From assembly GCF_000364445.2 (NCBI RefSeq), contig NZ_CP043538.1, positions 265,198-329,197 on the forward strand: 64,000 bases of DNA, read 5' to 3'. Under the pieces are notes generated by a model. It had not been told where the DNA came from and made no database searches. It saw nothing but the letters and a program-made list of their open reading frames with translations. The DNA comes from Methylobacterium mesophilicum SR1.6/6 (GTDB lineage: Bacteria; Pseudomonadota; Alphaproteobacteria; Rhizobiales; Beijerinckiaceae). Both the position numbers and the translations under genes were made by a program. This document shows, piece by piece, positions 1 to 64,000 of this stretch (its first letter is position 1; each line of letters starts with the position of its first letter).

Positions 1-82
1 GGGGAGAGGCGAGGGCTGGGGGTGCAGAGGCACCGCTGCGCGCGATCCTGCACCACCTCCACGCGGGATCTCCGAACCCCAA

Positions 83-108
83 GCTCCTCCCCGTGACGGG
101 GGAGGAGC
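83..108. repeat. REP-like palindromic hairpin
   Basis: A perfect 10-bp inverted repeat (GCTCCTCCCC / GGGGAGGAGC) is closed by a 6-nt loop. It is G/C-rich and lies outside any convincing gene. Its composition resembles the palindromic element at 11.2 kb. It could be a REP-type extragenic element or a terminator; there is no T tract. Confidence 0.5.
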
Positions 109-259
109 GCGTCGGCGAAAGGCCGTGCGAACGGCGGAGCCCGGGCGGGAGAGGAGGCCGGACGCGCCCGTCCCGTGGCGGCCGGGTGGTGCGGGCTCCG
201 GGTCCCGCTGCGACGCGCCGGTTCGCGCCGGACCGGCACCCGCTTCGGTGGCGGGCGCT

Positions 260-364
260 CTAATCCATCCGGATCAGGGTGTAGGTGGAGACCGCGATGG
301 CCGCGAGGGTGAGCGCGATCAGCAGCACGGTCACGGTCGAAGGACCGTTCGACGGGTCGCTCAT
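260..364 (-). CDS. 34-residue single-pass membrane micropeptide
   Basis: A short open frame runs from ATG (364) to TAG (260). The product starts MSDPSNGPST, continues with a hydrophobic stretch of about 18 residues (VTVLLIALTLAAIAVSTY) and ends in the short polar tail TLIRMD. That is the layout of a single-span inner-membrane micropeptide with its N terminus out of the bilayer. No family is recognised. The neighbours are unrelated and no operon is evident. The clean hydrophobic pattern makes chance less likely, but the call rests on that pattern alone. Confidence 0.5.
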   Translation of the reverse strand: MSDPSNGPSTVTVLLIALTLAAIAVSTYTLIRMD

Positions 365-634
365 GATGCCGCTCCACGCACGAGAACGCGACGGTTTCTG
401 CCGTTTCGGTCAGGGCCTCATCAGTCAATAGGTCGCCATCGGTGCGGGACATCAGTCTTTGGACCTGTTTCCACCGCAGATTTTCGCAGCCCCGGACCGC
501 CGCGGCCCACGCGCGGGCAAACCCTCCCGGCGGCTGCGGCAGCGTCGCCGCAGAACCCGGCCCGCCCCGGCGTGTTGTTCCCGTGCCGTCGTTACCCATG
601 ATCGCGACGGTGCGGCGAACAGGAGCGGTTCTGA

Positions 635-775
635 GTGCCCCTCGATGCGTACCACCGGCTCGACGTCTGGTCCCTGATGAACGTCTACCGCGCGACCTTC
701 GCCATCATGTGCGAGGCCAATCTCCAGCTGCCCTTCGCGATCGCGGAGGCGTGGGGCCTGAGCCTGCGCGGTTGA
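635..775 (+). CDS. 46-residue hypothetical protein
   Basis: The frame starts at GTG (635) with AGGAG ten bases upstream (621-625) and stops at TGA (773-775). The product is well mixed, with aromatic and hydrophobic residues (for example LDVWSLMNVYRATFAIMCEA), and does not have the Arg/Pro/Ala-rich look of the shadow frames here. It is predicted to be mainly helical. I recognise no family. The ribosome-binding site and composition support a real small gene. Confidence 0.45.
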   Translation: MPLDAYHRLDVWSLMNVYRATFAIMCEANLQLPFAIAEAWGLSLRG

Positions 776-826
776 GCGGCCCCCGCCCCTGGCTCCGGGC
801 GCGACACCCCGCGGACCTGCGCGGCG

Positions 827-937
827 TCAGCGGCAGAACTGCTTGGCACCCGGCGTCCACTGGCCGAAGCCCGTGGCGACCATGTTGGTCATGACGCGGC
901 AGATATAGACCTTCTGCGCCGCGTTGTTGTGCGGGCC
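827..937 (-). pseudogene. 3' end of an unrelated gene fused behind flgF
   Basis: Reading leftward from 937 in a frame different from flgF, 36 sense codons precede a TGA at 827-829. The product contains NNAAQKVYICRVMTNM and ends GQWTPGAKQFCR. It has protein-like composition and two cysteines, but no start codon or upstream region of its own. It looks like the C terminus of a separate, possibly exported protein joined to broken flgF by a deletion or recombination. Its family is not recognised. If flgF is translated, it reads through this stretch in the wrong frame. Confidence 0.45.
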
Positions 938-1356
938 TGGCCGATCGTGATCGGCGGTCCCTCCGGATCCACCGTCAGGGGCGATCCGCCGGGATCCAGC
1001 ACCGGACGCCCGCTCAGATCCTGCAGGTCGCCGGCCGGCGTCACCTGCATGCGGCCGTCCCGGGTGTAGACGGGCCCCCGCGGGCCGCGCACGGCCAGCC
1101 AGCCGTCGCCCTGGAGGCCGACATCGAGGGGCGAATCCGTCTTGGTGAGCGGCCCCCCCTTGCGCGACAGGAACGTCTCCCCCGGGCTCGCGAACGCGAC
1201 CTCGCGGCGGCCCGCCTGCGACAGGATCGATTCGAACTTCACCTCCTCGGCGCGGTAGCCCGCCGAGCCGAGATTGGCGACGTTGGTCGCCACCGTGTTC
1301 AGGCGCTGTTCGAGCGCGACCTGGGCGGACAGCGCGACGTAGAGCGACGACTGCAT
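937..1356 (-). pseudogene. flgF: truncated flgF, flagellar basal-body rod protein (N-terminal 140 codons)
   Basis: FlgF is a proximal-rod protein of the flagellar basal body. The reading begins MQSSLYVALSAQ at ATG 1356 and continues with LNTVATNVANLGSAGYR, the conserved rod/hook N-terminal motif. It is followed by the hook-basal body internal region (LQGDGWLAVRGPRGPVYTRDG). Homology ends near residue 140 (ITIGQ), whereas alphaproteobacterial FlgF proteins are about 240 residues. The rest of the frame (to 889) is an Arg/Thr-rich readthrough. The start lies one base after the stop of the DUF1217 gene, so the two are co-transcribed. fliI and the rod genes that follow flgF in rhizobial clusters are absent. 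A non-functional remnant is most likely. Confidence 0.75.
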
Positions 1357-1357
1357 G

Positions 1358-2779
1358 TCAGAAGGCCCTCTGGCGGATGGTCTGCAGCGAGAGCAGGACG
1401 TCGGAATCGAGGCCGGAGCCGGAGCCGGTGAGCAGCGAGAGGGCCGGCGTCGGCGCCGGGTCGCTCTTGGCATCCCACCGGATGGTGAACCGCTTGATGA
1501 GCGGGTCGAGCTTCGCCGGGTCCTTCAGGCTCGCGATGTCGATCTTCCGCTCGATCGCCTTGGCCTGGCTGTCGAGGCTGCCCTTCGCCGATTCGGGCGG
1601 CAGGCCGATCGCGGTCCGCACCACCTCGGCCAGCGCCGGGTCGGCCAGGAGATCGTAGACGGATTTGACCGTCGGCGCCTTGCGCCGGAAGTACAGGGCC
1701 AGCCGGACGCCCTGGTTGTCGTCGCCGGCATCCGTCTCGAGGGTCTGCTGGATGTAGGCCTTGACCGTCGCGGAGCGGGGATCGGTCGCCAGCGTCTTGT
1801 AGCGGTCGATGAACTGGCTCAGCGTCCGCGGATCGCGGAGCGAGGCGACGCTCAGCGTCTTGGCGAAGGCCTCGGCCTGGTCGTTGATGCTCTGCCCGGC
1901 CGTCCCGGGGGGCAGGCCCAGGTCGGTCCGGACGATGTCGGCCAGCACCGGATCGCTGGCGATGTCCGTCGCGGAGGTGACGCCGTTGATCTTGGCCCTG
2001 AAGTAGGCCGTGCGCTGCGCGATGTCGGCGTCGGAACCCGCGAAGGTCCCCGTGGGCCGGAAATAGGGATCTACGATCGCCTTCCGGCCCTCGCGGCGGC
2101 CCGCCAGGTAGCGGTCGACGAACGCGTTCGCCTGTTCCGGATCCTGGAGCGTCGCGGCGTCGAACTTGCCCTCGATCGCGGCGGCTTTCGCGGCCTCGTC
2201 GTCGCTCCACGGCGCGTCGGGCAGGCCGGCCGCGGTCCGCGCCATCCCGTAGAGCTTGTAATCCGACGTGACGTCCGTCGTGGATCTGATATAAGGACGC
2301 ATATTGTAAAAATATTCGACCTGCCGATCTGTCTCGGAATCGTAGTCGAATCGTTTCTGTGCTGTGGAAATCTTGTTGATATTGCTGCTATCGATCATGT
2401 CTTGGATGTCGGGATCGTCCGATTTCTCGATCCGGGCCGGATCCGAACCGAGGCTCCGGAAGTTGAACGCCGCCGCGAAGTCCCTGTACCGGGCGTCCTG
2501 CAGCCGGTCGGCCAGGGTGTGGCCGCTCTGGTCGGGTTCCCCGACGAGCACCTTCCGCATGAAGCTCTTGGCCGAGATCATGTCGTCGAGGCCGTAGGCC
2601 TTCATGGCGAAGCTGTAGAGTCGGTAGTTCCCGAGGAATTCGTCGAGCGTCTTGATCTGGCCGATATGGTCCTGGAAATACTTTATCTCCGCTCTCGTGG
2701 CGGATTCGGAAGCTTTCCTGTCCAGGGATCGCTGCAGATCCGAGCTAATGATCCTGTAATCCGTGAATGTCGAGAGCAT
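1358..2779 (-). CDS. DUF1217 flagellar-cluster protein with four tandem modules
   Basis: This 473-residue protein carries about four degenerate modules of roughly 100 residues. Each opens with Y-F (near residues 34, 156, 259 and 363) followed by a pattern like TDIASDPVLADIVRT-LGLP and then LRDP...F.DRY. This is the DUF1217 architecture found between motA and flgF in rhizobial-type flagellar clusters. The molecular role is not established; an assembly or rod-associated function is only suggested by location. It is divergent from motA and directly upstream of the flgF remnant (one base between stop and start). The start ATG at 2779 gives MLSTFTDYR. DNA between about 2280 and 2420 is less GC-rich than the rest. 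Confidence 0.8.
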   Translation of the reverse strand: MLSTFTDYRIISSDLQRSLDRKASESATRAEIKYFQDHIGQIKTLDEFLGNYRLYSFAMKAYGLDDMISAKSFMRKVLVGEPDQSGHTLADRLQDARYRDFAAAFNFRSLGSDPARIEKSDDPDIQDMIDSSNINKISTAQKRFDYDSETDRQVEYFYNMRPYIRSTTDVTSDYKLYGMARTAAGLPDAPWSDDEAAKAAAIEGKFDAATLQDPEQANAFVDRYLAGRREGRKAIVDPYFRPTGTFAGSDADIAQRTAYFRAKINGVTSATDIASDPVLADIVRTDLGLPPGTAGQSINDQAEAFAKTLSVASLRDPRTLSQFIDRYKTLATDPRSATVKAYIQQTLETDAGDDNQGVRLALYFRRKAPTVKSVYDLLADPALAEVVRTAIGLPPESAKGSLDSQAKAIERKIDIASLKDPAKLDPLIKRFTIRWDAKSDPAPTPALSLLTGSGSGLDSDVLLSLQTIRQRAF

Positions 2780-2961
2780 GGATCGGATCCTTCATCTGCG
2801 GATTTTCGCGATGACATGTTGGACGCTCACGGCAATCTTGATCAGATCGCCGGCAAGATCAAGGGATGACGCGTGAAGAACTCGGTGCGCCGCCCCAGCC
2901 CTGCGCAAGCATGGCGCTCTACGGCTCGGACGGTTGATCTTTGGGTTCAAGGGCGGCGCGC

Positions 2962-3849
2962 GTGGGTGTCATCATCGGCTTGCTGATTGCCGTCGCCTGT
3001 GTCGGGGGCGGCTTCTCGGCCATGGGCGGCCATCTGACCGTGATCTGGCAGCCCTTCGAGTTCCTCATCGTCGGCGGGGCCGCGGTCGGGGCCTACATGG
3101 TCGCCAACCCGACCAAGGTGGTCCTCGATACCGGCGCCGCGATCCTGGACGCGGCCCTCGCGCGGGTGCCGAAGCAGCGGGATTACCTCGCGCTCCTCGG
3201 GCTGCTGTTCGCCCTGACCCGGGAGTTGCGCTCCAAGCCGCGCAACGAGGTCGAGGGCCACCTGGAGAACCCGCGGGACTCGGAGATCTTCAGGGCCTAC
3301 CCGCCGGTGGCGCGCGACCCGGAGCTGACGCTGTTCATCTGCGACTACGTTCGCCTCATCCTCATCGGCAATGCGCGGCCCTACGAGATCGAGGCGCTGA
3401 TGGAGGAGGAGATCGCCACGCACCGCGGCGACAGGCTGAAGGTCTACAGCGCGCTGATGAGCATGGCCGACGGGTTGCCGGCCCTGGGCATCGTGGCGGC
3501 GATCCTCGGCATCGTGAAGGCGATGGGCGCCCTCGACCAGTCGCCCGCCCTGCTGGGCAGCCTGATCGGCTCCGCCCTGATGGGCACCTTCACGGGCATC
3601 TTCGTCTCCTACACGGTGGTCGCGCCGCTGGCCAACAAGGTGAAGGCCACCCGGGACGCGCAGGCGCGGGTCTACGTCATCGTGAAGCAGACGCTGCTGG
3701 CCTACATGAACGGCGCCCTGCCGCAGATCGCCGTCGAGCACGGCCGCAAGGCGATCTCGGCCGCCTACCGGCCGACGATCGACGAGGTCGAGGACGCCAC
3801 GATCACGGGTGCGCCCCGCGGCGAGGCCGCCCTGCGCGAGGCCGCCTGA
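2962..3849 (+). CDS. motA: flagellar motor stator protein MotA
   Basis: MotA is the proton-channel stator subunit of the flagellar motor in the inner membrane; it partners MotB, which is not in the window. The N terminus (VGVIIGLLIAVACVGGGF), the AMGGHLTVIWQPFEF segment and paired transmembrane helices near residues 170-215 match MotA/TolQ/ExbB proteins. The length of 295 residues is normal. I chose GTG 2962 because AAGGG lies just upstream; an in-frame TTG at 2941 would add seven residues. It is the first gene of a rightward run, and fliM begins two bases after its stop. The spacer to the divergent DUF1217 gene (2780-2961) should hold the promoter. Confidence 0.93.
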   Translation: MGVIIGLLIAVACVGGGFSAMGGHLTVIWQPFEFLIVGGAAVGAYMVANPTKVVLDTGAAILDAALARVPKQRDYLALLGLLFALTRELRSKPRNEVEGHLENPRDSEIFRAYPPVARDPELTLFICDYVRLILIGNARPYEIEALMEEEIATHRGDRLKVYSALMSMADGLPALGIVAAILGIVKAMGALDQSPALLGSLIGSALMGTFTGIFVSYTVVAPLANKVKATRDAQARVYVIVKQTLLAYMNGALPQIAVEHGRKAISAAYRPTIDEVEDATITGAPRGEAALREAA

Positions 3850-3851
3850 CC

Positions 3852-4793
3852 ATGACCGTGACCATGGACCGGCCACAGGCCGCCAACGACATCCGGGATC
3901 GGCTGCTGGACGCGGCGGGCCTCTCGCTCGAACGCCTGCCGATGCTCCACGTGATCCTCGACCGGGTCGCGACCTTCTGCGCGGATCAGCTCCGGCATTT
4001 CGCCGCCTCCCCGGTCTACTTCTCGCTGAGCAACGTCGAGAGCCAGCGCTTCGGCGACATCCTCGAACCCTACGAGTCGAACGCGATCGCCGGGATCTTC
4101 CAGGCGCCCGAATGGGACAGCCACATCCTGGTCGGCTTCGACCGCGACTTCATCTTCACCATGGTGGAGGTCCTGCTCGGCGCCGACGGGTCCGAGCCGC
4201 CCCTCGACGAGGAGCGCTCCTTCTCGAACATCGAGATGCGCATCGCCCAGCGCCTGTTCGAGCAGGTCGGCCGGGCGATGCAATCCGCCTTCGCCCTGGT
4301 GGCCGACACCCCGTTCAGGCTCGAGCGCACGGAGCTGCGGATGGATTTCGCGGTGATCGGCCGCCAGAACAATCAGGCGGTGGCGGCGAAGTTTCTGCTT
4401 CAGGCGCTCAACCGCGGCGGCGAGATGTTCGTCATCATCCCGCAATCCGTCCTCAACCCGATGCGCCAGAGCCTGGGCCGGATCCTGGTCGGCGAGAGTT
4501 CGGCCCGGGATTCCCGGTGGACCAAGCAGATCGCCGGCGAGGTGCGCAAGACCCCGGTGACCCTGAAGGCGATCCTCGAGGAGAAGTATCTGACGCTCGG
4601 CGAGATCGCCGGCCTGGAGGTCGGGCAGGTGCTGGAGCTCCGGGCCACCCCGCGCACCCAGGCCAAGCTCGTCGGCAACGACCGCGAGCTGTTCTGGTGC
4701 GACGTCGGGCAGGACGAGGGCGGCATCCTCCTGCGCGTGGACCGCTTCGTCGATCAGGACCAGGAGTTTATCGATGATGTTCTCTCTCGCTGA
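3852..4793 (+). CDS. fliM: flagellar motor switch protein FliM
   Basis: FliM is the middle C-ring protein that binds CheY-P and links FliG to FliN. The 313-residue product has the CheC-like middle domain (about 40-225, with PVYFSLSNVESQRFGDIL and VEVLLGADG) and a C-terminal SpoA/FliN-like domain (about 235-310, TPVTLKAILEEKYLTLGEI). The N terminus lacks the canonical LSQxEIDALL CheY-binding motif of enteric FliM, as is common in rhizobial-type proteins. A longer reading of this frame from 2934 only overlaps motA and is not used. The next gene overlaps its last 20 bases. Confidence 0.92.
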   Translation: MTVTMDRPQAANDIRDRLLDAAGLSLERLPMLHVILDRVATFCADQLRHFAASPVYFSLSNVESQRFGDILEPYESNAIAGIFQAPEWDSHILVGFDRDFIFTMVEVLLGADGSEPPLDEERSFSNIEMRIAQRLFEQVGRAMQSAFALVADTPFRLERTELRMDFAVIGRQNNQAVAAKFLLQALNRGGEMFVIIPQSVLNPMRQSLGRILVGESSARDSRWTKQIAGEVRKTPVTLKAILEEKYLTLGEIAGLEVGQVLELRATPRTQAKLVGNDRELFWCDVGQDEGGILLRVDRFVDQDQEFIDDVLSR

Positions 4794-5115
4794 GGCCCTG
4801 CTCTTCGCCGCCCTGGTCGCGACCACCGCCTGTCTCGTGCCGATGTACATGCGGCTGAAGCGCCTGGACCGGTATCACGCGCAGTATCGGGACATGGTCG
4901 ATTGGAGCGCCACCGCGCTCGTCGGGGCGAGCAACGCCGTGCAGGCCTTCGCGCAGGACGGGCGGACCGTCCTGGAGGACCTGAGCCGCGAGATAGAGGC
5001 GGCGCAGGCCGCCCTGGCGGAGCTGAGGGCGGAGCGGGCGCGGCTCACGGGGACCGCGCCGTCCGCCGCCGGCAGCCACGATCCCGCCGTCGGCGGCAGC
5101 CTGACGAGCGCCTGA
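4774..5115 (+). CDS. small flagellar-operon membrane protein (DUF6468-like)
   Basis: The 113-residue product has one N-terminal membrane helix (residues 4-24, LAEALLFAALVATTACLVPMY), a basic stop-transfer sequence (MRLKRLDRYH) and then a long helical region rich in Ala, Glu and Arg (about 55-90), probably a coiled coil. It overlaps fliM by 20 bases and is followed 85 bases later by fliN, so it is translationally embedded in the motor-switch operon. Assignment to DUF6468 is from memory of similar genes next to fliM and is tentative. A role in flagellar placement or switch assembly is only suggested by context. Confidence 0.7.
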   Translation: MMFSLAEALLFAALVATTACLVPMYMRLKRLDRYHAQYRDMVDWSATALVGASNAVQAFAQDGRTVLEDLSREIEAAQAALAELRAERARLTGTAPSAAGSHDPAVGGSLTSA

Positions 5116-5200
5116 TGCCGGCCCCCGGCGGAGCCGGCGCGGCCCCCGGCCCCGGCCCCGGCCCGGCCGGCGCGATCCTTCCCATCCTCGGAGACCCGTG

Positions 5201-5605
5201 ATGTCGCCCCCATCAGATCAGCCGAACGCCGATCCCGCGCCCGCCGGCGGCCACAGCGGCGGCCACAGCGAGAGCCTGTTCGCGAAGATCGAGGCCCAGG
5301 CCGAGGCCCGGCGCGCCCAGGACGAGCGCCAGGGCGGCGGCCGGAACCTCGACTCGATCCTGCGGATCCCGGTGCTGATGCAGGTGGTCCTCGGCTCGGC
5401 CACGATGCCGGTCTCCAACCTGATGAAGCTGGGCCGCGGCGCGATCGTCCCCCTCGATCACCGCGTCGGCGAGCCCGTCGACGTCGTCGTCAACGGCCGC
5501 GTCATCGCCCGGGGCGAGGTCGTGGTGGTGGAGGACGACAACTCGCGCTTCGGCGTGTCCCTCACCGAGATCGTCGGTCCCTCGGCGGCCGATCCCAACG
5601 GCTGA
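5201..5605 (+). CDS. fliN: flagellar motor switch protein FliN
   Basis: FliN forms the base of the C-ring and assists export-substrate docking. The 134-residue product has a disordered Gly/His/Ala-rich N terminus (about 1-50) and a C-terminal SpoA domain (about 55-130, with IPVLMQVVLGSATMPVSNLM, LGRGAIVPLD and NGRVIARGEVVVVEDN), the typical FliN core. GTG lies directly before the chosen ATG at 5201. It sits between the small membrane gene and fliG, with a 14-base gap to fliG, in the order found in rhizobial clusters. Confidence 0.92.
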   Translation: MSPPSDQPNADPAPAGGHSGGHSESLFAKIEAQAEARRAQDERQGGGRNLDSILRIPVLMQVVLGSATMPVSNLMKLGRGAIVPLDHRVGEPVDVVVNGRVIARGEVVVVEDDNSRFGVSLTEIVGPSAADPNG

Positions 5606-5619
5606 CAGGAGGCATCGCC

Positions 5620-6648
5620 ATGGCCGCAGGCGCGGTGACCAAGGCAGGCCGCAGGGTCCTGACACCGTCCGAGGAGGTCGCGGCCGTCCTCATCGCGATG
5701 AACAAGGCCACGGCGAGCCGGCTGATCAAGTACTTCGACAGCGCCGAGCTGAAGCAGATCACCCGTGCGGTCTCGCAGCTCGGGCCGGTGCCGCGGGTCC
5801 AGCTCGAGGCGGTCGTCGAGCAGCTGGCCACCCTGTTCGCCGACGGTGCGAACCTCGTCGGGACGGCGCGGGAGATGGAGAAGCTGCTCGAGGGCATCCT
5901 GCCCCCCGAGCAGATCTCCGAGCTCATGGCCGACGTCCTCGGGGCGGGGGAGCGCTCGATCTGGGACCGGATCTCCAACGGGTCCGAGACGGCGCTGGCC
6001 GCCTACCTCGTGAAGGAACATCCCCAGACGGTGGCGCTGATCCTGTCGAAGGTGAAGCCCGCCTGCGCCGCCCGGGTGATGGCCCAGCTCCCGGCCCCCC
6101 TGCGCAACGGCGTGATGCGGCGGATGCTGACCTTCAAGCCGATCGTCGAGGCGACGATGAAGATGATCGAGCAGACGATCCACGAGGACTTCATGATCAA
6201 CCTGGCGCGCAACGCCGCGGCCGACACCCACTCGCGCATGGCGGACATCATCAACAAGATGGAGCGCCAGAGCATGGAGGAGGTGCTCGACAGCCTCACG
6301 CAGTCGCGCCCGAAATCGGCGGAGATCCTGAAGAGCCTGCTCTTCACCTTCGACGACATCATCAACCTGACGCCGCGGGCGCGCACGACCCTGTTCGACC
6401 AGATCCCGCACGAGAAGGTCATCCTCGCCCTGAAGGGCACGAGCGGCCCGCTGCGCAGCGTCGTGCTCAGCGCCCTCACGGCCCGCGCCCGGCGCCTCGT
6501 CGAGCACGAGCTGGAGGGGGGCGAGCCCGTCTCGCAGCGGGACGTGCTGGAAGCCCGCCGCTTCATCACCGACCAAGCCCTGGAGATGGCGGCCCGGGGC
6601 GAGATCGAGCTCAGCGCGGCCGACTCGGATGACACCTACATCCGCTAG
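5620..6648 (+). CDS. fliG: flagellar motor switch protein FliG
   Basis: FliG is the C-ring protein that contacts MotA and transmits torque. The 342-residue product has the N-terminal FliF-binding domain (about 15-115), the middle domain with its EHPQTVALILS motif starting at residue 133, and the C-terminal charged-helix domain (about 240-335, LTPRARTTLFDQIPHEKVILALKG is typical of the torque helix region). The length is normal for the family. AGGAGG precedes the ATG by a few bases. It follows fliN directly and precedes flhB by 116 bases. Confidence 0.95.
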   Translation: MAAGAVTKAGRRVLTPSEEVAAVLIAMNKATASRLIKYFDSAELKQITRAVSQLGPVPRVQLEAVVEQLATLFADGANLVGTAREMEKLLEGILPPEQISELMADVLGAGERSIWDRISNGSETALAAYLVKEHPQTVALILSKVKPACAARVMAQLPAPLRNGVMRRMLTFKPIVEATMKMIEQTIHEDFMINLARNAAADTHSRMADIINKMERQSMEEVLDSLTQSRPKSAEILKSLLFTFDDIINLTPRARTTLFDQIPHEKVILALKGTSGPLRSVVLSALTARARRLVEHELEGGEPVSQRDVLEARRFITDQALEMAARGEIELSAADSDDTYIR

Positions 6649-6764
6649 GGCCGCGCCCGATCGCGGTGCCATCGGGCACGGCTCACAGCCTTCGTCATAA
6701 CGCGCTCTCGTGCGCCGAACCGGCGCCCACTTCGGCGGAGAGCACTCGAGAGCGATCCACCCGC

Positions 6765-7826
6765 ATGTCCGAGGATCAGGAGAGCAAGACCGAGGAGGCG
6801 AGCGGCAAGAAGATCAGCGACGCGATCGAGCAGGGAAACATCCCGTTCTCGCGGGAGGCCCCGATCTTCGCCTCGATCATGGGCATCCTGGTCTTCCTCG
6901 TCTACGGGGCGCGGGATCAGGGCGCTCCGTTCGTGCGGCGGCTCGCGCTGTTCGTCGAGCAGCCGCGCAACTACCCCCTGGAGAACAGCCGGGACGCGAT
7001 GCACCTCGTCCACGCGCTGGCGCTGGAGATGGGGCGGTTCCTGCTGCCGATCCTGATGATCCTCCTCGTCGCCGGGGTCGCCGCGTCGATCTTCCAGAAC
7101 GCGCCGCGCATCGTGTTCCAGCGGATCCAGCCGCAATGGTCCCGGATCTCGCCCGCCAGCGGCTGGCGCAAAACGTTCAGTTTACAAGGATTCGTCGAGT
7201 TCGGAAAAAGCCTCTTCAAGTTCCTGGCCATCGGCGGCATGTCCTTCATGGTCCTGCGCGCGGACCGCCACGAGATCGTGAATGTCATGTTTGTGGATCC
7301 GATCGGGCTGCCCGAATTTCTGCTGACCCTGTCGGTGCGCCTCGTCTCGGCGGTCAGCGTCGCGACCATCGCGCTGGTCGCCGGGGACTTGGTCTGGACC
7401 CGGCTGCGCTGGCAGCGCGACTTGCGGATGTCGCGGCAGGAGCTGAAGGACGAGTTCAAGCAGCTGGAGGGCGACCCGCTGGTCAAGGCCCGGATGCGCT
7501 CCCTCGCGCAGGACCGCCTGCGCAAGCAGATGATGGCGGCGGTCCCCCGCGCCACCATGATCCTGGCCAACCCGACGCACTTCGCCATCGCGCTGCGCTA
7601 CGACCAGGGCGAGAACGACGCCCCGATGGTCCTGGCCAAGGGCAGGGATCTGATCGCCCTGCGCATCCGGGAGATCGCCGAGAAGCATCGGATCGAGATC
7701 GTCATCGACAAGGCGCTCACCCGGGCGATGTATGACCATGTCGAGGTCGACCGGGCCATCCCGGCGGAATTCTACCGGGCGGTGGCCAATCTCCTCGTCT
7801 ACGTGATGACGCGGAAGGGACGCTGA
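6765..7826 (+). CDS. flhB: flagellar export gate protein FlhB
   Basis: FlhB is the inner-membrane switch of the flagellar type III export gate that controls substrate specificity. The 353-residue product begins MSEDQESKTEEASGKKI, the standard FlhB opening. It has four hydrophobic segments within the first 210 residues and a cytoplasmic domain with the autocleavage motif N-P-T-H at residues 269-272, the canonical position. I took ATG 6765 rather than the frame's first ATG (6666), because the extra 33 residues do not look like FlhB. It is the last gene of the motor operon and converges with glcB across a strong hairpin. Confidence 0.95.
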   Translation: MSEDQESKTEEASGKKISDAIEQGNIPFSREAPIFASIMGILVFLVYGARDQGAPFVRRLALFVEQPRNYPLENSRDAMHLVHALALEMGRFLLPILMILLVAGVAASIFQNAPRIVFQRIQPQWSRISPASGWRKTFSLQGFVEFGKSLFKFLAIGGMSFMVLRADRHEIVNVMFVDPIGLPEFLLTLSVRLVSAVSVATIALVAGDLVWTRLRWQRDLRMSRQELKDEFKQLEGDPLVKARMRSLAQDRLRKQMMAAVPRATMILANPTHFAIALRYDQGENDAPMVLAKGRDLIALRIREIAEKHRIEIVIDKALTRAMYDHVEVDRAIPAEFYRAVANLLVYVMTRKGR

Positions 7827-7841
7827 GCGGCGCCGTGAGGG

Positions 7842-7875
7842 CGGATCCCGAGGCACAGCGTGCCGGCGGGATCCG
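7842..7875. terminator. bidirectional hairpin between flhB and glcB
   Basis: Nested inverted repeats form one long hairpin: outer arms CGGATCCCG / CGGGATCCG (9 bp, perfect) and inner arms GGCAC / GTGCC around a 3-nt loop. It sits in the 61-bp gap between two convergent genes, where a shared terminator is expected. No T tract follows on either strand, so it may act with Rho or as an mRNA 3' end stabiliser. Confidence 0.6.
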
Positions 7876-7887
7876 GAAGCGGCGGTG

Positions 7888-10035
7888 TCAGGCACCCAGG
7901 CGCTTCGCCTCCCGGCGGAACCGGTGCAGCACGAACTCCGTGTAGCCGTTCGGCTGGCGGGCACCCTCGAACACCAGGGCTTCCGCCGCCCGGAAGGCCG
8001 GGCCGTCGAAGCCCGGGGCCATCGGCCGGTAGGCCGGATCGCCCGCGTTCTGGCGGTCGACGACGCCCGCCATCCGCCGCAGCGCCGCCTCGACCTGCGC
8101 CCGGTCCACGATCCCGTGGCGCAGCCAGTTGGCGATGTGCTGGCTGGAGATCCGCAGGGTGGCGCGGTCCTCCATCAGCCCGACATCGTGGATGTCCGGC
8201 ACCTTCGAGCAGCCGACGCCCTGGTCGATCCAGCGGACCACGTAGCCGAGGATGCCCTGGCAATTGTTGTCGAGCTCCTCCCGCACCGCGTCCGGCGCGA
8301 AGGGGCCCTCGGCCAGCGGCAGGGTCAGCAGGGCGGCGCGGGTCGCGGGCGCCCGGCCGGCGAGCGCGGCCTGGCGGGCGCGGACATCCGTCCGGTGGTA
8401 GTGCAGGGCGTGCAGCGTCGCGGCGGTCGGCGACGGGACCCAGGCGGTGTTGGCGCCGGCCTCCGGATGGGCGCCCTTGGCGTCGAGCATGGCGGCCATC
8501 CGGTCGGGGGCGGCCCACATGCCCTTGCCGATCTGCGCGTGGCCCGGCAGCCCGCAGGCGAGGCCGGCATCGACGTTGCCGTCCTCGTAGGCCTGGATCC
8601 AGGCGGTCGCCTTCATGGCGTCCTTGCGGACCACCGGTCCCGCTTCCAGTGAGGTGTGGATCTCGTCGCCGGTCCGGTCGAGGAAGCCGGTGTTGATGAA
8701 GAACAGCCTGTCCGCGGCCGCGGCGATCGCCGCCTTCAGGTTCAGGGTCGTGCGCCGCTCCTCGTCCATGACGCCGATCTTGAGGGTCCGCGGCGCGAGG
8801 CCGACCAGCGCCTCGACCCGGTCGAACAGCGCCACCGCGAAGGCGACCTCGTCGGGGCCGTGCAGCTTCGGCTTGACCATGTAGGCCGAGCCGGTCCGGC
8901 TGTTGCGGAAGGGGCCGGTGCCGTTCAGGTCGTGCAGGGCGATCAGCGCGGTGACGGCCGCATCGAGGATCGTCTCGGGGATCTCGGCGCCGTCGAGGGT
9001 CACGGCGTCGGTATACATGTGGTGGCCGACATGCCGGACCAGCATCAGCGACCGTCCCGGCAGGGTCAGGCTTCCGCCGTCGGGGGCCGCGTAGGTGCGG
9101 TCCGCGGCGAGGCGCCGCTCGACGGTGCGGCCGCCCTTGGACAGGGTGGCGACGAGGTCGCCGCGCATCAGGCCGAGCCAGCTGCGGTAGACCGCGACCT
9201 TGTCGGCCGAATCCACGGCCGCGACCGAATCCTCCATGTCCATGATGGTGGAGAGGGCGGCCTCCAGCACCACGTCGGCGATGCCGGCCGGGTCGGTGCG
9301 GCCGATCGGGCTCGCCCGGTCGATCACGATCTCGACGTGCAGGCCGTTGTGGCGGAGCAGGAGCGCGGTCGGGGCCTCGGGAGCGCCGGTGAAGCCCGCG
9401 AAGGCCGCCGCGCCGGTCAGGCCGGCGCTGCGCCTTGCCCCCAGGTCGACGGCGAGGCGCCCGCCCGCCACGGCGAATCCCACGGCATCCGCCCAGGAAC
9501 CGACGCTGAGCGGCGCGGTGGCGTCGAGGAACGCCTTGGTCCGGGCCACCACCGCGGCGGCGCGGGCCGGGTTGAGGCCGCCGCCGGGGGCGAGGTCGCC
9601 GTCCTGCGGGATCGCGTCGGTGCCGTAGAGGGCGTCGTACAGGCTGCCCCAGCGGGCATTGGCGGCGTTGAGGGCGTAGCGGGCGTTGGAGATCGGCACG
9701 ACGAGCTGCGGCCCGGCGATCGCGGCGATCTCCGCGTCCACGTTCCCGGTGGTCACCCGCACGGTGTCGGGCTCCGGCTGCAGGTAGCCGATCTGCGTGA
9801 GGTACGCCGCGTAGGCTGCCGGATCGTGCGGCAGGCCGCGATGATCGCGGTGCCAGGAATCGATATCGGCCTGCAGGTCGTCGCGCCGGTCGAGCAGCGC
9901 GCGGTTGCGCGGCGCGAGGTCCCGGACGATCGCCGCGAAGCCCGACCAGAACCGGTCGGCCGAGACGCCGGTCCCCGGAAGCGCCTCCTCAGCCAGGAAG
10001 GTGCGGAGGTCTTCGGCGACGACGAGACCCGACAT
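7888..10035 (-). CDS. glcB: malate synthase G
   Basis: This enzyme condenses glyoxylate with acetyl-CoA to malate in the cytoplasm, closing the glyoxylate bypass or clearing glyoxylate from glycolate. The 715-residue length fits the G isoform (about 720), not the shorter A form. Recognisable segments include [20 protein letters not shown], the [14 protein letters not shown] region and the C-terminal [14 protein letters not shown]. The ATG at 10035 opens [14 protein letters not shown]. It is divergent from a LysR gene with a perfect dyad between them. In methylotrophs the enzyme feeds acetyl-CoA and glyoxylate into C4 acids; any methylotrophic role here is inferred. Confidence 0.95.
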
Positions 10036-10072
10036 GGCGGCTCCTTGAGCTGGCTCGGTGAGCTGGATCGGC

Positions 10073-10100
10073 GCGCCATTCAGAAAAAATCGAATGGCGC
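10073..10100. promoter_or_regulatory. perfect dyad, probable LysR operator of glcB
   Basis: Arms GCGCCATTC and GAATGGCGC (9 bp, perfect) flank a 10-nt A-rich spacer. The dyad lies 38-65 bases upstream of glcB and 91-118 bases upstream of the lysR start, in the shared divergent promoter region. Its core ATTC-N10-GAAT resembles the interrupted dyads bound by LysR proteins. Binding by the adjacent regulator is inferred. Confidence 0.55.
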
Positions 10101-10190
10101 ATGAAATTTTTTTGAGACCATCGAGATAGACCGGTTGGCAGCCGCGAAAAAGGCGGCAAAAGGGATTTGATTCTTTCCGCAGCGTTGAGA

Positions 10191-11090
10191 ATGAACGACC
10201 AGAGCGACCTGGAGATCTTCGCCCGGGTGGTCCGGACCAGCAGCCTGACCCAGGCCGGATCGGAACTCGGCCTGTCGGTGGCGGTGGTCTCCAAGCGGCT
10301 GAAGCGGCTGGAGGAGCGGCTCGCCGTGCGCCTGCTGCACCGGACGACCCGGCGGGTCGCCCCCACCGATGTCGGCGCGGCCTTCTTCGAGCGGATCGCC
10401 CCGATCGTCGACGCCATCGCGGAGGCGGAAAGCCTCGTGTCGCAGACGGCGTCCCGGGCGCGGGGCACGCTCCGGGTCACGGCGCCGAGCTCCTTCGGGC
10501 GGCTGCACATCGTCCCGCACCTGCGGGCCTTCTTCGCCCTCCACCCCGACCTCGTGCTGAACCTGGAGCTGAGCGACGATTTCGAGTCGATCGTCGAGCG
10601 CGGCTACGATCTCGCGATCCGGGTCGGCGCGCTGGAGAGTTCCGGCCTGACGGCGGTGCGTCTCGCGCCGGTGCGGCGGGTTCTCTGCGCGCGGCCGGCT
10701 TACCTCGACGCGGCCGGGCGCCCGGAGCGCCTCGACGACCTGCGCGGCCATGTCTGCCTCGCCACCGAGAACCAGAACCCCTGGCGTCTCGTCGGACCGG
10801 AGGGTCCCTGCACGGTCGGCGCGTCCGGTCCCCTGCGCACCCACTCCAACGAGGTGGTGCGCGAGGCGGTGATCGGCGGCCTGGGAATCGCGCTGCGCTC
10901 CACCTGGGACGTGCATGCGGAGCTGCGCGACGGCAGGCTGGAGGTGGTGCTGCCGGCCTACACCGCCGCGGCCTCGGCGGGCATCTTCGCGGTCTATCCG
11001 AGCCGGGCCTTCGTCCCGGCCAAGACCCGGGCGTTCATCGCGTTCCTGAAGCAGACCTACCGGTCGAGCGGAGCCTGGGCCGAGGGGTGA
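10191..11090 (+). CDS. LysR-family transcriptional regulator
   Basis: The 299-residue protein has an N-terminal winged helix-turn-helix (residues about 3-62, [20 protein letters not shown] with the recognition helix in [17 protein letters not shown]) and a LysR substrate-binding domain (about 90-295). I chose ATG 10191 ([10 protein letters not shown]) over an upstream TTG at 10167. It is divergent from glcB, the usual arrangement for a LysR protein controlling its neighbour, and a 28-bp dyad lies between them. The effector is unknown; glyoxylate, glycolate or a related acid is a guess from context. Confidence 0.9.
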
Positions 11091-11186
11091 GGCGTGGGCC
11101 CATCCGCGGAGGCATGTCCCTCGCCCGCAGGGGTTTGCGGATTCACGCCGCGTGGGCGGCACCATGGCCGCAAATTGAAGCGCGGG

Positions 11187-11326
11187 TCCCTCTCCCGTGC
11201 GGGAGAGGGACAGGGTGAGGGATCTGGGCTCACCGGAGAAGGCTCGACCGGATTGCGCGGCACTGGCGAGATCCGTCCTGAGCCTTCTCGTCCCTCACCC
11301 CAACCCTCTCCCACACGGGAGGGGGC
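11187..11326. repeat. REP/BIME-like pair of palindromes
   Basis: One perfect palindrome (11188-11209, arms CCCTCTCCC / GGGAGAGGG with a 4-nt loop) is followed by AGGGTGAGGGA. About 95 bases later comes the mirror arrangement, TCCCTCACCC followed by CCCTCTCCC-ACAC-GGGAGGGG (11291-11325). The two units are inverted relative to each other, as in bacterial REP doublets. They lie in the 331-bp gap between lysR and the leftward aldolase gene, which otherwise holds no gene, and could also end transcription from both sides. Confidence 0.7.
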
Positions 11327-11421
11327 CTGGCGCGCCCTGCCACAAGCGGCGGTGGTCCGCCGGAGATCTGCGAACATCGTAGCCCGCAGGGGGGAGGGAC
11401 ACGCCCGGTCGACGTCTCGCC

Positions 11422-12231
11422 TCACGCGTCCACGAAGAAATCCGGATCCGTCCGCGCCAGCATCCGCTTGAACGCCGCCCACTCGTTGTCGGGCGCCCCC
11501 TGGACCACGACGCGGTCATAGCCGGCGGCGTACTGCCCGGCGGTCTTGGTGGCGATGGCGGAGGACGGTCGGATCACCGGCGCGCCCGCCGCCTGGATCG
11601 CCAGCTGCGCCCGGCACGAGCGCTCCATGTTGTGCATCAGCCGGAACGCCTCGCCGACCGTGCGACCGCAGGTCAGCAGGCCGTGGTTGCGCAGCACCAT
11701 CACGGGCTTGTCGCCGAGATCGGCCACCAGCCGCTGCCGCTCGTCGAGGTCGAGGGCGATGCCCTCGTAGGCGTGATAGGCGACGCGCCCCGTGAACTGC
11801 ATTGACCACTGGTTCAGGGGCAGCAGACCCTCCTCCTGGCAGGAGACCGCCACGCCCGCCACGGTGTGGGTGTGCAGCACGCAGACCGCGTCGTGGCGGG
11901 CGGCGTGGATGGCGCTGTGGATCGTGAAGCCGGCCGGGTTGATGCCGAGGCCCATCGGGTCCTCGAGCACCTGTCCGTCGATGTCGACCGTGACGAGGTT
12001 CTGCGGCGTCACCTCCTCGAAGCGCATCCCGTAGGGGTTGATCAGGAAGCGGTGGCCGCCGCCCGGAAGCCGCGCCGAGATGTGGGTGTAGATGCTGTCG
12101 TCGAGGCCCAGGCGATGGATCAGCCTGTAGGCGGCCGCGAGATCGACGCGCATCGCGCGGACCGCTTCCTCACCCCCTCCCCCGGACTCCGCCTCCCGGT
12201 CCGCGACGATCGATGGCGTGGCTGCACTCAT
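11422..12231 (-). CDS. class II aldolase/adducin-family protein
   Basis: These zinc enzymes cleave or epimerise sugar phosphates or decarboxylate hydroxy acids. The 269-residue product has the metal-binding histidine pair in VLHTHTVAG (near residue 125) and a third His in LRNHGLLTCG (near 190), plus the substrate loop SARLPGG near residue 65. The start MSAATPSIV (ATG 12231) matches the family better than the frame's first ATG, which adds a 35-residue Arg-rich stretch. The C-terminal FKRMLARTDPDF fits the longer subgroup often annotated as class II aldolase/adducin. It stands alone between gene-poor stretches. The substrate is unknown. Confidence 0.88.
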   Translation of the reverse strand: MSAATPSIVADREAESGGGGEEAVRAMRVDLAAAYRLIHRLGLDDSIYTHISARLPGGGHRFLINPYGMRFEEVTPQNLVTVDIDGQVLEDPMGLGINPAGFTIHSAIHAARHDAVCVLHTHTVAGVAVSCQEEGLLPLNQWSMQFTGRVAYHAYEGIALDLDERQRLVADLGDKPVMVLRNHGLLTCGRTVGEAFRLMHNMERSCRAQLAIQAAGAPVIRPSSAIATKTAGQYAAGYDRVVVQGAPDNEWAAFKRMLARTDPDFFVDA

Positions 12232-13426
12232 GCGGCGGCTCCCTGCCGGGCGGTTCCATTCGGGATCGCTGCCCCGGCGCATGCGGTCCCGTGATCCGGG
12301 CGCGGCGCGGTGGAACACCGCAGCGTGCCGTTCCAAGCCGGATAGCCGGCAAGGTGCATCAGGGGACGGCGCGCGGCAATGCGCCCGACGCGCGGCGGCC
12401 GGTGCCGCGACCCGGGGCAGCCGGCAGCGCTCCCGTCATCCCGCGCGGGAAGACAGCAATGCCCGCTCCGATGGTCCGCTCCGACGGCCCGCCCCGATGC
12501 GGTCCGTGGATCCGAGGGCTGGCCGGGAGGGGCAGATGCCACCGCCGCCGGGCGACGCGATCTCGAAGGATCGTCGCTCTCAACCCAGGGGGCGGCGAAG
12601 CCGCCGCGCAGGCGGCTTCAGAGATCGCGCGTCTGCCCGAGGCCTGCTGAAACAGGCATCCGGGGGGACGGAGGGTGGGGGAAAGCCCGGGTGAGCGCAT
12701 GCACCGCTCTTGACAATATTCCTAATCTATGCCCTTAGTCCGAACGCCCGCCGCGACACGTCGTGAGACGCCTCGGGGCGTCGATCCGGTCAGCCGCCGG
12801 GTCGGCGGCGGCGGGACGGTGCCTGCGTCTGCCGTCGGCTGCGGCAGCCCCGGGCGCGGGACTCGACATGCCCCCGGCTCGGGCTGGGCGGCGGCTGGCG
12901 GAGGAAATGCCGCCGGCCGCGCAGTGCCCATCGGCGACCCTGTCCTGGGCGGTGTGGTGGTTAGACGGCGCCCTCCACGACGAGAGGGCGTGCGACGAAG
13001 GCTCGCTCGGAAGCGCGGGGGGCGAGGAGCACCCCGAAGCGCCTTAGCGTCGTTCGAGCCCCCGCGTGACGGACACCGGACGCAGCAACGGACGAGGACG
13101 AGCGCCGGCCAGCCGGTGCGCGTCCTGTCCGCGGGACGCCGGGAAGCCGGCTTTGAGCAACGTTGCGTTCGGGCTTCGCGGCGTCCCGCGTCACCCCGGC
13201 AGCGGCGGGTTTCGGGCCATGCTCCCGGCGGCGCGCCGCGCGGGGCCGCAATCCCCTGCCCGGCCCCCGGATCCGTCCCACGAGGAGCCGGCCTTCCCGC
13301 GCGATGCGCGTCCGAGACACCCGAGACGCCCCGGATCATGCCCGCACGCGCCGGTCCCGGACGGTCTTCGCCGCGCGCCCGCGCGACGGACCGCCAGGCG
13401 CGAGGAGCACCTGCGGGCGGCAGGCC
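12232..13426. other. gene-poor stretch of 1.2 kb
   Basis: I see no convincing gene. All frames of 100-240 codons are Arg/Pro/Gly-rich with no recognisable motif, typical of chance frames in high-GC DNA. A TTGACA hexamer at 12710-12715 in a short A/T-rich patch is a possible -35 element, but no gene follows. The leftward frame 12961-13320 is the least unlikely candidate and remains unsupported. Confidence 0.5.
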
Positions 13427-14205
13427 TCAGAACGTGCCGGGATAGGCGCCGCCGTCCATCAGCAGGTTCTGCCCGGTGATGAACCCGGCGTGCTGGCTGC
13501 ACAGGAACGCGCAGGCGGCGCCGAACTCGTCGGGGCGGCCGAACCGGCCGGCGGGGTTGTCGCGCGCCCGCGCCTCCAGGAACGCCTCCACGGTGGTCCC
13601 GGCCTTGGCGGCGCCCGCTTCGGCGTTGCTGCGGATCCGGTCCGTGTCGAAGGGGCCGGGCAGCAGGTTGTTGATCGTCACGTTGTGCCGCACGGTCTGG
13701 CGGGCGAGGCCGGCCACGAAGCCCGTCAGCCCCGAACGGGCGCCGTTCGACAGGCCGAGATGCTCGATCGGTGCCTTCACGGCGCCGGAGGTGATGTTGA
13801 CGATCCGGCCGAACTTCCGGTCGATCATGCCGTCCACGGTCGCCTTGATGAGGGCGATCGGCGCCAGCATGTTGGCGTCGAGCGCCCGGATCCAGGCGTC
13901 GCGGTCCCACGCGCGGAAATCGCCGGGGGCGGGCCGCCGGCGTTGTTGACCAAGATGTCGGGCTCGGGACAGGCGGCCAGCGCGGCGGCGCGGCCGGCCT
14001 CGGTGGCGATGTCGCCCGCGACGACGGTGACGGTGACGCCCGTCGCGCTCCGGATTTCGTCCGCGGTCCGCTCCAGCGCCTCGGCGGTGCGCGCGGTGAT
14101 GGTGACCGCGACGCCCTCCCGGGCCAGCGCCAGGGCGCAGCCCTTGCCGAGCCCCTTGCTCGCCGCGCAGACGAGCGCCCGGCGCCCGCTCAAGCCGAGA
14201 TCCAT
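13427..14205 (-). pseudogene. SDR-family oxidoreductase with a one-base frameshift
   Basis: Read leftward from ATG 14205, the first frame gives MDLGLSGRRALVCAASKGLG (Rossmann motif) through DILVNNAGG. It then goes out of frame near 13924-13934, in a run of G and C (GGGGGCGGG on the + strand). Homology resumes one frame over with FRAWDRDAWIRALDANMLAPI and continues to FITGQNLLMDGGAYPGTF. One missing base restores a full protein of about 259 residues. The usual Y-x-x-x-K catalytic pair is replaced by S-N-G-A-R in HLGLSNGARSG, as in a divergent SDR subgroup. This is either a real frameshift mutation or a sequencing error in a homopolymer; the rest of the coding frame is intact. Confidence 0.8.
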
Positions 14206-14303
14206 GTGCGGTCTCCCTGTACCGGCCCTCGCCGCGAGGGCGCCCGCCCCTCATAGCGCGCCGCTGGCCGCTCCCGGAATCCGTCCCGCCCGCGGGCCCG
14301 TTC

Positions 14304-14582
14304 TCAGGCGCACTCGCTGTAGCCGGACCGCTCGGCCTCCTGGCGCGCCAGGCTCAGGACGCGGCGGCGCGCCTGTCCGTCACCGATCGCCAGCCAGTGG
14401 CGCACCAGGGCGCAGAGTTCGCCCGCCTCCCCGTCCGGAGGCTCCTCCAGGAAGGATTCCGCCGGCCTGTTCAACGCCTGCGCGAGCTGGCCGAGCAGGA
14501 CCCCGTGACGTCCGGCCAGGCGGTCCCGTGCGGGCCGGCTGGGCAGCGGCTGAGCCGGAGGCACGATCGTCAACAGGGTCAT
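14304..14582 (-). CDS. 92-residue hypothetical protein
   Basis: The frame opens MTLLTIVPPAQPLPS at ATG 14582. After a Pro-rich start it holds a helical region (GRHGVLLGQLAQALNRPAES, then LCALVRHWLAIGDGQARRRV) with regular hydrophobic spacing and balanced composition. There is no signal peptide or membrane segment. No family is recognised. It lies alone between the frameshifted SDR gene and a small membrane gene, both on the same strand. Amino-acid use supports a real cytoplasmic protein. Confidence 0.6.
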   Translation of the reverse strand: MTLLTIVPPAQPLPSRPARDRLAGRHGVLLGQLAQALNRPAESFLEEPPDGEAGELCALVRHWLAIGDGQARRRVLSLARQEAERSGYSECA

Positions 14583-14683
14583 CCCCTAGCAATGACGACC
14601 GCCCAGGAGGGTTGCCGCCCCCTGGCGGCAGGGTGAAGACAGCGTTAGCGGCGTCCCGCGCGCACCCCGCACGCGCCCCGAAC

Positions 14684-14914
14684 TCACCATGTCCGCAGGT
14701 CCCGGGCTTCGGGGGTATCCGGGCCCTCCTCCAGCTCCGGCGCGACCAGGCCAGCCCACAGCACGGCCACCGCGCCGGTGAGCAGGGGAAGGGCGGTGCT
14801 GAGGACGAGGCTGAGCGTCACGGCGACCCTGCCGGCCAAACGGCGTCGAAGCGACGCGAGACCCGATCTTTGGCGGGGGAGGTCTTGTCGCGCCCTTAAA
14901 CAGGTTGTTCGCAT
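14684..14914 (-). CDS. small putative membrane protein
   Basis: The 76-residue product has a basic N-terminal third (MRTTCLRARQDLPRQRSG) followed by one or two closely spaced hydrophobic segments (VAVTLSLVLSTALPLLTGAV, then AVLWAGLV) and an acidic tail ending ARDLRTW. The positive-inside rule places the N terminus in the cytoplasm. No family is recognised. A shorter start is possible, as the first 30 residues are Arg-rich. It is isolated, and the next 297 bases leftward of 15212 hold only chance frames. Confidence 0.45.
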   Translation of the reverse strand: MRTTCLRARQDLPRQRSGLASLRRRLAGRVAVTLSLVLSTALPLLTGAVAVLWAGLVAPELEEGPDTPEARDLRTW

Positions 14915-15211
14915 TGTGGCAGCCGGGCCACAGGATGCGGGAACAAGGGCCGCTGCATTCCCCGCGTCCGGTCGCGCTGCGCGCCTTCGGCCTCTCCGTC
15001 CTCCGGGCCGTCACGGCACGCGACCGAGAGCGCTCTCCGCCGCCATGGCTGCCGGTCCTGTCCGAGACCCGCATCCGCGACCTGCCGCCGGAGATCGCGG
15101 TCCTTCACATCGCGATCCTTCACGGTGCGGGCGAGCCCTATGCGGGGCGCAGCACGCGCTCGACGTCGCGACCGCTCCGGTCATCGCGGCGCCGCTCACC
15201 CCCGGACCCGG

Positions 15212-15691
15212 TCAGGGCTGGGCAGCGTCCCGGGTCAGGGCGCCGAACTCACTGACCATGCATTCGTGCATGCGCCGCAGCCACGCCCGCGCCTCTGCCG
15301 TCTGGGCCTCCGCCCGCTCCGCCCGCTCGGCCGCCGCGCGTGCGTGCTCCTCGGCCCGCTCGGCCCGGGCGATCGCCGCGCGCAGCAGACCTTCGGCGTG
15401 CTCCGCCCGATCCTCGGCGGCGCGCAACGCCGTCTCCGCCTCGCGCACCGAGCGCTGGGCCTCCCGGATCGAATCCCTGGCGCTCATTTGCAGGGTGCGC
15501 ACCTGCGTGGCGATGCCGCGCACGGCGGTCAGGGAGGCCGACCAATCGTCCCCCGCGGCGGCCGGGGGCCGCCCGGCCCCGGAGAACAGCGCCACCACCC
15601 GGTCCACCGGGTCGGCCGCGCCGTCGCGCCCGATTTCGACCGGCCCGCGGCTGTCCAGCACGGGGATCGCCGCGCGGGCCGGGCTGCTCAT
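15212..15691 (-). CDS. coiled-coil protein, second of a tandem paralogous pair
   Basis: The 159-residue product starts MSSPARAAIPVLDS at ATG 15691, which overlaps the upstream stop as ATGA, so translation is coupled. After about 50 residues it becomes a long charged helix (about 60-140) with a repeated AERAE/ARAAAERAERAEA pattern, a strong coiled-coil signal. It ends RAWLRRMHECMVSEFGALT. That ending parallels the upstream protein's EEWLGRVQDAILSEFSDLT, so the two are duplicates. No catalytic motif or membrane segment is seen. The function is unknown; a scaffold or filament-like role is possible. Confidence 0.65.
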   Translation of the reverse strand: MSSPARAAIPVLDSRGPVEIGRDGAADPVDRVVALFSGAGRPPAAAGDDWSASLTAVRGIATQVRTLQMSARDSIREAQRSVREAETALRAAEDRAEHAEGLLRAAIARAERAEEHARAAAERAERAEAQTAEARAWLRRMHECMVSEFGALTRDAAQP

Positions 15692-16197
15692 GCCGCAGCC
15701 TGGTCGGTCAGGTCCGAGAACTCGGACAGGATCGCGTCCTGAACGCGGCCCAGCCATTCCTCGGCATGCTGGGCCCGTTCCTCGGCGGCGTGGGCCCGCG
15801 CCTCGGCGGCCTTCACCCGCTCCTCGGCGGCGATGATCTGCGCCTCGGCGCGCACCTGGGCCTCACGGGCCTGCATCTCGGCGATGCGGGCGCGCTCGTT
15901 GGCGGTGGTGATGTCCTCCCGGACACGCTGCAGGACGTGCTCGATGCGCTCCTCCCGCTCGCGGGATTGCGCCTCGATCACGCGCGCCTGGCGGGCCGCG
16001 GTGTGCACGCGGTGGATCAGCGCGTCCCAATCCTGGGTCGGGACCGGCGGCATCGCGGTCTCGGCCGGCTCGGCTGCCGACGAGACGACGCGCAGCAGGC
16101 CGCCGGCATTGGCTTCGGGTGCGGCGCCCGGCTCCCGCTTGGCCTTGTCGGCGGGCCGGAACCGAGGATCGTCCAGAAGCCTCTGCAACTCGCTCAC
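15688..16197 (-). CDS. coiled-coil protein, first of a tandem paralogous pair
   Basis: I chose GTG 16197 (VSELQRLLDDPRF), which has AGGGAG about ten bases upstream; the frame's first start at 16257 is a TTG without support. The 169-residue product has a disordered Ala/Pro-rich part (about 20-50), then WDALIHRVHTAARQARVIEA, and a long alpha-helical heptad region (about 75-145, many AEERAxAAEARA units). It ends with the block shared with the next gene. The stop overlaps the next start by ATGA. The family is unrecognised. The palindrome at 16233-16245 lies just upstream and may control the pair. Confidence 0.65.
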   Translation of the reverse strand: MSELQRLLDDPRFRPADKAKREPGAAPEANAGGLLRVVSSAAEPAETAMPPVPTQDWDALIHRVHTAARQARVIEAQSREREERIEHVLQRVREDITTANERARIAEMQAREAQVRAEAQIIAAEERVKAAEARAHAAEERAQHAEEWLGRVQDAILSEFSDLTDQAAA

Positions 16198-16232
16198 GGA
16201 ACGCCCACTCCCTGCCGGCCGGAATCCCGTTA

Positions 16233-16245
16233 CTAAACTGTTTAG
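16233..16245. promoter_or_regulatory. palindrome upstream of the coiled-coil gene pair
   Basis: CTAAAC-T-GTTTAG is a perfect 6+1+6 palindrome in an A/T-rich patch 36 bases upstream of the GTG start at 16197. It is followed by GTTAAC and AAACGG. The position fits an operator or the -10 region of the leftward promoter. A palindrome this short can occur by chance. Confidence 0.3.
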
Positions 16246-16373
16246 AAAGGTTAACAAACGGTAAAGGGAGCGATCAAAGCTGTGTTGGAGTCTGGCACAC
16301 CGCGGTCAAGGCATCGACCGGGGAAGGGTGCGCCGATCCCGATGCCCGCTCGATGCCCGCAGCCCGCCCCGGC

Positions 16374-16727
16374 TCACCCATCCTTCATGGGATCGTGCCC
16401 CCAGTTCATCAGCGACAGTCGCCAGGGCGAGTCCCGCACGGCAGCCTCGTCCTTCGGGCCGCCCTGCTTCAGGTGCCGGTGCACGTAGCCGACGACCTTG
16501 CGCATGTGCTGATAATCGTCGTCCGAAAGGTCGGCCTTCTTCGCATGCAGGATCTCGACGATGCGCCGGCCTTCCTGATGGCCGGTCGCCTCCCCGGCCG
16601 CGCCCTTCTTCTGGCCGACCGACTGGCTGGCGTCGCCTTTGAGGTGCTTCTCCAGCGCCGAGGCCGCCATGTTCACGACCTCCTTGAACGCCTTGTAGGT
16701 CGCCTCGTGATCGTCGGTCTCGGCCAT
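16374..16727 (-). CDS. DUF3140 domain protein
   Basis: The 117-residue product starts MAETDDHEATYKAFKEVVNM at ATG 16727 and contains the family hallmarks SVGQKK, GHQEGRRIVEILHAKKADLS, DDYQHMRKVVGYVHRHL and the C-terminal SLMNWGHDP. These match DUF3140 proteins of about 110-120 residues, small cytoplasmic proteins without an assigned function that are often near stress genes. An upstream extension to 16817 is Arg/Pro-rich and unlikely. It is a single gene with no obvious operon. Confidence 0.85.
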   Translation of the reverse strand: MAETDDHEATYKAFKEVVNMAASALEKHLKGDASQSVGQKKGAAGEATGHQEGRRIVEILHAKKADLSDDDYQHMRKVVGYVHRHLKQGGPKDEAAVRDSPWRLSLMNWGHDPMKDG

Positions 16728-16827
16728 CGCTCGCCTCCGGATCGCCGATGCGGGGCGATCCATCGGAGATCGCCCGCGTGCGGGTTCGGTTCCCGACCCT
16801 GCGGCTCCGGGGCGCACGCGGTCCCGC

Positions 16828-16962
16828 TCAGGTCGCGGCGATCCGCCGATAGCTCGCGACGAACGCTTCAGCGGTCTCCCGGGTGAGATCCGTCACGACG
16901 AGGCCTGCGGCATAGATCGTCCAGCGGCCGTCCTGATTCTGAGACATGCGGATTTCGGCCAT
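16828..16962 (-). CDS. 44-residue hypothetical protein
   Basis: The frame runs from ATG 16962 to TGA 16828-16830. The product begins MAEIRMSQNQDGRWTIYAAG, followed by LVVTDLTRETAEAFVASYRR. It looks like a single beta-hairpin plus helix fold, with aromatic residues and few Arg/Pro runs, so it is unlikely to be chance. GGGAGG precedes the start on the minus strand. The family is not recognised. It is near the DUF3140 gene on the same strand but about 100 bases from it. Confidence 0.6.
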   Translation of the reverse strand: MAEIRMSQNQDGRWTIYAAGLVVTDLTRETAEAFVASYRRIAAT

Positions 16963-17216
16963 GGCGCGCCTCCCGGTCGAACGAGAGCAAAGCGGCGGCC
17001 GGCTGACGGTTCCCTGAAGGTCGCCTCGGTGTCGGCGGCTGCCTTAGTCCGGCGGCACGGTGACAGCCGGGATCTGCCGAGATGCTCGCGCGGGGATCGC
17101 GCGCGGTGCTGACGGCGCTCCTCGCCTCCTGACGTCCGTGCCGTGCGTCTCCGACCCGCCGCCCCGGAGATCCGGCACGGGTGGCGGATCCTCTCGGATC
17201 GCGTGCGCGTTCTACC

Positions 17217-17456
17217 CTACCGGGTCCCGAGCGCCTCGCGGGCCATGCTGGTGATCAGAGCGTCCCGCTTCGCCTGCCGGATGACGATGCGGGCGGCGGC
17301 GCGCGCGGCGGCGGCCCGCAGCGCGCCTTGCGGGCTTTCATCGCGTAGCGCGCGCCAAGCGAGCCTTCGAAACCAGTTCACGTTGGCCAATGCGATGGAC
17401 CGTCGCTCCGCATAACGGCCCTGATTGCTCGGTTCCGGAGCAGTCAGTGTCAACAT
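17217..17456 (-). CDS. 79-residue hypothetical basic protein
   Basis: The frame runs from ATG 17456 (MLTLTAPEPSNQGRY) to TAG 17217. The middle and end form an amphipathic, basic helical region (NVNWFRRLAWRALRDESPQG, AARIVIRQAKRDALITSMAR). There is no signal peptide or membrane span. Trp, Asn and Ile residues argue against a shadow frame. No family is known to me. It borders the A/T-rich gene-free island that follows, which would hold its promoter. Confidence 0.5.
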   Translation of the reverse strand: MLTLTAPEPSNQGRYAERRSIALANVNWFRRLAWRALRDESPQGALRAAAARAAARIVIRQAKRDALITSMAREALGTR

Positions 17457-18026
17457 GATTTCGATCCCGGAGAGGGATGCCTAACGCTTGTTCGTCACTG
17501 CTTCGGAAGATTACATTTTTCGGTGCCGATCACAATACTGATTTTCTCGGTGCGTATTCTTTTTCAGGCCGGAAGTCGCCTCAATCGCGGAAATCGGCCG
17601 TGCGCGATCCGGAATTTCACACGTACCTGTCCGTGCGCAAGGGTGTAAATCGGGATAACTCTGGCAGGCGAAACCTCTCTGAACAAACTTGCCAAGTTAT
17701 CCGTGAAAATTATGCTATAATTTTCGAAGTAATTGCTCGTGGTCGACAAAAATTTACATCCGCAGCGTTTTGGCCCTCCACTGCATGTTGAAGCGGGCGG
17801 CTATGATCGGCGTCCCGCTGCCTCCTGCGATCGCGGGATCGCTTCGGTCGGCGAATCAGAGTGTTGCACGGTGCGGCCGCCGCTGGGTCAAGGCAAAGGT
17901 GGGCGCGCGTCGTGCTCGGCGCGGGGTCGGACGAACGCGACCGTCCGAGAGCGGCCGGCCGTGCACGGACCGGGCGCGACGCCGTGAAACCCCCCGCGCG
18001 GGGTGCCGGCACGATGTCGGTGCCGA
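17457..18026. other. gene-free stretch with an A/T-rich island
   Basis: About 17480-17760 is clearly richer in A and T than its surroundings. The longest rightward frame (17477-17791) has no family features and no ribosome-binding site that I trust. The second half returns to high GC with chance frames only. The A/T-rich part may be horizontally acquired remnant DNA or a promoter region for the leftward gene at 17217-17456. Confidence 0.45.
17705..17725. promoter_or_regulatory. 9-bp A/T-rich inverted repeat
   Basis: GAAAATTAT and ATAATTTTC are perfect 9-bp arms around a 3-nt loop (GCT). The element sits in the gene-free A/T-rich island and contains TATAAT (17716-17721) on the + strand. It may be an operator, a promoter or a hairpin; there is no adjacent rightward gene to favour one. 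Confidence 0.35.
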
Positions 18027-18443
18027 TCAGGCCGGTGAGGCGAGAGGCTTGCCCTTCTCCACCGTGTAGGTCCCCGCGACGCGGGTCGCACCGGAGCCGT
18101 TGCGCAGGCTGTGCGGGGTGACCGCGGGAACCTGGAAGCTGTCCCCGGCCCGCAAGGTCCGGTTCGGCTGGCCATCGACGAACAACTCCGCCTCGCCCGC
18201 CAGGATCACCGACGACTCGATCCCCGGATGCGTGTGGCGGGCGACGGTCGCGCCCGGCGCGATCTCGGCAGCGACCTGGACGACCACATATTGTCCCCCG
18301 GGCAGCTCCTCGGTGCTGAGGATCGTCCGCGTGACACCGGATGTCTGCGCGGACGGCTGTGGCTGGGCCTCGACGGCGGTCGCCGTGAAGCCGGTCAACA
18401 CGGCGCAGAGCGCACAATCTACGAAGCCCCGTCTCGTCAGCAT
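18027..18443 (-). CDS. exported single-domain cupin protein
   Basis: The product has an N-terminal twin-arginine-like or Sec signal (MLTRRGFVDCALCAVLTGFT, ending ATAVEAQ near residue 28). A small beta-barrel cupin domain follows (about 45-130) with metal-ligand motifs ARHTHPGIESSVILAGEAEL and PAVTPHSLRN. The ATG at 18443 has GGAGG eight bases upstream; the frame's earlier ATG (18449) is too close to it. The product is predicted periplasmic. The function is unknown; similar cupins bind metals or small acids. It stands alone. Confidence 0.85.
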   Translation of the reverse strand: MLTRRGFVDCALCAVLTGFTATAVEAQPQPSAQTSGVTRTILSTEELPGGQYVVVQVAAEIAPGATVARHTHPGIESSVILAGEAELFVDGQPNRTLRAGDSFQVPAVTPHSLRNGSGATRVAGTYTVEKGKPLASPA

Positions 18444-18781
18444 GGACATGTCCTCCGTGCGGCGCGCCTACCGCGGCCCCGGGCGCCGCGTTGCTCCCGA
18501 CCCCAGCCGCGCTCTGTGTCGTAGCTTGGCGGTCAGGGGCGCGTCACGTTCGTGCCGCAGACGCGAGCTTCATCGACAGGTGCGATGAAAGGAGTTTTCC
18601 CACAATCGTCGCGGCGAAGCCGGACGAAAGCTGTCGGTTCAGGACCTTTTGCGTCCTGTGCGGGGATGGAAGCTGTATTGAGCCGTGGTCCCCTGGGGTG
18701 TCGCCACGGAACGTGGCTCGGGAGGCTCGCGGCCATGGATCGAGACGCGGAACTCCGGCGCGGCTCCGGTCTTGCTCCCAC
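18444..18781. other. intergenic stretch
   Basis: This is a 338-base gap between the leftward cupin gene and the rightward hypothetical gene at 18782. Frames here are chance frames. It should contain both divergent promoters, but I cannot place them. Confidence 0.4.
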
Positions 18782-19045
18782 ATGCCCCAGAGAAAGTCCC
18801 CCGCTCGGAGGTCCGCGGATCCCGGACCGGTCGTCGGAAAGCCGATCGCGCGAGTCGGTCTCCCGACGCGCCTCGCCGCGATCCAGGACCGGTACCGTCG
18901 CGCCCTGACGGAGGCCCTCGACCGACCCCATGGGGAGCAGGGTGACCTGACCCGCGCCGCGCTGGCGACGCTGCTGGCCGAGAAGGCCGCGCTGGGCGTC
19001 CGGGACGGTGAGGAGGCCGCCGGCGCTTCGGATCCGGCCGATTGA
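18782..19045 (+). CDS. 87-residue hypothetical protein
   Basis: I chose ATG 18782, giving MPQRKSPARRSADPGP; upstream in the same frame the translation looks like noise. The product has a basic disordered N terminus and a helical C-terminal half (TRLAAIQDRYRRALTEALD, GDLTRAALATLLAEKAALGV) ending in an acidic tail. No family is recognised. It lies 186 bases before the chemoreceptor gene on the same strand and need not be linked to it. Confidence 0.45.
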   Translation: MPQRKSPARRSADPGPVVGKPIARVGLPTRLAAIQDRYRRALTEALDRPHGEQGDLTRAALATLLAEKAALGVRDGEEAAGASDPAD

Positions 19046-19231
19046 TTCGTCGCCCGTCGGATGGAAGTGCTGGCCGCCCAGGCCGCCGGGCGTGGGGCGA
19101 GGCCGGCACAGCGCGCGGGACCTGCGTCGTCGAAGAACTGCGGGGAACCGGTTTCAGCCGCGGACACGCGCTGGTATCGGCCAGTCACGCCGTCGATCGG
19201 CGACCGCGCGGCTGAGTGGGAAGAATCGGAT

Positions 19232-20869
19232 ATGCCGAAAACGTCTGGCCTCAACCGCACCCTGGGCGGCGCCATCGGCATCATCGCCCTGGTCACGATC
19301 CTCAGCAGCGGCGCCGTCCTGATCACGCGCAACCAACTGCAGTCGGCCAACGATGCCCTCGCCCATTCGAGTCAGGTGATCCGCGCCCTCGACGGGTTCC
19401 GCGGCGCGATGCTGAACCAGGAGACCGGGCTTCGGGGCTACCTGATCACCGGCCGCGACGGGAGCCTTGAGCCCTACCGCTCGGGACGGCCGGCCCTGGA
19501 CGATGCGGTCAACCGGTTGCGGACCGAGATCGGAGCCGATGCTCAGCGCTCGGCCCTGCTGGCCGATGCCGTGACGGCGGCGCGAACATGGCAGGCCGAT
19601 ATCGGCGAGGCCGCCATCCGCCGCGCGGCCGACCCGGCCACGCGCGCGGAGGCGCTCGCCGTCGAGGCCGACGGCAAGGGCAAGGCGATGTTCGACACGC
19701 TGCGCAACAAGCTCGCCGCCATCGAGGCCCTGGAGGAGCGGACGCAGACGATGCAGCGGGCGCGGGTCCTGCAGGCCGAGCGCGACGAGAACGTCGCCCT
19801 GTGGGGCGGAACCCTGATCACGCTCCTGATCTGCGCCGGCATCGGCTGGGCGGTGAACCGGCTGGTCGTCCGCCCGCTGCTGCGCGTGATGGCCTTCGTC
19901 GAGCAGGTCGGCGCGGGCGACCTGTCAGGCCGCCTCGAGGCGGGCGTCCGTGGCGAGGTCGGCCGTCTTGCGGGGACCTTGAACGCGATGGTGTCCGGGC
20001 TGTCGGACCTTGCGCGGACCAACCGGGCGGCGACGGCCGACCTGAACGCGGCGGCGGCCGAGATCCGCGCCTCGGCGCAGGAGCAGGCGGCCTCGGTCGA
20101 GCAGCAGTTCGCGGCCGTGCAGGAGACGGCGGCCACGGTCGACGAGATCACGCACTCGGGCGCGCAGATCTCGAAGCGCGCCACCGAGGTGATCGCCACC
20201 GCCCAGGCGACCGCCCAGACCTCGCGCCAGGGCCTGCGGGCGGTCTCCGACACGGCCAAGGCGATGGAGGCGATCCGCGAGCAGGCGGAAGCGGTGGCCG
20301 GCAACATCGTCAGCCTGTCGGAGAAGACCCAGACGATCGGCGACATCATCGGGACGGTCAACGACATCTCGGAGCGCACGCACCTGCTGGCGCTGAACGC
20401 GGCCATCGAGGCGGCGGCGGCCGGCGAGAGCGGCCTGAGCTTTGCGGTCGTGGCCTCCGAGATGAAGCTTCTGGCCGATCAGGCGAAGGCGGCCACCGGC
20501 CAGGTGCGGGGTCTGCTGGGCGAGATCCAGCGGGGCATCAACACGTCGGTGATGCTGACGGAGGAGGCGGTGAAGCGGGCGGCGGCGGGCAAGACGCGCT
20601 CGGACACGACGCAGCGCACGATCGAGGAGATCACCGCGCGGGTGGAGGAGAACGTGCAGACGTTCCAGCAGATCGTGGCCTCGACGAACCAGCAGCAGCT
20701 CGGGATCGAGCAGGTGATGGGGGCGCTGCAGAACATCCGGCAGGCCAGCCAGCAGACCGCGGCCGGCACGCGGCAGGTGGAGGCGGCCTCCGCCAACCTC
20801 ACCGAACTCGCCCAGGCCCTCATGGCCCTGGCCGAACGATACCGGCACGAGAACCCGACGATCCGATGA
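19232..20869 (+). CDS. methyl-accepting chemotaxis protein with CHASE3-type sensor
   Basis: This inner-membrane chemoreceptor has 545 residues: TM1 (about 10-32, GAIGIIALVTILSSGAVLI), a periplasmic CHASE3-like domain (about 35-180, with NQETGLRGYLITGRDGSLE), TM2 (about 193-213), a HAMP domain (about 214-265) and a signalling helical hairpin. The hairpin tip reads ISERTHLLALNAAIEAAAAG, a variant of the usual QTNLLALNAAIEAARAG. The ATG at 19232 opens MPKTSGLNRT. No CWxxF-type CheR tether is seen at the C terminus (RHENPTIR). No che genes are nearby. The ligand is unknown. Confidence 0.93.
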   Translation: MPKTSGLNRTLGGAIGIIALVTILSSGAVLITRNQLQSANDALAHSSQVIRALDGFRGAMLNQETGLRGYLITGRDGSLEPYRSGRPALDDAVNRLRTEIGADAQRSALLADAVTAARTWQADIGEAAIRRAADPATRAEALAVEADGKGKAMFDTLRNKLAAIEALEERTQTMQRARVLQAERDENVALWGGTLITLLICAGIGWAVNRLVVRPLLRVMAFVEQVGAGDLSGRLEAGVRGEVGRLAGTLNAMVSGLSDLARTNRAATADLNAAAAEIRASAQEQAASVEQQFAAVQETAATVDEITHSGAQISKRATEVIATAQATAQTSRQGLRAVSDTAKAMEAIREQAEAVAGNIVSLSEKTQTIGDIIGTVNDISERTHLLALNAAIEAAAAGESGLSFAVVASEMKLLADQAKAATGQVRGLLGEIQRGINTSVMLTEEAVKRAAAGKTRSDTTQRTIEEITARVEENVQTFQQIVASTNQQQLGIEQVMGALQNIRQASQQTAAGTRQVEAASANLTELAQALMALAERYRHENPTIR

Positions 20870-20961
20870 ACGCACCGTCCGGATCCGGTTCACGGGCGGC
20901 GTCGCATCCTCCTCTCATCCGGTCCGGCACATTCGGACCAGATTGGGCAGGAGATCGTGTG

Positions 20962-21279
20962 ATGATGCGCTCCCGGACGTTCGGAATGGCCGCGCTGTTG
21001 GCGGCAGGTCTCGCCACCGCCACGGCGGCGGAAGCGGCGCCCTTCGGCTACGGACCGCTCGATGGACCGCCCGACGGCGCGCTCCCGATCGAGCGTGTCG
21101 CCGGCGGCTGCGGACCCGGCTTCCATCCGAACCCGTGGGGGCATTGCCGTCCCAATGAGCGCGGCTGGGGCTGGGGCGGCCCGCGGGGACCCTACAGCGG
21201 CCGGCCCGGCTACGGATACGGATATGAGCGCGGTCCGGGCGGCTACGACGGCCCGCGCCGGTTCTACGGCGGCTGGTGA
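20962..21279 (+). CDS. exported GCG_CRPN-type Gly/Tyr-rich protein
   Basis: The 105-residue product has a Sec signal peptide (MMRSRTFGMAALLAAGLATA, cleavage near AEAA-PFG). The motif GCGPGFHPNPWGHCRPN, the hallmark of the GCG_CRPN family, is followed by a low-complexity Gly/Tyr/Arg/Pro tail (GYGYGYERGPGGYDGP, ending RFYGGW). AGGAG at 20949-20953 sets the start. Such proteins are exported and of unknown role; the paired cysteines may form a disulfide. A similar Gly/Tyr-rich protein without that motif is encoded at 53526-53789. Confidence 0.8.
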   Translation: MMRSRTFGMAALLAAGLATATAAEAAPFGYGPLDGPPDGALPIERVAGGCGPGFHPNPWGHCRPNERGWGWGGPRGPYSGRPGYGYGYERGPGGYDGPRRFYGGW

Positions 21280-21294
21280 GCCCGGCGCCCGGCC

Positions 21295-21636
21295 TCACGG
21301 GGTCCAGCCGGGCAGCCCCGTCCAGGCGTCCCGGATGAAGGCGAGCCGCTGCGCGGCGCGGGCGGGGTCGGCGTCCGCGACCTGATGCAGCGCGGCGTCC
21401 ATCGCGTCGGTTCCGCCGAGCGCCGCCGCGGCCTCGCCCTGGCGGCGCAGAGCCGAACGGTGCGCCCGCATCGCCGGCCCCGCCTTCGGCCCGGCCTCGA
21501 TCGCCTCTAGGGTCATGACGAGGGCGGCCACGACCGGGGCGACCTCGCGCCAGGACGGGACCGGCGGCCGCTCGGGCGCGGCCGGAGGCTCCGGGGCCGG
21601 CGGTGCGGAGAAGCTGGTTGTCAGCGGGCGCTTCAA
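21295..21636 (-). CDS. 113-residue hypothetical protein
   Basis: The ATG at 21636 opens MKRPLTTSFSAPPAPEPPAA, a disordered Pro/Ala-rich first third. A helical domain follows (about 30-110), including WREVAPVVAALVMTLEAIEA and ATQRL-like helices ending RDAWTGLPGWTP. There is no convincing membrane span. No family is recognised. It is divergent from the membrane-protein gene at 21714, and a 12-bp palindrome (21684-21695) lies in the shared 77-bp spacer. It converges with the GCG_CRPN gene. Confidence 0.6.
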   Translation of the reverse strand: MKRPLTTSFSAPPAPEPPAAPERPPVPSWREVAPVVAALVMTLEAIEAGPKAGPAMRAHRSALRRQGEAAAALGGTDAMDAALHQVADADPARAAQRLAFIRDAWTGLPGWTP

Positions 21637-21713
21637 GTCGAGCCTCCTCGGACGGAGCCGGATGGGTCAAAGATCGGCCGGCACGTGAGCTCACGGGAGC
21701 TTAGGAGGCGCGC

Positions 21714-22046
21714 ATGGCCGAAAGGCGGAAGATCCGCGGATCCGACGGGGAGGCGCTGTCGCGCCACATCCTGCCGAGCGCGGGGACGATGGTGGGCGTC
21801 TGCACCACCCTGATCGGTCTCGTGAAGATCGTCGAGGGGCGCGTCGGCCCCAGCCACGTCGACGAGGCGGCGGCCCTGACGGCTATCCTGTTCCTGGTCG
21901 GCGCGATCGCGTCCTACCTGTCGATCCGCCTGGAGGCCGAGAGTGACCGCACGGTCCGCCTGGAGCGGTGCGCCGACATTTGCTTCGTTCTCGGCTTGGT
22001 CAGCCTGACGATGATCGCGGTCCTGTTCGCCTATGAGACGATCTGA
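21714..22046 (+). CDS. hypothetical integral membrane protein, about three spans
   Basis: A strong AGGAGG (21703-21708) precedes ATG 21714 by five bases. The 110-residue product has a polar N terminus and three hydrophobic segments: about 23-42 (SAGTMVGVCTTLIGLVKIV), 52-70 (ALTAILFLVGAIASYLSI) and 88-108 (CFVLGLVSLTMIAVLFAY). A charged loop lies between the last two. No catalytic motif or named family is recognised. It is transcribed away from the gene at 21295-21636. Confidence 0.75.
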   Translation: MAERRKIRGSDGEALSRHILPSAGTMVGVCTTLIGLVKIVEGRVGPSHVDEAAALTAILFLVGAIASYLSIRLEAESDRTVRLERCADICFVLGLVSLTMIAVLFAYETI

Positions 22047-22226
22047 CGGCCGCCGTCCGACCTCGGGCAGGGCTGTCCCCGCGCAGGATCGCGAAGCTTC
22101 GGACCAGGCTGGCGCCGGGGGCTTGATTAAAAGTATCCATTACCGACGTGTGGATACCAATTCTGTACCGATACTCAGAGCCGTCAAAAGAGACTATCGT
22201 GCTTCGACATGGAGCGGGAGTTCGGC

Positions 22227-22454
22227 ATGTCGGACGGCGATGCCTTCGCCCACGAAATCGCGGCCCTTCTGATCGCCGATATCAAGACGTCGGGCGCGCG
22301 AACCCGCGCCGAGATCGAGAATGCCTGCCAGATCTCACTCAAGAGCCTGCTGGGCGACGCCGCGGTGCCGCATCAGATCGCCGTCCTGATGCCGATCGGT
22401 CTCGAACGCTGGCCCCGCGTGGTCGTCCAGGGGCGACGGCTGCCGGACGTCTGA
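22227..22454 (+). CDS. 75-residue hypothetical protein
   Basis: ATG 22227 has GGGAG six bases upstream, so I prefer it to the earlier in-frame ATG at 22209. The product starts MSDGDAFAHEIAALLIADIK and contains TRAEIENACQISLKSLLGDA, an amphipathic helical pattern, then LERWPRVVVQGRRLPDV. It is predicted cytoplasmic. No family is recognised. The preceding spacer (22047-22226) has an A/T-rich patch near 22125-22195 that likely holds its promoter. Confidence 0.6.
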   Translation: MSDGDAFAHEIAALLIADIKTSGARTRAEIENACQISLKSLLGDAAVPHQIAVLMPIGLERWPRVVVQGRRLPDV

Positions 22455-22492
22455 CGGGGCCGAAGGGACCGCGTCACGATCCGGGACGATCC

Positions 22493-22756
22493 TCAGCGTC
22501 CTGTCACGCCCGTCCCGCCGGTCGGCCCGATCGCGTTCGGACCGGTGTTCGGCGCGGGCGTCGCGGCCTGATTGCGCTGGAGGTCCATCCGCAGCGTGTC
22601 GCTTCGGGTCGTCTGCTCCTGTTGCAGGGAGCGCATCTGGCCGCGTGTCCCCAGGGACCGGTTCGCGGCGTTGGGATCCTGCTGCTGCACCTGTGCCAGG
22701 GCCGGGGGCGCGGCCAGCGACGTCAGGCAGAGGCTGGCGAGGATGAGGCGGCGCAT
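22493..22756 (-). CDS. small exported hypothetical protein
   Basis: ATG 22756 gives MRRLILASLCLTSLAAPPALA, a clear Sec signal peptide with an AxA cleavage site near residue 21. The mature part (about 66 residues) is Gln/Asn/Thr-rich (QVQQQDPNAANRSLGTRGQM), mostly helical, and ends GPTGGTGVTGR. It is predicted periplasmic. No family is recognised. It converges with the gene at 22227-22454. Confidence 0.7.
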   Translation of the reverse strand: MRRLILASLCLTSLAAPPALAQVQQQDPNAANRSLGTRGQMRSLQQEQTTRSDTLRMDLQRNQAATPAPNTGPNAIGPTGGTGVTGR

Positions 22757-23005
22757 GGTGGGGCTCGCGCGGTCAGGGATTCGATAGTCTGACACGATAA
22801 GGGCCTGCCGGGTTCCCTGCGGATCACGATCCCCCCTCGCCGGCACGGCGCAGCAGGTCAGGCCCGTGCGGTCCGGTTGACCGGTGATCAGGAGCGGCCG
22901 GCATCCGCACCCAGGGTTAGCGGAGCCTTGCGCTCCGGCGCGACGCTTTACGTCCCGTTAAGGAGTTCCGGCGAAGCTCGCGGCGGCCAGCGGGAGAGTC
23001 GCCCT

Positions 23006-23296
23006 ATGCGTGCATTGACGGCGGAGGATGAGCAAGCTGTCGAGCGCCTGACGCTCCGGCTGCTTCACGACGCCTATTGCGATCTCGCGGCCGTGCTCCG
23101 CAGCGCGCAGCCGCAGGCGGCCGCGGCGATCCTCGACGTCATGGAGCAGCGGGTGACCGACGTGCTCACCCGGATCTGCCGACAGGGTCTGGAGGGCGAA
23201 GCCTCCGCGGCGATCGCCATCGCGGTCGGTGAGCGGATCAGCGAGATCATGGATCAGGCGAACGGACGGAGCGGCCAGCCGGCGCTGGCGGCCTGA
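23006..23296 (+). CDS. 96-residue hypothetical protein
   Basis: ATG 23006 opens MRALTAEDEQAVERLTLRLL; the upstream in-frame extension to 22877 is Arg-rich noise. The product is nearly all helical, with regular hydrophobic spacing (HDAYCDLAAVLRSAQPQA, AILDVMEQRVTDVLTRICRQ, AIAIAVGERISEIMDQAN). It is probably a small four-helix or dimeric helical protein. There is no membrane span or signal. No family is recognised. GGGAG upstream supports the start. Confidence 0.65.
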   Translation: MRALTAEDEQAVERLTLRLLHDAYCDLAAVLRSAQPQAAAAILDVMEQRVTDVLTRICRQGLEGEASAAIAIAVGERISEIMDQANGRSGQPALAA

Positions 23297-23710
23297 ACGG
23301 GCGTCGACCCGTCAGGCTTAGCCGCGCGATCGCACTGTCCCGGGCGCAGCCGCGCCGTACGGAAGGCCGCCCATACGTCTCTGGCTCAGCGATCAGCTGT
23401 TGATGCCAAAACAGACGACGGCGGGATCGCTCGCGCATCCCCGGAGCCGCGCGACATCGTCGTTCGCGGCCCCGCTGAGCAGGGCCTTGCACTTGGATGG
23501 CGAACGCGATCGGGTTGAAGATGAGGCTGTGAGCTGAAGGGGCGAACGTAATCCTCGCCGGGCCTTTCGAATTTGCGCACAGGTGAGGTCGGCTCTTCTG
23601 CGATCGGCCCCCAAGACCATGGCGCGCCTCGCGGAACCGTCGCAGCGACCACCGAGACATGCACGGCCTTGTAAATCTCACAGACGCGCTGCGGTTCGGC
23701 TAGGGTTGGT
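23297..23710. other. intergenic stretch, possible gene remnant
   Basis: No intact gene is seen. A leftward frame ending at 23393 (CKALLSGAANDDVARLRGCA, then SDPAVVCFGINS) has protein-like composition in its last 35 codons. It lacks a plausible start and could be the decayed end of a gene. The rest is chance frames. This gap separates the hypothetical genes from the GNAT gene. Confidence 0.35.
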
Positions 23711-24343
23711 TTAAATATTTAACTCCATCCGAAGCAGAGCAAGATCTGATCTCGACGCTTCTGGATCGGGAATGAGTTTATAGCCGTCATCGAAATTCTG
23801 TCTTCGAAGTGGTGTGGAGGAGACTGCGCCGAATCCGACGCGTTCATAGTGCCTGATCGCCTTCACGTTTTCGGACAGGACATGCAGGTAAAATTTCTTG
23901 ATGCTCATGGACTCGGATGCCCAGCCGATCAATGCAAGCTGGGCATGCTGCATGAAAGATTTATGTTTCACATCTTCGCTGCGTATGACGTTATCGAGCT
24001 CGGCGGATTCGCCTGATATATGTGCGAGACCGAAATTTCCCACGAACCTGTCGTACTCCTTCAGCAGGAACAACACACGGGTGTTGTCGGGAAGGTATAT
24101 GGTTTGAAGATATCGCTTGGTCGAGTCTAGGGTCGGATTGAAGACTGTAAGAAATCGATCCCTGTGATTCGAGCGCCACTTGCAAAGCATTGCCACGGTG
24201 TCATGTTCCGAGGCGATGTCGCGGGTGATAAGACAAAGTTCACCGATCCTCTCGCCGGCCGGGGACAAGATCCGATAAGGATTCCACGGCACGGCGCCGC
24301 ATTTCAGGCGCGCCACGAAATTTCCTTCTGGAGATGTCGACAT
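23711..24343 (-). CDS. GNAT-family N-acetyltransferase
   Basis: The 210-residue product starts MSTSPEGNFVARLKCG at ATG 24343 with GAGG upstream. It has the GNAT fold layout: an acceptor-side N-terminal part (LITRDIASEHDTVAMLCKWR), the core strand FLLKEYDRFVGNFGLAHI and the C-terminal FYLHVLSENVKAIRHYERVGF, the acetyl-CoA-side motif of sugar and ribosomal acetyltransferases. Its layout resembles PseH-type nucleotide-sugar acetyltransferases. The coding DNA is visibly lower in GC than neighbouring genes, a sign of transfer. It lies 0.5 kb from the polysaccharide operon on the same strand and might acetylate an amino sugar made by the DegT enzyme. That link is inference. Confidence 0.75.
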   Translation of the reverse strand: MSTSPEGNFVARLKCGAVPWNPYRILSPAGERIGELCLITRDIASEHDTVAMLCKWRSNHRDRFLTVFNPTLDSTKRYLQTIYLPDNTRVLFLLKEYDRFVGNFGLAHISGESAELDNVIRSEDVKHKSFMQHAQLALIGWASESMSIKKFYLHVLSENVKAIRHYERVGFGAVSSTPLRRQNFDDGYKLIPDPEASRSDLALLRMELNI

Positions 24344-24842
24344 CGGTTCCTCGCCGCCTCGATCCTGCAGAATTGGCTTTGTCGATCCCTGCTCGTCGAA
24401 GCGCATACACGACGGTATCGCTCCAGATCCCTCGGGCGGAAGCGGCGCGCCGGGCAGTCACATCAGGAGGGACCTTGGGCCATCTCGCCTTAGGCCGGCT
24501 GCACCGCACTCAACCGGTCCGATCACGCGAGCCGGATGGGGCAGCCACTTCGGCATCTGGACCGGACGCGAAGGCGGCCCGAAGCGCCGAAGCATCGGAA
24601 CAGGCCGCCCGTCGTGAGCCTTCTTCCGAAGTCATTGTGATCGATCGGGCGAGACGATCCATCATTTGGGTCGTCCGCTCCGTATACTCATCCCCGCGCG
24701 CCTGAGGCCCCGTTACGCAGATCGCCTTGACCAGCAAATGGGTTTGCAGGCCGGGGTCATGGCTGCGCGCTGAATGCTCGAGACGTTTTCATCGACGATA
24801 ATCCGACGCCGTTGTGGGCGATATTCGGTCGATTGGAGTAGA
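24344..24842. other. intergenic stretch before the polysaccharide operon
   Basis: This 499-base gap has no convincing gene. The leftward frame 24510-24737 (MLVKAICVTGPQARGDEYTE) is a weak candidate without family features. The rightward frame 24334-24705 looks like chance. Promoter signals for the GNAT gene should lie at its left edge. Confidence 0.4.
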
Positions 24843-25592
24843 TTAATCTTGTTTCCGGATCAGGTATCCGCCGGGAGAGCTGGAGAACACGAGTTTTCCG
24901 TTAATGGTCGGATCGGGTTCGAAGCGATCCGTCTCATCAAGGTAGGCCTGCAACGCCGCGCGTGGTTCGTTTCCCGGATGCCAGATCTTGGAGCGCTTGC
25001 GCGGCGTCTGGGAAGCCTCGAGATGGCCGAGCACTGTGTCGGCCACCACGAGGTACTGACCTGGCGTCACCAGGGGACCGTAGGTGCGCAACTCGTCCAG
25101 CACGTGATCGCGGCTGTGATCGCTGTCGAGGACCACCATGACCGAAGCGCCTGCCGGTATGGCCTCGCGCACCCGCCGCAGCGTGTCGTCGGCCGTGGCA
25201 GGCCCTTCGATCAGTTCGACGCGCCCGGCCATCGGATGCGTCTCGATCGCCGCACGGTTGTGCGCCCGAATGTCGATGTCGACGCCGATGACTTTGCCCT
25301 TGCCGATGAGCTGCAGGATCGCGGCCATAAAGATGACCGAGCCGCCCCGGGCGACGCCGGTCTCGATGATCACGTCGGGCTTCGTGGCCCAGATCACCTC
25401 CTGCGTCGCCATGACGTCGGCGGGGTGCTGGATGATCGGCAGCCCGAGGAAGCTCCAGAGATAGGTGTAATCGTAGGCATCCACCGCGAGCAGCGCCTCG
25501 ACGGTCTGCGTGAAGACGGCTTGGTCGCGACCGAGCGCGAGGCACATCGCGCGTTTGTGGTCCTCGAACGCTGTCCGGTCGTCTGTGGTCAT
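24843..25592 (-). CDS. CmcI/RmlM-like SAM-dependent methyltransferase (cephalosporin hydroxylase family)
   Basis: The 249-residue product matches the CmcI family, whose members include cephalosporin-biosynthesis proteins and rhamnosyl O-methyltransferases. It shows the SAM-binding segment DVIIETGVARGGSVIFMAAI (about 90-110), an acidic strand end VIGVDIDIRAHN (about 121-132) and VMVVLDSDHSRDHVLDEL, the family's D-S-D-H motif. It overlaps the DegT gene by four bases (ATGA) at the end of the CDP-sugar operon. An O-methylation of a deoxysugar residue on the growing polysaccharide is most likely. The substrate is inferred from context only. Confidence 0.85.
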   Translation of the reverse strand: MTTDDRTAFEDHKRAMCLALGRDQAVFTQTVEALLAVDAYDYTYLWSFLGLPIIQHPADVMATQEVIWATKPDVIIETGVARGGSVIFMAAILQLIGKGKVIGVDIDIRAHNRAAIETHPMAGRVELIEGPATADDTLRRVREAIPAGASVMVVLDSDHSRDHVLDELRTYGPLVTPGQYLVVADTVLGHLEASQTPRKRSKIWHPGNEPRAALQAYLDETDRFEPDPTINGKLVFSSSPGGYLIRKQD

Positions 25593-26794
25593 GGCTCTGC
25601 CCCCTTCCCTGCGTGGCTGTCGGCGTGCTGTCCTGTGTCCGCGCCAGCGTACGTCGTGGCCAGTCCCAGAATCTCGGCGAGCGCGGCACAGACCGTCCCG
25701 ACCGTCTCCTCGGTCATGGCGTAGCCGGAGGGCAGGTTGAGGCCGCGCCCGGCGATACGCTGGCCGGCATCCTCCGGACGCACGAACCGCGTTGCCTCGC
25801 GGCGTTCCTGGAAGGCCGGAAGCCCGGAGAGCGGTGAGAAGAACGGGCGCGTGTCGATGTTGCGCCGGTCGAACTCCGCCATCAGGACGAACTTGTCGAG
25901 GCCGAAGGTCTCGTCGATGATGATCGTGTTCATCCAGAAGGAGTTCTCGATGCCCGGCGGCTCGGCATTGAGCGTGACGCCCGCGAGACCGCCGAGGCGC
26001 GCCTTGTACCAGCCGAACAGACGGCGCTTGTAGGCGATGAGCGCGTCGATGCGCTCCATCTGCGCGACGCCGAGTGCGGCCGTCACCGCGTTCATGCGGT
26101 ACTTGAACGCGATCTCCGTGTTGAGAAAGAACCGGTCGCCGGGGGCGCGGCCGTGGTCGCGCAGGCGGAGAACGCGGGCGGCCAGGTCATCATCGTCGGT
26201 GACGAGCATGCCGCCCTCGCCCGTCGCCACCGTCTTCGAGCCGTGGAAACTGAACGCGGCCGCGTCGCCGAAGCTGCCGGCCTGACGTCCGTCGTGGCGC
26301 GAGCCGATCGCCTCGGCCGCATCCTCGATGAGGTGGAGCCCATGGCGGCGCGCGAGAGCCCGCAGAGCCTCCCAGTCGCACAGGGACCCGTAGAGATCGA
26401 CGCCGAGGATCGCCTTGGTGCGCGGGCCGATCGCCGCCTCGACCGCCGCCGGATCGAGGCACCACGTGTCCGGACGGATGTCGACGAGGACGGGCTCCGC
26501 GCCCACGTAGGTGACCGGCGCCACGGAGGCGATCCAGGTCACGTCGGGGACGATGACCTCGTCACCCGCACCGATCCCCAGCGCCGCCAGGATCAGGTGC
26601 AGGGCGGCGGTGGCGTGCGGGACGCTGATCGCGTGGCGTACGCCGACATAGTCGGCGAGCATGCGTTCGAATCGGTCGTTGTAGGCGTAGTGATTGCCGT
26701 ACCAGGCGGTCCGGGCGGCCTCCGCGGCCAGCTCCGCCTCCCGATCGGTGATGGACGGCCCCGCCACGGGGATGCGCTGCGGCGCGATGATCAT
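25589..26794 (-). CDS. DegT/DnrJ/EryC1/StrS-family sugar aminotransferase
   Basis: This PLP enzyme transfers an amino group, usually from glutamate, to a keto sugar nucleotide. The 401-residue product shows the family layout: VPHATAALHLILAALGIGAG (PLP phosphate region), VDLYGSLCD, LIEDAAEAIGS and FSFHGSKTVATGEGGM with the PLP lysine near residue 187. ATG 26794 opens MIIAPQRIPVAGPSI. It is coupled to the CmcI-like gene by ATGA. The operon makes a 4-keto CDP-sugar but shows no 4-ketoreductase, so amination of that keto group is a natural role, as in perosamine synthases. This is inferred. Confidence 0.9.
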   Translation of the reverse strand: MIIAPQRIPVAGPSITDREAELAAEAARTAWYGNHYAYNDRFERMLADYVGVRHAISVPHATAALHLILAALGIGAGDEVIVPDVTWIASVAPVTYVGAEPVLVDIRPDTWCLDPAAVEAAIGPRTKAILGVDLYGSLCDWEALRALARRHGLHLIEDAAEAIGSRHDGRQAGSFGDAAAFSFHGSKTVATGEGGMLVTDDDDLAARVLRLRDHGRAPGDRFFLNTEIAFKYRMNAVTAALGVAQMERIDALIAYKRRLFGWYKARLGGLAGVTLNAEPPGIENSFWMNTIIIDETFGLDKFVLMAEFDRRNIDTRPFFSPLSGLPAFQERREATRFVRPEDAGQRIAGRGLNLPSGYAMTEETVGTVCAALAEILGLATTYAGADTGQHADSHAGKGAEP

Positions 26795-26836
26795 CGGTCT
26801 GCTGCCTTTGGAGGATGGTGGGGCGCCGATGCCGCG

Positions 26837-28087
26837 CTAGGCCGGAAGGTAGAGGGTGGCGGTGAGTTCGGTCTCGCTGACCACGAGATTCGGAAGGTAG
26901 CCGAGTTCCAGGCAAGTGTTCCGATCCGCCTCCCGGGCGATGAACAGGATCGTGCTGTCCCGGGGCGCGTCTTGCGGCGGGGCGGCGCTCGCGGCGAGGG
27001 TGATGCGCTCCTCCAGCCCCACGTGGCGCAGCAGCGGCATGAGGTGTTCGGTCTGCTCGACCCCGACGAGGTCCAAGCGGTCGATGCCCCCCACCGTGTT
27101 GGCGAAGTGGGCCAGCTTCTGCATGATCACAAGGAGCGGGAGGCGATCGAGCCCGGGGATGTTCTGGATGTACGCCGGGTTTTGCAGGTTCAGCCGGCAG
27201 ACCAGATCGTAGGCGTTCAGGTAATGGCCGCGCTCGATCCAGAGCCGGGCCGCGACGCGCATCCGCTCCACGATGAAGCCATCCATCATGTCCCGGACGG
27301 CGGGGCGGCTCTCGACCTTCAGCGTGGCGCCGCGGCGGCGCAGCATGGCGTGAAGGAAGTATTCGAGGCCGCCCCGGTAGTTGTCCCAATCGGTCATCGC
27401 CTGATCGATTCCGGCCTGTCCCCGGCTCGGACGGACCGGCGACCTGAGCACCGACCTGTAGAAGGGGCGCCGCCGGAAGGCGATCGGGCCAAGAGCCAGA
27501 TTGTCGGCGAGGAAGACGAACGGATAGAAACAGAACCGCGGCCAAGTAAGGATGCGACGCGCCGCGTCGGCGCGGAAGATCACGATTTCCGGGAAGATGT
27601 GGCGCCCGACGATCAGGTTGAAGACGTCCTCCTCCTGCCCCGGGCCGTACACGGCATCCTGCCCGATCTCGAAGAAGTTGCCGCGCGACTGCTTGTCGAT
27701 ATCGTCGTAGAGCTGCCAGGGGGCGTAGAGGGCACAAATCTCAGGGTTGGATCGCAGGAAGTTCAGGGCTTCCGTAATCGCCTCGGGGATGAGGAGGTCG
27801 TCGTCGGCGAGGTAGATGACGTAGCGCCCCTGGGCACGGTGATAGACGGTGAGGACGTTCGGGCCGCCGCCCATGTTCTCCCTTTGCCGGAAGTAGCGGA
27901 TCGGCAGGCCGAGATCGGCGTGCCGCCGCACCACCGCCTCGGTGTCATCCGTCGAGGCGTTGTCCGAGATGACGATCTCGTAGGCGAACGGGAAGCTCCA
28001 GCTCGCTGCGGCCTGCTTCAGGAGATAGTCGAGGAAGTCGGCCCGGTTGTAGGTCGGGATGCAGATACTGAGCAGGATCTCGGACAC
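26837..28087 (-). CDS. family 2 glycosyltransferase
   Basis: The 416-residue protein starts VSEILLSICIPTYNRADF at GTG 28087; the frame's 68 upstream residues are Arg/Pro-rich and overlap rfbC. It has the GT-A fold signature: the nucleotide-binding N terminus, ISDNASTDDTEAVV, and the D-D-D metal motif in YVIYLADDDLLIP (near residue 95). The C-terminal half is helical with no membrane span. It probably adds one sugar residue from a nucleotide donor at the cytoplasmic face. It sits between rfbC and the DegT gene in the same leftward operon. Donor and acceptor are not deducible. Confidence 0.88.
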   Translation of the reverse strand: MSEILLSICIPTYNRADFLDYLLKQAAASWSFPFAYEIVISDNASTDDTEAVVRRHADLGLPIRYFRQRENMGGGPNVLTVYHRAQGRYVIYLADDDLLIPEAITEALNFLRSNPEICALYAPWQLYDDIDKQSRGNFFEIGQDAVYGPGQEEDVFNLIVGRHIFPEIVIFRADAARRILTWPRFCFYPFVFLADNLALGPIAFRRRPFYRSVLRSPVRPSRGQAGIDQAMTDWDNYRGGLEYFLHAMLRRRGATLKVESRPAVRDMMDGFIVERMRVAARLWIERGHYLNAYDLVCRLNLQNPAYIQNIPGLDRLPLLVIMQKLAHFANTVGGIDRLDLVGVEQTEHLMPLLRHVGLEERITLAASAAPPQDAPRDSTILFIAREADRNTCLELGYLPNLVVSETELTATLYLPA

Positions 28088-28140
28088 GGCATCGATCTCG
28101 GAAGCTTGGCCGGAACCGCAAATTCCGGCGAGGGCGGTTC

Positions 28141-28671
28141 TCAGTCGAGGAAGTCGGGCGCCTCGGCATCGCGCGGGGCGATGACGTCGGGCGTCGCGGG
28201 CCAGCGGATGCCGAAAGCCGGATCGTTCCAGCGGGCAACGCGGGCAAGACCTGCGTCGTAGACCTCGGACATCAGGTAGAGGAGTTCGCAATCGTCCCCC
28301 AACGTCAGGAAGCCGTGCGCGCAGCCCTCCGGAATGTAGACGGCGTTGCGGCGATCGGCGTCGAGTTCCACGGCGGTCCAGCGGCGGAAGCTCGGCGAAT
28401 CCGGTCGCAGGTCGACCGCCACATCGTAGGCCCGCCCGCGCGTCGCCCGGATCAGCTTCGCCTCCGCCCGCGGTGCCGCCTGGACGTGCAGGCCCCGCAG
28501 CGTCCGGGCCCGCCTGTTCCAGGACAGGTTCATGTGCGGGAAGTGCGTGGCGAGGCCGTGGGCCGCGAAGGCCTCGGCGCAGAAGGTCCGGGCGAAGAGG
28601 CCGCGGTCGTCGGCGATGGGCTCGAGCTCGATCCGCATCACGCCCGCAATCTCGGTCGGGATGATCCTCAT
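28141..28671 (-). CDS. rfbC: RmlC-like dTDP-4-dehydrorhamnose 3,5-epimerase family protein
   Basis: This cupin-fold epimerase of keto deoxysugar nucleotides has 176 residues and shows RGLFARTFCAEAF, the active-site His in TLRGLHVQ (near residue 62), and the second conserved block VYIPEGCAHGFLTLGDDCEL with the catalytic Tyr region. Its operon partners make a CDP-4-keto sugar, not a dTDP sugar, so the likely substrate is CDP-4-keto-6-deoxyglucose, by analogy with NovW acting before a C-methyltransferase. No rmlA, rmlB or rmlD is in the window. The symbol marks family membership only. Confidence 0.85.
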   Translation of the reverse strand: MRIIPTEIAGVMRIELEPIADDRGLFARTFCAEAFAAHGLATHFPHMNLSWNRRARTLRGLHVQAAPRAEAKLIRATRGRAYDVAVDLRPDSPSFRRWTAVELDADRRNAVYIPEGCAHGFLTLGDDCELLYLMSEVYDAGLARVARWNDPAFGIRWPATPDVIAPRDAEAPDFLD

Positions 28672-28699
28672 GGCATCCTCGGGGCCATCCCGGCGTCCA

Positions 28700-29956
28700 T
28701 TACGGCAGCACCGTCAGTTCGGGCACCGGGATGACGAAGCGGCCGCCCCACGCGCGCACCTCCGGGATGGAGGCCACGACCTCGTCGCGGATGTTCCAGG
28801 GCAGGATGAGCACGTAATCGGGCCGGGTCTCGCGCAGGCGTTCCGGCGGGTGGATCGGCAGGCGGCTGCCGGGCAGGAGCAGGCCCTGCTTGTGCGGGTT
28901 CCGGTCGACCACGTAGGCGATGAGATCCCGCGTGACACCGCAGACGTTGAGCAGGGTGTTGCCCTTGGCGGCCGCACCGTAGGCGGCCACGCTGCGGCCC
29001 TCCGTCCTGGCAGAGCGCAGGAAGGCCAGGAGCCCGTCGCGGATCGGCGCGACCCGCCCCTGGAAGCGTTCGTAGGGGCCATCGGTGTCGAGGCCCGCGG
29101 CGGCTTCCTCGGCCCGGACCCGGGCGAGGCCCGGGCCCGATGGGTGCATCCCCGAGCCGTTGCGGCAGGCGAGGATGCGCAGGCTGCCGCCGTGGGTCGA
29201 CCATTCCTCGACGTCGAACACCCGCAGACTGTGCGCCGCGAAGACGCGCTCCACTGCCAGCAGGGACAGGTAGTAGAAGTGCTCGTGGTAGATCGTGTCG
29301 AACTGGGCCTCCGCGATCAGCCGCAGCAGATGCGGGACCTCGATGCTGATGACGCCGTCGGGCTTCACAAGGTGCGCCAGCCCGGCCACGAAATCGTTGA
29401 TGTCGGGCACGTGGGCCAGCACGTTGTTGGCCACGACGAGGTCGGCGGCCCGGTCCTCCATCACCAACTCGTCCGCCGTCCCCCGGCCGAAGAACCGGAC
29501 CAATGTCGGGACACCGGCGGCGGTCGCTGCGGCGGCGACGTTCGCGGCGGGCTCGACGCCGAGCACGGGAATGCCCGCCGCCAGGAAGTGGCGCAGCAGG
29601 TAGCCGTCGTTGCTCGCCACCTCGACCACCTGCGAGGCGGCACTCAGGCCGAAACGCGCCTGCGCCATGGCGGCAAAGCGCCCGGCATGGGCGACCCAGC
29701 TTTCGCTGTAGGAGGAAAAATAGGCATAGTGGCTGAAGATCGCGTCCGGCGAGGCGACCGCCTCAGCCTGGACGAGGCGGCAGGCCTCACAGACCATCAC
29801 GCGCAGCGGATAGTGCGGATCCGGCTCGGTGGCGCGCTCCGGCGGCACGAAAGCGTTCGCCAGCGGCGTCTGGCCAAGATCGCAGAAGCGCAGCCGCAAC
29901 GGCGCGTCGCAGAAGCGGCATGCCTCGACGGCGCGCTGCAGGGCTGGTCCGCTCAT
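28700..29956 (-). CDS. NovU/TylCIII-like sugar C-methyltransferase
   Basis: The 418-residue enzyme has three parts. An N-terminal zinc-binding domain (about 10-70) has CRFC and CEAC pairs plus FCDLGQTPLANAF. A central SAM-methyltransferase domain (about 95-200) has VVEVASNDGYLLRHFLAAG and VVANNVLAHVPDINDF. A C-terminal Rossmann-like domain (about 290-415) has VAAYGAAAKGNTLLNVCG. This is the architecture of deoxysugar C-methyltransferases acting on 4-keto sugar nucleotides. ATG 29956 overlaps the rfbF stop by ATGA. With rfbG, rfbF and the epimerase it implies a methyl-branched deoxysugar. Confidence 0.88.
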   Translation of the reverse strand: MSGPALQRAVEACRFCDAPLRLRFCDLGQTPLANAFVPPERATEPDPHYPLRVMVCEACRLVQAEAVASPDAIFSHYAYFSSYSESWVAHAGRFAAMAQARFGLSAASQVVEVASNDGYLLRHFLAAGIPVLGVEPAANVAAAATAAGVPTLVRFFGRGTADELVMEDRAADLVVANNVLAHVPDINDFVAGLAHLVKPDGVISIEVPHLLRLIAEAQFDTIYHEHFYYLSLLAVERVFAAHSLRVFDVEEWSTHGGSLRILACRNGSGMHPSGPGLARVRAEEAAAGLDTDGPYERFQGRVAPIRDGLLAFLRSARTEGRSVAAYGAAAKGNTLLNVCGVTRDLIAYVVDRNPHKQGLLLPGSRLPIHPPERLRETRPDYVLILPWNIRDEVVASIPEVRAWGGRFVIPVPELTVLP

Positions 29957-30726
29957 GCCCAGATCTTCCAGGGCGCGTGACCAGAATTCCATAGATCCTC
30001 GAGCTGGATGCGCTCCCGCAGCGTGTCCATGGGGCGCCAGAACCCGTCGTGGCGGTAAGCCGAGAGCTGGTTGTTCTCGGTCAGCCACTCCAGCGGCCCC
30101 GCCTCCCAGACCGTGTGATCGTCTTCGATCAAGTCCAGGACCTCCGGCTGCAGCACGAAGAAGCCGCCGTTGATGCGCTGACTGTCGGCTGTCGGCTTCT
30201 CGACGAAGGCGGCGACCCGGTCACCCTCGACCACGGCGGAGCCGAAGCGCCCGGGCGCGGCGACCGCGCACATCGTGGCCATACGGCCCTGGGCCCGATG
30301 GAACGCCACCTCCGTGGCAACATCGATGTCGCCGACGCTGTCGCCATAGGTCATGCAGAAGGTCTCGCCGGGCTCCAGATAGGGCCGGATCCGCCTGAGG
30401 CGGCCGCCCGTCATGGTGTCGATGCCGGTGTCGATGACGCTGACGCGCCAGTCCGGCACGTCGCCCTGATGGTAGATCGCGCTGTTGCTCGCGAGATCGA
30501 CCGTGATGTCGCTGTGATGGAGGATCAGATTCAGGAAATACTCCTTGATCTGGAAACCCTTGTAACCGGCGCAGATGATGAAGTCCTTGAAACCGTGATG
30601 CGCGTAGATGCTCATGATATGCCAGAGGATCGGCTTGTCGCCGATCTCGACGAGCGGCTTCGGCCGCAGAACGGTTTCTTCGGCCAGGCGCGAGCCGCGC
30701 CCGCCTGCAAGAATGACGACCTTCAC
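29953..30726 (-). CDS. rfbF: glucose-1-phosphate cytidylyltransferase
   Basis: The enzyme makes CDP-glucose from CTP and glucose-1-phosphate, the first step to CDP-6-deoxysugars. The 257-residue product has the nucleotidyltransferase N terminus VVILAGGRGSRLAEETVLRP, the acidic D-S-V-G-D-I-D segment after FCMTYG, and the C-terminal FWRPMDTLRERIQLEDLW typical of RfbF. The length is standard. It follows rfbG with a 129-base gap and is coupled to the C-methyltransferase. It acts in the cytoplasm. Confidence 0.95.
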   Translation of the reverse strand: MKVVILAGGRGSRLAEETVLRPKPLVEIGDKPILWHIMSIYAHHGFKDFIICAGYKGFQIKEYFLNLILHHSDITVDLASNSAIYHQGDVPDWRVSVIDTGIDTMTGGRLRRIRPYLEPGETFCMTYGDSVGDIDVATEVAFHRAQGRMATMCAVAAPGRFGSAVVEGDRVAAFVEKPTADSQRINGGFFVLQPEVLDLIEDDHTVWEAGPLEWLTENNQLSAYRHDGFWRPMDTLRERIQLEDLWNSGHAPWKIWA

Positions 30727-30855
30727 GTCCGATCTCCCCGAACGCCGGATCGAACCCGCGCCCGATCCAACGCGTCGGGCGCGGACCGCCGATCCGTCTG
30801 GCCTATGGCCGGCCTCAATGGTGCCGAGCCGTCTGAGCAGCGCCGACGCAAAACC

Positions 30856-31974
30856 CTACAACGCCCAAGCTTGTGTGGAGCTATTCAGGCCGCGATCGCC
30901 TGAAGCGTCGGGTCCGGGTTTGCAGAGACGCCGATAGGCGCTGATCTGTTCATCGACGAGGTCGCGCGCCCGCACGGCGCCCGCGCTGTGGCGCCGATAC
31001 CAGTCCATGGTCAGGCGGACGCTGTCGCTGAAGCCCAGCATAGGCCGCCAGCCGAGCCGTGCGTCGGCCTTGGCGGTGTCGAGCTTCAGGATACCGGCTT
31101 CAGCCAGCTCCGAAGGCTGGACCCGAAGGTCCGTCCTCTCCTTGCCCCAGACGCCGAGCGCCTCCTCGACCAAGCGTCCGACGGCGACCTCGCTTTCTCG
31201 GGCCGGACCGAAGTTCCAGGCGCCGGCGGCGCCGTCGTCGCCCGCGAGCAACCGGTCGCCCAGCATCAGATAGCCACGGACCAGTTCGAGGACGTGCTGC
31301 CAGGGTCGGATCGCACCGGGATTGCGCAGCACGAGCGGCTCCCCCGTCTCGATAGCCCGGACCAGATCGGGTACGAGGCGATCCTGCGACCAGTCACCGC
31401 CTCCGATGACGTTGCCGCCGCGCGCCGTCGCGATCCGCAGCCGCCCGGGCGCCAGGGCTTGGCGGTAGCTCGCCGCCACGATCTCGGCCGCCGCCTTGCT
31501 GGCGCTGTAGGGATCCTTGCCACCAAGCGGATCGTTCTCGCGATAGCCCCAGACCCATTCCCGGTTCTCGTAGCATTTGTCGGACGTGACACAGACGAAG
31601 GCGCGCACCGATTCGACGCTGCGCGCCGCCTCGAGCACGTGCGCGGTACCCATCACGTTGACCGCGAAGGTGCCGAGCGGATCCGCGTAGGAGCGGCGCA
31701 CCAGCGCCTGGGCCGCGAGGTGGAACACGATCTGCGGGCGAAACGCCGCGACGGCGTCCTGAACGACCTGCGGATCGCGGATGTCGGCCATCACGCAGCC
31801 CATGCGGGACGCGAGATCGAGCGCCTCGAACAGATTCGGCCGTCCTGGCTCAGGGGCAAGGGCCAGGCCCATGACTTCGGCGCCATCCGCCAGGAGCCAT
31901 GAGGCGAGCCACGCGCCCTTGAAGCCGGTGTGGCCCGTGACGAGGACACGAATGCCGCTATAGCTCCCGATCAT
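30856..31974 (-). CDS. rfbG: CDP-glucose 4,6-dehydratase
   Basis: This NAD-dependent extended SDR turns CDP-glucose into CDP-4-dehydro-6-deoxyglucose. ATG 31974 gives MIGSYSGIRVLVTGHTGFKG, with the Rossmann motif T-G-H-T-G-F-K-G. FHLAAQALVRRSY, VCVTSDKCYENREW and the catalytic Y-S-A-S-K in GGKDPYSASKAAAEI follow, all RfbG hallmarks. It has 372 residues, near the usual 355-360. It is the first gene of the leftward CDP-sugar operon; its promoter should lie in the A/T-rich spacer upstream (31975-32729). Confidence 0.95.
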   Translation of the reverse strand: MIGSYSGIRVLVTGHTGFKGAWLASWLLADGAEVMGLALAPEPGRPNLFEALDLASRMGCVMADIRDPQVVQDAVAAFRPQIVFHLAAQALVRRSYADPLGTFAVNVMGTAHVLEAARSVESVRAFVCVTSDKCYENREWVWGYRENDPLGGKDPYSASKAAAEIVAASYRQALAPGRLRIATARGGNVIGGGDWSQDRLVPDLVRAIETGEPLVLRNPGAIRPWQHVLELVRGYLMLGDRLLAGDDGAAGAWNFGPARESEVAVGRLVEEALGVWGKERTDLRVQPSELAEAGILKLDTAKADARLGWRPMLGFSDSVRLTMDWYRRHSAGAVRARDLVDEQISAYRRLCKPGPDASGDRGLNSSTQAWAL

Positions 31975-32729
31975 GATCCCCTGTTCCGGAAACGGATTCG
32001 TCCGACGCGGTCCCGCCTGAGATGAGCGCGCCTCGCCGTTCGGCACGAGACTCCGGGCGGCATCGTGGACTTGCGGCCGGGCTCATGCAAGCCGAATGGT
32101 GCGGTAACCGCCGATACGCTTCGACCGCATCCCGGTCTTGCCTATGCAGGATGAAGAATTCGTTCATCGAAGTCGCGGATTGGCCATAAAGACACCCCAA
32201 CAGTCCTGATATTATGCGCGGTATAGTTGTTATATCGAAAGATATAATGCGTATTTACTGAGATGCTCTGATTTAATTATAATATAGGTGACGAACTAAA
32301 TACGCATGAAGCATTATTCGAGGTCTGGACTGAGATACTGATCGCGGGTGGAATGTGCAGGTCGCTCTGGCGGGGCAGTGGACGCTCGCGGGCGCACCAG
32401 GGAGCGCATGAATCCGCCGTGTCCGATCTGTCCAGCCGGTTCCCCGAGAGCTGTGAGTGTCCACGTCGCCGCCGACCAAGATGGGGCTCCCGGCCTTCGT
32501 TAAAGCGGAGATCCGCCTGCGCGGTGGCTTTCGAACGCGCGAGCCGAATGTCCGCTGATCGGATAACGCCGCGATGGCGCGACGTCCGCGGCCGCTCGAT
32601 CAAGGGTCCGGCCGATCCGTGGACCGACCTCGCAGAGACCGACGTGTCGCTGGCGTGAGCCGGCGCACGGATCGGCGGCGATGCGCGCCGCCTACCGCGC
32701 GTCGTGGCTTGGGCTGCGTCGCGCTGATC
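31975..32729. other. 755-base intergenic stretch with an A/T-rich core
   Basis: No convincing gene lies here. About 32190-32340 is strongly A/T-rich compared with its surroundings and probably holds the promoter of the rfbG operon. The remaining frames, for example 32277-32603 leftward, have no recognisable features. The shift in composition may mark a recombination junction inside the polysaccharide locus. Confidence 0.45.
32230..32247. promoter_or_regulatory. A/T-rich hairpin upstream of rfbG
   Basis: TTATATC-GAAA-GATATAA is a perfect 7-bp stem with a GNRA-type tetraloop, 256 bases upstream of rfbG. It could be part of a long 5' leader or an operator. A stem this short is not rare in A/T-rich DNA, so the call is weak. 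Confidence 0.3.
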
Positions 32730-34160
32730 TCACGCTGGGCCGGCCTGCTCCACCATGGCTGCGGCGGCTGCCGTCAGCCCCCACCGGACGAGATCCTGAG
32801 CCTCCTGCGCCGACTTGGCTTCCGCGTAGCAGCGCAGCTCAGGCGCGTTGCCGGAGGCGCGGAAGTGGATGGTCCGCCCGCCGTCGAGTTCGATCCTGAT
32901 GCCGTCCTGCTGATCGACCGAACCCGGCGAACCCACCGGCCTCAGGAAGGCGATGCGAAACCCTTCGTCGCGGAGGCGATCCAGGAATGCGCCGCTGCGC
33001 TCCGACGGCGTGTTGGGGAGCCGGTCGCTCGCCATCTCCCCGGCATCGAGCGACAGGACCAGTTCGGCCAGGGAGCGGCCCGCGGCCCGCGCCGCGGCCA
33101 GCGTGGCCAGGATCGGCAGCAGGGCGTCCCGCGTCGGCAGGGCCGGAAGCACCCGGCCGCCGATCGTGACGTCCGATCCGAGCAGGAAGCCTCCATTCGC
33201 CTCGAAGCCGACGACAGGACCGGACCCGGCCCGCCGCGCCTGTTCCATGCCGGCGATGACGAAGGGGGAGCCGACCTTGGTGCGCACCACCTTCTTGAAG
33301 CCGCCGGACTGCTCGAGGGCCGAGCCGGCGGTGACCGGGACCACGACCGTGTCGGCGCCGAGGAACCGGGCGGTGATGAGGCCGAGCACGTCGCCGCGCA
33401 GGATCCGGCCGGCACCGTCCGCGATGAGGGGGCGGTCGGCGTCCCCGTCGGTGGTCACGAGCGCGTCGAACGCGCCGGAAGCCATGACGTCGCGGATGAA
33501 GGCGATGTCCTCTGGCCGATGCGCCTCGGTATCGATGGGGACGAAGGTCTGCGATCGGCCGATCGGCGTCACCGCCCCGCCGAACTGGCCGAGCAGGTCC
33601 GTCAGGAGATCGCGCGCGACCGAACTCTGCTGATAGACCGCGATCCGCAAACCCTTCAGGATCTCGGGTACGAAGGCCTCGCCGTAGCGTCGACGGTAGC
33701 GCGCGATGGCGTCGGGCTCCGGCGTGGCGGGGGCTGGCGTTGCCGTCGCCGCATCGGTGTCCGCGACCGCCTCCAGGGCGGCGAGGATGGCGGCCTCGTC
33801 GGTTTTGGTGATCTCGCCGTCAGGGCGGTAGAACTTCAGGCCGTTGCGGTCCTCGGGGATGTGGCTACCCGTGACCATCACCGCGTGGGCACCGCGCCGC
33901 ATCGCTTCGAGGGCGAGGGCCGGGGTCGGCAGGGCGCCGCAATCGACCGCCGCGAAACCGCACGCTGCGGCGGCGGTCGCCACCGTCGCGGCGATGCCCG
34001 GGGAGCTGTCGCGCAGGTCGCGCCCGATCACGACTGTGCGACCGCCCTCCCCCGCAGGGACCGACCGGAAGAACGCGCAGGCATAGCGGTAGCTCGGCCT
34101 ACCGACGAGATCGGTCACGAGACCCCGCAAGCCACTCGTGCCGAATTTCAGACTGCTCAC
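32730..34160 (-). CDS. phosphomannomutase/phosphoglucomutase family protein
   Basis: The enzyme interconverts hexose 6- and 1-phosphates and so supplies the precursor for nucleotide sugars. The 476-residue product shows the phosphoserine loop VMVTGSHIPEDRNGLKFY (Ser near residue 97), the metal loop TTDGDADRP (near 245), the sugar-binding GFEANGGFLLG (near 325) and the phosphate-binding FRASGNAPELRCY near the C terminus. The active-site loop has TGSHIP instead of the common TASHNP, as in a subgroup of these mutases. It may feed glucose-1-phosphate to RfbF or mannose-1-phosphate to GDP-mannose; which one is not deducible. Confidence 0.88.
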   Translation of the reverse strand: MSSLKFGTSGLRGLVTDLVGRPSYRYACAFFRSVPAGEGGRTVVIGRDLRDSSPGIAATVATAAAACGFAAVDCGALPTPALALEAMRRGAHAVMVTGSHIPEDRNGLKFYRPDGEITKTDEAAILAALEAVADTDAATATPAPATPEPDAIARYRRRYGEAFVPEILKGLRIAVYQQSSVARDLLTDLLGQFGGAVTPIGRSQTFVPIDTEAHRPEDIAFIRDVMASGAFDALVTTDGDADRPLIADGAGRILRGDVLGLITARFLGADTVVVPVTAGSALEQSGGFKKVVRTKVGSPFVIAGMEQARRAGSGPVVGFEANGGFLLGSDVTIGGRVLPALPTRDALLPILATLAAARAAGRSLAELVLSLDAGEMASDRLPNTPSERSGAFLDRLRDEGFRIAFLRPVGSPGSVDQQDGIRIELDGGRTIHFRASGNAPELRCYAEAKSAQEAQDLVRWGLTAAAAAMVEQAGPA

Positions 34161-34377
34161 GGCGTTCCCGCTGACCCCCGGCGCAGCGACGCGCCCCGCG
34201 GCGATTGATGCCGCGAATCGTGCGCCATCACAACGCCCGGACGATCACGGATGGCGGTGCGGGCGGTGGCTGCCCCTGTTCCGGCGGAGGCCTTTGCGCC
34301 GCGCAGGCGCGCGCCGCGGCTCCCGGCGTGTGACCCCGTGGCGGCCCACGAACGACCGGCCGCCCCGGACGGGGCCG

Positions 34378-35031
34378 TCAGGCGTTGAGCCGCTTGTACA
34401 CCTCGATCGCGTCGTCGACGTCCTCGTAGACGATTGCGCGCCCGTTGAGCAGGACGAGGCCGTGGGTGCACCACTGGCGGATCGTCTCCATCGAGTGCGA
34501 GATCATGATGATGTCGGCGTTCTTGCAGCGCTGGGCGAAGACCTCGTCGCAGCGCTTGGAGAAGCGGGCGTCGCCCACCGAGGTGATCTCGTCGATCAGG
34601 TAGCAGTCGAACGGGATCGCCATGCTCATGCCGAAGGCGAGGCGCGCGCCCATGCCCGACGAGTAGGTGTAGATCGGCGCCTCGAGGTAGCTGCCGAGTT
34701 CCGAGAAATCCTCGACGAAATCGAGCACCTTGCGGGGGTCCTCCCCGTAGATCCGGGCGACGAACATGACGTTGTCGCGCCCCGTCATCTTCGGATGGAA
34801 GCCGCCCGCGAAGCCGAGCGGCCAGGAAACGCGCCGGTCGCGGCGGATCTTCCCCCTCGAGGCGTCCTCGGTCCCGGCGATGAGGCGCATCGTGGTCGAC
34901 TTGCCGGCGCCGTTGATGCCGAGGATGCCGTAGGAGATGCCCGGCTTCAGGGTGAACGACGCCTGGTCGAGGATGATGCGCGGGTGACCGTTGGTCCGGT
35001 AGATCTTGGTGACTTTCTCGAAACGGATCAC
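34378..35031 (-). CDS. kpsT: capsular polysaccharide ABC exporter ATP-binding protein (KpsT type)
   Basis: The ATPase of an ABC-2 exporter that moves finished polysaccharide across the inner membrane has 217 residues. It shows Walker A GILGINGAGKSTTM (near residue 40), the signature-like YSSGMGARLAFGMSM, Walker B DCYLIDEITSVGD and the switch His in IMISHS, with no C-terminal extension. This is the short KpsT form. GTG 35031 (VIRFEKVTKIYRTNG) has GGGAG upstream. It is divergent from kpsE, and its permease partner kpsM lies 12 kb away. Confidence 0.9.
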   Translation of the reverse strand: MIRFEKVTKIYRTNGHPRIILDQASFTLKPGISYGILGINGAGKSTTMRLIAGTEDASRGKIRRDRRVSWPLGFAGGFHPKMTGRDNVMFVARIYGEDPRKVLDFVEDFSELGSYLEAPIYTYSSGMGARLAFGMSMAIPFDCYLIDEITSVGDARFSKRCDEVFAQRCKNADIIMISHSMETIRQWCTHGLVLLNGRAIVYEDVDDAIEVYKRLNA

Positions 35032-35097
35032 GGGGACCGCTCTCCCGACACACGGCAGGCCATCGACGGCCCTCGGCGCCGCGCTAGCGCGCGAAGG

Positions 35098-35130
35098 TGG
35101 CCAAACTTGGGGGCTTCCTCCTGTTGGCCA
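35098..35130. promoter_or_regulatory. inverted repeat in the kpsT-kpsE divergent spacer
   Basis: TGGCCAA (35098-35104) and TTGGCCA (35124-35130) form a perfect 7-bp dyad with a 19-nt spacer; CCAA-AC-TTGG is nested at the left. It lies 67-99 bases upstream of kpsT and 157-189 bases upstream of kpsE. Operator function is a guess from its position. Confidence 0.28.
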
Positions 35131-35286
35131 GTCCCGGGCCATCCCGGGCCGCGGCGCCGGGACCCCCACGGACATGCTTTTGCCGTCTGGCGGTGTGAGA
35201 GGCTTCGCAGGCCTCGGCGCCGCCATGATCGCGGGCCGAGCGGGTCCGCGACCCCGTCCGAAGCCGCTGAAGCCGGGAAGCAGACG

Positions 35287-36531
35287 ATGAACATGGAGAT
35301 CCGGCAAACCGGGGGTAAGCCGCTCAAGGTCTCGGACCGGCAGCGGGCGATCACCGACGCGCTGCAGCAGTTCACGCGCCTGACGAGCGTGATGGACCGG
35401 AAGAAAGGTGTCCGGTCCTATCAGAGCCACGTCAAGGACGACCCGTGGATGCCGATCCTGTTCGTGATCTGCTTCGTGCTGCCGGTCGCGCTCGGCGCCC
35501 TGTATTACGGCCTCATCGTCTCCGATCGATACGTCACCGAGACCCAGTTCGCGATCCGGCCGGCGGTCGGCTCGGCCGAGAAGGCCGCGCCGGACGAAGT
35601 GGGGACCAATGCCGGCACCGTGAGCTCGACGATCGCCCAGGACAGCCTGATCACGCTGGAATATGTCCACAGCCGGCCGTTGCTGGAGGCGATCGAGGCT
35701 GAGCTGCCCGTCCGTGACTGGTTCAGCCGCGACAGCATCGACTACTTCTCCCGCCTCAACCCCGATAAGCCCATCGAGAAGCGCCTGCGCTACTGGCGCC
35801 ACCGGGTGGCTGTCGATGTCGATTCGACCTCAGGAATCATGTGGCTCTCGGTCGAGGCGTTCGATCCGGGCGAGTCGCTGGCCATCACCCAGGCCATCCT
35901 GAAGGCCGCCGACGCGATGGTGAATGGCCTCAGTGCCCGGGCGCGTGAGGATGCCGTCGCCGAGAGCGCGCGCGAGCTGACGCGCGCCGAGGAGCGCGTT
36001 CGCACGATCAGCGCGGCCCTGACCGATCTGCGCAACCGGGCGGGCGTACTCGACGCCGTGAAATCCAATGAGGCCAATCTCGCCACGATCGCGCAGCTGC
36101 GCAACACGCGGGTGAACCTCGCGGTCCAGCTCGCGGTCGGGCAGCGCGATCTCGGCCCGGCCGCCCGCAATATCATCGACATCAAGCAGCAGATCGCCGA
36201 TCTCGATGCCAATATCGCGCGCCTCCAGCGGGAAAGCGCCGGCGCCGCGCCGGAGCAGAAGCGCCAGCTCTCGAGCGCGCTCACGCAGTTCGAGGCCCTC
36301 GAGACCGAGCGGAAGAGCGCGGAAAAATATTACGAGTCGGTGCGCAAGGCCAACGAGCACGCGCGCATCATCGCGGCGCGTCAGGTCGAGTATCTCAGCC
36401 CGGTCGTCGTGCCTGTGAAGGCGGAATCCTCCACCGAGCCGCGGAGAGCCCTGATGATCAGCCTGATCACCGCGGGCTCGGCCGTGCTGTTCGCGGCGGC
36501 GCTGTTCGCGCGCAAGCTCATGGTCAGCTAA
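35287..36531 (+). CDS. kpsE: capsule export inner-membrane/periplasmic adaptor (KpsE type)
   Basis: The 414-residue product belongs to the polysaccharide co-polymerase type that bridges the ABC exporter and the outer-membrane channel. It has a cytoplasmic N terminus (about 1-55), TM1 (about 56-78, PILFVICFVLPVALGALYY), a periplasmic domain with YVTETQFAIRP, a long coiled coil (about 215-375) and TM2 near the C terminus (about 385-408, LITAGSAVLFAAALF). ATG 35287 opens MNMEIRQTGG. It is divergent from kpsT. No kpsD-type outer-membrane partner is in the window. Confidence 0.85.
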   Translation: MNMEIRQTGGKPLKVSDRQRAITDALQQFTRLTSVMDRKKGVRSYQSHVKDDPWMPILFVICFVLPVALGALYYGLIVSDRYVTETQFAIRPAVGSAEKAAPDEVGTNAGTVSSTIAQDSLITLEYVHSRPLLEAIEAELPVRDWFSRDSIDYFSRLNPDKPIEKRLRYWRHRVAVDVDSTSGIMWLSVEAFDPGESLAITQAILKAADAMVNGLSARAREDAVAESARELTRAEERVRTISAALTDLRNRAGVLDAVKSNEANLATIAQLRNTRVNLAVQLAVGQRDLGPAARNIIDIKQQIADLDANIARLQRESAGAAPEQKRQLSSALTQFEALETERKSAEKYYESVRKANEHARIIAARQVEYLSPVVVPVKAESSTEPRRALMISLITAGSAVLFAAALFARKLMVS

Positions 36532-36778
36532 GGGGCGCGCTCTGGCCGGCTCGTAGGGCGGGGGCGACCGCCCTGGCGCGGGTCTGCGCACCGGCCGGAG
36601 ACCGCGGGACCGGCGAAGGCGCGCCGTCGGTGGCCACGCTCTTCGGGATCGTCGGGCCGGCGCGGCGATCGGCCGGGGGAAAGCGGGACGGCCGCGGATC
36701 GCCCGTCGGATCAAGGCTTGAAACAATCCCGTATCCGGGCGCGACCGCAGATCCGCCGCGTCCCTCGACGAGCCGTCG

Positions 36779-37879
36779 CTACTCTTCGGAGCCCAGAACC
36801 TTGCGCGCTTCCTCCAGCAGGACGACGTGCTGCACGGCGGCGGGACCGTCATCGGGGATCGACCGGCTCGCTTCGGCGATCAGGGTCCTGAACTTCCTGC
36901 GATCAAGGCCGCCCCAGCCGGTGCTGGCCAGAACGGCGGACAGGACGATCTGCATCGCCTCCACGCGGAAATCCGCCTCCTTGATCTGGTCGAAGAACGG
37001 GGCTGCCGGATGGTCCCGGCTGTCCAGCGCGGCCGGCAGCTGTCTCAACTGCTGTGACAGTTCCAGGATCGTCAGATCCATCAGGTTCCTGCGCGCGACC
37101 TGGAGTTCGGCGGCCCCGATCGGCTCCCTGCCCTTGCGCAGCCAGGCGTAGAACTCCGTGGCTTCCGCCTCGGCGATCTCCTCGACGCGCAGATCCAGGT
37201 GGCCCATCGCCGCCAGTTCCAGAAGCATCAGTCGGAAGCTCGACGGCACGAAGATCCAGTTGTGGGCGTCGACGTATTCCGGCCGCGCGGCGAGGCCGAG
37301 CTGCGCCTGCGCCTGATCGAACGGCATGGAGAGGACACCCTCCCGGACATCGTCGACACGCCAGCCCGGTGCGCCGCCCTTGTGGACCGTCCGCATCACG
37401 GCCTCGAAGTGGGTGCGGGCGTCGTGGCGGGAGCGCTTCTCCAGGAAGGCGGCCAGGGCATCGCCCGTGCTGGAGGGATGGCGATAGAAGTCGAAACACT
37501 TCCGCTTGTCCGGCACCGCGAGGATGACGACCCCGTCCGGCCGGATCAGCGTCTCGGCGGCCTTGAGGAAGGTGACCACGTCGGTGGTGTGCTCGATGAC
37601 GTGGCTGGCGATGAAGGCGTCGAACGTGCCGTGCTGATCGACGGGCACCGCATCCGCCAGGGAGCCGCCCTGCCAGACGAAATCCACCTCCTCGATCCGG
37701 GCCGTGTCGACGCCCTCGTGGGCCGTGTACTTGGCCACGAGATTGTCGCGGGACGCGTGATCGATGACGAAGGTGTTCCAGCCGTCCCGCTTCGGCGCGA
37801 GCGGGTTGAAGCTCGGCCCGACCTCGACGAGGCGGGCATCCTTGGTCAGCGATCGCAGAAGGCGTCGTGTCCGGTCCAT
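36779..37879 (-). CDS. SAM-dependent methyltransferase with extra C-terminal domain
   Basis: The 366-residue product starts MDRTRRLLRSLTKDARLVEV at ATG 37879 with AGGAG nine bases upstream. Its methyltransferase domain (about 1-210) has motif I LVEVGPSFNPLAPKR, IASHVIEHTTDVVTFLKAAE and RPDGVVILAVPDKRKCFDFYRHPSS. The C-terminal part (about 240-366) is helical and ends with WGGLDRRKFRTLIAEASRSI then DDGPAAVQHVVLLEE. The same ending occurs in the small protein at 46405-46746, so it is a shared domain. Sugar or polysaccharide methylation is likely from context; the substrate is unknown. Confidence 0.8.
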   Translation of the reverse strand: MDRTRRLLRSLTKDARLVEVGPSFNPLAPKRDGWNTFVIDHASRDNLVAKYTAHEGVDTARIEEVDFVWQGGSLADAVPVDQHGTFDAFIASHVIEHTTDVVTFLKAAETLIRPDGVVILAVPDKRKCFDFYRHPSSTGDALAAFLEKRSRHDARTHFEAVMRTVHKGGAPGWRVDDVREGVLSMPFDQAQAQLGLAARPEYVDAHNWIFVPSSFRLMLLELAAMGHLDLRVEEIAEAEATEFYAWLRKGREPIGAAELQVARRNLMDLTILELSQQLRQLPAALDSRDHPAAPFFDQIKEADFRVEAMQIVLSAVLASTGWGGLDRRKFRTLIAEASRSIPDDGPAAVQHVVLLEEARKVLGSEE

Positions 37880-38448
37880 GCACACCCACTCCTAGCTGCG
37901 GTGGGAGGTACACAAACAGCCCGTGCAGGTCACGGGGCTTCGCGTATGGCTCGACTGCGCGTCGTGCAGCCGTGGCGCGACAGAACGGGGGACGGCACAG
38001 GCCGCGCCGTTCCCTGCTGCAGCGTACAGACGCACGCGACCCTCCGGAAACCGCAGACACCATCACGCAGGTTGAGGGATCTGCCTGGACCGCGTTCGAT
38101 CGTGGCATGACCTCGCGGACCGAATGCCCGTTCAAATCGTGAGGAAATGCTGGACGAGATTATCGGCCCGGCACCAACGGCGCGAACAGTCATCACGATT
38201 TTGTTAGCGCTGGGCGATCAACAATCGATGATTTACGAGCGAACAAAAGGCAAATTTACTTGTCATAGCTGCGGACGCGTTTAATGAATGTAATAATGGA
38301 AGCGCCATCGAGGTGATCCGGATGGTGGCGGCGGGCCGGCGCGGCCCGCTCCCGGTAAAACTTCCTTCAACGTGGCGTTGTGGTTACACCGTCGATCACG
38401 AAATCGTGTACGCTCTCCCTCAAGGTCAAAGGCATCGAGAGGCAAGCT
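37880..38448. other. 569-base intergenic stretch
   Basis: No convincing gene is seen. About 38170-38300 is A/T-rich and probably carries the promoter of the rightward cysC block. An in-frame GTG at 38380 could extend cysC upstream by 23 residues. Other frames look like chance. Confidence 0.4.
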
Positions 38449-39123
38449 TTGAAACAGCCGGGCGGCGCAAGCGATGATCGCAATCTGACTTGGCAGACCC
38501 TGCAGCCGCGCGAGTCTCGTTGGCGCGCGCTTGGTCAGCGGCCCGTCATCGCATGGCTTACCGGACTGTCCGGTGCAGGCAAGTCTTCGATCGCTATGGC
38601 TGTCGATCGTGCTTTGACCGGCGCGGGGCGCGCCACCATGGTGCTCGATGGAGATAATCTCCGACATGGCCTCAACAAAGATCTCAATTTTACTGAAGAC
38701 GATCGCATCGAGAATATTCGGCGGACCGCAGAGGTGGCGAGACTCATGGCAGAGGCTGGCCTCGTGACAATCGTCTCGCTGATCTCGCCATTCCGTGTGG
38801 AGCGAGACGCGGCACGGGCAACGGCAGGCGATATTCCCTTCCTCGAAATCTTCGTCGATACGCCCCTGAAGCTCTGCGAGGCGCGAGATCCGAAGGGCCT
38901 CTACGTTCGCGCGAGATCCGGCGAGATCCCCAATTTCACCGGTGTTTCCGCACCCTACGAAGCACCTCTGGGGCCGGATCTGGTCCTGGCCACGGCGGGC
39001 CGCCACGTCGCCGCCTCGGCACAACCCTTGATTGACGTCCTGCTGCGGTTAAGCGCCCAGCGCAACCCATCGGCCAAATCAGTCAATGCGCAAGTGAGTA
39101 GCCTATCCTCATCAGGAATATGA
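38449..39123 (+). CDS. cysC: adenylylsulfate (APS) kinase
   Basis: APS kinase phosphorylates APS to PAPS, the sulfate donor. The product has Walker A WLTGLSGAGKSSIAMAV, the substrate loop LDGDNLRHGLNKDLNF, ENIRRTAEVARLMAEAG and DPKGLYVRARSGEIPNFTGV, all CysC hallmarks. I chose TTG 38449, which has GAGAGG six bases upstream; GTG 38380 is the alternative. No cysD or cysN (ATP sulfurylase) is adjacent, so APS must come from elsewhere. The sulfotransferase gene starts 27 bases downstream, which points to PAPS supply for polysaccharide sulfation rather than cysteine synthesis. Confidence 0.93.
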   Translation: MKQPGGASDDRNLTWQTLQPRESRWRALGQRPVIAWLTGLSGAGKSSIAMAVDRALTGAGRATMVLDGDNLRHGLNKDLNFTEDDRIENIRRTAEVARLMAEAGLVTIVSLISPFRVERDAARATAGDIPFLEIFVDTPLKLCEARDPKGLYVRARSGEIPNFTGVSAPYEAPLGPDLVLATAGRHVAASAQPLIDVLLRLSAQRNPSAKSVNAQVSSLSSSGI

Positions 39124-39150
39124 TCTTGATTCTGAGAATATTGTATCGGC

Positions 39151-40125
39151 ATGGCTTTCGGTGAAAGAGTTCATCTCGTAATCCACGTCGGTCCGCACAA
39201 GACCGGAACGACATCCATCCAGAAAATGTTGTTGTCTCAGTCCAGCAAAGAGGATTGCGGTTTTACATATCCCTTGCTCTGCGGCGACGAGATCGGGCAG
39301 CACACGTTCGCGCAATCGGCCTGCTCTCCTGAGCGGCCGGCCTGTCAGAGGATGCTGGCCGTTCTCAAGACCGTGGAAGGCTTGTGTGTCCTGTCCAGCG
39401 AGGAATTGTGCTATCTGCCGGCCTCGGGGATACGAAGCCTGCGAGACGCGCTTCCCGACGCGCGCGTCACGATCGCATATTATCAACGCGATATTCTTTC
39501 GCTCTTGCAATCCTGGTGGCAGGAAACGGTCAAGCATGGGAGTGTTCGCACCCTGCCGGATTTCGCATTCGGTTGCGTGCTCGCACCCTCTCAGCTGCAC
39601 CTGCTCGTCCCGGACACCTTGTTGAAGGGCTGGGCATCCTTCTTCGGCCGGGATGCCATCAGGATCGTCCGCTACGACCGCGTCTCCGACGTCGCCAAGC
39701 AATTCGCCTCCGATTTCCTCGCTCTCGATCTGCCAGCCGAAGCGCTGGCGTTCAGCAATCCATCTTACGATTATATCGATTGCGAAATGATGCGCTTCTG
39801 GAACAGGCAAGGGTTCTGGGGATCAGGCGTCGTTCAGGCGCCGGATTACTTGGACGTGCGGACCGAATTCGCTGAGCGATCGAGCGCCTTCACACGGAAT
39901 TTCAGCTTGAACTACAGCCGCAGCGCGTTCTCGACGATTGAGGAGATGCTGATTTCACGCTGGGGCGATCGGATTGAAGGCTTCGATGGCGGTCAGCTGT
40001 TCGAGGTGCGAGAACGATTGTATTCCTACATCGATCCGGATGTCTGGGCGGCCCATCCTGCCCTGATCGACAAAATGCGCGCGTTCGCACTCCAGAATGC
40101 GGCCTTCAGCTGTCCGAAACGCTGA
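39151..40125 (+). CDS. sulfotransferase family protein
   Basis: The 324-residue product opens with HLVIHVGPHKTGTTSIQKML (residues about 8-28), the 5'-phosphosulfate-binding loop of PAPS-dependent sulfotransferases. A second conserved region, ARVTIAYYQRDILSLLQSWW (near 107-127), fits the 3'-phosphate-binding strand and helix. There is no signal peptide or membrane segment, so it is cytoplasmic. It lies 27 bases after cysC in the same direction. It probably sulfates a sugar or lipid precursor of the exported polysaccharide. The acceptor is unknown. Confidence 0.85.
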   Translation: MAFGERVHLVIHVGPHKTGTTSIQKMLLSQSSKEDCGFTYPLLCGDEIGQHTFAQSACSPERPACQRMLAVLKTVEGLCVLSSEELCYLPASGIRSLRDALPDARVTIAYYQRDILSLLQSWWQETVKHGSVRTLPDFAFGCVLAPSQLHLLVPDTLLKGWASFFGRDAIRIVRYDRVSDVAKQFASDFLALDLPAEALAFSNPSYDYIDCEMMRFWNRQGFWGSGVVQAPDYLDVRTEFAERSSAFTRNFSLNYSRSAFSTIEEMLISRWGDRIEGFDGGQLFEVRERLYSYIDPDVWAAHPALIDKMRAFALQNAAFSCPKR

Positions 40126-40630
40126 TAGACCACGGTCGCCGACCGGGTCGCGATGGAGCATCGAGCGGCCGGGAGCCGCGACGGGGATCGTCACACCTGC
40201 GGCATCGGGACAGCTGTGGCGAGGGTAAGGTTGGGTGCCCGCGGGTCGCGACCAGACGCGACCCGCGGAAGCGTTCGCGGAAGCTGTTGCGCAATTCCGG
40301 GGTGGCACGCCGCCTCCGTTCTTGCTACCCCACCGCATCCATCTCTGACTCCGCTGCTCGTGCTCGAAGCAGCGCACCACTCTCGCTTGCCATCGAACAA
40401 GTCTTTGCGGCCCGGGCGTGCCGCCGGGATGTCGGTTGATCGGCGATCCTGGATCCAGGTTGCTTTCAGCGTGGAACGCTTCTACGGTGAAGAATTCGTT
40501 CCAGTCGAGCCATTGTGATAGTGCTTCCATGGTTCGAACCGGGATATCTGTCGTAATCGTAGGCGGAACTTGGCGCGATCCAGGTCGCGACAGGGGACAA
40601 GCAGCTTGTCTCCGCTGAATATCGGCGCGC
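40126..40630. other. 505-base intergenic stretch
   Basis: No convincing gene is seen. The rightward frame 40153-40518 and the leftward frame 39955-40530 overlap each other and have no family motif. A promoter for the WcbI-FkbH-ACP block may lie here, but I could not place one. Confidence 0.4.
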
Positions 40631-40636
40631 GTGGGT

Positions 40637-41464
40637 ATGGCTCAGACAATCCGGAAGCAGGTTCTGTTCGTCGGAAATTGCAACGCGCATGATCTGTCTC
40701 TGGCATTCTCCGCCCTGGATGCTTTGCGCGGTGACTTCGAGTTCCATCATCTGGCCCTGCACGCGACGCCGATCCCCTCTCCGGAGATCAGGCAGATCGC
40801 GCAGGACGCGCATGCCGTCTTCATCCAGAACATCGCCGAGGCCGAGCGATTCAAGGAGGAGCACGTTCCCAGCGGCGTCCGGTGCTTCGGCTATCCCAAC
40901 CTCATGCGGCGGGCGCTGTGGCCGTTCGACGGGCTGGTGTACGGGCGTGACGCCCTCGCCGAGGCCGACGCGGCCAAAGCCGGCTTCATCCGGTTCCCCG
41001 ACGGGCTCCTCGGCAAGCTGAGAACCGACGTTCCGGATCCCGAGGAGCGCTTCATCGCCTATCGCGACTTGAAGGCGTCCGGCATCAACCGGAACTTCAC
41101 TCGTCTCCTCGAGATGGAAGACGAGATGCTGACCCACATCGACAGCATCTTCGAATGTCAGCTTGGCCGGTACGTGCGGGAACAGACCCGGACGGACCAG
41201 CTCTTCCACTGGCTGGGTCACCCGAGCGGCCTCCTGTACGCCGCCCTGATGGGGTATTGCTGCGCGAAGCTCGATCTTCCCGATGTCAGGCCGCAGCCCG
41301 GGGCCGTCGATGGCTGGTCGACCATGCAGGTCCCGGTCCATCCCCGCGTGGCGGAGCAACTCGGACTGGAATGGGCGACGCCTGAGCGGGTCTATACCTA
41401 CGCACCCCTCGGGCAGGTCACCTGGGAGCAGTACGTGAAGCACTACATCCAGATCCTCGGTTGA
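40637..41464 (+). CDS. WcbI-like polysaccharide biosynthesis protein (putative acyltransferase)
   Basis: The 275-residue product matches the WcbI family found in capsule loci. It has an N-terminal strand-loop KQVLFVGNCNAHDLSLAFSA (about 7-26) like the nucleophile loop of SGNH hydrolases. A conserved His appears in FHWLGHPSGLLYAALMGY (about 192-209), and the C-terminal VPVHPRVAEQLGLEW fits. ATG 40637 follows GTG 40631, which is also possible. WcbI binds coenzyme A and is a putative acetyltransferase (family knowledge). Here it precedes a carrier-protein acyl module, so it is a candidate for transferring the ACP-bound acyl group to a sugar. That is inference. Confidence 0.75.
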   Translation: MAQTIRKQVLFVGNCNAHDLSLAFSALDALRGDFEFHHLALHATPIPSPEIRQIAQDAHAVFIQNIAEAERFKEEHVPSGVRCFGYPNLMRRALWPFDGLVYGRDALAEADAAKAGFIRFPDGLLGKLRTDVPDPEERFIAYRDLKASGINRNFTRLLEMEDEMLTHIDSIFECQLGRYVREQTRTDQLFHWLGHPSGLLYAALMGYCCAKLDLPDVRPQPGAVDGWSTMQVPVHPRVAEQLGLEWATPERVYTYAPLGQVTWEQYVKHYIQILG

Positions 41465-41478
41465 GCGGCGGATCCGCC

Positions 41479-43383
41479 ATGAAGGCCGAGGACCTCACCT
41501 GGCTGCCGCCGCCGCCGGACGACTGGCGCGACCGCGTCGCGGCCGCCCTGGCGGACGGCGACCGCCAGCGCGCGTGGTCGAGCCTCGTCGCCCTGGCGCG
41601 GACGCGGCTCGACTTCGTCCAGACGGCTCGGGTGAACGCCGCGCTCCTGAAGCTGTTTCCGGAGGCACCCGCGCATCTGACCACGCGGCCGGTGCGGCTC
41701 GCGGTCCTCGGCTCGGCGACGCAGACGCATCTCTTCCCGGCCCTGCGGGTCGCCGCCCTGCGCCGCGGGATCTGGCTCGCGCTGTATGAGCCGGATTATG
41801 GCCAGTACAGGCAGGAACTCGAGGATCCGAGCCCGGAACTCCGGGCGTTCGGGGCCGACACTGTCCTGTTCGCCCTCGACGCGCACCATCTCACGCAGGG
41901 CGTGCGGGATCTCGCCGATCTCCAGGCCGCGGACGACGCGGTGGCCCGCTCGGTGGACGGACTCGCGCGCTGCTGGCGCGCCGCCCAGGACCGACTGGGC
42001 TGCCGGGTGCTGCAGCAGACCGTGCTGCCGGTCTTCCCGGCCCTGTTCGGCAGCAACGAGCATCGGATGCCCGGGTCACGCCACCGCGCCGTGACGCGCC
42101 TGAACGCCCTGATCCGCGACCGGGCAGACGCGGCCGGCGTCGACCTCGTCGCCGTCGACGACGGCGCCGCCCGGTACGGGATCGCGGCCTGGCACAATCC
42201 CGTGCTCTGGCACCGGGCCAAGCAGGAGGTCTCGCCGACAGTCTCGCCGCTCTACGGCGAATGGGTCGCCCGGATCCTGGCCGCGCGGCAGGGCCTGTCG
42301 GCCAAGTGCCTCGTGTTCGACCTCGACAACACCCTCTGGGGCGGGGTGGTCGGCGACGACGGGCTCGACGGCATCGTCATCGGCAACGGCGACGCTTTGG
42401 GCGAGGCCTTCCTGGCGCTCCAGCATTACGGCCTCGATCAGGCCCGGCGCGGCATCCTCCTGGCTGTCTGCTCGAAGAACGACGAGGCGAACGCGCTGGC
42501 CCCCTTCGACAGCCATCCGGAAATGGCGTTGCGCCGCAAGGACATTGCCTGCTTCGTCGCCAATTGGGACGACAAGGCCGCCAACATCCGCGCCATCGCC
42601 CGGCGGCTCAACATCGGGCTCGACAGCCTCGTCTTCGTCGACGACAACCCCTTCGAGCGCAACCTCGTCCGCACCGAACTCCCGATGGTGGCGGTCCCGG
42701 AGGTGCCGGACGATCCGGCCCTGGTCCCGCAATGCCTCGCCGATGCCGGCTATTTCGAGGGCGTGGTCCTGACCGAGGAGGATCGCGACCGCACCGCCCA
42801 GTACCGGCAGAACGCCGAACGGGAGGCGGCCCTCGACGGCGCGACCGACATCGCCGCCTACCTGCGCAGCCTCGACATGGTGCTGGCGTGGTCGCATTTC
42901 GACACCACGAACCTCGCCCGCATCGTGCAGCTGATCAACAAGACCAATCAGTTCAACCTGACGACGAAGCGCTACGGCGAGGACGAGATCCGCGCCCTCA
43001 TGGCCGACCCGGAGGCGGTCGGCCTCCACTTCCGCCTGACGGACCGCTTCGGCGACAACGGCCTCATCGCCGTCGTGATCGGCCTCAGGCGCGGCGCCGA
43101 GCTCGTCCTGGACACGTGGCTCATGAGCTGCCGGGTGCTCAAGCGGCGGGTCGAGGAGGCGACGCTGGAGGTCATCGCCGCCGAGGCCGAGCGGCTGGGC
43201 GCCACGGCGCTAGTCGGCGCGTACCGGCCGACCCCGAAGAACGGCATGGTGCGCGGCCACTACGAGCAACTCGGGTTCCGCCTCGCGGAGGAAGCCGAGG
43301 ACGGCACCACGCACTGGCGGCTCGACCTGGGCGGCCGTCAGCGCCCCGATCTCCCGATGCAACTGGTGAAGCTGGACCGATGA
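41479..43383 (+). CDS. FkbH-like HAD-IIIC family protein
   Basis: The 634-residue protein has three regions: an N-terminal SGNH/flavodoxin-like segment (about 60-255, RLAVLGSATQTHLFPAL), a HAD-IIIC domain (about 270-440) with FDLDNTLWGGVVGDDG, VCSKNDEAN and FVDDNPFERNLVR, and a C-terminal GNAT-like fold (about 480-620). FkbH proteins dephosphorylate 1,3-bisphosphoglycerate and load glyceryl onto an ACP. ATG 41479 is used; a TTG at 41461 overlaps the previous stop. Its stop overlaps the ACP start by ATGA, strongly tying the two. A glyceryl- or modified acyl-ACP for polysaccharide decoration is inferred. Confidence 0.88.
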   Translation: MKAEDLTWLPPPPDDWRDRVAAALADGDRQRAWSSLVALARTRLDFVQTARVNAALLKLFPEAPAHLTTRPVRLAVLGSATQTHLFPALRVAALRRGIWLALYEPDYGQYRQELEDPSPELRAFGADTVLFALDAHHLTQGVRDLADLQAADDAVARSVDGLARCWRAAQDRLGCRVLQQTVLPVFPALFGSNEHRMPGSRHRAVTRLNALIRDRADAAGVDLVAVDDGAARYGIAAWHNPVLWHRAKQEVSPTVSPLYGEWVARILAARQGLSAKCLVFDLDNTLWGGVVGDDGLDGIVIGNGDALGEAFLALQHYGLDQARRGILLAVCSKNDEANALAPFDSHPEMALRRKDIACFVANWDDKAANIRAIARRLNIGLDSLVFVDDNPFERNLVRTELPMVAVPEVPDDPALVPQCLADAGYFEGVVLTEEDRDRTAQYRQNAEREAALDGATDIAAYLRSLDMVLAWSHFDTTNLARIVQLINKTNQFNLTTKRYGEDEIRALMADPEAVGLHFRLTDRFGDNGLIAVVIGLRRGAELVLDTWLMSCRVLKRRVEEATLEVIAAEAERLGATALVGAYRPTPKNGMVRGHYEQLGFRLAEEAEDGTTHWRLDLGGRQRPDLPMQLVKLDR

Positions 43384-43628
43384 CCGACGACGCAATCTAC
43401 GCCGGCCTGACCGAGATCTTCCGCGACTTCCTCGCCGACGATACGATCGTGCTGACGCCGGAGACCACGGCCGACGACGTCGAGGGCTGGGATTCGTCGA
43501 GCCACATCAACATCCTGCTCGCGGCCGAGGAGCGGTTCGGCGTTCGCATGACCAGCGCCGAGATCGAGAAGCTGACGAGCATCGGCGCCCTGGTCGACCT
43601 GATCCGGTCCAAGAACCCGAAACTCTGA
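43380..43628 (+). CDS. acyl carrier protein
   Basis: The 82-residue acidic helical protein has the phosphopantetheine site in VEGWDSSSHINILLAAEERF (Ser directly after W-D, near residue 39). The standard D-S-L reads D-S-S here. The helix pattern and length fit stand-alone ACPs. ATG 43380 overlaps the FkbH-like stop (ATGA), so the two are translated as a pair. It is probably loaded by the FkbH-like protein and then processed by the MaoC-SDR fusion 23 bases downstream. Confidence 0.92.
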   Translation: MTDDAIYAGLTEIFRDFLADDTIVLTPETTADDVEGWDSSSHINILLAAEERFGVRMTSAEIEKLTSIGALVDLIRSKNPKL

Positions 43629-43651
43629 ACCCCCAGCTCCGAGGTTCGGCC

Positions 43652-44992
43652 TTGGCCGCCATCGCCGCGCGTACCTTCACCCTCGACGATCAGCACGCCT
43701 TCGCGGCGCTGTCGGGGGATTCCAACCCGATGCACCTCGACGCGAAGGCGGCCCGGCGGACGCAGGCGGGGCGCGTGGTGGTGCACGGGGTGCACGCCGT
43801 GCTGTGGGCGCTGGACGCCGGCGCCGGGGCGACGCTGGCCGGGCTGGAAACGCTGACGGTGCGCTTCGACCGCATGATCTACGTGGGTGACCGCTGCGAG
43901 GTTCACTCCGGCCGCCGCGGCGGCGCGGGCCCCGCGTTCGACATCGTCGTCGGCGACGCGGTCGTCACCCGCATCGACATCGGATCCGGAGGCGGGGCGC
44001 CGGTCGCCGCCGAGGCCATCGGGCATGTCTTCGACCGTGCGGCGCGGGCTTCCGCGCTTGAGGCCGCGTTCCCGCGGGCGGCCGCCGCGTTCGGGGCCGG
44101 GATGCTCGCCGATCTCGCGGGTCTTTCTCAGCTCGTGGGCATGGTGGAACCGGGCCTGCACTCCATCTTCCGCGGCTTCGCGGTGGCGCGTCAGGACAGC
44201 GAGCGCGGCGACACCATGCGGTTCGGCGTGGTTCGCGACGACGAGCGCTTCAACCTCGTCACCCTGGCGGTGCTCGGCCCGGCCTTGCGCGGGCAGGTCG
44301 AGGCCTTCCGGCGGGCGCCGCCGGTGGCGCAGCCGGGCGTCGCGGATCTGCGGGGACTGGTGGCGGCCGATGCGTTCGCCGGGCGGTCCGCCCTGGTGGT
44401 CGGCGGCTCGCGGGGGCTCGGCGAGTTGACCGCGAAGCTGCTCGCGTTGGGTGGCGCCGCGGTTACGATCACCTACGCCATGGGCGATTCCGAGGCCGCG
44501 GCGGTGGCCGAGGAGGTCCGCGCCGCGGGCGGCGCCTGCGACGTCATCCGCCTCGACGTGCGGCAGCCCATCGCCGGCCAGCTCCCCGCGGGCCGTGCCT
44601 TCGATCGGCTCTTCTACTTCGCGACGCCGTTCATCTTCGGGAAGCGCGGCAAGGCGCTGGACCTCGCCCTCCTCGACGAGATGATGGGTTTCTACGTGCG
44701 CAGCTTCTACGAGGTCTGCGAGGCCCTGCGCCGGACCGGGGATCACCCGATCGGCGTCTTCTACCCGTCGAGCGTCGCCGTCGAGAGCCGGCCGGCCAAC
44801 ATGACGGAGTACGCCATGGCCAAGGCGGCCGGCGAGGTGCTCTGCGCCGACCTGCCCCGGCTCCTCAAGGGCGTGCGCGCGCAGGTGCGCCGGCTGCCGC
44901 GCCTGCAGACCGATCAGACGTCGAGCGTCCAGCCGGTCGAGACGGGCTCGGCGGTCGACGAGATGCTGGCGGCCATCCAGAGCCTCGCCTGA
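43652..44992 (+). CDS. MaoC dehydratase - short-chain reductase fusion protein
   Basis: The 446-residue protein fuses two fatty-acid-type enzymes. The N-terminal part (about 1-140) has the R-specific hydratase motif ALSGDSNPMHLDAKAA with the Asp/His pair, then GRVVVHGVHAVLWAL. A middle segment (about 140-235) is not recognised. The C-terminal SDR (about 236-430) has ALVVGGSRGLGELTAKLL, FYPSSVAVES and the catalytic Y-A-M-A-K in TEYAMAKAAGE. The start is TTG 43652 with GAGG seven bases upstream. Together they could reduce and dehydrate (or hydrate) a beta-keto/hydroxy acyl chain on the adjacent ACP. The fusion is unusual; the product is unknown. Confidence 0.85.
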   Translation: MAAIAARTFTLDDQHAFAALSGDSNPMHLDAKAARRTQAGRVVVHGVHAVLWALDAGAGATLAGLETLTVRFDRMIYVGDRCEVHSGRRGGAGPAFDIVVGDAVVTRIDIGSGGGAPVAAEAIGHVFDRAARASALEAAFPRAAAAFGAGMLADLAGLSQLVGMVEPGLHSIFRGFAVARQDSERGDTMRFGVVRDDERFNLVTLAVLGPALRGQVEAFRRAPPVAQPGVADLRGLVAADAFAGRSALVVGGSRGLGELTAKLLALGGAAVTITYAMGDSEAAAVAEEVRAAGGACDVIRLDVRQPIAGQLPAGRAFDRLFYFATPFIFGKRGKALDLALLDEMMGFYVRSFYEVCEALRRTGDHPIGVFYPSSVAVESRPANMTEYAMAKAAGEVLCADLPRLLKGVRAQVRRLPRLQTDQTSSVQPVETGSAVDEMLAAIQSLA

Positions 44993-45111
44993 GGACGGCG
45001 GGACGGCGCCCCCTGCCCCACCCGCGCGAACCGGTCGCCCGCCCTGGGGCGAGCCATCTCGGTGGAGGAGGCTACCGTATCTAGTTGATGCCTTTGGCGC
45101 CGCCGTCCTTG

Positions 45112-45190
45112 CGAGCGCAGCGAAGCAATCCAGTGGCGCGATCCCAGCCGAGGTTGCGCTGCCCTGGGTCGCTTCGCTGCGCTCGGGATG
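45112..45190. repeat. imperfect palindromic repeat element
   Basis: The left arm CGAGCGCAGCGAAGCAATCCAG (45112-45133) and the right arm (45165-45186) are inverted copies differing at two positions, with about 31 bases between them. The arrangement is typical of dispersed extragenic palindromes. It lies in the 225-base gap between the MaoC-SDR gene and a leftward hypothetical gene and could end transcription from both sides. Confidence 0.6.
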
Positions 45191-45217
45191 ACGGATGGGA
45201 CGCGTCGACCGGAGCGT

Positions 45218-45580
45218 TCAATCGGGACCCGTGTCGCCCGCGGCCTCAGGCCCGGCCAGATCGGCGGCGGTCAGGTGCTGCTCGAGATGCGCACGCAGGA
45301 CGGAATAGTGCTCGACCACCTTGTCGAGCATGGCGGCGTTCGCGGTCCGGACGCGCTCGGAGTCGCGATCGGGCTGGTAATTCATCGCGTAATAGGCCGC
45401 GTGCGCCTTCAGCTTGGTCGCCACAAAGGCGGCGTCGGCCGTCCAGTGCGCCTCGTCACGAACCATCTGGAGCCGCCGGGCGATCTCGAGCCATTGCAGG
45501 TCGAGCGCGATGCCGCTGCCCATCTGCTTGAACAGGTCGAACGTCGAATCCAGGATTTCGAGGGCGGCTCTCGCGGACAA
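45218..45580 (-). CDS. 120-residue hypothetical protein
   Basis: The start is TTG 45580, with GGAGC about seven bases upstream; an earlier TTG at 45634 would overlap fkbM by 40 bases. The product starts LSARAALEILDSTFDLFKQM and is almost entirely helical (LQWLEIARRLQMVRDEAHWT, VATKLKAHAAYYAMNYQPD), ending AGPEAAGDTGPD. It has no catalytic motif or membrane span. It directly follows the FkbM methyltransferase gene on the same strand, 14 bases apart. The function is unknown. Confidence 0.6.
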   Translation of the reverse strand: MSARAALEILDSTFDLFKQMGSGIALDLQWLEIARRLQMVRDEAHWTADAAFVATKLKAHAAYYAMNYQPDRDSERVRTANAAMLDKVVEHYSVLRAHLEQHLTAADLAGPEAAGDTGPD

Positions 45581-45594
45581 GGGGGGCGCTCCGG

Positions 45595-46347
45595 TCAGGA
45601 CTGCGCGACGATGAGGTCGGGCCGCACGTACCAATCGTCGAACAGGGAGAACTGGCGGAACCGCGGGCGATAGCCGTGGCCGGTGAGCAGATCGTAGATC
45701 TTCTCGCGGGTTCCCGAGAAATTATGCTCGACGCTGATCAAAGCGATGTCGTGGCGCGAGAAATCGAAGCTCTGCAGCACGTCGAACTCACCGCCCTCGA
45801 CGTCGATGCTCATGTAGTCGATCCGCTTCGGCGCCCGCGCCTCCGCGAGGAACCGCGCGAGGGAGATCGTCTCGACGCTGTACTGCCGTCCCTCCTGCCG
45901 GAAATGCGCGTGGAAGTCGCTCTCCACGAGGTCCTTCATGCCGGACAACTCGCCGATATCCACCTCGTTGAACTGAACCTCGGCGCCGTCGGTCCTGTAG
46001 ACGCATTTGTCGCTGATGTAGCAGTCGCGGTTCCTGTACAGCGCCTCGTGCCAAGCCCGAGAAGGCTCCGCGAGGGCACCCTGCCAGCCATACGTCTTCT
46101 CGAGGAGGAGCGTGTTGCTGAGGCTCATGCCATCGCAGGCGCCGAACTCCACGAAGTAGCCGTTCCGCTTCTCCTTCAGCTCGTACAGGACCCAGAGATC
46201 CTGCAGCAGCTGCGCGTTGGACAGCGGTGCCATCCGGGTGGCGAAGGACAGGAAGTCGAGCTCGGAGCTGAGGATGTGGGGTCCGGCGTCCAGGTTGTCC
46301 CTGAATGCGATGACGGCGTTGAACATCGTCAGGAGTTCGACGTCCAT
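45595..46347 (-). CDS. FkbM-family methyltransferase
   Basis: The 250-residue protein has FkbM motifs: GYFVEFGACDGMSLSNTLLL (SAM-binding, about 63-82), WQGALAEPSRAWHEAL (about 88-103) and the late motif RIDYMSIDVEGGEFDVLQSF (about 175-194). These enzymes O-methylate sugars or acyl groups in natural products and surface glycans. ATG 46347 opens MDVELLTMFNAV. It is followed by the small helical gene and preceded by the coiled-coil gene at 46405-46746, all leftward. The substrate is unknown. Confidence 0.88.
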   Translation of the reverse strand: MDVELLTMFNAVIAFRDNLDAGPHILSSELDFLSFATRMAPLSNAQLLQDLWVLYELKEKRNGYFVEFGACDGMSLSNTLLLEKTYGWQGALAEPSRAWHEALYRNRDCYISDKCVYRTDGAEVQFNEVDIGELSGMKDLVESDFHAHFRQEGRQYSVETISLARFLAEARAPKRIDYMSIDVEGGEFDVLQSFDFSRHDIALISVEHNFSGTREKIYDLLTGHGYRPRFRQFSLFDDWYVRPDLIVAQS

Positions 46348-46404
46348 GATCCTCGGCTCCAGCCTCTGAGTGGGATTGATCGGCGGCGCGGACGGTCGCG
46401 ACGG

Positions 46405-46746
46405 TCAGTCGCGCGCCGATGACAGTGGCGAGGCGATGCGCCCGAGGAGCCTGTTCGAGCCTTCGAGCAGGACCGTGTGCTGGAGGGCGGCGGGGCCGTG
46501 GTCCGGGATGGATCGCGCCGCCGTCCGGATCGCGGCCAGGAAGCGCTTCCGGTCGAACCCGAAGGGGCGCAGGCTGCCGGCCAGGGCGTCGACCAGCGTT
46601 CCCATCGCCTGGGATCGGGCCTGAGCCACCTCCCGATCGCGCAGGGCCGCGTCGCGCTCGGCCTTGATCAGCGCCAGTTCGAGCTGCTGCCGCTGGATCT
46701 GGCGGATGTACTTCGTTTCGATGTCGTGGACGGGTTTCTTTGTCAT
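46405..46746 (-). CDS. 113-residue coiled-coil protein sharing a C-terminal domain with the methyltransferase at 36779-37879
   Basis: The start is ATG 46746, giving MTKKPVHDIETKYIRQIQRQ. Residues about 5-50 form a charged coiled coil (LELALIKAERDAALRDREVA). The rest reads FGFDRKRFLAAIRTAARSIP then DHGPAALQHTVLLEGSN, closely matching the last 50 residues of the methyltransferase encoded at 36779-37879. It looks like a free-standing version of that domain, perhaps an adaptor that docks to the glycan machinery. No catalytic motif is seen. It sits between fkbM and kpsM on the same strand. Confidence 0.65.
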   Translation of the reverse strand: MTKKPVHDIETKYIRQIQRQQLELALIKAERDAALRDREVAQARSQAMGTLVDALAGSLRPFGFDRKRFLAAIRTAARSIPDHGPAALQHTVLLEGSNRLLGRIASPLSSARD

Positions 46747-46960
46747 ACGCGTGTGTAGGCCTGGGGCGGACGGCATTCCCCCGGAGGAGACCGAGGATTT
46801 CAAGAGCGCGATTCCTCAGGCTCCTATCGGCTGCCTGACATCGTGGTGGCAATCGGCGGTCGCGGGCCGTTGGACAGCAGGACCGTCCCGGCCAAGACCG
46901 CTCGAGAACCGAGCGAGGCCGCGCGTTCGTCGCGGAGCGGGACGACCGCGCGGCTTCCGT

Positions 46961-47755
46961 TCACGCCTGTATCTTGGCCACGACGTGCTTCACCAGAAGC
47001 AGGCCGATGCTGGCGGTCGTCAGTGCGAACATGATCACGTAGAGGCAGTCGACCTGGATGCCGGCATAGGGATAGTAGGCGGAGCGCACCCATTCCGCCA
47101 GCTGCATGGCCGGGTTGTACTTCATCCAATAGTATATCTTCTCGGGCATGTAGCTCGGAAGGAACATGACGCCGCTGGACACGTACAGGATGATGCTGAA
47201 CAGCGCGTAGCCGATCAGCCAGCCGGGGAAGAACCCGATGATCGCGACGTTGATGGTGCCGATGCCGATCCCGAGGAGGATGGCGGCGAGATAGCCGCAC
47301 ATGGCGGTGATGGGTTCAGCGGGAATCGGATCGCTGCCGATGACGACGAGGACGGAGGCGACGACGACCAGTGCGAGGAAGCCGGTCACGATCTCCACGA
47401 GGATGCGGGCCAGGATGACGTCGAACAGCTTGACCTGCGGATAGTAGGTCAGCGGACGGTTGGCGATCACCGCCTTCATCACCTCGCGGGAGATGTACTG
47501 GAAGACGAGAACCGGGACGGCGCCCGAGGCGAAGAACAGGGCCCGGTTGTCCCCAAGCGGGGCCGCCATCTTCTGGAAGGTGTAGATCGCGATCAGCATG
47601 AAGACGTGCACACAGGGCCAGAGCACGACCACGCCGTAGCCCCAGATCGAGGCGCCGAACCGCGTTCGCATGTCCCGCAGCATCAGGGCGTGCAGCACGT
47701 GCAGATAGGACTCGACCGGAGTCTTCTCTGCCTGAGCCGACGGAAGGGCAGCCAT
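46961..47755 (-). CDS. kpsM: capsular polysaccharide ABC exporter permease (KpsM type)
   Basis: The 264-residue ABC-2 permease has about six membrane spans and the family features DMRTRFGASIWGYGVVVLWP (N-terminal amphipathic entry helix and first span), FFASGAVPVLVFQYISREVM, VIANRPLTYYPQVKLFDVIL and YNPAMQLAEWVRSAYYPY near the C terminus. ATG 47755 starts MAALPSAQAEKT. It would pair with the KpsT ATPase encoded at 34378-35031. It lies leftward, immediately downstream of the giant glycosyltransferase gene and 89 bases from it. Confidence 0.92.
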   Translation of the reverse strand: MAALPSAQAEKTPVESYLHVLHALMLRDMRTRFGASIWGYGVVVLWPCVHVFMLIAIYTFQKMAAPLGDNRALFFASGAVPVLVFQYISREVMKAVIANRPLTYYPQVKLFDVILARILVEIVTGFLALVVVASVLVVIGSDPIPAEPITAMCGYLAAILLGIGIGTINVAIIGFFPGWLIGYALFSIILYVSSGVMFLPSYMPEKIYYWMKYNPAMQLAEWVRSAYYPYAGIQVDCLYVIMFALTTASIGLLLVKHVVAKIQA

Positions 47756-47844
47756 GGATCGACCTCTGGAGTTTCCCCGCCTGCTTCGGCGAGAAAATGG
47801 GCCAAAGTGCGTTGACGGGGGAGCCGGTGCGCCGGGAGCGGCTG

Positions 47845-50800
47845 TCAGGCCCGGATTGCGTAATAGTCGCCCATCAGGCTGTCGTATGTGGCGGCCTGGA
47901 TCGGCTCGGAACGCCGGCCGGCAGGCGAGACGTCGACGGCGAGCAGCCGGTCGTTGACGGCCGACGGGTCGGCGGCGAGGGCGTGCGGCAGGCGATGACC
48001 GTTCGGATAAGCCTGTAGCCTCTCGCTTTGGGCGCCGAGGTCGAAGGCGACCACCGGCAGGCCGGTGCGCAGGGCGAGCGTCAGCGCGTACGCGTAGGTC
48101 TCCGGCCAGATCGCCGGCAGCAGTACCATGTCGGCCGAGACGTAGGGCACGCGATCCAGGATCTCCGCGTCCTCCCAATGCCGGCCGGTCTCTGCGATCT
48201 GAAGGGCTGCCCGCGCCACACGATCGAGGGTCGGATCGTCAGTCGAGAAGCGCCCGGTCTCGAAGACCCCTGCCCGCTCAAGGCCGCCCGTGAGCGTCGG
48301 GTCCGAGAAGCCCACGATCGCGAAGGTCAGGGGCAGGTCGCGCCGGCGCGCATCCGCTGCCAGCGCCTGCAGAAGCAGCCCGCCTTCGGGCATGCTGACC
48401 CCGCCCAGCACGGCGACGCGGCGGATCCGTCCGGGCCTCTGCAGGGTGGTGTCGCGCACCGACCGCTCCGGCTCGATATGCGGCCGCACCGTCACCGCCA
48501 GATCCGGGTACACCCCCCGGATCCGCCCGGCCGTGTCGCAGGACGGCGCGAACACCCGCGTGGCGCCCGCCAGGAACCGCCCGAACGCCGCCCGCCGCGC
48601 CCTCGGGTCCGGCTCCTCGAACCCCTCCGCGTCCGACGCCAGGCACGCCCGGCACTCCGCCACCGGCGCCAGCCCGCAGTAGCGCCCGTCCGGCTGCACC
48701 AGGTGGTTGCGGTGGCACACCGGCGAGTAGTCGTGCAGCGTCCAGGCATACGGTCGGCCGGAGCCCGCCACCAGGTCCATCAGCGCGCCCGCCGCCGCCC
48801 AGCGCAGGCCCGCCAGCGAGTGCACGTGGATCAGCACCGGCGCCAGCGCCGCGATGAAGCCGGCGAGCTCCGCGGCGTCGCGCGGCAGGTACAGGCTGTC
48901 GAGGTTGGGCAGGTACAGGAACTCGGGGCTGCGGTAGGAGACGTGGACCTCGAGGTTGCGGGTCCGGTCGATCTGCAGCAGCACCACGCTCAGGCCCTCG
49001 GCACGCGCCTGCGCGATCATGTCGTCGATGTGGCGCTGGATGCCCCCGCCCCAGGCGTGGGTGACGAACAGCAGCGCCCGGCCGGCGAAGTGGCGGGCGA
49101 GCCGCGCGCGGTCGAGGCGGGCGCGCCCGCGCCGTCCGGGATCGGCCTGGACGAACTGGCCGACGCGGGCCGGGTAGTCCGGGTGCTTGGCCAGCAGCGC
49201 GGCCTGGCCCTGGTCGTACTCGCCGCCCTCATCGAGCCCGAAGGAGATCTGGCCGGCGTGGTAGACGAACACGTCCTCGGCGAGCAGGTTGACGAAGCCG
49301 GCCTTGATGGCGCGCAGGCACCAGTCGTTCTCCTCGCCGTAGCCCTTGCCGAAGGCCTCGGCGTCGAGGGTGCCGACCGCGTCGAGGGCTTGCGCCGTCA
49401 TGAGCATGCAGAAGCCGACGCCGGTGGGCACGGGCACGGCCTGGCCGGGGTTGGTCTGCGCGGCCAGGCGGTCGAGCTCGGGCCGTTCGATCTCGAGCGG
49501 CATGGTGTTGTTGGCGTTGAAGCGCGGGTAGGAGCAGATCGTGGCGTTGTTGGACAAAGGCGTGACGCTGGCCACGGGCGGGCGGGCGTCCTCAGCTTCC
49601 GCGTGGGCGACGAGGCGGTCGAGCCAGTCGCCGTGGACCTGGGCGTCGGAGTTGAGCAGGACGACGGCGCGGCCCTGGCGCAGGCCGAGCGCGCGGTTGA
49701 CCGAGCGGACGAAGCCGAGGTTGTGTTCGTTCTCGACGAGGTGGAACAGGCCGCGGCGGGCCAGCTCTGCCAGCTCTGCGGTGAGCTGCGGGTCGGGGGA
49801 TCGGTCGTTGACGGCGAGCAGGGCGAAGGGTGTCGCCTGGGGGGCCGAGAGGCAGGCGTGGATGGCGCGCAGGGTCTCGCCGCGTCCCTTGTAGACGGGG
49901 ACGATGACCAGCACGCGGGCGTCGGCGATGGGGAGCGCCTGGGGCAGGCCGTCCCAGTCCTGCGGCGCGGGGGCCGTCATGGGCGGGTAGGCGCCGAGAT
50001 CCTCGGGGGCGGCCATCAGCCCGGCGTCCCGGCCGGTGCGCACGTAGTGCAGGAACGGCGACTCGCCCGGGGCGAACAGGTGGCCGTAGGCGCGACGATA
50101 GAACCGAGTCGAGAAGGCCTTGCTCGGGTCTCGATCCTCCTCCTGCCCGTGGGACAGGAAGTGGATGACGGGACCGTTCTCGAAGCCGCGGGTGTCGGGA
50201 TAGCGCTTCAGGTACCAGGGCGCGTCGAAGAGGGGTTCGATCTGCCGCGCCTGCTCGAACAACGCCGCATCCTCCGCGGAGGGCGGTGAACCGTAGCGTG
50301 GATCGAAGCCGGCATCCGCGACATCCGCGCCGCGCAGCAGGGCGGTGGCCAGGAAGTGGACGAAGGGCGCGATCCCCGTCGCCTCCACGTAGGGATGATG
50401 CGCGCGGTAGGCCCAGCCGTTGAAGTCCGGCCTGGGGTTGCGGCCCTTCCTCCAGCCGGTGTCACAGTAGTCGCGCACCGCGTCGGCCTCCTCGGAGAGC
50501 CCGTAGCGCGCCCGGTAGAAGCCGTGGTCGAACGCCCCCGCCACCAGCCGCGCCTGCAGGGCGAGCAGCGCCTCCCGGTCCACAGCCTCCCGGCCGATCG
50601 CCCCCAGCCAGCCCGTGTCTTCGACGGGCGCCCGCGCCGGCCGCAACCCGCACACGCGCAGCAGCGCCGCCAGCGTCGAGCGGCCCGGCCCCGGGTCGCG
50701 CAGCTCCCGCCAGCCCGCGCCGGCAAAGTGCAGGTACGGCGCCATCCCGCCGACATCCGGGTAGGTCGCCCGGTACCAGCCCTCGTCCACCGCCGGCAGG

Positions 50801-51750
50801 TTCAGACGCTGCGGCCCGGCAAACGGCTCCGCCCCGGTGAGCCGCGCCTCGGCGACGTGGCGGAAGAACGGGTCGTCCGCCACCGCCCGGCTGCCGGCCC
50901 GCGCCTGCACGAAGCCGGTCGGGTCGAAGTCCGGCCGCGGGCTGACCCGCGCCCGCCAGCCTTCGGTCACGTAGTGGCGCAGCAGCGCGTCGTCCGAGGC
51001 GCCCGCCAGCGCCTCGGCCTGGGGCTCGGCGAGGCCCCGCCGGTAGTGGGCGGCGTCGAAGTGGGGCGCGAGCGTCCCGAGCCGCAGCGCCAGCGCTTCG
51101 GCCGGGTCCGGCCGGGCGGGTCCGCCGTGGAGGACGTAGTGCACCAGCGGGTTCTGGGTGGCGAAGGTGAGGCCGCGGGTCAGGCAGTAGGCCAGGGTGT
51201 CGAACTGCGGTGCGGGCTCGCGGCCCTCGCGCCAGCCCGACGCCATGTAGTGGTCGGCCGGGTCGACGCCGGCTGCGGCGATGTCGGGGTTGCCGGCGAG
51301 GTAGAAGGCGCCGTCGACGAGGCGGCGGGCGAGGCGCGCGATCTGGCGCGTGTCGCGCGGGGCCAGGGGATAGGCGGCGCCCTCCCCGGTGGACGTCCCC
51401 TTGCGGCGGTGTCGCGCGAGCGCGTGGAGGAAGGGGTTGATGCCGGCCGGGGCCAGGTGGGGGTGCTCGGCGAGGTAGGCGGCGGACGAGAAGTCGGGGC
51501 GCGGGTCCCTGCCCTCGCGCCAGCCGTGGACGAGGTAGTCGCGCACCGGATCGGCCGTGATGCCGTACCAACTCGCGTAGAAGTCCGCGTCGAAGTACGG
51601 CGCCAGCGCGGCGATCTGGTCTGGCGCGGAGGCGATATCGTTCGCCGGCAGAAGGCCTTTGGGGCCCGCGAGGATGGCGACGGCGCTGCTGCCCGCGCGG
51701 ATCAAGCCAGCGCTCGCCCAGCTTCGATACAAGCCGTGGAGTTTGTTCAA
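47845..51750 (-). CDS. giant bifunctional glycosyltransferase with N-terminal repeats (1301 residues)
   Basis: The N-terminal 600 residues hold six degenerate units of 70-110 residues, each with FD..FY..Y.....P..HY...GWREGR.P.P.F-like spacing (for example VRDYLVHGWREGRDPRPDF and DHYMASGWREGREPAPQF). A GT2 domain follows (about 610-860: VLVIVPVYKGRGETLRAIHA, VLLNSDAQVHGDWLD, GEENDWCLRAIKAGF). A GT4-like GT-B domain comes last (about 890-1300: LLFVTHAWGGGIQRHIDDM, WTLHDYSPVCHRN, VPYVSADMVLLPAIWPETYA with the E-T-Y-A donor loop). Two transferase activities in one chain suggest it builds a repeating disaccharide or starts and extends the chain. It is soluble, probably cytoplasmic. Confidence 0.9.
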   Translation of the reverse strand: MNKLHGLYRSWASAGLIRAGSSAVAILAGPKGLLPANDIASAPDQIAALAPYFDADFYASWYGITADPVRDYLVHGWREGRDPRPDFSSAAYLAEHPHLAPAGINPFLHALARHRRKGTSTGEGAAYPLAPRDTRQIARLARRLVDGAFYLAGNPDIAAAGVDPADHYMASGWREGREPAPQFDTLAYCLTRGLTFATQNPLVHYVLHGGPARPDPAEALALRLGTLAPHFDAAHYRRGLAEPQAEALAGASDDALLRHYVTEGWRARVSPRPDFDPTGFVQARAGSRAVADDPFFRHVAEARLTGAEPFAGPQRLNLPAVDEGWYRATYPDVGGMAPYLHFAGAGWRELRDPGPGRSTLAALLRVCGLRPARAPVEDTGWLGAIGREAVDREALLALQARLVAGAFDHGFYRARYGLSEEADAVRDYCDTGWRKGRNPRPDFNGWAYRAHHPYVEATGIAPFVHFLATALLRGADVADAGFDPRYGSPPSAEDAALFEQARQIEPLFDAPWYLKRYPDTRGFENGPVIHFLSHGQEEDRDPSKAFSTRFYRRAYGHLFAPGESPFLHYVRTGRDAGLMAAPEDLGAYPPMTAPAPQDWDGLPQALPIADARVLVIVPVYKGRGETLRAIHACLSAPQATPFALLAVNDRSPDPQLTAELAELARRGLFHLVENEHNLGFVRSVNRALGLRQGRAVVLLNSDAQVHGDWLDRLVAHAEAEDARPPVASVTPLSNNATICSYPRFNANNTMPLEIERPELDRLAAQTNPGQAVPVPTGVGFCMLMTAQALDAVGTLDAEAFGKGYGEENDWCLRAIKAGFVNLLAEDVFVYHAGQISFGLDEGGEYDQGQAALLAKHPDYPARVGQFVQADPGRRGRARLDRARLARHFAGRALLFVTHAWGGGIQRHIDDMIAQARAEGLSVVLLQIDRTRNLEVHVSYRSPEFLYLPNLDSLYLPRDAAELAGFIAALAPVLIHVHSLAGLRWAAAGALMDLVAGSGRPYAWTLHDYSPVCHRNHLVQPDGRYCGLAPVAECRACLASDAEGFEEPDPRARRAAFGRFLAGATRVFAPSCDTAGRIRGVYPDLAVTVRPHIEPERSVRDTTLQRPGRIRRVAVLGGVSMPEGGLLLQALAADARRRDLPLTFAIVGFSDPTLTGGLERAGVFETGRFSTDDPTLDRVARAALQIAETGRHWEDAEILDRVPYVSADMVLLPAIWPETYAYALTLALRTGLPVVAFDLGAQSERLQAYPNGHRLPHALAADPSAVNDRLLAVDVSPAGRRSEPIQAATYDSLMGDYYAIRA

Positions 51751-52092
51751 GGCACCGCACTCACGTCGCAGCGCGTCGCGCCGGTCGTTTCGACTCCTAG
51801 TCCGTCACCGACACGCCTGTCTCGCCCGTCAACCACGCCTGGAATCGAGCGATGCGCCCGGGCCGGAGCGTGGATCTTGCCGCTCGCTGCATTGGAAGCT
51901 CGTGCCCGTGTGCGCATGCGTTCGCGGGGTTGCGTTCAAGACAGTCACGTGCGCCGGGCGAGGCGCCACGTCGGTTGCCTCCTGCCCTATCGGAGCGCGC
52001 CGAGGTCGTAAACATCGGTGCATGGCCTGCCCGATTGTACCGAGCCGGCGCCAATCCGCGGCGCTGTTGACGCTGCGAGGGGCCTATGACCT
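51751..52092. other. intergenic stretch between divergent genes
   Basis: This 342-base gap lies between the leftward giant glycosyltransferase gene and the rightward gene at 52093. It holds only chance frames. It should carry both divergent promoters; no clear operator is seen. Confidence 0.4.
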
Positions 52093-52647
52093 ATGCCTGA
52101 CGACAACGACTTGATGTGGCGGGATCGTTCCATGGCTGAGGATAACACCCTTACGAAGGCTCTCGTTGACGTTCGGGCGCGCCGAGCCGCTCTTCAGAAC
52201 GATTACGATCGTATCGCGGCCGAACTCACGAAGCTGCGCGCAGCCGAGGCTGCCCTGACCTCGATCGTGGAGGGGGTTCCGCTGGAGGACACCGCGCGCC
52301 TGCACGCATCGGATGGTGGACGGGCTCCGGCTGCCGATCGTGCCGCTTCCGCCCAGGGTGGCCGGCGCGGGGCTCGCGGTCCGCGAGCGAATTCGGCCAA
52401 GGGACGCCTGAAGGCCCTCCTTGCCAGCGCGGGCCCACAGGGCTTGTCGCACGCCGAGATCGCCGACCGGCTGCCTGATGTCGCGCCCAACACCCTCAAC
52501 ACTTACCTGAGCATGATGGTGACGGGCGGCGAGGCGGTCCGGAACGGCGACTTCTTCACCGTCGATGCGGCATCGGAGGAGGCGGATCCGGCTGACGAGT
52601 CTGCCGCCGCCGACGACACCCACCCCGATGCCGAAGCCGCGGAGTGA
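52093..52647 (+). CDS. hypothetical protein with coiled coil and winged-helix-like segment
   Basis: The 184-residue product starts MPDDNDLMWRDRSMAEDN at ATG 52093, with GAGGGG upstream; ATG 52132 is an alternative. Residues about 18-60 form a coiled coil (VRARRAALQNDYDRIAAELT). A basic linker and a winged-helix-like region follow (about 100-150: GRLKALLASAGPQGLSHAEI, ADRLPDVAPNTLNTYLSMMV, GEAVRNGDFFTV). The tail is acidic. The helix-turn-helix spacing suggests a DNA-binding or regulatory role, but no family is recognised. It is a single gene divergent from the glycosyltransferase. Confidence 0.7.
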   Translation: MPDDNDLMWRDRSMAEDNTLTKALVDVRARRAALQNDYDRIAAELTKLRAAEAALTSIVEGVPLEDTARLHASDGGRAPAADRAASAQGGRRGARGPRANSAKGRLKALLASAGPQGLSHAEIADRLPDVAPNTLNTYLSMMVTGGEAVRNGDFFTVDAASEEADPADESAAADDTHPDAEAAE

Positions 52648-52861
52648 GCGGGAGTACCTGTTCAGCTGTCTTCAGCTGGATGAAAGCAGAATGGCCGCTG
52701 TGTAGAAAAATTACCGGAAGAGCCGCCATGCTGATATCGACTCGACCTTGCCGTAACGGCGCATCTGCGCCCTTCTTGAAAGCGGGCAGGGATCGCGCAG
52801 CCAATTCGGCCCCTATCCTGCTGCCGACCCCGTCACGAACAGCACCGCCGGTTCTCGCACC

Positions 52862-53062
52862 TCACTGCGCGTCACGCCACAGAGCGGCCATTTCCTGGAG
52901 CGCGGCTTCGCCCTGACTGAGCGCCGTCTGCTCGTCGGGCAACGAGTAGAGGCATTGCCGGAGGATGCAGTCCTGATCGCGGATGACCCAGCGATAGCGC
53001 GAGGGGTCCTCAGGGCAACTCTCAATCTGCAGGGAGAGGACTGCGAGGGCTTCCGCTGCCAT
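52862..53062 (-). CDS. 66-residue hypothetical protein
   Basis: The start is ATG 53062, giving MAAEALAVLSLQIESCPEDP, followed by SRYRWVIRDQDCILRQCLYS and a helical end QGEAALQEMAALWRDAQ. The frame's upstream 85 residues are Ser/Thr/Pro noise. The start lies inside the end of the next gene up (53022-53312), an overlap of 41 bases, so the two are coupled. The composition is natural, with a likely small alpha-beta fold. The family is not recognised. Confidence 0.65.
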   Translation of the reverse strand: MAAEALAVLSLQIESCPEDPSRYRWVIRDQDCILRQCLYSLPDEQTALSQGEAALQEMAALWRDAQ

Positions 53063-53312
53063 CGTGGGCTCCTTCGACTTGCCGGACTGCGCTCCTGTCC
53101 TCGACGGGTGGGCAGTCGGGGAACTGCATCCAGTGGGTGAACGCGTCGGTGCGGTAGCTGTGCTCGCACGAGGCGACGTGCCAAGGTGCTGCATCGTCGG
53201 CGTGCTTGGGATCCCAGCGGATGATGGCGCGCTGGTCGGGCTCGTCACGGTTGATGGCGATGATCCACCGCCCATCGTGCGGGGCCCGATCCATCGTCCT
53301 CCAAGTGCGCAT
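53022..53312 (-). CDS. 96-residue hypothetical protein
   Basis: ATG 53312 gives MRTWRTMDRAPHDGRWIIAI, then NRDEPDQRAIIRWDPKHADD and SYRTDAFTHWMQFPDCP. This repeat-free pattern resembles small DUF551-like bacterial or phage-type proteins with a R-A-P-x-D-G-x-W-I motif. The tail after about residue 75 is Ser/Gly-rich and overlaps the next gene by 41 bases. No function is known. It could be a cargo gene of an old prophage. Confidence 0.65.
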   Translation of the reverse strand: MRTWRTMDRAPHDGRWIIAINRDEPDQRAIIRWDPKHADDAAPWHVASCEHSYRTDAFTHWMQFPDCPPVEDRSAVRQVEGAHDGSGSPRSPLPAD

Positions 53313-53525
53313 GGCACCCTCCCGGCGCCTCATCGTAGTGAGGCACCAGGAACGCTCGAAAGGCCGAAACCGTTCGGGCATCCCTCTGGCATCCTGCCGG
53401 ATCTTCGCGACAGAGTGAGGCGCCGATCCGGCCGCACGCCACGGTGCGACCGGCCGGACGCCTCTGAGGTACGAGGACCTCCAATCTGCCGACGCTGTCG
53501 GACCCGTCTCTTGGGCGCGAGCGGC

Positions 53526-53789
53526 TCAGTAGCGACCGTAGCCGCCGTAGCCGTTGTAACCGCCGTAACGACGTCCTTCGTAGATGCGCACGTCCCGGCG
53601 GCCGTAGCCGCCGAACTCGCGGTGGCGGCGATAGCCGTGCGCTGGGGCCCAGGCCGGTGGGCCACCGTGACGGAAACCGCGCTCACCCCTGGCCCATGGC
53701 GGATCCGCCATGGCGGGCGAGGTGGCCCCGACGACTCCGACGGCCAGGGTCAGCGCGCCGAACGCAGCCAACATGGATTTGCGAACCAT
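53526..53789 (-). CDS. exported Gly/Arg/Tyr-rich small protein
   Basis: ATG 53789 opens MVRKSMLAAFGALTLAVGVV, a Sec signal peptide with a cleavage site near SPAMA (about residue 28). The mature part is low complexity, rich in Gly, Arg and Tyr (HGYRRHREFGGYGRRDVRIY, then GGYNGYGGYGRY). Similar Methylobacterium-type secreted proteins are of unknown role. It lacks the GCG/CRPN cysteine motif of the protein at 20962-21279. GGAGG precedes the start on the minus strand. Confidence 0.75.
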   Translation of the reverse strand: MVRKSMLAAFGALTLAVGVVGATSPAMADPPWARGERGFRHGGPPAWAPAHGYRRHREFGGYGRRDVRIYEGRRYGGYNGYGGYGRY

Positions 53790-54118
53790 AAAATGCCTCC
53801 CTCGTGTCGGGATGTTGCCGACCACGGACCAGAGACGGCGGGCACGGGCGAACCGTTCCCACGCGAAGGGCGCGATCGCGAGCCACTCGCGCTACGATCC
53901 GGCGCAGCCTTCGCCCGACGACTTGCGACAGGGCGCAGCCATGCGTTCGAGGACGATGCGGCCGCGACACGGCGAGTGCAGAGCAACTCACGCGGAGCCG
54001 CCTTTCCTAGGGGGACCTTTCGCGGTCCCGGGGAACCATCGGCGCTTCTCAAGACCCGCCATACGTCGGCCGCTCTACGACGTCGGCCCGAAGCGGTTGC
54101 GGCCGCCGTTCAGCCGCC
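53790..54118. other. intergenic stretch
   Basis: This 329-base gap between the Gly/Tyr-rich protein gene and the MFS gene contains only chance frames. No clear terminator or promoter is placed. Confidence 0.4.
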
Positions 54119-55336
54119 TCAAGCCAGTCGGCGTGCACCTCGCACGGACATCAACACCAGCGCCGAAGCCGCAAGAGCCAGCGGCACGAACGAGACCCAG
54201 AGGACCGTGTCCCATCCGTAACTCGTGAGCAGACCTCCGGACGAGAACGAGCCGACGGCCACCATCCCGAAGACGATGAAGTCGTTGACCGACTGCACCC
54301 GCGTCCGTTCCTCGGGCCGGTGGCATTCCAGCACCATCGCCGAGGCCCCCACGAAGCCGAAGTTCCAGCCGAAGCCGAGAAGGATCAAGGCCAGCCAGAA
54401 ATGCGCGACGTCCACGCCCGCTAGGCCGACGACGGCAGCCGCGCCCGTCAGTGTCAGGCCGGCCGCCACAACTCTGGGCGCCCCGAAGCGCGTGATCAGC
54501 CGTCCGGTGAAGAAGCTCGGGCCGTACATGGCGATCACGTGCCACTGGAGGCCGAGGTTTGCGTCCGCCTGCGCATGGCCGCACAGGTGCATGGCCAGCG
54601 GCGCCGCCGTCATCACGAAGTTCATCAGCAGGTACGACACCGAGCCGCAGACCACCGCGATGATGAAGCGCGGCTGAGCCAGGATCCTGGCCAGCGGCCG
54701 CCCACCGTCGAGAACGTCCGCAGCGGGGCGTGGCAGGCGGACGCCAGCGAGAACGACGGCCGCCAGTGCGGCGACTGCCGCCTGAGCCAGGAAAGTAGCG
54801 GCGAACAGGTAGGGCGGCCACAGGTTCATGGTGTGCGTGACGAGTTGCGGGCCGATCACCCCAGCGAAGATCCCGCCCGCCATGACGGTGGACAGCGCGC
54901 GCGGTCGCCGCTCCGGCGGGACGCACTCCGCCGCGGCGAAGCGGAAGGAGAAGACCACGGCGGCGTAGGCCCCCCCGAAGAACATGGCCGCGCTGAACAG
55001 CCAGAAATCGGCTGTCAGGATGGCGAGCGTGGACAGCAGCCCGACAAGCACCCCGCAACTCGTTCCGCACATGAAGGCCGCGCCGCGACCGTAGCGGCGG
55101 GCGATGCTGCCGGCCGGGAGCGAACAGGCGGCCATCCCGACGACGAAGATCGAGATCGGTAGCGTCGCCAGGACCTTGCTCGGCGCCAGCATGTTGCCGA
55201 CGATCGCGCCGGTCGAGAACACGACGACGGAGTTCGCCCCGGCGAGCGCCTGTGCGATGGCCAGCCTGAGGACGTTCGAAGGGCCGGCTTGGGCAAAGGA
55301 CGCGCGTTGGGTGGTCAACGTGGGGGCGTCAGGCAT
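54119..55336 (-). CDS. MFS transporter
   Basis: The 405-residue product has about twelve hydrophobic segments in two halves, and the MFS loop 2-3 motif appears as GSIARRYGRGAAFMCGTSCG (about 68-87). The start ATG 55336 gives MPDAPTLTTQRASFAQAGPS. Small-molecule efflux or uptake is expected; no substrate signature is visible. It is divergent from a truncated AraC-type gene, a common regulator-MFS arrangement, so it may have lost its regulator. Confidence 0.88.
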   Translation of the reverse strand: MPDAPTLTTQRASFAQAGPSNVLRLAIAQALAGANSVVVFSTGAIVGNMLAPSKVLATLPISIFVVGMAACSLPAGSIARRYGRGAAFMCGTSCGVLVGLLSTLAILTADFWLFSAAMFFGGAYAAVVFSFRFAAAECVPPERRPRALSTVMAGGIFAGVIGPQLVTHTMNLWPPYLFAATFLAQAAVAALAAVVLAGVRLPRPAADVLDGGRPLARILAQPRFIIAVVCGSVSYLLMNFVMTAAPLAMHLCGHAQADANLGLQWHVIAMYGPSFFTGRLITRFGAPRVVAAGLTLTGAAAVVGLAGVDVAHFWLALILLGFGWNFGFVGASAMVLECHRPEERTRVQSVNDFIVFGMVAVGSFSSGGLLTSYGWDTVLWVSFVPLALAASALVLMSVRGARRLA

Positions 55337-55544
55337 CGGAGGCTCTGGTTTCGACGGACGGCTTCCCCGTGCCCGCGAGCCGGCACGAGAGGTCAAACCG
55401 GGAGGGCCAGGTTTGGTCAGGTCGGGCGGCTCTATATCGAGCGGCGCCCGTCTGTATCTCGACGGCATGCCAATCGGTATAGAATGGCTGCCAGCCTGAA
55501 GACTCGCGGTGATGTAGAAGCCGATTGAGGCGCCGCCTGGGCTG

Positions 55545-55844
55545 GTGCTGCCCGGAGCGGTCACCGGGCGTTCCCAGATCATCCCGGCGCGTGGGTACTT
55601 TGCCGAGCACGCACTCCGCTGGCGCCAACGCGTCAACGCCACGTCCGGAGTGCCCTCGGTGGTCGTGGAAGGGCGCTCCTTCGTCATCCCGCCGGAGCAG
55701 GCGGTGTGGCTGCCGGCCGGCGTCCGGCATCGGGTCGGATCGCTTCTCGGCTCCCAGTTCCGCAGCCTGCGGGTCGCCGATGAGGTCGGACAGGACGCGA
55801 CCGGAACTGGCCGTAAGCCGCCTGTCCGCTTCGGAGCCGGCTAG
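55545..55844 (+). pseudogene. truncated AraC-type regulator (cupin part only)
   Basis: The open frame (an in-frame stop lies at 55515; GTG 55545 is the likely start) encodes VLPGAVTGRSQIIPARGYFA, then SGVPSVVVEGRSFVIPPEQA and VWLPAGVRHRVGSLLGSQFR. This is the N-terminal arabinose-binding-like cupin domain of AraC regulators. After about residue 80 it turns into unrelated Gly/Arg/Pro sequence and stops. The C-terminal two-helix-turn-helix DNA-binding domain is missing. Its stop overlaps the stop of the convergent lacI-type gene, as if a deletion joined them. Confidence 0.6.
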
Positions 55845-56863
55845 CCGGTCGGCATCGGCCCCGGCCCAGACGAACGACGCTCGATCAGCTCGATCGGCAT
55901 CTCCGTTCGGCGCGCGCGGAGTTCCCCGCGCAGTCGGGCCAGCAGATGCTCGGCGACTTCCCGGCCAAGCTCCGCAGTCGGAAGATGAATCGTCGTGAGG
56001 GACGGCGCGATATGGCTGGCGATCTCGAGATTGTCGATCCCGACGACCGACAGGTCGCGGGGAACGGTCAGACCACGTTGTTCGGCCTCGAGAAGCACGC
56101 CGACGGCGAGAAGGTCGTTCCCGCAGACGACCGCCGTCGGGGGCTCGGCGAGCCCCAGGAGCTGCAGGAGGCCGGCCCGGCCGCCGGCGAGCGAGAAGGG
56201 CTGCTGCGATACGCGGGCGTTCGAGAACTCGAGGCCCTCCGCCGCGAGGGCCCGCCTCACGCCGTCGATGCGCAGGCGCGCGCGGTCGTTGGCCTGGGTG
56301 AAGCCTGAGACCATGCCGAACCGGCGGTGGCCCTTGGCGAGCAGGTGCCGGGCCGCGAGATAGCCGGCCTGCGCGTTGTCGAAGCCGATCGAGTCCAGCC
56401 GGCCATCGAACGACCACGTCAGCACGACCGGGATCGGCGTTTCGGTGACGAGGGCCCAGGTCTCGGGCAGATGGTCCGCGCCGACCAGCATCAGGGCGTC
56501 GACGCCGCGACCGAGCATGGATCGGACAAGCGCGGCTTCCTCGACGGCCGAGTATTCGTGCGCCGCGATCAGGAGCTGATAGCCGTTGCGGGCCAGGGTC
56601 GTCTGCAGCGCCTGGATCGCACGCGCGAAGATCGAGTGGTCGAGCGTCGGGATGATGGCGCCGATCGTATACGTCCGGCCCGATGCGAGGGCCTGGGCCG
56701 GGCCGCCGGGCAGGTAGCCGAGCAACTCGGCCGCTGCACGCACCCGTCGGATCGTGTCCGGATGGACGATCGCGGCGCCGGCCATCGCGCGCGAGGCGGT
56801 CGCCGGCGAGACGCCCGCCCGCTGGGCCACCGCCTGCAATGTCGCGCGCTGCTGACGTTTCAC
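55841..56863 (-). CDS. LacI-family transcriptional regulator
   Basis: The 340-residue protein starts VKRQQRATLQAVAQRAGVSP at GTG 56863. The helix-turn-helix (about 8-28, LQAVAQRAGVSPATASRAMA) is followed by the hinge and LGYLPGGPAQALASGRTYTI. The sugar-binding-protein-like domain (about 62-335) has IGAIIPTLDHSIFARAIQAL and TAVVCGNDLLAVGVLLEAEQ. An earlier ATG at 56909-56911 lies inside the operator at 56901-56914, so the GTG is preferred. It is divergent from the ABC/dehydrogenase operon and is the obvious repressor of it and of itself. The inducer is unknown. Confidence 0.92.
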   Translation of the reverse strand: MKRQQRATLQAVAQRAGVSPATASRAMAGAAIVHPDTIRRVRAAAELLGYLPGGPAQALASGRTYTIGAIIPTLDHSIFARAIQALQTTLARNGYQLLIAAHEYSAVEEAALVRSMLGRGVDALMLVGADHLPETWALVTETPIPVVLTWSFDGRLDSIGFDNAQAGYLAARHLLAKGHRRFGMVSGFTQANDRARLRIDGVRRALAAEGLEFSNARVSQQPFSLAGGRAGLLQLLGLAEPPTAVVCGNDLLAVGVLLEAEQRGLTVPRDLSVVGIDNLEIASHIAPSLTTIHLPTAELGREVAEHLLARLRGELRARRTEMPIELIERRSSGPGPMPTG

Positions 56864-56900
56864 GGCAAGACACTCTGGGTCGGACTCCGCTCCGCAGTGA

Positions 56901-56914
56901 TGAATGCGCATTCA
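56901..56914. promoter_or_regulatory. LacI-type operator O1 (near lacI start)
   Basis: TGAATGCGCATTCA is a perfect 14-bp palindrome centred on CG, the pattern preferred by LacI/GalR proteins (TGxAAxCGxTTxCA-like). It lies 38-51 bases upstream of the chosen lacI start. A one-mismatch copy is at 57024-57037. Autoregulation is inferred. Confidence 0.7.
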
Positions 56915-57023
56915 ATAAAACGCAACTGGCCAGCGAAGCATGCTCTATCCGTGCTGGATTCGCGCCGCGGTACTGCCGATTATTATAGACCGATGGTTGA
57001 CAAGCTGGCGGTGAAGCGCACAA

Positions 57024-57037
57024 TGAAAGCGCATTCA
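57024..57037. promoter_or_regulatory. LacI-type operator O2 (upstream of the ABC operon)
   Basis: TGAAAGCGCATTCA differs from O1 at one position and lies 58-71 bases upstream of the first permease start. The two sites are 123 bp apart, suitable for looping. A weaker half-site (TGAATGC) follows at 57039-57045. Confidence 0.65.
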
Positions 57038-57094
57038 TTGAATGCTCATGCGGTGAGTCGCGAGAAGACGGCCATCGCAGCGCGAGGAAACGCC

Positions 57095-57877
57095 GTGAAG
57101 TTCAGCCGCCGCATGTGCGTCGGCATGGCGACGCTCGTCGTCATCGCCGTCCTCTGGTACGTCGCGACCACCGGCCTCGGCCTGATCTCGGCAGGGCGGT
57201 TTCCGGCGCCCGGCGACGTGGAGACGGCAGCGGTCCAAGCCTTCGTTCGCGGCTATCCCGATACGACGCTCCTCGTCCACGTCCTGCACTCGCTCCGGCT
57301 CGTTGCCCTGGGCTTCGTTGTCTCGGTGACGCTGGGCGTCCCGCTCGGCCTGCTGATGGGCTGGAACCGCACGGCCGAGGCACTCATCAACCCGGTCTTC
57401 CTGCTGCTGCGCCCGATCCCGCCGCTCGCCTGGATCCCGCTCGCCATCCTGTGGCTCGGCCTGGGCGACGGGGCCAAAGTGATGGTCATCGTCATCGCGG
57501 CGCTGCCTCCGGCGGTGATCAGCACCCAGGCCGGCGTGCGGGGCGTGCCACCGCAGATCATCGAGGCGGCGCAGATGCTCGGCACCCCGCGCCTGCGCTT
57601 CGTCACGGACGTGCTGGCGCCGGCGGCGGCGCCGATGATCTTCACGGGGCTGCGGCTGGCGCTCCAGGCGAGCTGGACCACCCTGGTCGCGGCCGAGCTC
57701 GTCGGCTCGCTCGCGGGGCTCGGCTATGTCCTGAACGTCGCGCAGCAGGATCTCTACCCGGGCATGATCCTCGTCGGCATGGCCGCCGTCGGCGTGCTCG
57801 GTGCCGGGAGCACCGCGTTGCTGGGGATGGCCGAGCGCCGGGCGATCGGCTGGGCGCAGCTGCGGGGGGCCGCATGA
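57095..57877 (+). CDS. sulfonate-type ABC importer permease 1
   Basis: The start is GTG 57095, which has GAGG seven bases upstream. The 260-residue product has six membrane spans and the permease loop EAAQMLGTPRLRFVTDVLAP (EAA motif, about 150-170), typical of the SsuC/TauC/NrtB family. LLRPIPPLAWIPLAILWLGL is the conserved span preceding it. A longer frame from 56327 only overlaps lacI. It is the first gene of an operon with a second permease (ATGA overlap). A different permease in each half suggests a heterodimer, unlike the SsuC/TauC homodimers. The substrate is probably a sulfonate (see the dehydrogenases). Confidence 0.9.
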   Translation: MKFSRRMCVGMATLVVIAVLWYVATTGLGLISAGRFPAPGDVETAAVQAFVRGYPDTTLLVHVLHSLRLVALGFVVSVTLGVPLGLLMGWNRTAEALINPVFLLLRPIPPLAWIPLAILWLGLGDGAKVMVIVIAALPPAVISTQAGVRGVPPQIIEAAQMLGTPRLRFVTDVLAPAAAPMIFTGLRLALQASWTTLVAAELVGSLAGLGYVLNVAQQDLYPGMILVGMAAVGVLGAGSTALLGMAERRAIGWAQLRGAA

Positions 57878-58665
57878 TCGCCTCCCGCCAGCCGCTCCCG
57901 CTGCACCGCAGCCTGGCCCTCGGCGCGATCGGCACCCTGGCCTTTCTCGGCTTCTGGGCGTTCCTGTCCCGGTCCGGCCTCGTCTCGCCGCTGTTCCTGC
58001 CGGGACCGGTCGCCGTGGCGGAGCGCTTCGCGAGCCTGACCGAGCGGCCCTTCGCGGGGGGCACGCTCCCCGCCCATGTCGCCTCCAGCTTGCAGCGGTT
58101 CCTGATCGGCTACCTGCTCGCCGCCGCGGTCGGCGTGCCGCTCGGCCTGATGATGGGGTGGTCGCGCCTCCTCGACGACATCGTCACGCCGATCTTCGAC
58201 GGGCTGCGCTTCATCGCGCCGATCGCCTGGGTTCCCTTCGCCGCCCTCTGGTTCGGCACCGGGATCGGCGGCCCGATCCTGATCATCTTCGCGGGCGCCT
58301 TTCCGCCCTGCCTGATCAACGCCTATCGGGGCGCCCGCTACGTCGACGCGCGCCTGCTGGAGGCCGCCGAGATGCTCGGAACGCCGGGCTATCGGATGAT
58401 CGCCGAGGTGCTCCTGCCCGCCGCGCTGCCCTCGATCGTCGCCGGCCTGCGCATCAGCGCAGGCCTGGGGTGGCAATCCCTGGTCGGCGCCGAGCTGATC
58501 GTGGCCTCGACGGGGGTCGGCTACATGATGGTGCAGGCCCAGGGCGCCGTCTCGACCGCGACCGTGATGGTCGGAATGGTCGCGATCGGCCTCGTCGGCG
58601 TGGTCATCGACGTCGCGCTGCGCACGCTCGAGACCCGCCTCCGCCGGCATCACGGACAGGCTTGA
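57874..58665 (+). CDS. sulfonate-type ABC importer permease 2
   Basis: The 263-residue inner-membrane protein starts at ATG 57874, overlapping the previous stop by ATGA. It has six predicted spans, RFIAPIAWVPFAALWFGTG and the EAA loop EAAEMLGTPGYRMIAEVLLP (about 155-175). It is clearly paralogous to permease 1 but only moderately similar along its length. It would share the ATPase encoded by the next gene, nine bases downstream. Confidence 0.9.
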   Translation: MIASRQPLPLHRSLALGAIGTLAFLGFWAFLSRSGLVSPLFLPGPVAVAERFASLTERPFAGGTLPAHVASSLQRFLIGYLLAAAVGVPLGLMMGWSRLLDDIVTPIFDGLRFIAPIAWVPFAALWFGTGIGGPILIIFAGAFPPCLINAYRGARYVDARLLEAAEMLGTPGYRMIAEVLLPAALPSIVAGLRISAGLGWQSLVGAELIVASTGVGYMMVQAQGAVSTATVMVGMVAIGLVGVVIDVALRTLETRLRRHHGQA

Positions 58666-58674
58666 GGGGATCCG

Positions 58675-59496
58675 ATGAGCGCAATCCGGTTCGAGCGGGT
58701 CGAGAAGAGCTTCGGGAGCAACGTCAAGGCGCTCGACGGCGTCGACCTCACGGTGGCCGACCGCGAGTTCGTGGCCATCGTCGGCGCCTCGGGTTGCGGC
58801 AAGACGACCTGCCTGCGCCTCGTGGCCGGGTTCGAGGCCCCGACCGGCGGCCGGATCACCGTCGGCGGGCGGCCGGTTACCGAGCCGGGGCCCGACCGGG
58901 CCGTGGTGTTCCAGCAGTTCGCGCTGTTCCCGTGGAAGACCGTGGCGCAGAACATCGCGTTCGGGCTGCGCAACAAGGGCATGCCCGCCGTCGAGCGCCA
59001 GGAGCGCGTCGCCGCGGCGATCGACATGATCGGCCTCGCCAGCCACGCCGACGCCTACCCGCACCAGCTCTCCGGCGGCATGCAGCAGCGCGTCGCCATC
59101 GCCCGCGCCTACGTCCTCGAGCCCGAGGTGCTCCTCATGGACGAGCCCTTCGGCGCCCTCGACGCCCAGACCCGCGTGGTGATGCAGGAGGAACTGGTCC
59201 GCCTCGCGCGCAAGAACCCGCGCACTGTCCTGTTCATCACCCACGGGGTCGAGGAGGCGGTCTACCTCGCCGACCGGGTCGCGGTCATGACCAAGCGCCC
59301 GGGGCGCATCAAGGAGATGATCGACGTCAAGGCGGTCCGCGAAGCGGAACGCTGGGAGGAGCACGCCCGCATCGAGGACGTGATGGACCTCGAATCGTTC
59401 GTCCATCTGCGGACGCACATCTGGAAATCGCTGCGCGAAGAGAAGGCGGCCGGCCGGTCAGCCGGCGATCCGCGACCCGAGGGAGAGGCGACATGA
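58675..59496 (+). CDS. sulfonate-type ABC importer ATP-binding protein
   Basis: The 273-residue ATPase has Walker A IVGASGCGKTTCLRLVAG (about 36-53), Q-loop VVFQQFALFPWKTVAQNIAF, signature HQLSGGMQQRVAIARAYVLE, Walker B VLLMDEPFGALDAQTR and the switch His in FITHGVEEAVYLADR. It matches the TauB/SsuB/NrtD group. The C-terminal tail (about 245-273) is charged and family-typical. It is followed without a gap by the binding-protein gene (ATGA overlap). Confidence 0.93.
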   Translation: MSAIRFERVEKSFGSNVKALDGVDLTVADREFVAIVGASGCGKTTCLRLVAGFEAPTGGRITVGGRPVTEPGPDRAVVFQQFALFPWKTVAQNIAFGLRNKGMPAVERQERVAAAIDMIGLASHADAYPHQLSGGMQQRVAIARAYVLEPEVLLMDEPFGALDAQTRVVMQEELVRLARKNPRTVLFITHGVEEAVYLADRVAVMTKRPGRIKEMIDVKAVREAERWEEHARIEDVMDLESFVHLRTHIWKSLREEKAAGRSAGDPRPEGEAT

Positions 59497-60599
59497 CCGA
59501 GATTCGAGGCAAAGGGTGCCGGCGCGGCCGGCGGCGGGCATGGCTCCTGGCCGGCGCCCTCGCGCTGGCGCCGGTGGTCGCGTCGGCCCTCCCGGTGAAG
59601 GCCGCGGAGCCAGAGCGGATCGGCGTGTCCTATCAGCCGTCGCTCTACTGGGCGCTGCCCTTCTACATCGCCACGCAGAAGGGCTGGTGGAAGGAGGTCG
59701 GCCTCGAGCCGACCTTCGCCGTCTTCCCGGCCGGCGCGCCCCAGGTCGCCGCCGCGCAGGCGGGATCCTGGGATGTCGGCGGGACCGGTTCCGTGCCGGC
59801 GATCCTCGGCGCGGCGCGCTTCGGCCTGCTGACGATCGGCCTCACCAACGACGAATCGAAGACCAATGCGTTGATGGTGCGCGCCTCACGGCACGATGCG
59901 ATCCTCAAGGATCCCAAGCAGCTCGCCGGACAGAAACTGCTCGTCACCACCAACTCCACCGCCGATTACGCCGCCCGCGCCTGCCTTCGGAAGTGGGGCC
60001 TCGGCCCGCGCGAGATGCGCTTCGTCAACCTCGGACAGGCGCAGATCATCTCGGCGATGATCGCCGACGCGGGCGAGGTGGTCGGCGTCTGGGCTCCGAA
60101 CACCTACACGCTGGAGGAGAAGGCCAGCGCGCAGGTCCTGTGCAGCGGGGCCGACGCCGACGCCATGGTGCCCGGTGCCCTGATCACCCGCGCCGACTTC
60201 GCCAAGGCGCATCCGGACGCGGTCGCCAAGTTCCTCGCGGTCTATCTCCGGGGCTGGGGCTGGGCCAAGGCGAATCCCAAGGACGCGCACGACATGGCCA
60301 AGCGCTTCTACGCCGAGGGCGGCGTCGAGGCGTCCGACCACGCCATCGACCAGGAATTCGCGCTGCGCCCGACCTACGCCCTCGACGCGCAGCTCAAGGC
60401 GATGGCGCGTGCGGACGGCCCCTCGCAGGTCGACGGCTGGTTCTCACGGATCGGCACGTTCATGGCCGAGGTCGGCACCATCGCGCAGGCGCCCGAGGCC
60501 AAGGGATACATCGACGACGCCTTCATGAAGCGCGTCGCGGCCGATCCGAAGCTCCGGGCCTTCGCCACGGAGTTCGACGCGGCCGCCGCCCCGCGCTGA
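59493..60599 (+). CDS. periplasmic substrate-binding protein (sulfonate/taurine type)
   Basis: The 368-residue product has a long basic N terminus with a Sec signal (RRRAWLLAGALALAPVVASA, cleavage near VKAA about residue 38). A type II binding-protein fold follows, with GVSYQPSLYWALPFYIATQK, WDVGGTGSVPAILGAARFGL and KLLVTTNSTADYAARACLRK. This resembles SsuA/TauA. The start ATG 59493 has GGGAGAGG upstream and overlaps the ATPase stop. Unusually, it is encoded last of the transporter genes. Its location next to DHPS-type dehydrogenases suggests binding of a C3 sulfonate. Confidence 0.88.
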   Translation: MTEIRGKGCRRGRRRAWLLAGALALAPVVASALPVKAAEPERIGVSYQPSLYWALPFYIATQKGWWKEVGLEPTFAVFPAGAPQVAAAQAGSWDVGGTGSVPAILGAARFGLLTIGLTNDESKTNALMVRASRHDAILKDPKQLAGQKLLVTTNSTADYAARACLRKWGLGPREMRFVNLGQAQIISAMIADAGEVVGVWAPNTYTLEEKASAQVLCSGADADAMVPGALITRADFAKAHPDAVAKFLAVYLRGWGWAKANPKDAHDMAKRFYAEGGVEASDHAIDQEFALRPTYALDAQLKAMARADGPSQVDGWFSRIGTFMAEVGTIAQAPEAKGYIDDAFMKRVAADPKLRAFATEFDAAAAPR

Positions 60600-62779
<2,180 letters not shown>

Positions 62780-62804
62780 ACGCCCGCTTGTCCGAGGCCC
62801 CGCG

Positions 62805-63815
62805 ATGAGAGCGCTGATCTACACCGGTCCGAACGCGCTCATTGTCGACGACGTGCCGGTTCCCGTGCCTGGGCCCGGCGAGGTGCTGGTGCGGGTCGAG
62901 GCGGTCGGCATCTGCGGTTCGGACATGCACGCCTATCACGGTCACGATGCCCGGCGCCCCGCCCCGCTGATCCTCGGCCACGAGGCCGCCGGACGGGTCG
63001 CGGAGGGGCCGCGGGCCGGCGCGCGCGTGGCGGTGAATCCGCTGGTCACCTGCGGGCACTGCCCGGCGTGCGAAGCCGGACGCACGCACCTGTGCCCGAG
63101 CCGGCAGATCCTCTCGATGCCCCCGCGTCCGGGGGCCTTCGCGGACTTTGTCTGCGTTCCCGAGAAGAGCCTCGTACCGATCCCGGACGCGCTGTCGACC
63201 ACGCACGCAGCCCTCGCCGAGCCGCTCGCCGTCGCCTACCACGCCGTCAACCAGGGGGCGCGGCTTCTCGGGCGCCCTCTGGCGGGGGCGCGCTGCGTGG
63301 TGCTGGGCGGCGGCGCGATCGGTTTCGGGTCGGGTCTGGTCCTGGCCATGCAGGGGGCGGGCGAGGTCGTCATCATCGAGCCGAATCCCGAGCGGCGCAG
63401 CGAAGCCGCGCGCGGCCTCCCGACGGCCCGCTGCCGAGCGCCCGACGATGCCGAGGGTCCGGGTCCCGACAGTGCCGACCTGATACTCGACGCCGTCGGC
63501 AGCGACGCGACGCGGGCCAAGGCGAGCCAGCTCGCCCGGCCGGGCGCGGTCATCGTGCATATCGGGCTTCTGCCCGGCGAGCGGGGGCTGGACGTCCGCA
63601 AGATCACGCTTCAGGAGATCGTTGTGTCGGGCAGCTACTGCTACACGATGCAGGAGTTCCGCGACGTGGTCGAGGCCCTCGCGGATGGCCGGCTGGGTCC
63701 CCTCGACTGGGTCGAGGAGCGCCCGCTCGCCGCGGGCGCGGCTGCCTTCGCCGACATGGATGCGAGCCGCGTCGCTGCGCCGAAGCTGATCCTTCGTCCG
63801 AACACGCCGGCTTGA
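62805..63815 (+). CDS. zinc-containing alcohol dehydrogenase, HpsP-like candidate
   Basis: The 336-residue MDR enzyme has the catalytic-zinc cysteine in VGICGSDMHAYHGHD, LILGHEAAGRV (His-Glu zinc ligands), the structural zinc cluster C-x2-C-x2-C-x7-C (CGHCPACEAGRTHLC) and the cofactor motif VVLGGGAIGFGSGLVLAM (about 165-182). It is the last gene of the operon, 25 bases after the SDR gene. In DHPS catabolism HpsP is a zinc dehydrogenase paired with HpsO for enantiomer interconversion. Threonine or sorbitol dehydrogenase activity cannot be excluded by sequence reading. Confidence 0.85.
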   Translation: MRALIYTGPNALIVDDVPVPVPGPGEVLVRVEAVGICGSDMHAYHGHDARRPAPLILGHEAAGRVAEGPRAGARVAVNPLVTCGHCPACEAGRTHLCPSRQILSMPPRPGAFADFVCVPEKSLVPIPDALSTTHAALAEPLAVAYHAVNQGARLLGRPLAGARCVVLGGGAIGFGSGLVLAMQGAGEVVIIEPNPERRSEAARGLPTARCRAPDDAEGPGPDSADLILDAVGSDATRAKASQLARPGAVIVHIGLLPGERGLDVRKITLQEIVVSGSYCYTMQEFRDVVEALADGRLGPLDWVEERPLAAGAAAFADMDASRVAAPKLILRPNTPA

Positions 63816-63904
63816 GAATCGGCGTCGCACGAACGGAAGACCCTACCCGAAGTCGGACCCACGACGGCGGCTTCCACGGGCGGACACAATCCCCGTGCGG
63901 TCGG

Positions 63905-63932
63905 AGCCCGCCCCCGTGCAGGCGGGGCTTTC
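63905..63932 (+). terminator. possible terminator after the dehydrogenase operon
   Basis: AGCCCGCC pairs with GGCGGGGCT (one bulged base) around an 8-nt loop, followed by TTTC, 90 bases after the last stop of the operon. The stem is strong but the T tract is short, so the call is tentative. Confidence 0.4.
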
Positions 63933-64000
63933 GCCCGGGGAGGGACGGATCGACCGCTCCTGCGAGACGCCGCTGTTGCCAGATGTCTTATATATGATGC

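Follow-up and report, generated by a model that had tools for sequence, protein, structure and literature searches.

The stretch of DNA analysed here (the window, 64,000 nucleotides) belongs to a genome of a single 6.56-Mb contig whose named close relatives are Methylobacterium, and it raises the question of what a set of acyl-loading genes does within a putative capsule locus. At 40637-44992 of the forward strand, four tightly spaced genes stand in tandem and encode a WcbI-like protein, an FkbH protein, a carrier protein (ACP) and a MaoC-SDR fusion (Table 1). The WcbI and FkbH genes are separated by 14 bp, the FkbH and ACP genes overlap by 4 bp (ATGA) and 23 bp lie between the ACP and fusion genes. 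All four proteins exceed a curated Pfam or NCBIfam cut-off, so that the tandem described in the original prediction is present, on one strand and with every member above its family cut-off.

Table 1. Positions, strands and family matches of the cassette genes and their neighbours in the window
Feature	Position	Strand	Start and family match
KpsE-like export protein	35200..36531, inside ORF 34138-36531	+	TIGR01010, 191.5 bits, below the cut-off of 437.5
Adenylylsulfate kinase	38380..39123	+	PF01583, 2.7e-62; TIGR00455 above cut-off
Putative sulfotransferase	39151..40125	+	No library match
WcbI-family protein, candidate acyltransferase	40637..41464	+	ATG start; PF18588, 47 bits (cut-off 29.2)
FkbH protein	41479..43383	+	ATG start; TIGR01686, 302.3 bits (cut-off 146.65); PF21211, 38.9 bits (cut-off 27)
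Stand-alone ACP, 82 aa	43380..43628	+	ATG in the ATGA overlap with the FkbH stop; PF00550, 29.6 bits (cut-off 20.8)
MaoC-SDR fusion	43652..44992	+	First start TTG at 43652; PF01575, 46.8 bits (cut-off 27); PF00106, 34 bits (cut-off 26.6)
FkbM-family methyltransferase, convergent neighbour within the capsule core	45595..46347	-	PF05050, 4.4e-19
KpsM-like capsule exporter permease	46961..47797	-	NF050053, 93.6 bits, below the cut-off of 300

The flanks of the cassette also encode nucleotide-sugar and glycosyltransferase proteins, and their homology, together with that of the KpsE and KpsM relatives, supports a predicted capsule setting. A protein of 1301 aa encoded at 47845-51750 has family 2 and family 4 glycosyltransferase matches, preceded by a long N-terminal part for which Pfam gave no match. 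Upstream of the cassette, the adenylylsulfate kinase may, by association, supply PAPS for sulfation, and the product of the next gene, which we take to be a sulfotransferase from its P-loop-like motif, had no match in Pfam, NCBIfam or the PDB. Annotated sulfotransferases are also found near FkbH on plasmids of Niveispirillum (L080) and Rhodobacteraceae SC52 (L082). Third-position GC is 0.66 in the kinase, 0.71 in the sulfotransferase and 0.83 in the WcbI gene, compared with 0.93 each in the FkbH and MaoC-SDR genes, hinting at separate origins.

The FkbH protein, for which a TTG at 41461 offers an alternative start, comprises an FkbH_N domain, a HAD domain (DLDNTLWGG at residue 281) and a C-terminal part with Cys551, and has a solved relative in 3slr. 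The C-terminal Cys of FkbH proteins has a catalytic role; D281, D283 and C551 are invariant in 25 of the 25 aligned sequences, four of which are from plasmids on which the MaoC-SDR fusion was not found. The ACP contains the carrier motif WDSSSHI. In polyketide pathways, FkbH-like enzymes are described as producing glyceryl-ACP (PMC7489565).

The MaoC-SDR fusion consists of a hotdog domain with the catalytic motif (residues ~1-110), a second hotdog (~124-220) and an SDR domain (~237-446). Among the matches listed, full-length fold searches gave SDR matches only, and the two hotdogs were therefore modelled separately. With its D-x-N-P-x-H motif and two hotdog domains, the MaoC part has the features of a double-hotdog dehydratase, while the SDR part is classical, with G251, G252, R254, G255, G257, S373, Y387 and K391 invariant in 28 of 28 sequences. 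The middle segment, which had been called unrecognised, is not a new domain but the second half of the double hotdog. The fusion had also been considered unusual; rarity in databases was ruled out, however, as 2180 of the 7999 scored candidates matched at E 0.001, and each of the 120 matches listed was nearly full length, covering at least 83% of the fusion. It belongs to a large family and thus is not itself unusual. In multifunctional enzyme type 2 (MFE-2), an SDR is followed by a double-hotdog hydratase; the window fusion differs in its reversed domain order and in having the catalytic motif in the first hotdog. Per genome the fusion is sparse, occurring in 3 of the 385 genomes of the class sample (4 copies) and in 16 of the 398 of the phylum sample (20 copies), which may be undercounts since four candidates per genome were scored, and in 1 of 72,556 plasmid records.

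Whether these genes belong together can be judged from their linkage. All four class-sample copies of the fusion are within 5 kb of an FkbH gene, FkbH being present in 35 of the 385 genomes (42 genes). Of the 20 phylum-sample copies, 19 were fetched (all but that in G522), and FkbH was near 14 of these and not found near five (L062, L064, L067, which is a 5.4-kb contig, L072 and L073). Across 33 loci, each picked for its fusion gene (the window, L012, L013, L024, L026-L034 and L060-L079; 11 from Methylobacterium and 22 others), FkbH was found near the fusion in 26 and at 300 bp or less in 19 of those 26; the seven without a nearby FkbH include three near contig ends (L013, L067 and L076). Nine of the 33 are Methylobacterium loci of one kind (type 2, below), and the loci are therefore not independent. 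An ACP profile matched in 25 of the 26 FkbH-fusion loci, nine of the matches being the profile's own seeds; some seeds were chosen by position and motif, the small proteins of L060 and L024 having no Pfam match, and those from L074 and L067 are without the DS motif. The FkbH-ACP-MaoC-SDR core is real and beyond chance, and the mini acyl pathway originally put forward is borne out as a conserved core.

Based on this core, we propose that the four window genes on balance probably constitute a carrier-protein acyl-decoration cassette, in which FkbH would load the ACP, MaoC-SDR would alter the loaded group and WcbI would transfer it to a glycan. FkbH would load an activated three-carbon acid, which family precedent suggests to be the glyceryl group of 1,3-bisphosphoglycerate; MaoC-SDR, a double-hotdog dehydratase fused to a ketoreductase, both with their active sites conserved, would modify the ACP-bound acyl group; and WcbI, judging from gene order and its conserved Cys and His, would take this group off the ACP arm and attach it to a hydroxyl on a surface glycan. 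From the gene order, the most likely acceptor here is the capsule, with its export genes on either side of the cassette. On chemical grounds, dehydration of glyceryl-ACP would yield enol-pyruvyl-ACP and reduction would yield lactyl-ACP. A donor unit of this specific kind, in which MaoC would convert glyceryl-ACP to pyruvyl-ACP and the SDR would convert pyruvyl-ACP to lactyl-ACP for delivery to glycans by WcbI, MBOAT or hexapeptide transferases, is a tentative suggestion that we hold with low confidence.

The fusion is not found in every FkbH-ACP set. Three plasmids, from Sinorhizobium meliloti, Tistrella and a Rhodobacteraceae strain, have FkbH, ACP and MBOAT together without it, and a Paroceanicella plasmid has FkbH and ACP with no annotated MBOAT within 8 kb; FkbH was matched in 61 plasmid records, of which five were inspected, these four among them. 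The fusion therefore looks like an optional tailoring step. The three plasmids with MBOAT, along with glyceryl-ACP as the described FkbH product, could also be explained if WcbI passed glycerate on unchanged and MaoC-SDR served another pool, such as 3-hydroxybutyryl, but the distances given above (19/26 at 300 bp or less; 4/4 class copies within 5 kb) show close physical linkage of the fusion to FkbH, and we consider such direct transfer unlikely. On the S. meliloti plasmid (L083), genes for MBOAT, an unnamed partner, ACP and FkbH are consecutive; the partner is annotated as a TonB receptor and is without a Pfam match. Sinorhizobium accounts for 40 of the 61 FkbH-matching plasmid records, and one of these 40 was inspected.

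The absence of a ketosynthase, another element of the original prediction, is upheld for the window: a scan of window proteins from 24.8 to 51.8 kb, covering a subset of the ORFs, gave no match to a ketosynthase family. A ketosynthase from elsewhere in the genome, for example a housekeeping one or the KASIII at 985 kb, could in principle extend glyceryl-ACP to a short polyketide-like chain to be reduced and dehydrated by MaoC-SDR; in favour of this is the paralogous type-2 locus to which this KASIII belongs and which also encodes FkbH, a pair of carrier-like proteins, an SDR, MaoC-SDR and a hexapeptide transferase. This is improbable in our judgement, because KASIII was found only in the nine type-2 loci and in none of the 17 other FkbH-fusion loci in a one-sequence search of the fetched stretches, and because G041 carries the four-gene set with a single fusion copy, although a housekeeping ketosynthase may still take part. 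Extension is thus not evident in the 17 loci, and the fusion would most simply act on the C3 acid. In the paralogous cassette of the source genome (L024, G000:C1:976501-996000), the genes are in the order FkbH, carrier, KASIII, carrier, SDR, hexapeptide transferase and DegT, with a divergent MaoC-SDR; in other Methylobacterium genomes, relatives of this cassette adjoin the KpsM core.

The last proposed step depends on WcbI. Cys15 (codon 40679-40681) and His195 of the window protein align with two residues of the solved WcbI (4bqn), Cys14 and His201, which sit at the acyl-CoA thioester with CoA bound between them (PMC4104973). The profile match to 4bqn is weak (E 0.009), the Cys-bearing stretch scores 2.1 bits, and a single-sequence search of the PDB with the window protein returned no match, 4bqn included. 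The solved WcbI is reported to have shown no activity on its own, and the same report postulates a missing partner (PMC4104973); WcbI has been proposed as an acetyl-CoA enzyme. The window protein resembles this WcbI of a Burkholderia capsule in its PF18588 match, the aligned Cys and His and its location in a capsule gene cluster, but it is too distant for a single-sequence match and is tied to an ACP, so that its donor may be an acyl-ACP rather than acetyl-CoA. As phosphopantetheine is common to the tail of CoA and the arm of the ACP, an acyl-ACP donor would be a natural proposal. As for WcbI being the transferase, as originally predicted, the retained Cys and His and the co-occurrence of the core with acyltransferase-type proteins are in its favour, with the caveat that the profile match to 4bqn is weak.

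In the class sample, at thresholds of E 1e-8 and 1e-30, WcbI and FkbH were both present in only two genomes, and WcbI was within ~1 kb of FkbH in both. Six of the eight WcbI genes, including the other two of the source genome, had no FkbH nearby, which indicates that the WcbI family is independent of the FkbH-ACP-MaoC-SDR core. These two additional WcbI-family genes (G000:C1:1140541-1141167 and 3079-3699) both outscore that of the window.

The acyltransferase candidate beside the core varies among WcbI, MBOAT and a hexapeptide transferase with ketosynthase. WcbI is beside the core in five loci (the window, L026, L079, L095 and L096), and the order WcbI-FkbH-ACP-fusion is identical in four Methylobacterium genomes (the window, L026, L095 and L096). 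On the Niveispirillum plasmid NZ_CP025615.1 (L080), FkbH, ACP, WcbI and the fusion are encoded consecutively. An annotated sulfotransferase lies ~2 kb upstream, and at a greater distance, among transposons, are glycosyltransferase and FkbM genes; the WcbI of this plasmid is only 20% identical to that of the window. MBOAT and an unnamed partner protein are found in five FkbH loci (L066, L068, L070, L071 and L075), three of the partners having been scanned without a Pfam match. The hexapeptide transferase and KASIII characterize the nine Methylobacterium type-2 loci of the 33 and also L098. Besides KASIII and the hexapeptide transferase, which is PglD-like, type-2 loci encode an SDR and a pair of small carrier-like proteins, and some also a DegT aminotransferase, a gene content that would be expected for N-acylation of an amino sugar. 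L060 and L061 have a protein in common, the L060 copy of which gives a sub-threshold GNAT match. Because the core is paired with differing transferases, it has the appearance of a module that makes the donor and can serve one glycan acyltransferase or another.

The glycan context can be read both ways. Among 111 Methylobacterium genomes searched, 18 bear the fusion; in seven of these it has a KpsM relative no more than 10 kb away, as a type-1 fusion in the source genome and as type-2 fusions in six others. KpsM of at least 72% identity is present in all 18, although this identity cut was set after viewing the list; the resulting association (fusion in 18/28 genomes with a close KpsM vs 0/83; Fisher p 5.5e-14) was counted by eye, depends on the post hoc cut and ignores kinship, and is given no weight. 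In L026, L095 and L096, the four-gene set is at a housekeeping-type and not a glycan site, next to a MaoC-like gene and YchF (identified by scanning in L026 and L095, and assigned from size and order in L096). The other side is occupied by IF-2B-type and FtsK genes in L095 and L096 and by the contig end in L026. The MaoC-like protein at the YchF site is 329 aa long, with two MaoC stretches in L026 and L095, and has the same size and place in L096. The glycan setting of the original prediction thus stands for the window but is weakened by three of the four Methylobacterium sets being at a housekeeping site, and the observation named in advance as counting against the prediction, occurrence of the set mainly outside glycan loci, nearly holds for these sets. 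As a portable cassette, the four-gene set at the YchF site may have its target in glycans made elsewhere, or a target of another kind.

Elsewhere, the surroundings of L063 include glycosyltransferase, RmlD, deacetylase and FemAB genes. In a tally of 135 neighbours from 15 non-Methylobacterium loci with FkbH, for which 25 of 178 families were listed as raw counts with no random-region control, MBOAT, polysaccharide deacetylase and response regulators were the most frequent of the families listed (five each), NeuB was counted twice and flagellar rod or hook families three times. The tally covers proteins of 140-1200 aa within 8 kb of the fusion, minus the core genes and five of the 140 chosen, which were dropped for a length limit. 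As a point against the decoration reading, regulatory, flagellar and transposon genes are found beside the non-Methylobacterium loci as well as glycan genes. Alternatively, the cassette might make a secreted or cytosolic small molecule, with its position in a capsule locus being accidental. The housekeeping site in three Methylobacterium genomes would suit this, as would FkbH being known mostly from polyketide and peptide pathways, but the fusion is close to KpsM in 7 of the 18 genomes, glycan-type transferases recur beside the core and KpsM at the post hoc cut accompanies every fusion-bearing genome, which makes a small-molecule product quite improbable.

Among known systems, the FkbH-ACP glycerate units of methoxymalonyl-ACP, tetronates and suomilide likewise combine an FkbH-family protein with an adjacent stand-alone ACP; unlike them, the window has MaoC-SDR and WcbI and no match to a polyketide or peptide synthase. 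None of the window proteins that were scanned near the cassette corresponds to the two dehydrogenases of the FK520-type methoxymalonyl-ACP operon, and the FabH-like enzyme of the tetronate glycerate operon is absent from the window set, with a KASIII in the paralogous type-2 locus. For suomilide, carrier-bound glycerate is the proposed substrate of a sulfotransferase, which would sulfate it, and of a methyltransferase.

D-alanylation by the Dlt system employs an adenylating loader, a carrier protein and an MBOAT acyltransferase, and the cassette follows the same loader, carrier and acyltransferase logic, its MBOAT version being the nearest parallel. The loader of the cassette, however, is FkbH and not an adenylating enzyme, and the window has WcbI and no MBOAT; Pfam identified neither an adenylating loader nor MBOAT among the four window genes, and the parallel is functional only. 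Carrier-protein acyl genes or an FkbH gene are also known within glycan loci: in Aeromonas and Enterobacteriaceae, ACP and fatty-acid-type genes are described within islands for flagellin glycosylation, and cj1302 of Campylobacter is an fkbH-domain gene inside a glycan locus (PMC7874193, PMC4875605, PMC7099621). As described there, the Aeromonas and enterobacterial islands have an AMP-dependent synthetase or ligase with LuxE/LuxC, in contrast to FkbH with MaoC-SDR here. No description of the four-gene set, or of a donor unit of the proposed kind, was found in the open-access literature searched, which lacks most subscription journals. The overall reading of the original prediction is favoured.

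If glyceryl-ACP is indeed converted to lactyl-ACP for transfer to glycans, the missing partner of WcbI would be an acylated carrier protein, and this orphan capsule protein would gain a testable donor. Central carbon metabolism would then be linked, through a carrier protein, to the acyl decoration of surface sugars, and the large unnamed MaoC-SDR family would be explained as a tailoring enzyme for FkbH-loaded acids.
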